From Planctomycetales bacterium (GTDB taxonomy: Bacteria > Planctomycetota > Planctomycetia > Isosphaerales > Isosphaeraceae), in the NCBI GenBank assembly GCA_027459775.1, contig DAIDHE010000407.1, positions 1 through 38,731 on the forward strand: a stretch of 38,731 bases of DNA, in the 5' to 3' direction. Below, one piece after another: positions 1 through 38,731 of the stretch; the stretch's first letter is position 1, and each line of letters opens with the position of its first letter. A program made the translations under genes and the position numbers. The notes under the pieces are model-generated. The model had not been told where the DNA came from and did not search any database. It saw only the letters and a program-made list of their open reading frames with translations.

Positions 1-1
1 G

Positions 2-1153
2 CGCGCCCTCCGACCGGAACTGGCCTCACTCAGATTCGTCGCCCTGACTCATCCTCACGCCGATCACTGCATGGGCGCGCACGCATACCTTGAATCCTAT
101 CGCGTGCAAGAGGTCTGGCTTTTTCATTCCTTCTTGGAGCAGGCGTGCCTGGGATTCTTCAAGGCAATGCACGACAAGAAATCCAAGGATGCCGTCGAGG
201 CGGCACTGGAACTGCCGGCGGGGTCCGTATGGCTCGACGCCTTGAAATTGCGGAAGGCGATCAAGGAGCAAGACGGCGCGATCAGAAAACGCTTCCTGCG
301 AGCGGATCAAGAGGTCGGCCTTGTCGCAGGCCGGGTGAAAGCGCGATTCCTGACCCCGAACGACCAGGGCGTTTGGCGGTACGGGGAAATACTGGCCAAC
401 GCGGTGACTTCGCTGGAGGGTGACGGGCCGACGCTTGACCCGGACTGGGATCCTGGCGGCCTGCCGCATAATCAAGCGAGCGGCGTCATCCTTCTCGAAT
501 ACGGACAAACTCGGCTTCTGTTCATGGCGGATGCCGAGGATCTCTCATGGCGCGATTTGATCGAAGAGCAAAGCGCCCCCGTGCTTCCCAAGGCGAATTT
601 CATCAAGGCGTCGCACCACGGGTCGGCGAACGGGTTCAACGCAATGATTTACGATTGGGCGGCCGACAAGAACACAGTCGTGGTGATGACGCCCTTCAAC
701 CGCCATCGGCGTCCTCTTCCCACGGGCTTGGGCGTCGATCTGGTCAGGCCCTATGTCAAGGAACTGTACTGCACGAATTGCGTCGAAGCCCGCAAGGCCT
801 CAGGGCTGGCCTGGCAATTCATGACGCCGGGGGCCACTCCCTCGCCAGCCCTTCCACTTGAGTGGGCCGTCGATTGCCGCGACGACAGTCGGCGGCTCTC
901 GTTGCTGGCGGATCAGCAGGTTACGCACCCCTACGTCGCCGGAACCATTTCTATTCCACCAAGGTGGCACCACGCCTGCCAGAAGCATCCCGAGCTGATC
1001 CAGTTGCTCTGCCCCGAGCTCAGGAATCTCAAGCTCGTCGGGCCCAGACCTCGTCTCAATGACGAATTCCGAGTGAGCCTGACCTACGACGATGGCGGGA
1101 ACGTCCTGGATCAATACGTCGGCTGGGGCGCGGGTCGGTTACCAGGATCGTAG
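2..1153 (+). CDS. Metallo-beta-lactamase-fold hydrolase, 5' end missing (runs off left edge)
   Basis: The reading frame is open from the first complete codon at position 2, so the gene begins outside the window; 383 residues are visible. An ATG at 71 exists, but the frame before it encodes the metal-binding motif THPHADH (visible residues 16-22), so 71 is not the real start. Further on are LLFMADAED, which fits the metal-binding Asp strand, and KASHHGS, typical of the MBL domain of ComEC/Rec2-like proteins and their stand-alone relatives. No membrane segments are visible, so this is a soluble MBL hydrolase rather than a full ComEC channel. The last 120 or so residues after the MBL core are unassigned. 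The substrate is unknown; nuclease or phosphodiesterase activity would be typical of the fold. The fold assignment is strong, the function is open. Confidence 0.85.
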   Translation, partial: RALRPELASLRFVALTHPHADHCMGAHAYLESYRVQEVWLFHSFLEQACLGFFKAMHDKKSKDAVEAALELPAGSVWLDALKLRKAIKEQDGAIRKRFLRADQEVGLVAGRVKARFLTPNDQGVWRYGEILANAVTSLEGDGPTLDPDWDPGGLPHNQASGVILLEYGQTRLLFMADAEDLSWRDLIEEQSAPVLPKANFIKASHHGSANGFNAMIYDWAADKNTVVVMTPFNRHRRPLPTGLGVDLVRPYVKELYCTNCVEARKASGLAWQFMTPGATPSPALPLEWAVDCRDDSRRLSLLADQQVTHPYVAGTISIPPRWHHACQKHPELIQLLCPELRNLKLVGPRPRLNDEFRVSLTYDDGGNVLDQYVGWGAGRLPGS

Positions 1154-1340
1154 GTCGGAATCGCCCCCGGACCCCTGCCTCACCCTTACCACCAAAACAC
1201 GAACGGCCCGCGAGCCATCCCAGGGGATGAATCGAGGGCCGTCATGCTTCGCCGATTTTCGCCGGCCGACCGCGAGAGACTCGCGATCGGCCGGGTTCGA
1301 TCAGCTTGAGACCAGGCGCGGGCCGCGGCCCGGGCCTCGC

Positions 1341-1877
1341 TCAGTTCCCCGAGGGGGTCGGGAGCAGGAGTCCGCTCGCCGAGGTCTCGCGGACTTCGGG
1401 GGCGGGAGGAACTTCCTCGCTGCCAATCGCCGGGGTCATCTCGGCGGGCATGGCCGCGATCGTGGGCGCCGGCTTGCCGGTGTACACGTGCTGGCCAGCG
1501 CCGAAGACCTGGGGCGAAGCCGCGGCCTGGGCCGACGGGGCGGCGCCTTGGCCACTGGCGTAGGGACCGCACGTCGAGCAGGGCTTGGGCTGGTGGGCGA
1601 AGGAGAAGTTGTGCTTCTTCTTGAGAACCCACTCATAGGACGTCGTGTGGCAGAGCTTGGGGAGATGGCAGCTCAGCTTGGGAAGCTTGATCGTGAAGTG
1701 GCACTTCTTGCCCGTCTCGCACGGGGCAGCGCCACCCTGACCGCTGGGCATCACGCCCCCCTGGGGCGAGGCCAGCCCACAGGTGGAACAACCCGAATCG
1801 TAACCGCCCGCCTTGCTCACGCCGCAAAGACCGATCGCGAAGGCGAGGCCGAGGCTCATCGTCAAGGGCTTCAACAT
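1341..1877 (-). CDS. Small secreted Cys-patterned hypothetical protein (178 aa)
   Basis: The frame stays open further upstream, but I chose the ATG at 1875-1877 because it gives a classic signal peptide (MLKPLTMSLGLAFAIGLCG..SKA, residues 1-24) and has an AGGAG at 1889-1893, about 11 bases upstream. The mature part has spaced cysteines (CSTCG, CETGKKC, CHLPKLC, CSTCG) and a basic, aromatic segment near SYEWVLKKKH. It ends in a Pro/Ala-rich tail (about residues 110-178) that looks disordered. Small exported proteins with CxxC pairs and Lys/His-rich stretches are common in planctomycetes. I do not recognise a named family, and metal or cell-wall binding would only be a guess. The gene lies 441 bases downstream of tilS on the same strand and is probably transcribed on its own. 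Confidence 0.7.
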   Translation of the reverse strand: MLKPLTMSLGLAFAIGLCGVSKAGGYDSGCSTCGLASPQGGVMPSGQGGAAPCETGKKCHFTIKLPKLSCHLPKLCHTTSYEWVLKKKHNFSFAHQPKPCSTCGPYASGQGAAPSAQAAASPQVFGAGQHVYTGKPAPTIAAMPAEMTPAIGSEEVPPAPEVRETSASGLLLPTPSGN

Positions 1878-2318
1878 GGGAGAATACTCTCCTAAGGCTA
1901 ACAAGGATCTAGGGCGGCAAGTCCGGCCGGCCGTCTCGCTCGACCCTGATTCGTAACGATCGTCCATGGCGCGACCCAGAGGTCTGGTCTTCCCGGGACC
2001 AAGAGCCTTCCAGCTCTTCCCCCAAACCACGCCACCAGTTTTCGGCACTCCCGTCTCCTCGCCGGGGCATAAACCTGGCGAGCCATCGGGTATATCGTCA
2101 TCGCCGCGAATCACCCTTGAACTCGTTTCACGTTTTGTACCAAGACCTTACGTCGATCAAATTGACGGTCGTCACGGTCGGGAAAAATGGATAATATGCG
2201 TAGAAGGGGATGTCGGCAGGTTCGGCGCAATCCGACTTTTCGGGGCCGGCGGTCTTTGCCGGACCCTCCCTCTCACCGTCTTCGCGCGGGTCGAGGGCGG
2301 AAAAAAAACGTGCGGTCG
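1878..2318. other. Intergenic region between tilS stop and secreted-protein start
   Basis: About 440 bases with no convincing gene. The stretch around 2100-2210 is clearly more AT-rich than its surroundings, which suggests it holds the promoter of the minus-strand secreted protein. I could not identify -35/-10 boxes with confidence. An A-run at 2301-2308 lies just beyond the tilS stop and gives a T-run on the tilS strand, possibly part of its terminator, but no strong stem adjoins it. ORFs that can be drawn here are short and have no recognisable sequence. Confidence 0.4.
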
Positions 2319-3731
2319 TCAGTCGGTGTAGAGCCGCGGGGGGTGTTGCTGGAAGCGGAGAGAGAGGGTGTGGCGAGTTTCGGGGGTGATGCGGGCGTGG
2401 TGGCTGATGCGGTGGCCGACGACCCAGACGATGCCGCGCTGGTCGCGCACGATGGGGATGGTCGAGCGCCTGGGCCGGGGGATTCTGCGACCGCGTAGGA
2501 AGTCGGCCAGGGGGGTGGTTTGACCGTTCATGCCCAGGGGGTCGAAACGATCGCCGGGGCGGGCGATGTCGATGACGAGCGGAGGCGCGAGCTGATCGAG
2601 GTCGAGCGTTTCGTCGGCTGGCAGCATGGGGTCCAGGCGGGCGACGATCGAGCCGAACGCCCAGGCGACCTCGGCGGTCCCTGGGATTTCGAGGGGGATC
2701 GAGTCGGCGGTTTCGTCCGCGGGTTGGTTGATCGGCTCGAGCCGGCGGCGGAGGATGAGCAGATCCTGGGAGACGACGGCTTCGACCCCGCCCCCCAGGT
2801 TGCAGGGGGGGGCGCTCGCGTGGGGGGCCAGCGCAGCGAGTCTGCGCCAGCGCTCGGCCGACATCGCCTGCTCGGGCCAGCCCTGGTCGCGCCAGGCCTT
2901 GCGCAAGAGCTCGGTGCGCATGAACCGAGGGACCGCCGCCAGATCGACGCGACGAAAGACGATTGCACCCGAGGGGTCGCTCACGCGGAGCGCGGGCTCG
3001 AGCGCTCGGGCCATCTCATCGACCACCCGGGCATGGGCCGCCGCCGACTTCCCCAGCCGTGCGAGCGCAGGGGCGATCTGGGGATTGTAAAGCGCGGCCA
3101 CGGTGGGCAAGAGCTGGTGTCGGATCCGGGCGCGGGTTCGGCGCATGTCGGTGTTCGACGAATCCTCGCGGTAGTGCTGGCCGCGCTCCTCGAGAAAGGC
3201 GCGCAGCTCGTCGCGACCGATGGCCAACAGCGGCCGCGCCAGCACGATCTTGGGCGACGGGTTGAGCACGCGCAGGGGTCTCATGCCCCGCAGCCCATGC
3301 ACGCCCGTGCCGCGGACGATCCTGTGCAGAATGGTCTCGGCCTGGTCGTCGAGCGTGTGAGCGGCCGCGATCACGGTCGCCCCTCGCGCGATCGCGCGTT
3401 CGACCAGCCACTGATACCGGGCGCGTCGGGCCTCGGCCTCGAAGCCCCCTTCACCCTCCGCCCGCCAGCGGCCGACGTCGCAAGGAATGCCAAGCTGCCC
3501 GGCCAGATCGCGGACAAACGCCTCGTCGGCATCGCTCTCGGCGCCGCGGGCCTGATGGTTCAGATGCGCGATCGCCAGCGTAAGCCCCAGGCGCGGCTGG
3601 GCCTGGGCCAGGATCCGCGCCAGGGCGACCGAATCGCCGCCGCCCGAGACCGCGACCACCCAGGATCTGCCCAGGCCCCGTGTGAGCCAGCGCCTTACTC
3701 GGCCATCGACCGATTCGATCAGCGACGTCAT
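2319..3731 (-). CDS. tilS: tRNA(Ile)-lysidine synthase
   Basis: Converts C34 of the CAU-anticodon tRNA-Ile to lysidine, using ATP and lysine, so that AUA is read as Ile; an essential cytoplasmic enzyme. The product is 470 aa. The N-terminal PP-loop ATPase motif SGGGDS is at residues 29-34, followed by AHLNHQARG and AAHTLDDQAET, both typical of TilS. The C-terminal domain is present too, with RPGDRFDPLGM, DFLRGRRIPR and GIVWVVGHRI. The start at 3731 is preferred over upstream in-frame codons because a perfect AGGAGG lies 5 bases before it and the PP-loop is then at the usual distance from the N-terminus. It is divergent from the methyltransferase gene, with 84 bases between the two starts. Confidence 0.96.
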   Translation of the reverse strand: MTSLIESVDGRVRRWLTRGLGRSWVVAVSGGGDSVALARILAQAQPRLGLTLAIAHLNHQARGAESDADEAFVRDLAGQLGIPCDVGRWRAEGEGGFEAEARRARYQWLVERAIARGATVIAAAHTLDDQAETILHRIVRGTGVHGLRGMRPLRVLNPSPKIVLARPLLAIGRDELRAFLEERGQHYREDSSNTDMRRTRARIRHQLLPTVAALYNPQIAPALARLGKSAAAHARVVDEMARALEPALRVSDPSGAIVFRRVDLAAVPRFMRTELLRKAWRDQGWPEQAMSAERWRRLAALAPHASAPPCNLGGGVEAVVSQDLLILRRRLEPINQPADETADSIPLEIPGTAEVAWAFGSIVARLDPMLPADETLDLDQLAPPLVIDIARPGDRFDPLGMNGQTTPLADFLRGRRIPRPRRSTIPIVRDQRGIVWVVGHRISHHARITPETRHTLSLRFQQHPPRLYTD

Positions 3732-3736
3732 TCGAC

Positions 3737-3742
3737 CCTCCT
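3737..3742 (-). promoter_or_regulatory. Shine-Dalgarno site of tilS
   Basis: AGGAGG on the minus strand, 5 bases before the ATG at 3729-3731. It decides the tilS start against longer in-frame alternatives up to 3812. Confidence 0.75.
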
Positions 3743-3815
3743 GGTACGAATGGTTAGAATACCCGATTTGGCTGGGCTTCTCACGGGGCGTCGATCGCGA
3801 TTCTCGAGACAACGT

Positions 3816-4766
3816 ATGAATCTGGAGCAGATTGGGCTTTTACGATGTCCGCGGTGTCGAGGCGCGCTCGAGGGGGCTGGGGCTCCGCTCGAGGGGGTCA
3901 GTTGCTCGTGTTGCGGCAAGGAGTATCGCATCGAGCGGCGAGCGCTTCGGCTGGCGGGCAGCGCGGGCGATTACACCGAGAGCTTCGGCCGCCAGTGGAA
4001 TCGCTACGACGTCGCGCGGCCGGCCGAGGACGCGGCGGTTTTCCGGGTGAAGACCGGGGTCTCGGCGCTCGCGCTCGCGGGCCAGCGCGTGCTCGACGCC
4101 GGCTGCGGCGGCGGCCGCTACGCCCGGTTGGCCGCCGAGTCGGGTGCTCATGTGATTGGCATTGATTTGAGCCGGGCCGTCGACAAGGCGGCCGAGCTCT
4201 GCGCTCCCTATCCCCAAGCCTTGATCGTGCAGGCCGATCTTTTGAATTTGCCGGTCGCGCAGGGGGCGTTTGATCTGGTTTATTCGATCGGGGTGTTGCA
4301 TCACACGCCGGCGCCGCGGGTCGCCTTTGCCCAGATCGCGCGGTGCGTGAAGCCTGGCGGCCGGCTTTCGGTCTGGCTCTATCGCAAGAACACGCCGCCC
4401 CAGGAGTGGATCAATTCGGCCCTCCGCCACCTCGCCGGCCGCCTGCCCCCGCGCGTCCTGGAAAACCTGTGCGCGGGCCTGGCCGTGCTGGGCGGCGTCC
4501 CCGTCCTCAACAAGACGCTCAACAAGATCGTCAACTTCTCGAACCACCCCGATTGGACCCTCCGCGTCTGCGACAATTTCGACTGGTACGCCCCTCCGTT
4601 TCAATCGCATCACACGGTCGACGAGCTCAAGAGCTGGTTTCACGAGGAAGGGTTCGCCGATATCGAGGAGCTCGCCCCCGAAAAAAGCGGCAGTGTTTAT
4701 GACTGGGCACATCATCATAACTTGATTATCGGCGGCGGGGTCAACGTGACGGGGGCGCGGAGGTAG
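3816..4766 (+). CDS. Class I SAM-dependent methyltransferase with N-terminal zinc ribbon
   Basis: 316 aa. The N-terminus carries a Trm112-like zinc ribbon (CPRC at residues 11-14, CSCC at 30-33). It is followed by a Rossmann methyltransferase with motif I VLDAGCGGGRYA (residues 92-103), an acidic strand end GIDLS (115-119), and IGVLHHTPAP (158-167), typical of Methyltransf_11-type enzymes. The last 120 residues may form a substrate lid. The frame is open far upstream into the tilS antisense region, but homology-like sequence starts only at MNLEQIGLLRCPRC, so ATG 3816 is the sensible start. The substrate is unknown; proteins of this architecture often act on small molecules or lipids. The gene faces the ImmA-like gene convergently. 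Confidence 0.88.
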   Translation: MNLEQIGLLRCPRCRGALEGAGAPLEGVSCSCCGKEYRIERRALRLAGSAGDYTESFGRQWNRYDVARPAEDAAVFRVKTGVSALALAGQRVLDAGCGGGRYARLAAESGAHVIGIDLSRAVDKAAELCAPYPQALIVQADLLNLPVAQGAFDLVYSIGVLHHTPAPRVAFAQIARCVKPGGRLSVWLYRKNTPPQEWINSALRHLAGRLPPRVLENLCAGLAVLGGVPVLNKTLNKIVNFSNHPDWTLRVCDNFDWYAPPFQSHHTVDELKSWFHEEGFADIEELAPEKSGSVYDWAHHHNLIIGGGVNVTGARR

Positions 4767-4843
4767 AGCGCGATCGTGTTCGAGGTATTCCGCGCCAGCG
4801 ATCAATCGTTCGCGTGGGGAAGGCCTGGGCCGGGCCCTTGACT

Positions 4844-6157
4844 TCAAGACGAGACGCGGGCGAGGCGGTGGTTCTCGATTTGATGTCTGACGACGAACGC
4901 CGACACGCCATAATCGTGTGCTAGATCGTCGATCTCATCCTCCCCGACCGTCGCCCCGGACAGATCTTTTCGCAGCATGTGATGGGGCGCGAGAAACTCG
5001 GCGGCGAAGGCGCGATTCATCCGCTGCCGGTCGGTTCTCAGTCCGGACACCGCCGCGAAGCGATGATCGAGCGTGGTCAAATGCTCGAAAAGTGCTCGGC
5101 AGAATGCGAACTGGCGTGAGTCTTGCCGCTTCTTCTCGATGAGAAACCTGGGATTGCCGCGCTGGTTCGACCCGGAAAGTGCATCCAGAAATGAGCAGGT
5201 GCTCGTTTCTCGAATCACGCATTGGTCGAGTTGATCGATGTTCAGGAATCCAGCGAGCTCGTCGAGCGAGTGGGATTTCCAACCGCCGCCGTTGAATTTC
5301 GCCCGGAGTCTCGCGGCGAACGTGTAGCCGGTCTCCCACGGGCTAGCCCCCTTCGGCGGTGTTGGCGACTGGTTTCGGACTCCCTTCAGGGCGTCGATTT
5401 CGTCGTCATTGGAAGCGATGGATTCGGAGGCCGCCGCCAGCTCGGACGTTTGAGCGGCCAATCGATCGGGGGTCGCCAGGGACAAGAAGTCGTCGAGGAG
5501 TTCAGGGCGAATTCTCCGGGACGCGTCGAGGATTTCCGCTTCCAGTGAATCGTCATCCTCGTAGGGGTTGCTGCCGAGCCGGGCCGCGGCTTGGCAGTAT
5601 GCCCGCTCGTCGTCGTCGGCTTGCTGAATCGCCGCCCATTGATCGTGCAGCGTCGTTCGCGGCAGTCCCATGTCGTCGAGCCGCGTGACGACCGCGTTCA
5701 CGAAGTCGCCCAGGGTTGCTTCCAGGGCGCGAGCGGACAGCAGGGCTTGTCCGCTCGTTGAAAACCTGATCCCCGCGGCGGGGATGTCCAGCGGCATCCA
5801 CTGGGCCTCGACGTTTTCCCCGAGCGTGACGAGACGGAGCGACGGCAGGACAAAGCCCTCGCGCGCCCATCGAAGATTGTGTCTCCGTTCGAACAGCCGA
5901 TCCTTCCCAGCGACCGGGCGCTCGACTTCGGATTTCAGAAACCACCAGTTGTCGGCCAGCCACTCGGCGAGCGTGAACAGCGGGAGGAAAACGCGGGTTC
6001 GAACCGATTTTGTTTGGCGGTCCAGCAATTCGGTCACGGGATCGTCGTCGATCAGGATCGACAACGACCCCCATGTCGCGCGCAGTTCTTCTCCACGGGC
6101 TGACGCCGGATCTTGCCAATCGAAATCCAAGCGGAGGTTGCTCATGGAATCGTTCAC
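4844..6157 (-). CDS. ImmA/IrrE-like protein, apparently without the HExxH metalloprotease motif
   Basis: 437 aa from a GTG at 6155-6157; an internal ATG at 6143-6145 (MSNLRLDFDW) is an equally possible start. The C-terminal part matches the ImmA/IrrE pattern: a helix ending FAAEFLAP (about residues 384-391), then DEIDDLAHDYGVSAFVVRHQIEN, where family members have a 'FGVS..VV..RL.N' motif. Upstream, where the family has an HELGH-type metal site, this protein reads RALFEH (354-359), so the canonical metalloprotease residues are not seen. Residues 1-330 match nothing I recognise, apart from ADNWWFL, reminiscent of host-interacting helices. ImmA/IrrE proteins usually cut repressors in mobile-element or stress responses; this one could be a non-catalytic sensor or adaptor. 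A 71-codon ORF ends one base before the GTG, suggesting a two-gene operon. Confidence 0.65.
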   Translation of the reverse strand: MNDSMSNLRLDFDWQDPASARGEELRATWGSLSILIDDDPVTELLDRQTKSVRTRVFLPLFTLAEWLADNWWFLKSEVERPVAGKDRLFERRHNLRWAREGFVLPSLRLVTLGENVEAQWMPLDIPAAGIRFSTSGQALLSARALEATLGDFVNAVVTRLDDMGLPRTTLHDQWAAIQQADDDERAYCQAAARLGSNPYEDDDSLEAEILDASRRIRPELLDDFLSLATPDRLAAQTSELAAASESIASNDDEIDALKGVRNQSPTPPKGASPWETGYTFAARLRAKFNGGGWKSHSLDELAGFLNIDQLDQCVIRETSTCSFLDALSGSNQRGNPRFLIEKKRQDSRQFAFCRALFEHLTTLDHRFAAVSGLRTDRQRMNRAFAAEFLAPHHMLRKDLSGATVGEDEIDDLAHDYGVSAFVVRHQIENHRLARVSS

Positions 6158-6158
6158 T

Positions 6159-6374
6159 TCAGGGGCGCCAGTCGAAGTCGTCGAGTTCGACCGGCCATTC
6201 CTCGGGCTCCAACTGCCACCCCTTGTCTTGCCCGAGGTCGCGATTCACGAGCCGCGCTTCGTAGACGACGTCACCGACCTTGCACCGCGCATAGCGCGGC
6301 AAGCCGCCTTCCCAGGGACCGCCGAAACACTGAAGCTCAAACGCACGTCGCAGCCATCGTTGGATTTCGGGCAA
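6159..6374 (-). CDS. Small hypothetical protein upstream of the ImmA-like gene (71 aa, TTG start)
   Basis: The stop TGA (6161-6159) is separated by one base from the GTG of the ImmA-like gene, which suggests translational coupling. The product is acidic at its C-terminus (PEEWPVELDDFDWRP) and has a helix-like start (PEIQRWLRRAFELQCF). No ATG exists in this frame; the start used here is TTG at 6372-6374. Plausible protein-like sequence (KCDPALNDLL) continues upstream of the TTG to a stop at 6503-6501, but with no good start codon. The gene may therefore be 5' truncated, use a non-standard start, or contain a sequence error. I recognise no family. A regulator or partner of the ImmA-like protein is a guess from position only. 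Confidence 0.45.
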   Translation of the reverse strand: MPEIQRWLRRAFELQCFGGPWEGGLPRYARCKVGDVVYEARLVNRDLGQDKGWQLEPEEWPVELDDFDWRP

Positions 6375-6834
6375 GAGATCGTTCAGCGCCGGGTCGCACT
6401 TCGTCGCATCCGCGCGAGGTCGCGGCGAGCCAGCAAACGACGGTCCTGTCTTGTGTTCCGGACCCCGACGTAAGTGACCCGCGACGCCAACCCCTCCCCA
6501 TCAACGCCAACCGGCGGCGGTTGAACGACTCGTGACAGCGGTCTCTTTCGCCGGGGAGCACGCACGGTATGACACGTCGCTTCCAATGGTTCCCAGCCGC
6601 CCACAACCCGAAGCTCCACGACACATAGACTCTAACATCAAGGCGGAACGCTTGAAAGTGGGACGACGACGAGCAGACACTACATGCAGGAGGAAGGGAT
6701 TTGTGCCGTGGCGGGCTCCGGAAAGCCGTCATCCACAGGGTGTTGTGATCCCCGGCTTCGGCCAAGGCCGAGGCGACGTTCCGTGAGGTTCGCGGGAGGT
6801 GGTGTACGAGAGGATGGGGCAAGGTTCCCGGACC
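6375..6834. other. Gene-poor interval between ImmA-like operon and kinase
   Basis: About 460 bases. Several frames are open (for example a 161-codon minus-strand frame across 6337-6822), but none has recognisable domains, a good ribosome site or consistent composition. The stretch around 6540-6700 is more AT-rich and could hold the promoter of the minus-strand small ORF/ImmA pair. The 3' side lies downstream of the kinase stop; I see no clear terminator. Confidence 0.35.
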
Positions 6835-9800
6835 CTATTCGCCGGGTGGTTGTTCTCGCCGCCGGCGCATCACCGCTCGCAGGGCGGCGCGGCGCAGCGG
6901 CTCGCTCAGGGTCTGGTCGGCCCGCAGGCGGGCGACGACGTCGACTGGCTCGGGCGTGTCGGCGAACAGGCGCGCGACCAGGCGCTCGGCCGCGGGCCGC
7001 GGGGCCTCGGCCTCGCGGCGGGCCTGATTGCGCAGCGCGGGCGGCTCGGTGTCCCAGATCTGGACCGTACCGTCGCCGGAACCCGATACCAGGCTCTTGC
7101 CGTCGGGGCTGAAAGCCAACGAAAAGACGTAATTCGTGTGGCCCTCGAGCCGGGCCACCTCCTGTCCCGTCGCCAGATCCCACAGCCAGACGGCCCGGTC
7201 ACGACCGGCCGACGCCAGCCGCTTGCCGTCCGGATGAAAGGCCACCGCGAACACCTCGTCGGTGTGGCCGGTCAAGACGGCGATGCAGTTCGCCGCGGCC
7301 ACATCCCAGACCCGGACGGTGCGATCGTTGCCGGCGGAGGCGAGCCGACGCCCATCGCCGCTGAACGCAACCGAGTAAACAAAGCCCGTATGACCGACCA
7401 GCCGGGCCGATCGGTGGTTCGTTCGCGTGTCCCAGAGGTCGACTTGCGTTTGGTCTTCAACCGTGCCCGCCACGAGTTTTCCATCCGGGCTGTAGGCCAG
7501 TGCTTTCTTGACGCCGAAGAGTTCAGACGCCCCCAGGGAGTGGAGTTCCGCTCCGGTCGCGGCTTCCAGGATCCTCACGCCCGTCTCCGCGGACGCGGCC
7601 GCGATCCGGGTTCCGTCCGGGCTCGCCGCGAGGGCCAGGATCGCGTCGGTCTCGGAGCCTGGGATCGATCTCTCGAGCCGGGCGGTCGCGAGGTTCCAGA
7701 AGTTCAACGAGAGACCGGTGCCGCATCCGGTGAACAACCGCGAACCATCCGGGCTGAAGGCCAGGGCGCGCACGCCCTCGGGATGGGGGAGGATCGCGCA
7801 ACATTCCCCGTTCACCGCGTCCCAGAGTCGTACGGTCTTATCCCAGCTCCCGGAGGCGATCCATTGGCCGTCGGCGCTGAACGCCACGGGATAGACGTAG
7901 CTGGTGTGGCCGAGCAAGACAGTGGTGCCCGCCTGGCGGCCGAGTTCCCAGATCCGCGCCGTGCCATCATTCACATGTTTGGTCCTTGTCGCCTGACTCG
8001 CCGAAGCCAGACGGCGGCCGTCGGCGCTGAATGCCAGTTGGCTGACGACCCCGGTGTGGCCGTGCAGGACCGCGAGATCGCGGCGGCCGGTCGCTTCCCA
8101 CACCCGGATGGTCCGATCGGTGCCGCCGGAGGCGATCCACAGCCCGTCGGGGCTATAGGTCGCGGTGACGACCTCGCCCGCGTGCCGTTGGTAAGACGGC
8201 TCGATCTCACGGCCCGTCGTGTAATCCCACTGGCGGACGGTTCCGTCCGCCGAGGTCGTCACGATCCGCCGGCCGTCGGGGCGGAATGCCACGCTGAGCA
8301 CCTTGCGGGCGTGTCCGCGACACTGGGCGGTCATGAGGCCGGTGGACGCGTCCCACAGCCGTGTCAGTCCGTCCTCGCCCGCGGTGGCGATGAGCTTGCC
8401 GTCGGGGCTGAAAACCAGATCCCAGATGTCGCCGAGGTTCTGGGCGATGGTCGCGCCGGGTTTGCCCGAATCGGGATCGTACAGCGTGTACTCCCACCCC
8501 TTGGGCCCGAGCCAGACCACGGCCATCCGCGTACCGTCCGGGCTGACGGCGAGGCGGTGGGCCTGCCCGCCCGGAGGTCCCATCAGGTGGGTTTGAACGC
8601 GTCCATTGACATCCAGAAGACACAGGTGGTTTGTCGTTCGGCCGGAGGGTAGTGCGCCGTCGGGGTCGTGGTCCGCGGTCTCGCCGGCGCTGGCCACGAG
8701 CCTCAGCCCGCGCCGCGTCGAGATCGGGGGATGGGGACTTAAATCACTGTAGGAGCGAGACAAGAGAACGGCGCCTTCCAGGTCGGTGAGGCGAAGCCCC
8801 GTGCTCGTCCATGCGGCGATATGGATGCCATTGGGATGATGGATCAGGGACTGGATTTCACCGGCGGCGGCTGGGAACGCGGCCATGCTGTCGTCGAGCC
8901 GGATGCGCAGGTGCCGCCATTCCCAGTCGCGCAGGGCCTCTGGGGCTGCGTCGAGCTGGCGGGCGGCGTCGACGACGTCGTGATGCCAAAGTGCCGCGAC
9001 CGCGGCCGCGACACGGGCGCGGTAGCTCTGATACGTGGCGACGCGCTCGCGCTCGTTCGCCATGTGAGCATATTCGTCCGCGGCCCGAGCGTTCGCGGCG
9101 GCGCGCAGGGCGAACAGGATCGAGACCACGGTTCCCGCGAGGAGCGCCAGGAAAACGCTCGTCGTTCCGATCACGAGCGCCTTGTGCCGCCGGGCGAATT
9201 TGCCGAGCTGATACAGCGCCGAGGGGGGGCGCGCCCGGATCGCTTCCCCCCGCAGAAAGCGCCGGATGTCCGACGCCATGTCTCCCGCCGTTGCGTAGCG
9301 CCGCACCCTGTCTTTCTCGAGCGCCTTGGCCACGATGATCTCGATGTCGCCGCGGAGGGTCGCGTCGACCGAGCCCAGCCGCGGCGGCTCCTCTTGCTGG
9401 ATCACGCGGGCGACCTCGGGCATCGGCAGTTGATCGAGGTGGTACGGCGCTCGGTTCGCCAGCACCTCGAAGAGCAAGACGCCCAGGGTGTAGACGTCCG
9501 AGCGGCCGTCGAGCCCGGCCGGGTCGGCGGTGATCTGTTCGGGGCTCATGTAGCTCAGGGTGCCGAGCAGTTGACCGGCCTGGGTTTGCCCGACGGTTGT
9601 GAGCAGGCCGGCGGTGGTGACGTGGGCGACGCCGAAGTCGAGCACCTTGGGCTGGCCGGATTCCTCGACGAGGATGTTTTCGGGCTTGAGATCGCGATGG
9701 ATGACGCCCTTGTCGTGGGCGTGTTGCACGGCGTCGCAGACCATGGCGATCAGCTCGAGCCGCGCCGAGGCGCCGAGAGCGCGGGCGCGGGCGAATTCGT

Positions 9801-10341
9801 CGAGGGGCATGCCGTGGATGAACTCCATGGCGAGGAACGGCCGCCCCTCGGCGCTCATTCCGGCTTCATGGATCTGGGCGATGCCCGGGTGCTGGAGCCG
9901 GCCCAGGATCCGGGCTTCGTGGTCGAAGCGCTTGACGAGCTCGGGTGAGAGGACGCCGGGTCGGATCACCTTGAGCGCGACGGTGCGACGGGGGTTGTCT
10001 TGCTGGGCCTCGTAGATGGCGCCCATGCCCCCCGCGCCGTGCAGCCGGAGGATGCGATAGCGGCCGATGTTAGGCGGCGGCCCCGCTTCCTCGCCGAGCG
10101 GCGATGCCGCGGATTCGAGCCGGGTGTTCTCGGGCGCGCGGACGATGGGGCTTTTCAGGAAGCCTTGGTCGTCGTCGCCGATCCCCTGGTCGGAGTCGTA
10201 AGCCAGCAGGCTTTCGACCTCGGCGCGGGTCTGGGGCTGACCGTGACAAGCGGCGGCGAGGAAGGCGCCGCGTTCGAGAGCGGGCAGGTCGGCCGCCTGG
10301 GCGAACAGGGCTCTCACGCGCGCGCGATCCGGCTCGGTCAT
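6835..10341 (-). CDS. Transmembrane Ser/Thr protein kinase with C-terminal WD40 repeats
   Basis: 1168 aa. The N-terminal helical segment (about 1-50, LFAQAADLPALERGAFLAAAC) is of the kind found before kinases paired with ECF sigma factors. The Hanks-type kinase domain spans about 93-365: glycine loop GAGGMG (102-107), Lys124 in VALKV, HRDLKPEN (215-222), DFG (235-237), and activation-segment end GTLSYMSPEQ. One membrane helix follows (about 388-411), then a short coiled region, then 13 or so WD40 units of the form 'AFSPDGKRLASAG.DRTVRVWD' to about residue 1115; with a degenerate first unit this could be two seven-blade propellers. The predicted topology puts the propellers outside the cytoplasm as a sensor. 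ATG 10339-10341 was chosen over in-frame starts inside the sigma gene. It lies 40 bases after the sigma stop, so the two form an operon. Confidence 0.93.
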   Translation of the reverse strand: MTEPDRARVRALFAQAADLPALERGAFLAAACHGQPQTRAEVESLLAYDSDQGIGDDDQGFLKSPIVRAPENTRLESAASPLGEEAGPPPNIGRYRILRLHGAGGMGAIYEAQQDNPRRTVALKVIRPGVLSPELVKRFDHEARILGRLQHPGIAQIHEAGMSAEGRPFLAMEFIHGMPLDEFARARALGASARLELIAMVCDAVQHAHDKGVIHRDLKPENILVEESGQPKVLDFGVAHVTTAGLLTTVGQTQAGQLLGTLSYMSPEQITADPAGLDGRSDVYTLGVLLFEVLANRAPYHLDQLPMPEVARVIQQEEPPRLGSVDATLRGDIEIIVAKALEKDRVRRYATAGDMASDIRRFLRGEAIRARPPSALYQLGKFARRHKALVIGTTSVFLALLAGTVVSILFALRAAANARAADEYAHMANERERVATYQSYRARVAAAVAALWHHDVVDAARQLDAAPEALRDWEWRHLRIRLDDSMAAFPAAAGEIQSLIHHPNGIHIAAWTSTGLRLTDLEGAVLLSRSYSDLSPHPPISTRRGLRLVASAGETADHDPDGALPSGRTTNHLCLLDVNGRVQTHLMGPPGGQAHRLAVSPDGTRMAVVWLGPKGWEYTLYDPDSGKPGATIAQNLGDIWDLVFSPDGKLIATAGEDGLTRLWDASTGLMTAQCRGHARKVLSVAFRPDGRRIVTTSADGTVRQWDYTTGREIEPSYQRHAGEVVTATYSPDGLWIASGGTDRTIRVWEATGRRDLAVLHGHTGVVSQLAFSADGRRLASASQATRTKHVNDGTARIWELGRQAGTTVLLGHTSYVYPVAFSADGQWIASGSWDKTVRLWDAVNGECCAILPHPEGVRALAFSPDGSRLFTGCGTGLSLNFWNLATARLERSIPGSETDAILALAASPDGTRIAAASAETGVRILEAATGAELHSLGASELFGVKKALAYSPDGKLVAGTVEDQTQVDLWDTRTNHRSARLVGHTGFVYSVAFSGDGRRLASAGNDRTVRVWDVAAANCIAVLTGHTDEVFAVAFHPDGKRLASAGRDRAVWLWDLATGQEVARLEGHTNYVFSLAFSPDGKSLVSGSGDGTVQIWDTEPPALRNQARREAEAPRPAAERLVARLFADTPEPVDVVARLRADQTLSEPLRRAALRAVMRRRREQPPGE

Positions 10342-10381
10342 CAATCCCCCGATCGATCGCGGGATGACGACGTCGTCGAGC

Positions 10382-10948
10382 TCAGGGCGAGCCCTCGCCG
10401 AGCCGCCGCCCCAACCAGGCCCGCGCATAGCGCCAGTCGCGTTTCAGGGTGCTGATCGAAACGCCGACCACGCTGGCCGTCTCCTCCACGCTCAACCCGA
10501 CATAATAGCGAAGCGCCACGATCTCGGCCAGCCGCGCGTCTTCCGCCTGGAGCTGATGGATGGCCTCGTCGAGGGCGAGCAAATCCTCGGCCGGCGGTTC
10601 GATCCAGGCCAGGCCCTCGACGAGCTCGACGCGCCGCGCCTGCCCGCCGTGCTTGAGCCTTCCCTTATGACGCGCCTGTTCGATCAAGATTTCACGCATC
10701 GCCCGCGCGGCCGCGCCGAAGAAATGCCGCCGGCCTTCCCAGCCGGGATCCTGGTCCCGCACCAGGCGAAGATACGCCTCGTGGACCAGGGCCGTCGGCT
10801 GAAGGGTCTGGCCGGAAGGGAGCCGGGCCGTCATCGTCGCGGCCAGGCGACGCAGCTCGACATAGAGAATCGGCAACAATTCGGCCGCCGGCTGCTTTTC
10901 TTGGCCCGGTTCCGGCTCAGGTGATTCGGGTTCATCTTGCGGCGTCAT
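10382..10948 (-). CDS. ECF-type sigma-70 factor (planctomycete kinase-associated type)
   Basis: 188 aa with both sigma regions needed for an ECF factor. Region 2 spans about residues 25-95 (ILYVELRRLA, QPTALVHEAYLRL, FFGAAARAMREILIEQARHK) and region 4 about 130-185 (LRYYVGLSVEETASVVGVSISTLKRDWRYARAWL). The pattern with FFGAAARAMR and the RDWRYARAWL ending resembles the Sig-70_X6 type I know from planctomycetes and acidobacteria, which are usually encoded beside a Ser/Thr kinase, as here. No anti-sigma factor gene is visible, so control may be through phosphorylation by the downstream kinase; that is inference. No strong Shine-Dalgarno site precedes the ATG at 10946-10948. The gene is divergent from the giant surface-protein gene. 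Confidence 0.93.
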   Translation of the reverse strand: MTPQDEPESPEPEPGQEKQPAAELLPILYVELRRLAATMTARLPSGQTLQPTALVHEAYLRLVRDQDPGWEGRRHFFGAAARAMREILIEQARHKGRLKHGGQARRVELVEGLAWIEPPAEDLLALDEAIHQLQAEDARLAEIVALRYYVGLSVEETASVVGVSISTLKRDWRYARAWLGRRLGEGSP

Positions 10949-11345
10949 TGGGAAAAAAATTCAAGTCTTTTGACCCTTCGTAGGCGTCTTCGTCAGATGG
11001 TTTCATAGCCGAGAGCCGGAATCTCTTGTTCGCCGCCCCGCGGAGAAGCTTCCGGGGCGACAGCCGCGACAACCGTGAACCCAGCAGCAGCCAGGTTTCC
11101 CGCGCCACGGCGGTGGGACGAAGCCCGACGCGCGCCAATCGTACTTCATCCCGCGTTCCTCTGTAAGTGGGTCGTCGCCGAGGACGGGACCGATCGCGTC
11201 TTCGTTCGCGGCGATGGCCGGAACCGTCGATGCGGCCGCGCCGCGGGATCGCCGTGCCGCCGTGCCTTCGTGTTTTCTCCACGGACTCCCCGGACCCCTG
11301 GTCGTCCGGCATCTGCCCGTGCCTCTTCCATCTGGTGAATTCATC
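10949..11345. other. Divergent intergenic region between ECF sigma factor and giant surface-protein gene
   Basis: About 400 bases that must contain the promoters for both directions if the two genes are independently expressed. The part next to the sigma gene (10949-11000) is AT-rich for this genome. A stretch at about 11254-11281 reads, on the minus strand, as a variant of the 'gaaaacacgaaggcacg' sequence known from translated junk of the 'ENTKARRHG' type in many genomes, so it may be a remnant of an interspersed repeat. I could not assign -35/-10 boxes. The frame of the giant gene stays open through the region back to 11214, but no signal supports a start before 11346. Confidence 0.4.
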
Positions 11346-14300
11346 ATGAGTCGCTCGCCCTGGAATCGGTCGTTTGCTCGCCAATCGTCGTCTTTCAAAG
11401 GTGAGCCGGCCCCCGTGGATCGGCGCAGGCGTCGCGGTCGGCCCCTCGAACTGGACACGCTCGAGAACCGCACGCTGCTTTCCGTCAGCGCGCTCTTGAA
11501 CTCAGGCGTGCTTGACATCAACCTGTCCGCGGCGAACGACCAGGCCACGATCACGTCGACGACGTCGGGCATCGCCGTGGCTGGCACCGGCTATACCGGC
11601 GCGGCGTCGTTCTCGGGCGTCACCCAGTTGATCGTGCTGGGGGCCAACACGTCGAGCCAGGACGCGCCCAACCAGAGCGTCGCCTTCGGAGGCGCGGCCG
11701 CGCTCTTGCTCGACGCGCCGGTTGGCACTGATGCGCTCAACGTCTCTGGCGTCACCTCTGTGACATTTACCGATATCACGATCGATGCGACGTCGGGTGA
11801 CTTGAGCGTCACGGCCGCCGAGGCGACAAGGGCGGCGGGGGTGCTGGCGACGACCGCACCGAACGCCTCGGTCACCCTCGCGGGGGCGACGATCCAGGCC
11901 GACAACATCACGATCGACGCGAACGCTTCGTCGACGTATACGAATACCGCCCCTCTCGGGGGAGTCTTGAGCGCGCTGGGGGTGGCCGCGGCGGTCGCCG
12001 ACCTCGAGCCGAGCGCGACGGTCGCGGTTGGGGGATCCTCGAGGATCGCGGTCAATGGGGCCGCCGGGAATGTCGCGATCGGGGCCGACGCCAGCGTTCA
12101 GCTCGATTCGAGCACCACGGTGGGGACCACCGTCGGCGGGACCGCTCTCAACCCTGCCGACGCGGCGATCGCGGTCTCGGTCGTCAATTCCTCGGCCGTC
12201 GCCCAGGTCGGCGGCGGGTCGACGTTGAGCGCCGGCGGCGCTGGTGTTTTGAGCATCACCTCGACCAATACGACCACGGTGACCACGGTGGTCGACGGCT
12301 CGGGCGCCGTCGGCGGGGCGACGGCGGCCGTGACGCTCGACAACAGCACGAGCCAGGCCTTCGTGGCCGGCGGTTCCACGGCCGCGGGGGGTACGGTCGA
12401 CATCTTGGCGACGACGATCAACACGGCGACGACCTCGGCCAAGTCGACGGCCACGGGCGCGGGCTCGAACAGCGCGATCCAGAACCTCCTCGCCGGGAAA
12501 GTGGATCCCGCCTATCTTTCGAAGGTCGATCCTCCTCCCGACTCCAACTCGACGTCCCCGGCCGAGACGGCCTCGTCGGGCGGTCTGCCGCTTTCAGTCG
12601 CGGGCGCCGTGGCCGTGAGCCGGTTCACGCCCACGACCCAGGCTTACGTCGACTCGTCCACGGTCACGGCCGCGAGCGCCATCAACATCGGCGCGTCGTC
12701 CGACAACAACTCGACCACGACGGCCGACGGCGAGGCGACCACCAGCAACGCGCTGGCCAGCGTGGGGGTCGCCGTCGCGGTCGGCGACACCGTCATGGGC
12801 AACACGGCCGCGGTCGAGAGCACCACCGGCGCGGCCAGCCTGACGGCCCCGACCATCATGGTCCAGGCGACGACGCCGGCGGCGTCCCCCACGGATCTCC
12901 ACAATGTTTCGGCGACGGCCATCTCGGGGGTTTCGGGCCTGGACGTCGGGGTCGCCGGCGCGCTGGCCCTGAACATCGCGTCCAACACCAGCGAGGCGTC
13001 GATCCCGGCGGGCTCGACCGTTTCCATGGTGGGCGACGTGACGTTCAACGCGGAGAACGCGGTCGCCGAAACGGCGACGGCCCAGCCGCCGTTCCAGTCT
13101 CCCGGGGGAGTCGGCGGCTCCCTGGGCGTCGGCGCGTCGGTCGCTGTCAACATCGTCGACAACACCACGGTGGCCGAGCTCGGCGACGCGGCGCGGCTGA
13201 CCGGGGTCCAGAACCTGACATTCACCGCCGGCTCGAGCGACGCGGTCGCCACCAACGCGGCCTCGGGCGCGGGGGGGGGCGCGGTTTCGATCAGTCCCTC
13301 GGTGGGGATCACCGTGGCGACCAATACGACCACGGCCCAGGTGGGCGCGCCAGACGCCGCGAATGGCACGCTCGTGGTGGGCGGCGCGTTCTCGGCCGTC
13401 GCGACCCACGCCGCGCTCACGTCGACGGCGACCGGGGCCGCGGCCGGCACGGGGACCGCGGCCTCGGTCGGCGTCTCGATCGCCCTGGCCTTTGTCACCG
13501 ACCAGACCACGGCGACGACCAACCGCTCGATCGACGCGACGGCCGGCGGGGTGACGCTCGAGGCCGACTCCTCGGCGGCCAGCCTGGTCTCGTCGAGCGC
13601 CAGCGCCTCGGGCGGGCCGACCGCCACGCAAGAGAAAAACGCGAACAATCCGCCCACGCAAGACACCAGCGAGGAGGGGCCCGGCTCCGATACGGCCGAC
13701 TCGGGCTCGGTCGACGGCCAGAACGCCGCGCAGCGCTCCTACGCCGACGGCGAGTCGGGCACGCTCACCGACTCCAAGGGAAACAAGGTCAGCGCTGGCA
13801 ATACCAAGGGCGACGCCGCGACCCCGGCGGCCAAGACGTCCGACGGTTCGGTCACGGTGGCCGCCGCGGTGGCCGTCAACATCGTCAACAGTCAGGCCGA
13901 CGCGACGGTCCCCGCCGGCCTCACGATCACGGCGACCGGCCCCTTGACCGTCACCGCCACCAACGACACGGGCGATCCCACGAACCCGATCTACCCCGCC
14001 AACCCGGTCATCGGCGACACCGCGAATGCCTGGGGAACCGACGCGGGCACCGCCCAGGTCGGGATCGGCGCGGCGGTCGCCTTGAACCTGGTGAACGCCT
14101 CGGCCGCGGCGACGATCCAGGCCGCGACGATCAACGCCGCCGGCGTGGTCGTCAATGCGGGAATGATGGGCGCGGCCCCGCTGAACCAGTTCGGCGCCGA
14201 CGCGACCTCCGGCGCGGGGGCGGGCGACATCGGCGTGGCCGGCGCGGTGGCGATCAACATCGTGACCAATACGAGCCAGGCCCTGATCGAGACCGGCGCC

Positions 14301-17300
14301 GCGGTCGACGCCCACGGCGGCGACGTTTCGGTGACCTCCCTGAACAACGCGACCGACCTCACGTTCGCGGTGCCCGGGTCGCCCGCCACGGGGGGAAGCC
14401 TGGGCGTCGGCGCCTCGCTGGCGCTGAACGTCATCTCCGACGCGACCCAGTCCGAGGTGCAGGACGGCGCATCGCTTTCGAACGCCGGCAACGTGACGGT
14501 GACCGCCGGCTCGGCGCAATCGATTCTCACCTGGGCGCAGAACGGGGCGGCGGGCGCGGTGGCGCTCGGCGGCGGCATCGCCATCGTGATCGCCAGCGAT
14601 CAGACGACGGCCGACATCGGCGCCGACGCCCAGACCATGAACGCCTCGGGCGGTCTCACGATCGGGGCGAGCGGGTCGTTCGCGGTGAACTCGGTCGCCG
14701 CCGCCTCGTCCGCGCCCGGCCAGACCTTCGGGCTGGGGGCCTCGGTGGTCGTCAACGTGGCCCAGGACTCGTTCCAGGCCGAGCTCGGCCGCGACTCAGT
14801 CGCCGGCGGTGCGGTCAGCGTCACGGCCGACCCGGCGGTCTCGTCCAGCCAGGCCGCCGCCATCGCCAGCGAGAGCGGCGCGCCCGCTTCCAGCCCCAGC
14901 TCTGGCACGGGCTCGAGCTCGGGCAGCGGCGGGACCGCCGACCAGACGACCCAGAACCAGTCCAGCTTCGCGCACGCCGAGGGGGGTTCAAGCTCACCCG
15001 GTGTCGCGGCGCCCCCGACCTCGAACAGCGAGCTCGGCTCTCCCTCGAGCTCGGCCAGCGGCAAATCGGGTGGAAGCAGCGGCGCGACCAAGGTGGGCGT
15101 CGCGGCCGCCGTCGCGGTCAACGTCCTCTCGACCAGCACGGTCGCGATGATCGACAACGGACTCACCGTCACATCGGGAGGCGCGCTCTCGGTCGGCACG
15201 GCCAACCAGAGTAGCGCGGCGGCCCTGGCCGATGGGCGGGCGAACGTCAACCAGAATTCGATCGGCGCCGCCGTGTCGCTCAACGTCGCGAGCGTGACCA
15301 ACTCGGCCACCATCGGTTCGTCCGACGTCGTCTCGGCCGCCGGAGTCAGCGTGACGGCGCTCATGATCCAGAACGCGGCCAACGACTTTTCGACGCAGGG
15401 GCTGGGCGTCGCGATCGGCACGCAGGCCGGCGTCGCGGGCTCGGCCGGGATCAACGTCGTCACCGTCACCACACTGGCCTCGATCGGCTCGGGCTCGATC
15501 GTCGTCTCGTCGGCCGGCCTGAGCGTCCAGGCCGCCAACGATGAGACGCTCCAGAATATCGCCTTCACCGAGGCCGTCGGCTCCGACGCGGGGGCCGGCG
15601 CGGCCGTCAGCGTGAACGTCTTGAACAACACCACCAACGCGTTCCTCGACTCAAACGTCCAGGCCAACGTCGCCGACCTCACCCAGATCACGGCCGAGTC
15701 GTCGCTCAATCCCTCGCAAGACCCGATCCCCAACTCGACGGCCGACACGACCGTGGCCGCCGGGAACTCGCTGACCGAGAAACAGATCGCCGGCATCGCC
15801 TATTACGAAATGAACGGCCTCAACGCCCCGGTCATCGGCACCACGACGCCCCCCCCGACCGCCCAGGAGCTCGTCTCGGGCCCCGGCATCCCGGTCGGGA
15901 CGGTGGTCTTCGAAAACAAGACGTTGCCCTTCACCGGCGTGCTGACGTTCGGCTCGAACGTGGTCGCTTCGGACGACACCGCTTTTCTGAACCCGTTGAC
16001 GACGCCCCAGGTGGGCGACACGCTCTCCGGCCCCGGCATCCTGCCTGGGACCACGATCACGAACATCGTCAACTCGCTGAACGGCACCACGATCACCCTC
16101 TCGTTGCCCGCGATCGCCAATGGTTCAGAGGCCCTCGCCGCGGACCGGCTTCTGCTTTTCAACCCCACGAGTCCACTGCCCACCACGGGGCCCGTGACCC
16201 TCGCCGGAACCATTCCCGGCGCTCCCATCGACGCCCTGGCCCTGGCCGTCTCGTCGATCCCCGCGGCCGATCCCCACCCCACCAGCTTCACCGTGGGCGC
16301 AGGGGCGTCCTCCGGCGGCGCGGGCGTCGCCGGCTCGTTCATCGTCAACGTCGTCAATCAGACAACGGATGCTTATATCGGTAGCGGCGACTCGATCAAC
16401 ACCCTGGTCGGCACGGCCGGGTATCCGACGGCGAATGCCGACGAGGGCGTGACGGTCTCGGCGACCGAGACGATGAACGTCGTGGACTGGGCGGGGGCGA
16501 TTGGCGCGGGGAGCGACCTGGGCGCTGGCGCGGCCCTCGACGTCAGCATCGTCGCCGAGGACGACCAGGCTTCCATCGCCACCGGCGCGACCGTCGACGC
16601 GGCCCAGAACGTCGAGGTGACCGCGAGCACGAACGGATCCTACCAGTCGGTCACGGGGGCGGTGGCGCTCAGCGAGTCAGCGGCGATCGCCGGCGCGGCC
16701 TCGATCGAGGTGCTTTCGCCGGCGACGAGCGCCTCGATCGACGCGGGAGCGACGGTTAGCGCCCAGGGGAACCTTCTGGTCCAGGCGAGCCGCCAGGCGA
16801 GCATCAACACCATCGCCGGCCAGCTCGGCGCGAGCGGCGACGCCAGCGTGGGCGCCTCGGTCTCGACGATCGTGGACACGGTCAACACCGCCGCTTCCAT
16901 CGGTTCGGGTGATCGCGTCACGGCCCGCGGCCAGTCGGGCGCGATCCCCGTCCTTACCGGCCTTGCCCCGGGCGCCACCACGTCCTTTTCGGGAGTGGCC
17001 GTCGTCGCCGCGACGTTCGAGAACGTGCAAGCGATCGTGGTCGGCGGCTCGGTCTCGAGCTCGGCCGGGGTCGCCGGCTCGATGGCGATCAACGTGCTCG
17101 ACGACACGACGTTGGCTGATATCGCCGCCGGGGCGACGGTGACCGCGACCGCCGGAACGCCTGGGAGCGGACCGGGTGTGATGGTCACGGCCGCCGATCC
17201 CTTGACCCTCTTCAGCACGGCGGGCGCTCTGGCCGCTGGCGGCGACGCCGGCCTGGGCGCGGGCGTCGACATCGATTCGATCACCAAGAACACCCAGGCC

Positions 17301-20300
17301 TACATCGCGACCGCGACCGTCGCCGCCGATGGCAACGTGCTGGTCCAGGCCACGTCGTCGGAAAACCTCACCTCGATCACCGCGGCGGTCGGCGCCAGCG
17401 GCAGCGCGGCGGTCGTCGGCTCGGCCGGGGTCTACGTGCTGAACGTCACGACCCGGGCCTTCATCGGCGACGACCCGTTGAACCCGACCGCCGGCTCGAC
17501 CAGCGTCCAGGCCGCCGGCAGCATCTTGGTCGCGGCGTCGGAGTCGACCGTGCTCGACATCCTCTCGGGCAATCTCTCGGGCTCAGGCACGGCCAGTATC
17601 GGCGTCGCCGCGAGCGTGCCGGTGATCACCAAGACGACCGAGGCGTTCGTCGGCGCGGGCGCCAACATGGGCGCACTGGGCCTGGGCGCCCCGATCACCG
17701 CCGAGACCGGTTCGTTCGCGATCTCGTACCAGCCCTATGGCACGAGCCCCGGCGTGGCCCAGCCGCCATCCGAGAACGCCAACCTGACGGGTAACGGCAA
17801 CAGCCTCACCAGCCCACGGCTGGGCCAGGAGCGCATCGCGACCCCCGAGACGCGGGCGATCCATGGGCTCGCGGTCACGGCGGTCAATGCCGATTCGCTC
17901 CAGGGGGTCGGCGTCACCGGCGGCGCATCGGGCTCGGTCGCCGTCAATCTGAGCGGCGCGGTCGCCGTGCTGACCAACACCACCAGCGCCTCGATCGGAT
18001 CTGGCGCCGCGATCAACGCGATCAACACCGGCGCGGCGAGCAACCAGTCGGTGCTCGTGGCCGCCGGCAACGACACCTCGTTCCTGGGCATCGCCGGCTC
18101 GCTGGCGATCTCGGGCGACGTCAGCGTCGCGCCGGGGGTGGTCGTGATGGTGGTCAATAACACGACCACCGCCTCGATCGACGACGGCGCCTCGGTGAGC
18201 GCCCTGGGCGATGTCGCCGTCGTCGCCCACTCGAGCGGCGACGTCCTCACGATCGCCGCCGCGGCCGCCGTCTCCGGCACCGCCGCCGGGGGCGGGTCGG
18301 TCTCGTACGTCGGCATCACCGACACGACCCAGGCCAATATCGGCGACTCCGCCACCAGCGCCGGGGCCGGCGCCCAGGTCCATGCCGGCGGCAACGTGCT
18401 GGTCGACGCCACCGATGCCACACTCGCCTACCAGGTCACGGGCGCCCTCGCGATCGGGGTCGCCGGCGCGGGCGTCGGCGGCGCGGTCGGCATCGTCAAC
18501 CTGACCAAGAACACCACTGCCTTCATCGGCGATGACGCCACGGTCGACGCCCTGGGGAACGCGCCAGGCCTCGCGGGCGTCTTTGACGGCAACTATACCA
18601 ATTCGGGCGGTTTTGAAACCCTTGCGATCTTTAGCGGCGTGGCCGTCCAGGCGGCGACCAGCGAGAACGTCACCAACGTCGCGGCGGCCGGCGCGGCCGG
18701 GTTTTATGCCGGCCTGGCCGGCGGCGTCTCGATCGAGCTGTTCCATTCGAACACCCAGGCGTATGTCGGCGGCGGCGCCCAGATCAACACCAGCTCGGCC
18801 GGCGCGAGCCCGGCGCAGGCGGTCGACGTCGCGGCGGTCAACCAGGCGTCCAACTTCTCGTTCGCCGGCGGGTTGGGCGGGGGCATCGCCGGCATCGCCG
18901 GCGGCGTCGATGTCGGCCTCATGCAAAACTCGACGCAGGCCTTTATCGCCAACGGCGCCGTCGTCCAGGCCCAGCAAGACGTCGACGTCTACGCACTTTC
19001 CAACGACAGCGTGCAAACCTACGCCCTGGGCGCCGCCGTGGGCGTCGTCGGGCTGGTCGGGTCGGTCTCGGTCTGGTCGATCGGCGTCCCCTACAGTGCG
19101 GGTTACACCGACGGAAACGCCAGCGACGGCACGGTTCAGGGCGTGCCGAGCAGCGGAATCACCGGCTCGAGCTCGAGCGCCGAGGGCCAGACCGGGGGCG
19201 CCTCGTCGATGGTCGGCGGTCTGACCAATCCCAGCAACAACGGGGCGGCCGGCAACACGCAATACACCAGCGGCGTCGTCGGCTCGAACCAATCCGGGGT
19301 CGACGGATCCATCAGCGGCGATCCGGTCGCGAGCGCGATCGCCAGCACCACGGTTCCGACCGGCGCCGTGGCGTTCATCGGTTCGGGCGTGAGCGTGAGC
19401 GCGGGGGGCAACGTCAACGTCCGCGCCCAGAGCGAGGTCAGCTACAGCGGAGTGGTTGGCGGCCTGGCGGCCGGCGTGGTCGGCATCGGCGGCTCGATCG
19501 AGATCGCAAACATCGCGGGCAACACCCAGGCGTACATTGACGCCAACACGAAGGTGAGCGCTGGCGGCAACGTGGTGGTCGACGCGGCGCTCGCCAGCGA
19601 CAACGCCAGCGGCACGGCCTTCGCCGGCACGGCGGGGATTATCGGCATCGGCGCCCAGGTGGTCGATATCCAGGACGGCAGCACCGAATCGGCCACATTG
19701 AATAACGGCGTGACGATCCCGCGGGCTGGGCAAGTGCAGGTGACGTCGTCGTCGAATCGCACGCTCTTGGCCCAGGCCCTGGGCGGCGATTTTGGAGGCG
19801 TCGCGGCCGGCGTTGGAGTCGCGATCGCGAGCGCCGCCGGCGGGCCGGCGGCCGGCATCGGGTCGGGCGTCCAGATCGGCAAGACCGGGAGCGTCGGCGG
19901 CGTCGACGTCGCGGCCTCCGCCGCCGATACGGTCACGACCAAGTCGTACGGCGTCGCGGCCGGTTACATCGGCCTCACGGCGGTCTATAGCGACGCCACG
20001 TCCAGCCCCACCGTGCAGGCCTCCGTCGGTTCGAACGCCGCGATTACCACCGCGGGCGCTTTCCAGGTCACCGCCCAGGACGCGCCGGCGGTCGACGCGC
20101 AATCGATCGGGGCCGCGATCAGCGGGAGCATCGGCGTCGGCGCGGCCGTCAGCCTCGCGAACGCCGGCGGAACGACGTCGAGCACCCTCGGCGGTAGCGA
20201 CGTGGTCTCGGCCGCCTCGCTCCTGGTCGAGGCCGGACGTTTCTCGAACGCGAGCGCGGCCCCGACCGCTCAGTCCTCGGCGACCGCGGGCGCGGGCGGA

Positions 20301-23300
20301 ATCCTGGCGGGCGCGAGCGCCACGGTCAGCACGGCCACGAGCACCGGCGCGGTCGAGGCCGGTACCGGCGACTCGTCGATCCTCACCGCCGGGAACATTT
20401 CCATCCTGGCCAACAACCAGAGCTTGCAGGCCGCCAGCGCCACCGGCGTGGCCGTGGGGGGCTTCTTCGCGCTCGGCGTCGATATGGCCCAGGCGACGTC
20501 CAATGTCTCGACCTCGGCCACTCTGGGAACGGGAATCATCTCGGCGCCCCTCATGGGGACGATCGACGTGTTGGCGACGGGGCAGGACCAGAACAACGCC
20601 ACGTCCATCGCCGGCAGCGGAGGCGCGATCGCGGGCGACGCCTCGGTCGGAAAGACCAGCGACGGCTCGACGGTCGCGGCGGGCCTTTCCGGGGGTCTTC
20701 TTACGGCCAACATCGTCGATGTCGCCGCCGTCAACAACAGCGTCTACACGCCCCAGGTCAGTTCCATCAATGCCGCCTTGGCGGGCGCCAGCGGCGCACT
20801 CGCGACCGACACCGAGACCACCAGGGCCAACGCGACGGTCGCGAACGACACCGCGATCGACGCTGGCTTCGCCGTGAACGTCACGGCGCAGAACACGTTC
20901 ACGGAGAATCCGCCGACGAACGGAAACACCGTTTCCGCCGGGGCGGGCGGCTTCTTCAACGGCACGGCCGCCGAGAGCGACTCGACGATCACCGGCAACG
21001 CCAACGTCACGATCGGCGGCTCGGTCTTGATCGACGTGAACACCCCCACCAGCACCTCCACCGGAACCCCCGGCATCTTCCTGATCGCTTCGAGCGTGCT
21101 CGACACGACCGACCAGGTCGCGCTGTCGACGGGCGGCGCGATCGAGGGCGCCGGTGCCAATTCATCCCTCACGGCCACGCTGAATAACAACGTGACGACC
21201 GAGTCGACGTCCACGAGCCCCGACTCCTTCACGACCAACCAGAACATCGGGATCGGCACGTACACCACGGTGAACGCCGCCACTACGAGCGAGGCCCACA
21301 CCTGGGGCGTGGTCGCCGCGTTGGCCGCCGTCTCCGCCGACACGAGCGTGATCTCGAACCAGACCGTCCTGCTGGGCCCCGCCACGAACCTCATGGCCGC
21401 GCTCGACATCAACCTCACCGCCGGAGACAACCCCACTCCCGGCGCCCCCGTCACGCCCATGGTCGGCGATTCCAACGCCCAGTCGTATGCCCGCTCTTTC
21501 GTCGCCATCCCCTCCGCCTCGGCGACCACCACCCTCGCCAGCAACACGGCCCTGACCGTCGGCGTCGGCGACCAGATCGAGAGCGGAGAAAACATCACCC
21601 TGGCCGCCGTCCCTGGAAATCCCAGCGCGACGGCGCTGGGGGTCGGCCACGGTTACGAGATCGGGTTCATTCCGATCACGAACGGCTCGAGCTCGCCCAG
21701 CAGCCCGACCACCTCGACCATGACCATGGACGGTTCCCTCACGGCCGGCGTGTTCCACACGCTCAACATCACGATTCCCAACGCCGCCGACGCCGTCGAC
21801 GCCAACGGATACGGCATTTACAGCAACCAGGTCGCCGTCAACGGCGGCGCACCCGTCACCGTCGGCGGTCCCACGAGCGTCACCGTCGTGCCCAGCCCCT
21901 CGTCCGTGGGCTTCACGGCCAGCTTCGATCCCAGCTTCAATCCTTACAACATGATCGCGAATGCCGTAACGAGCGGGCTGATCACCGACCCGACCGAAGC
22001 CCTGGCGCTCGAAGGCGCTGTCTATGATGGGTCGATCGGCGCTATCGTGCTCGGCCCGCTCTTCGCCGCGGGGGGCGACGTGACGGTCAATGCCGGCGCC
22101 CTGCAAGGCGACGGCGCCATCACCGCCGACGGCGGCCCCACGATCACCGTGACCAATAACAGCCCCGACTACCTCGTGCTCGACTCGATCACCATTCCCG
22201 ACGAGCCCGGCGGCCACGTCAATTTCACCGGCACGGCGACCGCGCCCCCCTCGACCATGTCCGTCACCGAGTCGGGTACGAACGCTCGCCCGGTCGTGAA
22301 CATCCAGGAAGATTATAAAGGTCCAGTACCCCCCTCGGGCTCGAACACCAATGGGCCGTCGGTGTTTGTGTCGGCCGCGCTCGATTCGAGCGGCAACGTC
22401 GCGTTTGACACCAGCGGCGCGGTCAGCAACGAGGCGGGGCAAGTCACGATCACCGTGGTGGACGGTTCCTTGATCCAGGTGGGCGGCCTGAACGCCAATC
22501 AGGTGAACATCACGACGCAGAACGGCATCACCTCGGCCAACAACCCTTCTGGCCTTTCGGGCAATGCCGGGACGCCGGCCACCGATTGGAACCAGGTCGC
22601 GTCGTGGCCAAACGGTTACGACCCCTACACCAATTCGGTCCAGCCATCGAACCTGGCGAGCGTCTACGTGGCGGACGTGGCCAATGTGATGTACAACCCG
22701 AGCGGCGCTCTCTCGACCAACAATGCTCTGACCACATTCCTCATGAGCTACGCCGGCGTGACCCCGGGCTCGCTCAATCCCGACTCGGCCTACAACGATC
22801 AATTCCCACCCGCCGGCGTGGCGCCGCCAGCCGCCACCAGCCTGGTCTTCTTCGGCGCGGACGCCCCCTGGCTGGATGGAGCGGGTCTTCAGGACACCAA
22901 TGCCTCGGCCTCGGCGCAGAGCCCGGCCGGCCAGTATTACGAGGTTTCGCCCAGCGCCAACGACGGCCAGAACAACGACTACGCCGAAGGGATCTTCCCC
23001 ATGGTCCCCTACGAGCAGGTGGGCCCCACGACGGCGTCGGCTTACCCATCCATCACCGGCACGCTCACCAGCGGCTCGGAAGCGGTGACGGCGCTCAGCA
23101 GCGCGACGGGCCTGATAAACGGCGAGACCATCGTCGGCGCGGGCATCCCGCCCCGGACGACGATTCAGGTCGCCGCCTCGAGCTTCGTGGGCCTGGAGGG
23201 GACCGGATCCGATCTGATCGGTTTCGTCCCCATCACAACGGTGCTGTCTATCGGCGAGACCGTCTTCGGGACCGGCATCCCGTCTGGAACGACGATCCAG

Positions 23301-26300
23301 GCGATCACCCCCGCCGGCGTGTTCGAAACGGTCGGGCTTTCCGCGCCCGCGACAGCGACCGGGTTCGCGGGCTTCACCGCCGCGTCCCTCACTCTTTCGG
23401 CGCCCGCGACGATCTCGGCCACCGAGAGCCTCATCGTCGGCACCGCCAGCGCGATCAACGCCCAGCAGGTCTTCATCAACGCCGAATACGTCGACGTCAA
23501 TTCGCCGATGAACGTCGGACATCCCAATCAGAATTCGCTCAGCCTGCCCGCGACGCTCAACACCATCATCGCCCAGGACCAGACCGACTATTCCAACGGA
23601 GTCTACTCGTCGAATTCCGGCGACCCCAAGGGTTACTACACCCTCCCCGCGTCCACCGTCTCGCCGGGCGACAACCTCATCACCGCCCAGTACGACGCGA
23701 TGACAGGGCGGATCGTCGTCAACAACGTGAGCGCGGCCGGCGGCGGGTTCGTCCAGCTCGACGGCGCGATCATGAGCACCAATACGATGGGCGAGATCAA
23801 CGTCAGCTCCAACATCGGCCAGGCGACGATCAACAACCAGACGAACTACCCCATCGTGGTGAACAACGTCTCCGCCAGCAAAACGGTGACATCGACCTCG
23901 CTCAGCGGGGTCGACATCATCGACACCAACCAGGCCCCAGCCGCCGCGCAAACCTTGTACATCGACCAGCCAAGCGCCGGCGTCATCGACCAGTACGTGG
24001 GCACGGCCGGCGAGACCATCCAACAGATGGAACAGGGCTCGCCCACCCAGGTGCTCTCGGGAAGCTCGACCAACTACCTGCCCGAAGCCGGCCTGCGCTG
24101 GCAGTGGCAATTGCAAACCACCATGCAGCAGCCGTCGAGTTTCTCCCCGGGGACCATCACCACGGCCGGGTGGAGTTTTGATCTCGCCGCCGTATCCGGC
24201 CTGAGCGCGAACAATCCGTGGTATTACCTCACCTCTCCCAATGGCGGCGGGAGCATTCAGCCGGCCGGCTGGGAATACGTGCAAGCCGGGCTCCCCGTCT
24301 TCCAGGAAAACGTCAGCGGGGCGGTGACGAACTCAACTTCGCTGACCGTGTACTACCACGACGGGCACTACGGTTTCGCGCCGACGAACCCGGTGCAGTA
24401 CGATTCCAACGGCAATCCCATCGACCCATGGACCTACGTCTATGCCCTTCAGGCGCAGCTGACCTTGACCGAGTCAGTCAAAGCCGACAACCCGATCGGG
24501 ATCGCGTTCTCGGGGACGGCCCAGGCCACTGTCAACATCACGTCGGACGAGCCGGTGATCCTCGGGGGGAACATCGCCAATGCTCTCGGCTCGACGACGA
24601 TCACCGCGCCCAGCATCACCCAGATCGCCTCCGCCAGCCTCACGACCAACAACCTCACGCTGACCGCGACCGGGGGCGTCGGCACGGCGACCCAGCCCTT
24701 GAACGCAAGCCTGACGACGGGCGGAGTGCTCAACGTCCAGGCCGGCGTCCAGGGCGTCAACCTCGACCTGAGCTCGGGGGCGCTGCTCGGTCAGTTGAGC
24801 GCCGGTAACGCGACCAGCGGGTACGGCGACATCACTCTGAACGCGACCCAGAGCCTCGCCGTCGCGCCCGGCCTGCCAAGCGGGACGATCAACGTCACCG
24901 GCAACAACCTCACGCTCGATTCGTCGGCGGGCGCGATCGGCACGGCGGCCGCCCCGCTTCAAATCCAGGCGATGGGGGTCGTCAACGCGACCGCGCTCCA
25001 GGACGTGAACCTCGCTCAGGGCGCCCCCGGCCTCGAGGTCGGTCAGATCGTCTCGATCGCCGGCAATGTCACCCTCGACGCGCCTAACGGCTCGATCGTG
25101 AACGCCAGCGGCACGACCTGGATCACTCAGGTCGGTAGCGCCCAGAGCCAGCAAATCTGGGGAAACCTGAGCCTGACCGACCCCACCGCCCAGGAACAGC
25201 AGACGATCGCCGCCTTCCAGAACGAGGTCGACGCAACGTATCAAGGGTACTGGAACCTGCTCGACAACGGCGGCGCCCTCAATGGGGTCTTCACCCTGAA
25301 TGCCCAGGGCGTGGCGCTCTTCGAGGAGCAGGCGGCCCTCGCCCTGGGCGTTGCCAGCTCGACCCCAGCCCAGGTCCAGGCCTATGCCAACGCCCAGTAC
25401 CAGAACGACGTCGCCTTCTTCAATCAGAACCTCGACCCAAGCTGGGCGTCCTCGGCCGAATTCCAGACCTACGACCCGTCGTTCCAGGACGTGGCGACCT
25501 CGCAACAGGTTTCCAACCTTGAAAGCAACGCGGGCTGGACCACGGCCGTGCTCTTGAACCCGGTCGCCTTGGTGGCGGTCTACCCCGCGGCCGGCACGCC
25601 GGTCGGGATCGATACGCCGAACATCTCCGGGGCGAACGTGACCCTGCTGACGAGCGGAAGCATCGGCCAGGTGAGCGCTCCCGTGGTGATCTCGCAGGCC
25701 GACCTTCAATCGGGGTATCTGACGGCGGCCCAGCAATCAGCGCTCGCGAACGCAACGGCCCCAGGCGACGTGCTCATCACCTCCACGGGCGTCGTGGTCT
25801 CGCCGAACTCGCAGGTTTTTGTCTCGGCAACCGGCGTTCTGAACGCCACGGCCGCGGGGTCGATCACCGTTCAGGCGACGTCGCCGAGCCTGACCCTGAA
25901 CACGATCACCGCCGGGGGCGATGTCAACATCACGGCCCAGGGGAGCATTCTCGGCGCCGGCACGGGCCCCCAGGTCACCACGCCCGGCAACACCCTGCTG
26001 AAGGTGGGCACGGGCACCGTGGGAACCCCCACCGCGCCCATCAAGGTCAACGTGGGCGGTTCGGTCATCGTGTATACGCCGCCTGGAAACAGCAACATCA
26101 CCGGCGCCCAGACGACCATGCTGACCTTGAGCGCGAACCCCAGCGGCTCGTCGATCTATGGCGAATCGGTGACCTTCACGGCCACCGTCAGCGACACCGG
26201 CACGGGCGTCGGCACGCCGACCGGCAGCGTCGAGTTCTATGACGGGACGACCCTCCTCGGGCTCGGCTCCGCCCTCGGCGGCAGCGGCGCCAGCGCGACC

Positions 26301-28715
26301 TCGACCGTCACCCTCTCGACCTTGGCCGCCGGCGTTTATCCATCGATCAGCGCCGTCTACAACCCTAATGGGAATTTCGCGGGCAGCTCGGGCGGTCTGA
26401 GCTTCACGGTCGACCCGGCCCCCCTCACCATCACCGCCGACAACGCAAGCAAGACCTATGGCACGGCGACGACCTTCCTCGCCACCGCGTTCACGGAAAC
26501 CGGCCTGGTGAGCGGCGACACGATTATCGGCGTGGACGAGACCAGCACCGGCGCGCCCATCTCGGCGCCGGTCGGCGACTACAACATCGTTCCCTTCGCC
26601 GCCGCGATCAGCGATCCGAGCAACTACACCATCACCTACGTCGACGGCACTCTGACCGTCAACCCGGCGGCCCTGACGATCACCGCCAACGACGCGAGCA
26701 AGATCTACGGCACGACGATCACCTTTGGTGCGACGGCGTTCACGGAAATCGGGCTGGTGACGGCCAACGGCGACACGATCACCGGGGTCACCGAGACCAG
26801 CGCCGGAGCGCCCATGTCGGCGACCGTGGTTACGTATCCCATCGTCGCCAGCGCGGCCGCTGGGAGCGGGCTCGGCAATTACATCATCACCTACGTCGAC
26901 GGCACGCTGACCGTCAACCCAGCGCCCCTGACGATCACCGCCGACAACGAGAGCAAGCCGTTCGGCACGACGTTGATCTTCAGCGGCACGGCGTTCACGG
27001 AAATCGGGCTGGTGACGGCCAACGGCGACACGATCACCGGGGTCACCGAGACCAGCACGGGCGCGCCGGCGTCGGCGACCGTGGGTACGTATCCCATCGT
27101 GGCCAGCGATGCCGTCGGGAATCGCCTGAGCAACTACATCATCACCTACGTCGACGGCACGCTGACGGTCAACCAGTCGATCATCGTCCTGGATCCCACG
27201 GCCGCCAGCGCTTTTTCGCTCTCGGGAAATGCGATCGTCGCGCTGGCCGGCGGGGTGTTTGTCGATTCCAGTTCGCCGACGGCCCTTTCGGCCAATGGCA
27301 ACGCCCAGGTCACGGCGTCGGTGATCGACGTGACCGGCGGCGTCAACAGCAGCCAATACGCGAGCTTCAGTCCCGCCCCGACCACCGGGGCCCCCGCGCT
27401 GGCCGATCCGCTGGCCGCATTGGCCGAGCCGAGCACGGCCGGCCTGACCAATTATGGCGCGGTGAGCCTGAGCGGCACTTCGTCCGCGACGATCGAGCCT
27501 GGTATCTACACCCAGATCAGCGTTTCGGGCCAGGGCTCGCTCACCATGAACAGCGGCGTCTACATGATCGAGGGGGGCGGGTTCTCCGTCTCTGGACAGG
27601 GCAGCGTCAGCGGCGCGGGCGTGATGATCTTCAACGCGGGCGGCGACTATCCCAACACCGGTGGAAGCTACGGCGGCGTCAGCCTCAGCAGCCAGGGCTC
27701 GTACAACCTGAGCCCGCCGGCCAGCGGGACGTACGCGGGCATCACGATCTTCCAATCCAGGGACAATACCGCAGCCCTCTCGGTCAGCAGCAACGCCTCG
27801 GGGATGACCGGCACGATCTACGCGCCGGCCGCCGCACTCGCCGACAGCGGCAACGCCCAGCTCAATACGGCGATCGTCGCCGAGACCATGACCGTGAGCG
27901 GCAATGGGACGGCCGACGTCGTGACGCGCGACCATTCCGCGGGAACGCTTCGTGACATTCCGGCCCCGAACCGCGGCGCCCCGGGCATGAGCGCGCTCGC
28001 CACGAGTCTCCCCGTGCCCGAAGCCCCGGCGCTCGAAGCCCCGGCGACCTTGCCCGGGGCCGGTCAAAGCCGCGCCGCCATCGCCGTCTCCAACGGCCCG
28101 AGCATCTTCCAGCCGCGGAGCGATCACAGCCCGATCAACGGCGGTCTCAGCGCAACCCAGAGCCTCGACGCCAGCCTCGTCATGAGCAGCGGAGAAGACG
28201 TCGCTTTGACCCAGCTCAGCCTTGCCTCGACCGTGACCACAAGCTCCGACATCGCACCACTCGCCGACGGCGCGAGCCCGTCGTCCTCGATCAAACACGC
28301 TCGACAATCGCCCGCATGGTCGACCCCACGGCTGGTGGAAAGCGGATCGAGCCTTGAGGACGACCACGCCGTTTTCTCGCGAAGGGATTCGCGCGAGATC
28401 GACGCGGGCGTCTTCGGCCTGGCGAGGCTCGGGCGGGGGCCGCTGGCGGAATCGATCCTGGACGATCTGGCCGCCGAACGTCTCTTGTCACCAGGTCAAG
28501 ACGGGGCCGCGAGCGCCGCCGCCGCGTTTCCGCGGCCGAGCGTTGGCATCGTTGCCCGCGACGCGACGGATCTCGCCCCTGGGCAAGACCCGAAGGCTCA
28601 CTCCGCCACGTCCGCGGCGGGGCTGGTCGTGTTCGGGCTCGCCTCCGGAGCGTGGGCTCGGCGCTCGGGCATCCTGAATACCCGTCGGCGGCGGTTGGGA
28701 ATCTGGCCCCGGTGA
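11346..28715 (+). CDS. Giant beta-strand-repeat surface protein with LEPR-like N-terminus, Ig-like and MBG domains (5789 aa)
   Basis: One uninterrupted 17.4-kb frame. The N-terminus is Arg-rich (RRRRRGRP, 26-33) and followed by LENRTLLS (39-46), a variant of the planctomycete 'LEPRxLLS' export-associated motif; this fixes ATG 11346 as start. About residues 50-3500 are degenerate repeats of roughly 60-90 aa with a core like 'GAAVAVNIVNNTTTASIGSGA.V.A.G.V.V.A', as in filamentous or LktA-like adhesins, interrupted by Ser/Gly/Asp-rich low-complexity segments near 758-835 and 1175-1248. Then come mixed beta regions with SGPGIP-type units (near 1510 and 3930), an Ig-like domain (about 4922-5025, PTGSVEFYDG), three MBG-type repeats (5026-5277), a Gly/Ser-rich module (about 5300-5520), a linker, and a hydrophobic C-terminus with RRRR (about 5755-5789). 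I noticed no cysteine. Likely an exported adhesin or S-layer-like matrix protein. Confidence 0.93.
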   Translation: MSRSPWNRSFARQSSSFKGEPAPVDRRRRRGRPLELDTLENRTLLSVSALLNSGVLDINLSAANDQATITSTTSGIAVAGTGYTGAASFSGVTQLIVLGANTSSQDAPNQSVAFGGAAALLLDAPVGTDALNVSGVTSVTFTDITIDATSGDLSVTAAEATRAAGVLATTAPNASVTLAGATIQADNITIDANASSTYTNTAPLGGVLSALGVAAAVADLEPSATVAVGGSSRIAVNGAAGNVAIGADASVQLDSSTTVGTTVGGTALNPADAAIAVSVVNSSAVAQVGGGSTLSAGGAGVLSITSTNTTTVTTVVDGSGAVGGATAAVTLDNSTSQAFVAGGSTAAGGTVDILATTINTATTSAKSTATGAGSNSAIQNLLAGKVDPAYLSKVDPPPDSNSTSPAETASSGGLPLSVAGAVAVSRFTPTTQAYVDSSTVTAASAINIGASSDNNSTTTADGEATTSNALASVGVAVAVGDTVMGNTAAVESTTGAASLTAPTIMVQATTPAASPTDLHNVSATAISGVSGLDVGVAGALALNIASNTSEASIPAGSTVSMVGDVTFNAENAVAETATAQPPFQSPGGVGGSLGVGASVAVNIVDNTTVAELGDAARLTGVQNLTFTAGSSDAVATNAASGAGGGAVSISPSVGITVATNTTTAQVGAPDAANGTLVVGGAFSAVATHAALTSTATGAAAGTGTAASVGVSIALAFVTDQTTATTNRSIDATAGGVTLEADSSAASLVSSSASASGGPTATQEKNANNPPTQDTSEEGPGSDTADSGSVDGQNAAQRSYADGESGTLTDSKGNKVSAGNTKGDAATPAAKTSDGSVTVAAAVAVNIVNSQADATVPAGLTITATGPLTVTATNDTGDPTNPIYPANPVIGDTANAWGTDAGTAQVGIGAAVALNLVNASAAATIQAATINAAGVVVNAGMMGAAPLNQFGADATSGAGAGDIGVAGAVAINIVTNTSQALIETGAAVDAHGGDVSVTSLNNATDLTFAVPGSPATGGSLGVGASLALNVISDATQSEVQDGASLSNAGNVTVTAGSAQSILTWAQNGAAGAVALGGGIAIVIASDQTTADIGADAQTMNASGGLTIGASGSFAVNSVAAASSAPGQTFGLGASVVVNVAQDSFQAELGRDSVAGGAVSVTADPAVSSSQAAAIASESGAPASSPSSGTGSSSGSGGTADQTTQNQSSFAHAEGGSSSPGVAAPPTSNSELGSPSSSASGKSGGSSGATKVGVAAAVAVNVLSTSTVAMIDNGLTVTSGGALSVGTANQSSAAALADGRANVNQNSIGAAVSLNVASVTNSATIGSSDVVSAAGVSVTALMIQNAANDFSTQGLGVAIGTQAGVAGSAGINVVTVTTLASIGSGSIVVSSAGLSVQAANDETLQNIAFTEAVGSDAGAGAAVSVNVLNNTTNAFLDSNVQANVADLTQITAESSLNPSQDPIPNSTADTTVAAGNSLTEKQIAGIAYYEMNGLNAPVIGTTTPPPTAQELVSGPGIPVGTVVFENKTLPFTGVLTFGSNVVASDDTAFLNPLTTPQVGDTLSGPGILPGTTITNIVNSLNGTTITLSLPAIANGSEALAADRLLLFNPTSPLPTTGPVTLAGTIPGAPIDALALAVSSIPAADPHPTSFTVGAGASSGGAGVAGSFIVNVVNQTTDAYIGSGDSINTLVGTAGYPTANADEGVTVSATETMNVVDWAGAIGAGSDLGAGAALDVSIVAEDDQASIATGATVDAAQNVEVTASTNGSYQSVTGAVALSESAAIAGAASIEVLSPATSASIDAGATVSAQGNLLVQASRQASINTIAGQLGASGDASVGASVSTIVDTVNTAASIGSGDRVTARGQSGAIPVLTGLAPGATTSFSGVAVVAATFENVQAIVVGGSVSSSAGVAGSMAINVLDDTTLADIAAGATVTATAGTPGSGPGVMVTAADPLTLFSTAGALAAGGDAGLGAGVDIDSITKNTQAYIATATVAADGNVLVQATSSENLTSITAAVGASGSAAVVGSAGVYVLNVTTRAFIGDDPLNPTAGSTSVQAAGSILVAASESTVLDILSGNLSGSGTASIGVAASVPVITKTTEAFVGAGANMGALGLGAPITAETGSFAISYQPYGTSPGVAQPPSENANLTGNGNSLTSPRLGQERIATPETRAIHGLAVTAVNADSLQGVGVTGGASGSVAVNLSGAVAVLTNTTSASIGSGAAINAINTGAASNQSVLVAAGNDTSFLGIAGSLAISGDVSVAPGVVVMVVNNTTTASIDDGASVSALGDVAVVAHSSGDVLTIAAAAAVSGTAAGGGSVSYVGITDTTQANIGDSATSAGAGAQVHAGGNVLVDATDATLAYQVTGALAIGVAGAGVGGAVGIVNLTKNTTAFIGDDATVDALGNAPGLAGVFDGNYTNSGGFETLAIFSGVAVQAATSENVTNVAAAGAAGFYAGLAGGVSIELFHSNTQAYVGGGAQINTSSAGASPAQAVDVAAVNQASNFSFAGGLGGGIAGIAGGVDVGLMQNSTQAFIANGAVVQAQQDVDVYALSNDSVQTYALGAAVGVVGLVGSVSVWSIGVPYSAGYTDGNASDGTVQGVPSSGITGSSSSAEGQTGGASSMVGGLTNPSNNGAAGNTQYTSGVVGSNQSGVDGSISGDPVASAIASTTVPTGAVAFIGSGVSVSAGGNVNVRAQSEVSYSGVVGGLAAGVVGIGGSIEIANIAGNTQAYIDANTKVSAGGNVVVDAALASDNASGTAFAGTAGIIGIGAQVVDIQDGSTESATLNNGVTIPRAGQVQVTSSSNRTLLAQALGGDFGGVAAGVGVAIASAAGGPAAGIGSGVQIGKTGSVGGVDVAASAADTVTTKSYGVAAGYIGLTAVYSDATSSPTVQASVGSNAAITTAGAFQVTAQDAPAVDAQSIGAAISGSIGVGAAVSLANAGGTTSSTLGGSDVVSAASLLVEAGRFSNASAAPTAQSSATAGAGGILAGASATVSTATSTGAVEAGTGDSSILTAGNISILANNQSLQAASATGVAVGGFFALGVDMAQATSNVSTSATLGTGIISAPLMGTIDVLATGQDQNNATSIAGSGGAIAGDASVGKTSDGSTVAAGLSGGLLTANIVDVAAVNNSVYTPQVSSINAALAGASGALATDTETTRANATVANDTAIDAGFAVNVTAQNTFTENPPTNGNTVSAGAGGFFNGTAAESDSTITGNANVTIGGSVLIDVNTPTSTSTGTPGIFLIASSVLDTTDQVALSTGGAIEGAGANSSLTATLNNNVTTESTSTSPDSFTTNQNIGIGTYTTVNAATTSEAHTWGVVAALAAVSADTSVISNQTVLLGPATNLMAALDINLTAGDNPTPGAPVTPMVGDSNAQSYARSFVAIPSASATTTLASNTALTVGVGDQIESGENITLAAVPGNPSATALGVGHGYEIGFIPITNGSSSPSSPTTSTMTMDGSLTAGVFHTLNITIPNAADAVDANGYGIYSNQVAVNGGAPVTVGGPTSVTVVPSPSSVGFTASFDPSFNPYNMIANAVTSGLITDPTEALALEGAVYDGSIGAIVLGPLFAAGGDVTVNAGALQGDGAITADGGPTITVTNNSPDYLVLDSITIPDEPGGHVNFTGTATAPPSTMSVTESGTNARPVVNIQEDYKGPVPPSGSNTNGPSVFVSAALDSSGNVAFDTSGAVSNEAGQVTITVVDGSLIQVGGLNANQVNITTQNGITSANNPSGLSGNAGTPATDWNQVASWPNGYDPYTNSVQPSNLASVYVADVANVMYNPSGALSTNNALTTFLMSYAGVTPGSLNPDSAYNDQFPPAGVAPPAATSLVFFGADAPWLDGAGLQDTNASASAQSPAGQYYEVSPSANDGQNNDYAEGIFPMVPYEQVGPTTASAYPSITGTLTSGSEAVTALSSATGLINGETIVGAGIPPRTTIQVAASSFVGLEGTGSDLIGFVPITTVLSIGETVFGTGIPSGTTIQAITPAGVFETVGLSAPATATGFAGFTAASLTLSAPATISATESLIVGTASAINAQQVFINAEYVDVNSPMNVGHPNQNSLSLPATLNTIIAQDQTDYSNGVYSSNSGDPKGYYTLPASTVSPGDNLITAQYDAMTGRIVVNNVSAAGGGFVQLDGAIMSTNTMGEINVSSNIGQATINNQTNYPIVVNNVSASKTVTSTSLSGVDIIDTNQAPAAAQTLYIDQPSAGVIDQYVGTAGETIQQMEQGSPTQVLSGSSTNYLPEAGLRWQWQLQTTMQQPSSFSPGTITTAGWSFDLAAVSGLSANNPWYYLTSPNGGGSIQPAGWEYVQAGLPVFQENVSGAVTNSTSLTVYYHDGHYGFAPTNPVQYDSNGNPIDPWTYVYALQAQLTLTESVKADNPIGIAFSGTAQATVNITSDEPVILGGNIANALGSTTITAPSITQIASASLTTNNLTLTATGGVGTATQPLNASLTTGGVLNVQAGVQGVNLDLSSGALLGQLSAGNATSGYGDITLNATQSLAVAPGLPSGTINVTGNNLTLDSSAGAIGTAAAPLQIQAMGVVNATALQDVNLAQGAPGLEVGQIVSIAGNVTLDAPNGSIVNASGTTWITQVGSAQSQQIWGNLSLTDPTAQEQQTIAAFQNEVDATYQGYWNLLDNGGALNGVFTLNAQGVALFEEQAALALGVASSTPAQVQAYANAQYQNDVAFFNQNLDPSWASSAEFQTYDPSFQDVATSQQVSNLESNAGWTTAVLLNPVALVAVYPAAGTPVGIDTPNISGANVTLLTSGSIGQVSAPVVISQADLQSGYLTAAQQSALANATAPGDVLITSTGVVVSPNSQVFVSATGVLNATAAGSITVQATSPSLTLNTITAGGDVNITAQGSILGAGTGPQVTTPGNTLLKVGTGTVGTPTAPIKVNVGGSVIVYTPPGNSNITGAQTTMLTLSANPSGSSIYGESVTFTATVSDTGTGVGTPTGSVEFYDGTTLLGLGSALGGSGASATSTVTLSTLAAGVYPSISAVYNPNGNFAGSSGGLSFTVDPAPLTITADNASKTYGTATTFLATAFTETGLVSGDTIIGVDETSTGAPISAPVGDYNIVPFAAAISDPSNYTITYVDGTLTVNPAALTITANDASKIYGTTITFGATAFTEIGLVTANGDTITGVTETSAGAPMSATVVTYPIVASAAAGSGLGNYIITYVDGTLTVNPAPLTITADNESKPFGTTLIFSGTAFTEIGLVTANGDTITGVTETSTGAPASATVGTYPIVASDAVGNRLSNYIITYVDGTLTVNQSIIVLDPTAASAFSLSGNAIVALAGGVFVDSSSPTALSANGNAQVTASVIDVTGGVNSSQYASFSPAPTTGAPALADPLAALAEPSTAGLTNYGAVSLSGTSSATIEPGIYTQISVSGQGSLTMNSGVYMIEGGGFSVSGQGSVSGAGVMIFNAGGDYPNTGGSYGGVSLSSQGSYNLSPPASGTYAGITIFQSRDNTAALSVSSNASGMTGTIYAPAAALADSGNAQLNTAIVAETMTVSGNGTADVVTRDHSAGTLRDIPAPNRGAPGMSALATSLPVPEAPALEAPATLPGAGQSRAAIAVSNGPSIFQPRSDHSPINGGLSATQSLDASLVMSSGEDVALTQLSLASTVTTSSDIAPLADGASPSSSIKHARQSPAWSTPRLVESGSSLEDDHAVFSRRDSREIDAGVFGLARLGRGPLAESILDDLAAERLLSPGQDGAASAAAAFPRPSVGIVARDATDLAPGQDPKAHSATSAAGLVVFGLASGAWARRSGILNTRRRRLGIWPR
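11700..21800 (+). repeat. Degenerate beta-strand repeat array inside the giant gene
   Basis: Throughout this stretch the product cycles through the same pattern: a Gly/Ala turn, 'VAVNIV', 'NTT.A.I', 'GA.V.A', then a short beta strand and a variable loop. I estimate some 40 or more copies of about 60-90 codons, with boundaries only approximate. The DNA copies have diverged, so the array is a protein-level repeat rather than a recent tandem duplication. A right-handed beta-helix or filament is the natural expectation. Confidence 0.7.
26421..27177 (+). repeat. Three tandem MBG-type domain repeats, two sharing an exact 69-bp block
   Basis: Three units of about 81-85 codons begin LTITADNASKTYG, LTITANDASKIYG and LTITADNESKPFG, and each ends NYIITYVDGTLTVN or close to it. 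This is the pattern of MBG domains in bacterial surface proteins. Units 2 and 3 share an identical 69-base block at 26733-26801 and 26988-27056, exactly 255 bases (85 codons) apart, showing a recent in-frame duplication or gene conversion. Confidence 0.8.
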
Positions 28716-28743
28716 CCGAACCGACGAACGGCGAATCCCACGG

Positions 28744-28762
28744 ACGGGCCTCTTCCGCCCGT
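28744..28762 (+). terminator. Possible weak hairpin after the giant gene
   Basis: ACGGGC (28744-28749) and GCCCGT (28757-28762) can pair as a 6-bp GC stem with a 7-base loop, 28 bases after the giant gene's stop. Only a short T-run (28768-28770) follows, so a rho-independent terminator is possible but not strong. Confidence 0.3.
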
Positions 28763-28944
28763 GACGGTTTCTGATCGAGCGCGGCCTCGCGCCGTCGCTC
28801 TCGACGAAGGAACGCCCAAGGAAAAAGGTCGGCGAGCATCCGCCCCAGGTGTTGACTGAACTTGACAGCCCCGTGAAAAAAGGGAGATTGAGCGGGCTTT
28901 GCGGGTTGCGGCCGCCTTGACACGGACGTTGAGGGGGTGATGGG

Positions 28945-30060
28945 GTGATCACGGACGAGCGGATGGGGATTCTCTGGGCGGGGCGAGCGATCGCGATCGT
29001 CGCCTGCGCCTTGGTTGTGGCGGGGTGGCCGGCAGCGCGCGCGGGTGAGGATCAAGAACCTGCCCGGCACACGGTCAAGCGGTATGAGATCGGCCAGGGC
29101 CCGCGGTCGTACTGGCTGTTCGAGCCCGACGCGCCCCGGCCCGAACGCGCTGGGGTCGTGGTGTTTCTTCATGGCTGGTTCGCGGTCAACCCGGCGTTTT
29201 ATGGCGCCTGGATCGATCATCTGGTCCGCGCGGGCCATGTCGTGATCTTCCCCCGCTATCAGAACGACGTCGGCACGCTGCCGCAGGATTTCTTGCCCAA
29301 TGCGCTCGCGGCGGTGCGGGATGGGCTCGGAGTGCTCTCGGGCGGGGTCGGGCACGTGCGGCCCGAGCCGGGCCGGTTCGCGCTCGTGGGTCATTCGGCG
29401 GGCGGCAACCTGGCGGCCCAGATCGCGGCCGCCTCGGCCGATCCCAACGCCGAGATCCCCGTTCCGCGAGCCCTGATTGCACTCATGCCGGGCGAGGTCT
29501 TGCCGATGCGCAAGCCCAGCCTCGACCAGATCGCGCCCACGACGCTCATGCTGGTGGTGGTCGGCGAGGAGGATCTGGTCGTCGGCGACCTGCGCGCCCG
29601 CCGGATCTTTGAAGAGGCCGTCGCCGTACCGCGCACGCATAAGCGGTTCGTCCTCTTTCGCTCGGACCGCCACGGCTACCCGCCCATGGTCGCCGAGCAC
29701 ACCGCCCCGACCGGCGTCAACCACCAGCTCGACAACGGCGAGGGGCTGTTTCGCTCGCTTCAGATGAGCTTTGGCGACGTCAACGCCCTCGACAAGGCCG
29801 GCTTCTGGAAGATGACCGACATGACCCTCGACGCCGCCTTCGCGGGGCGCTCGATGTACGACGCCACGCGCGACCTCGAGAAATTCCGCCACCTGGGCTT
29901 CTGGAGCGACGGACGCCGCGTCACGCCCCCGCTGGTCGGCGACGACCTCGCCGCCATCCCCCGCGTCATCCCCGCCAATGGCATCAAACTCTTCCCCTGG
30001 AACACCCCAGGCCGCCCGCGCGTCGCCGCCGTCCCCATCGAACGGCCCGCCACCAAGTAA
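28945..30060 (+). CDS. Secreted alpha/beta hydrolase
   Basis: 371 aa from a GTG at 28945, chosen because GAGGGGG (28931-28937) lies 7 bases upstream; ATG 28963 (MGILWAGRA) is the alternative. An N-terminal signal segment (about residues 8-33, AIAIVACALVVAGWPAARA) predicts export. The hydrolase core has the oxyanion-loop HG (VVFLHGW, 72-78), the nucleophile elbow GHSAGG (149-154, Ser151), a likely acid Asp210 in VVGEED, and a likely His243 in SDRHGYP. The arrangement resembles dienelactone-hydrolase, chlorophyllase or lipase-like esterases. The substrate cannot be read from sequence; an ester or peptide in the periplasm is the general expectation. It begins 229 bases after the giant gene and is followed by a kinase gene 164 bases on, so an operon is uncertain. 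Confidence 0.88.
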   Translation: MITDERMGILWAGRAIAIVACALVVAGWPAARAGEDQEPARHTVKRYEIGQGPRSYWLFEPDAPRPERAGVVVFLHGWFAVNPAFYGAWIDHLVRAGHVVIFPRYQNDVGTLPQDFLPNALAAVRDGLGVLSGGVGHVRPEPGRFALVGHSAGGNLAAQIAAASADPNAEIPVPRALIALMPGEVLPMRKPSLDQIAPTTLMLVVVGEEDLVVGDLRARRIFEEAVAVPRTHKRFVLFRSDRHGYPPMVAEHTAPTGVNHQLDNGEGLFRSLQMSFGDVNALDKAGFWKMTDMTLDAAFAGRSMYDATRDLEKFRHLGFWSDGRRVTPPLVGDDLAAIPRVIPANGIKLFPWNTPGRPRVAAVPIERPATK

Positions 30061-30224
30061 GGGCGCGGACGAGTCTAACACGTCGCTCGAATGCGCCTGT
30101 TCGGCGGGTGCAAGCCCTGCCCGCCGGCCGTTTCCGGGCTCATTCCCGGCGCTCGCGAGGCCGATAGGTCTATTCGAGTGCAATGGAGTGAGAGATCAGG
30201 CGCGACCCGAGGGCTTGGCGATCG

Positions 30225-31016
30225 ATGCCGACCACACGAGCGACTTCCACGCCCGAGGCCCGACAGATTGACGCCCTCAAGCGCCAGGTGATCGCCCTTC
30301 AGCGCATCAGCAGCCTGGGCGTCCTGGCCGGCGGCGTGTTTCACGAGCTCAACAACGCGCTCACGCCCATCACCAGCTATGCCAAGCTGGCGCTGCGCAA
30401 TCCCGACCCGGCCTATCGCGAGCGGGCGCTCAAGCAGATCATCGAGGCGTCGGATCGCGCGGCGGCAATCTCGCGGGGAATGCTGGGTCTGTCGCGGCCC
30501 GGCGGCATCGACGACCGCGAACCGACCGAGCTGGCCCGGCTGGTCGAGGAAGTCGCCTTGCTCGTCAAGAAAGACCTCGCGCGCCATCACGTGCGGCTCG
30601 AGGTCAATGTGGCCGGCCGGCCCCGTTCGCGGGTCAATCCCGCCCAGATCCAGCAGGTGCTCTTGAACCTGCTCATCAACGCGCGCCAGGCGATGCCGGC
30701 TGGGGGCGTTGTGCGACTGGGTCTGAAGATCGACGAGAGCGGCCGGTCGGCCGAGGTCAGCGTGGCCGATTCCGGGGTTGGGATCGCGCCTGAGAATCTG
30801 CGGCGGATCTTCGAGCCGTTCTATTCGACCAAGACCGCCCCCGACGCGGCCGGTCTGGGTGGCACGGGCCTGGGCCTGGCCGTCTGCCGCGACATCATCG
30901 AGGCCCACCACGGCCGCCTCCGCGCCCAGAGCCGACCCGGCCAGGGCGCCGTCTTTACCATCATCCTCCCCATCCACGCGACCCCCGAATCGGCTCTCCA
31001 CGCCCAGTCGGCCTGA
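30225..31016 (+). CDS. Soluble histidine kinase without a sensor domain
   Basis: 263 aa. A short N-terminal helix (IDALKRQVIALQRISSLG) leads into a HisKA-type dimerisation domain with phospho-acceptor His40 in GVFHELNNALTPI. The HATPase domain has the N-box NLLINARQAM (148-157), G1 DSGVGI (182-187), the F-box region FEPFYSTK (196-203) and G2 GTGLGLAV (213-220), all intact. The sequence is of the NtrB/HWE-like 'FHELNN' kind common in cytoplasmic kinases. No PAS, GAF or membrane segment is present and no response regulator gene is adjacent, so both signal and partner must come from elsewhere; it may act in trans or through the N-terminal helix. ATG 30225 is the first start in frame after the upstream region. 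Confidence 0.92.
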   Translation: MPTTRATSTPEARQIDALKRQVIALQRISSLGVLAGGVFHELNNALTPITSYAKLALRNPDPAYRERALKQIIEASDRAAAISRGMLGLSRPGGIDDREPTELARLVEEVALLVKKDLARHHVRLEVNVAGRPRSRVNPAQIQQVLLNLLINARQAMPAGGVVRLGLKIDESGRSAEVSVADSGVGIAPENLRRIFEPFYSTKTAPDAAGLGGTGLGLAVCRDIIEAHHGRLRAQSRPGQGAVFTIILPIHATPESALHAQSA

Positions 31017-31145
31017 ATCCCGGGATCTCATATCGCTCGATTTCCGACGTCTTCCTGAAAATCATGGATAGTCGGCGCGCCGTTCTGGCACTCTATGACA
31101 GGAGCCTTCACCTGATCGTGTGCCAGACGCGGAAAGACCGATTCC

Positions 31146-32933
31146 ATGGTCCATCGAGTGGGGCGGACGGCGATCCGCGATCTTCAGACGCTGTTTGACC
31201 TGGGGACGACCCGGGGCCTGGGCGATCAGCGCTTGCTTGAGCTGTTCCTCGAACGCCGCGACGCCTCGGGCGAGGCGGCGTTTGGGGTTCTGGTCGAGCG
31301 CCATGGGCCGATGGTCTTGCGCGTTTGCACCAATGTGCTGGGCGACCCGGCCGACGCCGCCGATGCGTTTCAGGCGACGTTTCTGGTGCTGGTGCGCAAA
31401 CGGGGATCGGTGGGCCGGCTCGAGTCGCTGGCGGGCTGGCTGCACGGCGTGGCCTGCCGCGTGGCCGCCCGAACGCGGGTCGAGCGCGCCCGCCGTCGTG
31501 CTCGTGAAGAGCGCTCGGCGCTCCGGGTCCACGAGGCCGTGGGGGAGACCGTCGCCGCTCCCGAACGCGCTGAGCTGGGCCTGGCCGTTCAGCGCGAGGT
31601 CGCCCGGCTCCCCGAAAAATACCGCTCGGTCGTCGTGCTCTGCTACTGGGAGGGCCTGACCCACGAGCAAGCCGCCCACCGCCTCGACTGCCCGATCGGA
31701 ACCGTCCGCAGCCGCATGGCCCGTGCGCGTGAGATGCTGCGAACACGCCTGGTCAAGCGCGGGCTGGCCCCACTGGCCGCCGCGCTGGCCGCGCTCGGTG
31801 AATCGGGCGCTCGTGCCGCTTTTCTCGGCTCGGTTCCAGCGGGTCTCGTCCGTGTCACCGTCGCGGCGGCGTCTCAGGCCCTTTCGGGCCACGCCGCGGG
31901 CGGCCTGGCCGCCGCGGTCGCGGCGTCAGTTGTTTGGAGTATGAACATGTCCAAGATCGTGAAAGTGCTCGTGGCCTGCTCTTTTCTGTCGACGGGGGTG
32001 GTCGGGGCCAGCTTGTGGGCTCGGCAGGCCGTACAAACCCCGCCGGCAAAGCACGCCAGGCCGCCTCTCAAGCAAACGAAGAACGCACGAAAGCCGACAT
32101 TCAGGCCTGCGCTCGTGGTTCAGCCGCCCGATCTTTTGCTAGTCGAGGTGCTCGAGGCGCTCGCTGGCCGGCCCATCTCAGGCGAGCGTTTGGTTCGACC
32201 CGACGGAAGCGTCTCTCTCGGCTTCTATGGAGACGTGCAAGTTTCCGGACTCACTCTTGTTGAAATCAAAAAGAAAATCATCGAGCATCTCAGGAAGTTT
32301 CTCAGCGACGAATCGCTCGGTATCGTCGAGCTCGATCCGAACACTGGTGAGCCGGTCAAGGTCCGCGGTCCCGACGGAAAATTGATCGACAAGCCCATCG
32401 CGCCGGAAGAATCGGCCACCGTTTTCGTTGACGTGACGGCCTACAATTCGGCGCGGTTTTACGTCGAGGGCGAGGTTCTTCTGCCTGGTCGATTGCCGTA
32501 CACGGGCAGCGACGCCGTTCTGGACGGCATTCATCAGTCCGGGGATCGGCTCTCGACGGCCGATCGAGCCGCGATCCGACTGGTTCGCCAGTACCCGCCT
32601 GATTCGGAAATCCAGGTGCTTCCCATCAATTACGATGAGATCACGATGGGCACCGATCAAACGACCAATTACCATTTGCTTCCGGGTGATCGGATTGTAG
32701 TTCCGCGCTCGAAAAGCGCCGCCAAGATCGAAGCGGACTCGAAGGCCGGCCGGTCGCCGGGCAGCGTCGATGAGGCGTCTCGTCGGATGGAGGTCCGATT
32801 GAAACAGCTCGAGAACAAACTTGAGATTCTCATCAACAGAATCGACACACGCAGTCTCTATTTCGATCGCAGGATTCAGGAGCTCGAAGGTCGCCCCGCT
32901 CCCTCCGAAACCCCCAAAAAGGCCGCGGAGTGA
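31146..32933 (+). CDS. ECF sigma factor fused to a transmembrane segment and polysaccharide-export/SLBB-like domain
   Basis: 595 aa in one uninterrupted frame. Residues 45-110 are sigma region 2 (DAFQATFLVLVRKRGSVGR, LAGWLHGVACRVA) and 145-203 are region 4 (LPEKYRSVVVLCYWEGLTHEQAA, CPIGTVRSRMARAREMLR). An Ala-rich linker (205-265) leads to one membrane helix (about 269-292, IVKVLVACSFLSTGVVGASLW). Beyond it, PPDLLLVEVLEAL to about 395 looks like the N-terminal half of a Poly_export domain (RPDGSVSLGFYGDVQVSGLTL), and 435-520 is SLBB-like (FYVEGEVLLPGRLPYTG and LLPGDRIVVPR). Residues 545-582 form a coiled coil. A sigma factor in the cytoplasm tethered to an export-type domain outside would link capsule or envelope state to transcription. 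An ATG at 31947 (MSKIV) could alternatively start a separate export protein, but no Shine-Dalgarno site was seen for it. Confidence 0.88.
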   Translation: MVHRVGRTAIRDLQTLFDLGTTRGLGDQRLLELFLERRDASGEAAFGVLVERHGPMVLRVCTNVLGDPADAADAFQATFLVLVRKRGSVGRLESLAGWLHGVACRVAARTRVERARRRAREERSALRVHEAVGETVAAPERAELGLAVQREVARLPEKYRSVVVLCYWEGLTHEQAAHRLDCPIGTVRSRMARAREMLRTRLVKRGLAPLAAALAALGESGARAAFLGSVPAGLVRVTVAAASQALSGHAAGGLAAAVAASVVWSMNMSKIVKVLVACSFLSTGVVGASLWARQAVQTPPAKHARPPLKQTKNARKPTFRPALVVQPPDLLLVEVLEALAGRPISGERLVRPDGSVSLGFYGDVQVSGLTLVEIKKKIIEHLRKFLSDESLGIVELDPNTGEPVKVRGPDGKLIDKPIAPEESATVFVDVTAYNSARFYVEGEVLLPGRLPYTGSDAVLDGIHQSGDRLSTADRAAIRLVRQYPPDSEIQVLPINYDEITMGTDQTTNYHLLPGDRIVVPRSKSAAKIEADSKAGRSPGSVDEASRRMEVRLKQLENKLEILINRIDTRSLYFDRRIQELEGRPAPSETPKKAAE

Positions 32934-33018
32934 CCGCCACACCTCGCCGCGGCTCGACACAGCCGGTAAAGTGATCGGTGGCGGGTGGCCAGTCAATCGC
33001 GGGGGCCGAGGGACGATC

Positions 33019-33603
33019 ATGAGCACCGTGCGCGAGCCCGATCTCGAGCCTTCCTCGATCCACGCTGGCTGGAGCGAGGACGACTATCTTGGCCTCGAGA
33101 CCAATCGCAGGGTGGAGTTCACGCGGGGGTTTGTCGAGGTTTTGCCCATGCCCACGGTGCTCCATCAGGGGATCGTGGCCGTCTTGTTCACGGCGCTTCA
33201 GGCGTTTGTCTCGGCCCGCGGCCTGGGCGAGGCGCTCTTCGCGGGCGTCCGGGTGCGGCTCTCGGACGGAACCTATCGCGAGCCCGACGTCGTCTTCATG
33301 GCCGCCCAACACGCCGGCCGGATCGGCGAGCTGTTCTGGGAAGGCGCGGACCTGGTCATGGAAGTCGTCAGCCCCGACCGGCCCGAGCGCGATCTGGTGC
33401 GGAAACGCGAGGAATACGCCCAGGCGGGCATCCCCGAATACTGGATCGTCGACCCTCGAAACGGGCTCGTGACCGTGCTCGCGCTCGAGGGCCCGGCCTA
33501 CGCCGTTCATGGCACATTCAGCGCGGGCGCGACGGCGACTTCGCGGTTGCTCGAGGGCTTCGCGGTCGAGGTTTCCAGGATCGTCGCCCCGCGAATTCCC
33601 TGA
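33019..33603 (+). CDS. Uma2-family (DUF820) PD-(D/E)xK nuclease-fold protein
   Basis: 194 aa. It shows the Uma2 pattern: an N-terminal VEFTRGFVEVLPMPTVLHQ (32-50), the Asp of YREPDVVF (86-93, D90), LVMEVVSPD (112-120, Glu115), the conserved Lys129 in VRKREEYAQAG, and PEYWIVDP (139-146). These residues fit a PD-(D/E)xK active site, although enzymatic activity is rarely shown for the family. Such genes are present in many copies in cyanobacteria and planctomycetes, and their role is unknown. The frame is open upstream, but ATG 33019 gives the normal family length. It ends 14 bases before the convergent tRNA gene. Confidence 0.9.
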   Translation: MSTVREPDLEPSSIHAGWSEDDYLGLETNRRVEFTRGFVEVLPMPTVLHQGIVAVLFTALQAFVSARGLGEALFAGVRVRLSDGTYREPDVVFMAAQHAGRIGELFWEGADLVMEVVSPDRPERDLVRKREEYAQAGIPEYWIVDPRNGLVTVLALEGPAYAVHGTFSAGATATSRLLEGFAVEVSRIVAPRIP

Positions 33604-33617
33604 GCCAGGGAGAAAAA

Positions 33618-33690
33618 AGCCACCTCAGGGACTCGAACCCTGGACTTCAGCTTTACGAAAGCTGCGCTCTACCAACTGAGCTAAGGTGGC
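33618..33690 (-). tRNA. tRNA-Thr (anticodon CGU)
   Basis: A full cloverleaf reads on the minus strand: acceptor GCCACCT paired with AGGTGGC (7 bp), D arm GCTC/GAGC with loop AGTTGGTA, anticodon stem CAGCT/AGCTG with loop TTCGTAA, hence anticodon CGT, then a 5-base variable loop and T arm CAGGG/CCCTG with loop TTCGAGT. CCA is not encoded; the base after the acceptor is T and a run of T follows. It reads ACG codons. Confidence 0.96.
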
Positions 33691-33935
33691 GGGTCCATTT
33701 GAATCCGAAGAATCGAAGAATCATAGCGATCGAGTCAAGCCTTGCCGTTAGCGGACTTGACAAGAATATCCGTGGAGCCCTCGCCTCCGGCCCTCATGAA
33801 CGCAAGAAGAGGCGAATACCGGACGCTACCCTTGGGGGCAGGAGCTCCGAGTGGGCGGGGCCGCTTCATGAGTTTATTACCCGCCTGGGTCATCGTCCAT
33901 TTGAATAAGTCTCATCCGTCCGGGGCGAAGCCTCG

Positions 33936-36900
33936 CTAGAGCGTAGCCACCCACGACGTCCCGTTGTACTCGTAATACTGGGGAGTGCCTGGCGAGATCC
34001 CGGGGCTGAACGCCAAAACCCAGCTCGTCGACATGGCTGAGAGGGAGACGACCCCTTCGCCAAACGAGTTTCCGAGAAGAACCATCGTTGTCGTGGTGTT
34101 GTAGTGGTAGTCGTCGACATAGCCAGACGCCGTGAGTGCAAAAACCAAAGGGTAGGACGAACTGTTCGCCGGTGGGCTAGCCGAGATCGCGATGAAGTTC
34201 GAGCTCGTCACCGAGGCAATCCCGCCCCAGTACTCGGTGTACGAATCGTAGGCGATGTCGTAGAGGTTGCCTTGACCGTTGATGACGAACACCGAAGGCT
34301 CGCTGCCCGTGCCCGTCGATGCTGGAGACGCCGAGATCGCGATGACGCTCACATCGACGACGTTAAGGCCGAACTTGTTGAAAGAGCCCGAGCTGTAGGT
34401 CCAGTAAAAAACGTTTCCGTTCCAGTCGAGGGTAAAGACGGAAGGGAAATCGCCGCTCGCCGTCGCCGCAACGCCCGAAATGGACGTGACGCTGAAGCCG
34501 GAGTCGATGCCGGCGTCGGTGTAGACTCCATATCCTCCCCAGATTGGAGGCGAGAGCGTGGCGTAGTACATGATTGGGAAGACACATCCCGCTCCGTTCA
34601 CGACGAAGACCGACGGGTAATTGTTCGTGGCGGAGGTCGCCGCCACGGCCGAGATCGAGGTGACGGTCGTTCCTACCAAGCCGCCGAAACTCGCCCAGCC
34701 TGTGGAAGAGCTGTAGACGAATTCGTAGACGTCACCCGTGGAGTTGAGCACGAAAACGGCCGGGTAGCCGTTTGTGGACGACGAGGCCGGGACGGACGAG
34801 ATCGCCGTCGCCGAGCTGTCGACCAGGCCGCCGAAAACGACCATCTGACCGCCGCTCTCTTCGTAGAAGTAGACGTCGCCGTTGCTCTGCCTTTCGAAGT
34901 AGGCTGGCGAGGAACTCCCAGGAACCTGCGAGATGGCGACATATCCCTGCCCCGACGCGGCCTCTGACTGCCCCCAGTTGGAACCAGTGTATCCGTAAAC
35001 CGTCCCGCCGGCATCTAGGGCAAAAAGCTGCGCACTCGGCGGCTGCCCCTCTTCAATGGCCGAAATGCTCGTTTCACCGCCCGCCCCGGTGACGATCGAT
35101 TGGGACCAAGTGGATCCGGTCAATGTGTAATAGCCCACGTTGCCGTCCGCGTTGAGCGCGAACACCGCGGCGGAGGGACCACCAGCGACCCCTGAAATGG
35201 CGGTATCGGAGCTCAACCCGGTAGTCACCGCGGACTGTGACCAGCCGGTCCCGTTCTGGGTGAAGTAGGACACGTTTCCATCGGCGTTCAGAGCAAAGAC
35301 CCCAGTGTCCACTCCGTCGTCGACCGCCGAGACCTGGGTGACGTTTTGACCCCCTGCCGAGTACAGGCTCGACGAAGACCAAGTCGTCCCTCCCTGCGAC
35401 TGGAAATATTCCGACACGAGTCCCGCCGGGCTAAGAGTGAAGACGGCTGGAGTGGCGCCGATGCTGATCCCGGCGACGGCGGTGACCGCCGCAGTGCCCG
35501 AAACCGAGGACGAGATCCAGGATGGGCCGTCCAACGTGTACAGGTCGACACCGCCGTCGGCACCGAGTACGAAGACTCCGGGCACGGTGCCGGCGCTGAT
35601 TCCCGAGATGGCCTTCGCGACGAGCGCCGGGCTGAGAAGAGAACTGTTCCAGGCGCCGCCCGTCTGCTCGAAGAATTCGACGTTCCCGTCAGTCTCAAGG
35701 ACGAAGCCGGCGGGGGCGCCGTTGACTGTGACACCGGAAACGGCCTTCGCGGTTCCGGCGATGATCGTGGGGGGGCCCCCAGCCGGGGTGTAGGACACGT
35801 CCCCGGAACCGTCGATCGAGAAAACGCCCGCCGAGCCGGAGGCCGAAATCGCGGAGAGCAATGTCGATGGCGTGGCCGTCGTCGTCGCGCTGTCCGACCT
35901 CGAGTTGGTCTGGGCCAAGTCGAGGCCGTAGAGATTGATCGCGTTGTTGTTGCTCAGCGAAAGCGATTCGACAGTCTTCGACGGGTTCAAGGCGAAGTCG
36001 TATCCGTACAGGTACACACTCTTCGAGATCTGCCCGTACGTCGCGTTGTTGTAATACGGCATAACCGCGGCGATCGATTCCCCAGGGCCGACGGTTCCGG
36101 GGACGGGACCGTATCCCGGGGCCGCGTAGCCGTTGATGAAGTCGCTGATGGCCTGCGTGAACGTCTGGCTCGTCCCGTCGGTGTAGTAGACCGTGAAGGT
36201 GGCCTGCTGCTGCGTTCCGACCGAGGCGTGGGCCATGGCAAGCACCAGCAAGTCGGTGTACTGGCTCTGGGGCAGCGTGATCGACTGGCCCACGAACTGG
36301 CTTACGTCGGCGACCCCAGGGTTGCCAAGGGCGAATGGCTGACCGTCCCAGGTATAGGGCTGGCCGGAGGTCCAACTCGCCGCCGACCCCAGGGACTCGG
36401 CCGACAGCGAGTCGCCGCCAGGGTCGATGTTCCCGGGGGAAGTATTCGTATCGTAGGTGATTCCAACGGCGTTGAGGTTCGATGCAAGGCTCACCTGGAC
36501 CGCGCTTCCCGCGTTCAAAAGCGGTGGCGAAGTGGTGAGCGCCATCGACTCGGCGTCGTAGTACGTGCTATTTACGTACGCGGCGTTGACCTCCACATCG
36601 GTGGCTGGCGGCGAGACGCCGTCCCACGAAATCGTATTCCCCAACGTCGTCACGGCAAGCTGGCGCGGATCGACGAAAGTGGTCGCCGTTGGGTCCACGA
36701 CTGCGACACCGCTCGAGAACGACGAGTACTCGCCGGCGGTTCCGATCTGGATTACGTCGGAATTCTGGTAGTTGTAGCTGAAAGGATTGTCTGACAGTTG
36801 GACAGTCGCGTACGTGCGGCCGTAGGTGGTCGGAACCTCCGTCTGGCCGGAATCAGTGTAAATCCGGATCCCCGCCAGTGAGTTCTCAAAGGAGTTGTCA

Positions 36901-38567
36901 TGCACCACCACATTGAACATCGGGTTCTGGCTGACGTAGGTGCTGTTGAAGTTGCCCAGCGAGGAAACGCCGGGCTGCGCGCCGGATGTCGCGATCCGCA
37001 TGGCCTGGTTCACATTGGCCGACACCGTGCTCGTGGTCTGGTCGCCCACGATCGTGTTGCCTTGAACCAGGACATTATCGAAGGTGGAGTTCAGAACCAC
37101 CGCGGTTGACACCGTGCCTCTGGTGTCGATGGTGTTCCCCTCGACGTTGAAAACGTCGTAAGCGTTTTCAATCGCGAAATCGAAGGCACCAGACGGCATC
37201 GCGCTGGTCAGAACGAAATAGTCAACCGAGGCGGAGTAGTCGGCGATCGTCTGCGTGACGGGGATTGCGGTGCCGGCGCTGCTTCCGTCGAGAACAAACA
37301 GAACCAGTGTTCCCGCCTCGCCCAGCGGGGACGAGGAAACCGTCGTGAACAGCTCCGAGTCTGGGATCGCCACGATCCGGCCGTTATAGGGCTGCCCGGG
37401 GTCCGCCGACACATTCGCCGCGAGCGTACTTCCCTCGTACGTGATTCCATAGGACTCTGGGAGGATTTCCTCCGGGGCGTTCGAGCCGTTAGCCGGCAGG
37501 ATCCCGACGCCCTGCTGGACGGTGTTGCCTTGGACCTGGATATTGTATCCGCCGTAATTGGCGGTCATGAGCCGGTAGATTTCCCCGTTCTGGGCGGGGT
37601 TGGGATCCTCGACGGTGTTGTTCTCGATCGTGACGTCGTGTCCCCCATAGACCGCGAAGGCGCTCGGACTGACGGTCCCCGCGACCGATCCCAGCGGGAA
37701 CATGTTGCCTGAGATCGTCCAGGGGCCGAACTGTACCGCGACCGTGCCGCCGTAAATCGTGTTGTCCTGGATCGTTCCGGAGTCGTACGGCCCCATGTAG
37801 ATCGCGTAGTCAGTGACGTACGATCCCGAGTCCAGCGGGTCGTTGTAGATCTGCATTGTATTAATGTGGTTGCTGTCGAACGGTGAGTGGATCGTCAGCC
37901 CAACGATGTTGATGCCGACCTTGGCGATCTGATGGGGATCTTCGTCCTCAATGACGGCGCCGTGCGCGTCCCCCATCGTGACATCTGATTGGCTGAACTT
38001 GATCGTGAAATCCTGGAGAGTGACATCGCTCGTCCAATAATTGATTGATGTGCCCGTTTGCCAGAAGTTGATCGCCCCAACCCCGCCTGGGGTCGACGTG
38101 AAGTCGAATTGAAGGGTATCCGTTCTGCTCTGTCCATAGAGGGTTACCGGGTGGTCCAGGTAAAGAGGCGTGCTGAGGTCGTAGACGGGAGAGACAAGCT
38201 CGAAGTTGTTCGCGCCGCTCGTGGCCGAGTCGAGCAACTGCTGGAAGGTGATCGGATTTGAGAGTCCCGCGTAGGTCACCATATTTTCCGAGCCGGCGTA
38301 CTGGACCTGGATGGGCGTCGAACTGATGGGCGGGTACTCGCTCGCCTGACCGGTCCACTGGATATTCGCCGGGTTGGTGTGGTCTGTCGAAGGGACGGTA
38401 ACGTCGCTCACGTAGACCGCGCCGGGATTGCCGACCAATTGGTACGTCAGGGTCATCGTAGTGCCAGCCTCGTCCCTGATCGGGGGGAAAGTGAACGTCG
38501 CCGCCGTGCCGGTCGGGTTCATCGCGAGGGTCATCCCGAGCTCGGGGCGGCCCGTGGTCCCGTACAC
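33936..38567 (-). CDS. Large surface-type protein: beta-helix plus 14 lectin-like propeller repeats, probably 5' truncated
   Basis: 1543 aa from the first GTG (38565-38567). The frame is open only to a stop at 38624-38622, and there is no signal peptide, which is unusual for a protein of this type. About residues 120-640 read as a right-handed beta-helix (VTLYGQ, DVTLQDFTI, TIQDNTIYGG, DVTIENNTVED, NIQVQGNTV, NVEGNTID, NVVVHDNSFEN). About residues 900-1543 hold 14 repeats of about 45-50 aa with the pattern 'AISGV..G..PAVFALNADGNVSYFTQ....W..S', resembling PLL/tectonin-like sugar-binding propellers; 14 would make two seven-blade propellers. GC is visibly lower than in the neighbouring genes. 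The upstream flank is the end of an IS transposase, so the N-terminus was probably lost. The protein may be silent, or expressed without export. Confidence 0.8.
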   Translation of the reverse strand: MYGTTGRPELGMTLAMNPTGTAATFTFPPIRDEAGTTMTLTYQLVGNPGAVYVSDVTVPSTDHTNPANIQWTGQASEYPPISSTPIQVQYAGSENMVTYAGLSNPITFQQLLDSATSGANNFELVSPVYDLSTPLYLDHPVTLYGQSRTDTLQFDFTSTPGGVGAINFWQTGTSINYWTSDVTLQDFTIKFSQSDVTMGDAHGAVIEDEDPHQIAKVGINIVGLTIHSPFDSNHINTMQIYNDPLDSGSYVTDYAIYMGPYDSGTIQDNTIYGGTVAVQFGPWTISGNMFPLGSVAGTVSPSAFAVYGGHDVTIENNTVEDPNPAQNGEIYRLMTANYGGYNIQVQGNTVQQGVGILPANGSNAPEEILPESYGITYEGSTLAANVSADPGQPYNGRIVAIPDSELFTTVSSSPLGEAGTLVLFVLDGSSAGTAIPVTQTIADYSASVDYFVLTSAMPSGAFDFAIENAYDVFNVEGNTIDTRGTVSTAVVLNSTFDNVLVQGNTIVGDQTTSTVSANVNQAMRIATSGAQPGVSSLGNFNSTYVSQNPMFNVVVHDNSFENSLAGIRIYTDSGQTEVPTTYGRTYATVQLSDNPFSYNYQNSDVIQIGTAGEYSSFSSGVAVVDPTATTFVDPRQLAVTTLGNTISWDGVSPPATDVEVNAAYVNSTYYDAESMALTTSPPLLNAGSAVQVSLASNLNAVGITYDTNTSPGNIDPGGDSLSAESLGSAASWTSGQPYTWDGQPFALGNPGVADVSQFVGQSITLPQSQYTDLLVLAMAHASVGTQQQATFTVYYTDGTSQTFTQAISDFINGYAAPGYGPVPGTVGPGESIAAVMPYYNNATYGQISKSVYLYGYDFALNPSKTVESLSLSNNNAINLYGLDLAQTNSRSDSATTTATPSTLLSAISASGSAGVFSIDGSGDVSYTPAGGPPTIIAGTAKAVSGVTVNGAPAGFVLETDGNVEFFEQTGGAWNSSLLSPALVAKAISGISAGTVPGVFVLGADGGVDLYTLDGPSWISSSVSGTAAVTAVAGISIGATPAVFTLSPAGLVSEYFQSQGGTTWSSSSLYSAGGQNVTQVSAVDDGVDTGVFALNADGNVSYFTQNGTGWSQSAVTTGLSSDTAISGVAGGPSAAVFALNADGNVGYYTLTGSTWSQSIVTGAGGETSISAIEEGQPPSAQLFALDAGGTVYGYTGSNWGQSEAASGQGYVAISQVPGSSSPAYFERQSNGDVYFYEESGGQMVVFGGLVDSSATAISSVPASSSTNGYPAVFVLNSTGDVYEFVYSSSTGWASFGGLVGTTVTSISAVAATSATNNYPSVFVVNGAGCVFPIMYYATLSPPIWGGYGVYTDAGIDSGFSVTSISGVAATASGDFPSVFTLDWNGNVFYWTYSSGSFNKFGLNVVDVSVIAISASPASTGTGSEPSVFVINGQGNLYDIAYDSYTEYWGGIASVTSSNFIAISASPPANSSSYPLVFALTASGYVDDYHYNTTTTMVLLGNSFGEGVVSLSAMSTSWVLAFSPGISPGTPQYYEYNGTSWVATL

Positions 38568-38604
38568 GCCCCACTCGAACCCCGCTGCGTCACTGAGAGG
38601 TCGT

Positions 38605-38731
38605 CTAGAAAGCCAGTTTTGTCACGAGTCTACGGACCATCAGAGAAATCATCGATAATTCGATAAAGGCCTCGCTCGATGACGTCGTTCCCTCATAATC
38701 CTTGCTCAAGCGTCGCGACCTGCCGAGCCAG
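38605..38731 (-). CDS. C-terminal end of an IS5-type (DDE) transposase, runs off right edge
   Basis: The minus-strand frame ending with TAG at 38607-38605 translates to WLGRSRRLSKDYEGTTSSS followed by EAFIELSMISLMVRRLV and TKLAF. WL.R.RRLSKDYE.....SEA...... LM.RRL is the C-terminal pattern of IS5-family transposases, containing the catalytic Glu region (the Y-x6 part after RRLSKDYE). Only 41 residues lie inside the window. The IS end should fall within some tens of bases after the stop, near 38560-38600. I cannot place the terminal inverted repeat because the other end is outside the window. Confidence 0.8.
   Translation of the reverse strand, partial: WLGRSRRLSKDYEGTTSSSEAFIELSMISLMVRRLVTKLAF

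Follow-up and report, generated by a model that had tools for sequence, protein, structure and literature searches.

ECF sigma factors with C-terminal extensions, including membrane-tethered ones that are activated by proteolysis, have been described in a review (PMC8999054). IutY of Pseudomonas putida is a sigma/anti-sigma hybrid for which release is carried out by Prc and RseP (PMC5411451), and SCO4117, an actinobacterial member of ECF52, has a carbohydrate-binding outer domain (PMC8999054). Class-3 OPX proteins, for example WzaB of Myxococcus, consist of Poly_export and SLBB domains without Wza_C; they are mostly secreted or lipoproteins, and in myxobacteria their genes are mostly located near a porin (PMC9603273). 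Planctomycetes carry dozens of ECF factors whose C-terminal extensions are unexplained.

The locus described here lies in a window of 38,731 nucleotides (the whole stretch of DNA analysed) from a Planctomycetales bacterium of the family Isosphaeraceae, and encodes an ECF sigma factor joined through a membrane helix to an OPX-like domain. Beyond the sequence-only reading of this DNA, the analysis adds a family of swappable architectures to which the gene belongs, a private promoter and a conserved internal translation start.

One reading frame for sigma factor and OPX-like domain

The features of the locus are given in Table 1. The sequence-only reading had placed sigma regions 2 and 4, a membrane helix, an export-type domain and a coiled coil in a single frame, and this was borne out by the open reading frame, Pfam and hydropathy, the latter giving one hydrophobic helix. 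Sigma70_r2, Sigma70_r4_2 and Poly_export scored over the Pfam cut-offs and SLBB_2 below. Both sigma regions being over cut-off and TIGR02937 being matched at 72.6 bits (versus 42.9), the N-terminal part is an ECF sigma factor. No Pfam match was found in the fusion product to sigma region 1 or 3, to a FecR/CSS-type anti-sigma domain or to a zinc-finger anti-sigma domain, the latter a trait of ECF48/52/53.

Table 1. Coordinates of the features at the fusion locus (positions in the window).
Feature	Position	Strand	Basis
-35 element TGGATAG, conserved ECF-type promoter	31065..31071	+	Aligned upstream regions; exact pattern once in genome
-10 element GGCACT, same promoter	31087..31092	+	Aligned upstream regions; once in genome
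ECF sigma–TM–Poly_export/SLBB–coiled coil fusion gene	31146..32933	+	One uninterrupted frame, ATG to TGA, 595 aa
Sigma70_r2 (PF04542), residues 49-110	31290..31475	+	Pfam 7e-9, over cut-off
Sigma70_r4_2 (PF08281), residues 147-198	31584..31739	+	Pfam 1e-15, over cut-off
Internal Shine-Dalgarno (SD) GGAG	31936..31939	+	7 nt before ATG 31947; family-wide statistics, kinase control
Predicted second product, 328-aa extracytoplasmic protein, signal-like N-terminal helix	31947..32933	+	Translation inferred
Single membrane helix / signal-peptide-like segment, residues 271-289	31956..32012	+	Hydropathy
Poly_export, residues 321-388	32106..32309	+	Pfam 1.6e-10, over cut-off; Wza matches
SLBB-like domain, residues 437-519	32454..32702	+	SLBB_2 E 0.003, below cut-off; Wza profile and fold matches
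C-terminal coiled coil, about residues 541-581	32766..32888	+	AlphaFold helix; repeated leucine-containing pattern (RLxxLExKLDxxL-type) among relatives

The identity of the second half as Poly_export/SLBB stands on three kinds of evidence. In addition to Pfam, a profile of the relatives' outer domain matched Wza in the PDB at 2e-19 in two stretches, and Foldseek searches with the modelled outer domain (AlphaFold, residues 294-595, mean pLDDT 77.6) returned Wza and the class-3 OPX protein WzaB (9n9a) at E values of about 1e-11 to 1e-12. The SLBB assignment is secured because of the Wza profile match and the Foldseek fold match. Together with the lack of Wza_C, the Poly_export and SLBB domains (SLBB alone being below the Pfam cut-off) correspond to OPX class 3. 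In the coiled coil, an alignment of the fusion relatives revealed a recurring RLxxLExKLDxxL-type pattern. The model of the full-length fusion was of low quality (mean pLDDT 66.7, and <50 for linker and helix); it was set aside as too uncertain and is uninformative on sigma-OPX contacts. As the sigma domain precedes the OPX part, the full-length product has no N-terminal secretion or lipoprotein signal, whereas in the predicted product starting at 31947 the signal-like helix would come first.

Distribution and origin of the fusion

The same single-frame fusion was found in 22 of the 45 family genomes examined, representing 8 of 21 genera and including Aquisphaera insulae and Paludisphaera soli; there is nearly always one copy per genome. 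The best relatives share 41-66% identity over the full length; sigma domain, helix, OPX motifs and coiled coil are all conserved in the alignment, and the OPX motifs are invariant. Among 398 genomes of the class, with scoring confined to the top candidates of each genome, no fusion was detected at E 1e-70 outside the family. A sequencing or assembly artefact, in particular a missed stop codon or frameshift in the interval 31760-31960, can be dismissed because the same single frame recurs in more than 20 genomes.

A single clade of fused sigma domains was rejected by the sigma tree (AU p 2.7e-7), and one clade was compatible with the tree of the OPX domains alone (p 0.135). A single origin of the fusion was discarded on the sigma tree, though not on the OPX tree. 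On the strength of the sigma tree, multiple fusion events are likely; the same sigma-OPX pairing probably arose more than once.

At four loci (L073, L053, L090 and L089, from G018, G061, G059 and relatives) the fusion gene is directly followed by another OPX-like gene, which is free. In the tree these free genes branch among the fused copies, in the way expected of duplicates that no longer have the sigma half. At another locus, a second tethered sigma factor with a long coiled coil adjoins the fusion gene (L079:11211-13250, + strand); it has a Poly_export-like part and no clear SLBB domain.

A large set of tethered ECF factors

The fusion is part of a large planctomycete set of membrane-tethered ECF factors with swapped extracytoplasmic parts, and the OPX fusion is one among dozens of swappable architectures. 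A helix follows region 4, mostly about 55-75 residues on, in all 68 nonidentical ECF tails from several genomes, which fall into 29 sequence groups. Pfam domains tallied for 64 tails include CarboxypepD_reg (10), HlyD (7), redoxin (4), CBM9 (3) and WD40 (2), among others. Close sigma paralogues in the source genome keep the helix and differ in their outer parts: L004 has a HlyD-type adaptor tail by Pfam, L005 a coiled coil and L006, as judged by eye, a short secretin-like domain. The set also reaches other planctomycete families: of seven genomes, three had members (60, 41 and 7) and the rest had none.

A putative private promoter

The upstream regions of the main fusion group have TGGATAG-N15-GGCACT in common, while their flanks diverge in the alignment. 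The exact pattern was matched in 10 of 12 genomes, every time at the fusion gene, and the only match in the source genome is the one ahead of the fusion. G062 has an additional match, which is situated within or next to open frames and was regarded as fortuitous. No wider regulon was seen, because matches with two mismatches were no more numerous than in the reversed control. These data fit a sigma factor acting chiefly on the gene that encodes it, and from the position of the promoter we infer autoregulation of the fusion gene.

Other members of the tethered set have different ECF-like elements, which by eye are conserved pairwise between orthologues. The pattern TGGA(A/T)-N14-18-(C/G/T)CA(C/T/G)TA, which was written after the regions had been viewed, occurs in 15 of 90 upstream regions and in none of the reversed controls.

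A start signal within the gene

Just ahead of the membrane helix, an SD sequence and an in-frame ATG are conserved across the tethered set, and the amino acids encoded by the SD vary among members (E-G-V, W-S, R-R). Statistics were compiled for 90 nonredundant members with other windows as the control. An ATG was present beside the helix in 86 of 90 members, compared with 480 of 2222 control windows, and was accompanied by an SD of at least 5 nt in 45 of 86 versus 22 of 480 (p 3e-26; because members share ancestry, this and the following p-values overstate independence). Codon usage around the site is also unusual: glycine is encoded by GGA in 69% of cases near the site and 14% elsewhere in the same genes (p 9e-22), AGA/AGG make up 45% versus 10% for arginine, GAA 66% versus 31%, and GC3 drops at the SD codons, -6/-5 of the internal ATG. 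The folding energy of 40 nt of RNA at the internal start is -6.8 versus -11.8 kcal/mol (p 7e-21), indicating a relaxed structure. The result was replicated in 28 members from other planctomycete families (ATG in 22, p 9e-9; SD, p 1e-4; folding, p 3e-5), and membrane kinases with a helix from the same genomes had the ATG in 2 of 15 and no SD.

The signal is not uniform. An SD of 5 nt is missing in about half of the members, and the spacing from SD to ATG is 11 nt in many of them, which is rather long. Among close orthologues the codons near the site are only modestly more conserved (81% vs 71%, p 0.02), and a signal-peptidase motif at the helix was not enriched (40 of 86, versus 34 in shuffles). 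Selection for an internal start signal is nevertheless evident at the level of sequence, and the codon choice appears hard to explain otherwise. A separate start at 31947 for the second half, which the sequence-only reading had held to speak against a fusion, is therefore supported, as the source of an additional product. Given the private promoter and the apparent internal start, the gene probably yields two products, a regulator tethered to the membrane and a free envelope protein that this regulator may control.

Neighbouring genes

The genes beside the fusions encode a histidine kinase, alpha/beta hydrolase, FAA hydrolase, enolase or RND pump, and at the loci examined no polysaccharide genes were found beside the fusions or the core standalone OPX copies. 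In the window, a histidine kinase (HisKA, HATPase_c; 30225-31016, +) is directly upstream of the fusion. This neighbour is shared by G002 (L069) and G006 (L070), and an alpha/beta hydrolase lies farther upstream. The window also carries a giant repetitive ORF of 5833 aa, probably a surface adhesin-like protein (11214-28715, +), a serine/threonine kinase with a membrane helix (6835-10428, -) and, adjoining the fusion locus, a repetitive protein of 1543 aa (33936-38567, -).

Family genomes commonly encode a separate OPX-like protein too. That of the source genome is 58% identical and lipoprotein-like, and its gene adjoins those for a phosphatase and for a small secreted protein, with no polysaccharide genes alongside. 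In several genomes the flanks of the core standalone OPX-like lipoprotein gene (e.g. L086:13978-17704) encode small secreted proteins together with a DSP-type phosphatase. A polysaccharide operon thus had no support around either fused or core standalone copies. The earlier interpretation held for the architecture and for the lack of a described example; its capsule-export partner found no support, and because the fusion neighbours are not polysaccharide genes a direct switch from capsule to transcription is hypothetical.

Possible function and alternative explanations

The architecture and its conservation, and the conservation and near-uniqueness of the promoter pattern, are established from sequence. 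We consider it probable, with some reserve, that the gene is a self-regulated envelope circuit, in which a tethered ECF sigma factor has its own promoter and an internal start provides a free OPX-like protein. The sigma domain would be cytoplasmic, with one helix spanning the inner membrane and the class-3 OPX-like domain and coiled coil outside, and would most likely recognise mainly the private promoter at 31065-31092. From the same mRNA, the internal ribosome-binding site and ATG (31936-31949) would give a free OPX-like protein without sigma. The OPX-like part may sense or join an envelope complex, whether a ring of OPX proteins or free copies of itself, and its state could keep the sigma factor tethered or free it. 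Release would probably follow the IutY precedent, through intramembrane cleavage of the site-2 type, and site-2 protease genes are present in the source genome. Released sigma would then boost synthesis of the gene's own envelope product, with the free OPX-like protein acting as partner, decoy or effector of the tethered copy. A putative direct switch without a separate anti-sigma factor is plausible. More tentatively, and with rather less confidence than in the circuit itself, the complete one-frame unit (private promoter, mainly self-serving sigma factor, helix, and an envelope domain made both fused and free) may be repeated dozens of times in one genome with swappable outer domains.

It is unlikely that only the full-length fusion matters, with the OPX domain reading the state of export or capsule and freeing a sigma factor that controls polysaccharide genes. 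The OPX domain is real by Pfam, PDB profile and Foldseek, and tethered sigma factors activated by proteolysis are known (IutY, PMC5411451; ECF52, PMC8999054), but the fusions have no adjoining polysaccharide genes, each matching genome has one exact promoter match (two in one genome), at the fusion gene, and the internal start is conserved. That start, with its SD, ATG and signal-like helix, resembles the beginning of a gene, as would be expected if these were two ordinary proteins in one frame, with the fusion a lost-stop by-product and the internal start the true second gene. This appears quite improbable, however, as the frame from sigma to ATG is open in essentially every member and a useless fusion could easily gain a stop; almost all of the relatives listed for three genomes have frames of >400 aa, and the one short relative inspected (L184) ends at a contig end.

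It has been proposed that ribosomes pause at SD-like stretches close to membrane segments, so that the stretch seen here could merely slow translation for co-translational insertion of the helix, with a single product. Pausing requires neither an ATG at a fixed distance nor relaxed RNA structure, and the signal is absent from the membrane kinases of the same genomes; we regard this explanation as very unlikely. That the fusion is neutral, and merely reflects how often domains are shuffled in these genomes, is hardly credible: related sigma domains do bear many different tails, but the fusion is conserved over its whole length in 8 genera with invariant OPX motifs, and a single origin is rejected by the sigma tree, if not by the OPX tree alone. 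If the self-regulated circuit is correct, internal starts and private promoters would explain many extended ECFs at once, as envelope-protein feedback loops built into one gene, and would provide modular membrane-gated switches that have distinct promoters.

Comparison with known systems

That no example of this architecture had been described agrees with the literature searched, in which neither the fusion nor the internal start was found and which lacked two key planctomycete studies (Jogler 2012, Wiegand 2020). The planctomycete C-terminally extended ECFs with WD40 and other parts come from the same phylum and are likewise expanded paralogues with extra domains (PMC8567305); they differ in that no Poly_export/SLBB member, private promoter or internal start is described for them in the literature searched.

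Like the fusion, IutY combines an N-terminal ECF sigma factor, one membrane helix and an extracytoplasmic sensing part in a single polypeptide (PMC5411451). IutY however carries a CSS-type anti-sigma domain in the periplasm and is partnered by an outer-membrane receptor, whereas the outer part of the fusion is OPX-like, and the conserved internal start is a feature of the planctomycete tethered set. ECF52 (SCO4117) and ECF48/53 of actinobacteria are similar in their C-terminal helix or helices, their outer domains and the proteolysis model (PMC8999054), and differ by a zinc-finger anti-sigma domain, none of which was found in the fusion. In contrast to known class-3 OPX proteins, the OPX domain here is carried by a sigma factor and is located away from a polysaccharide locus.
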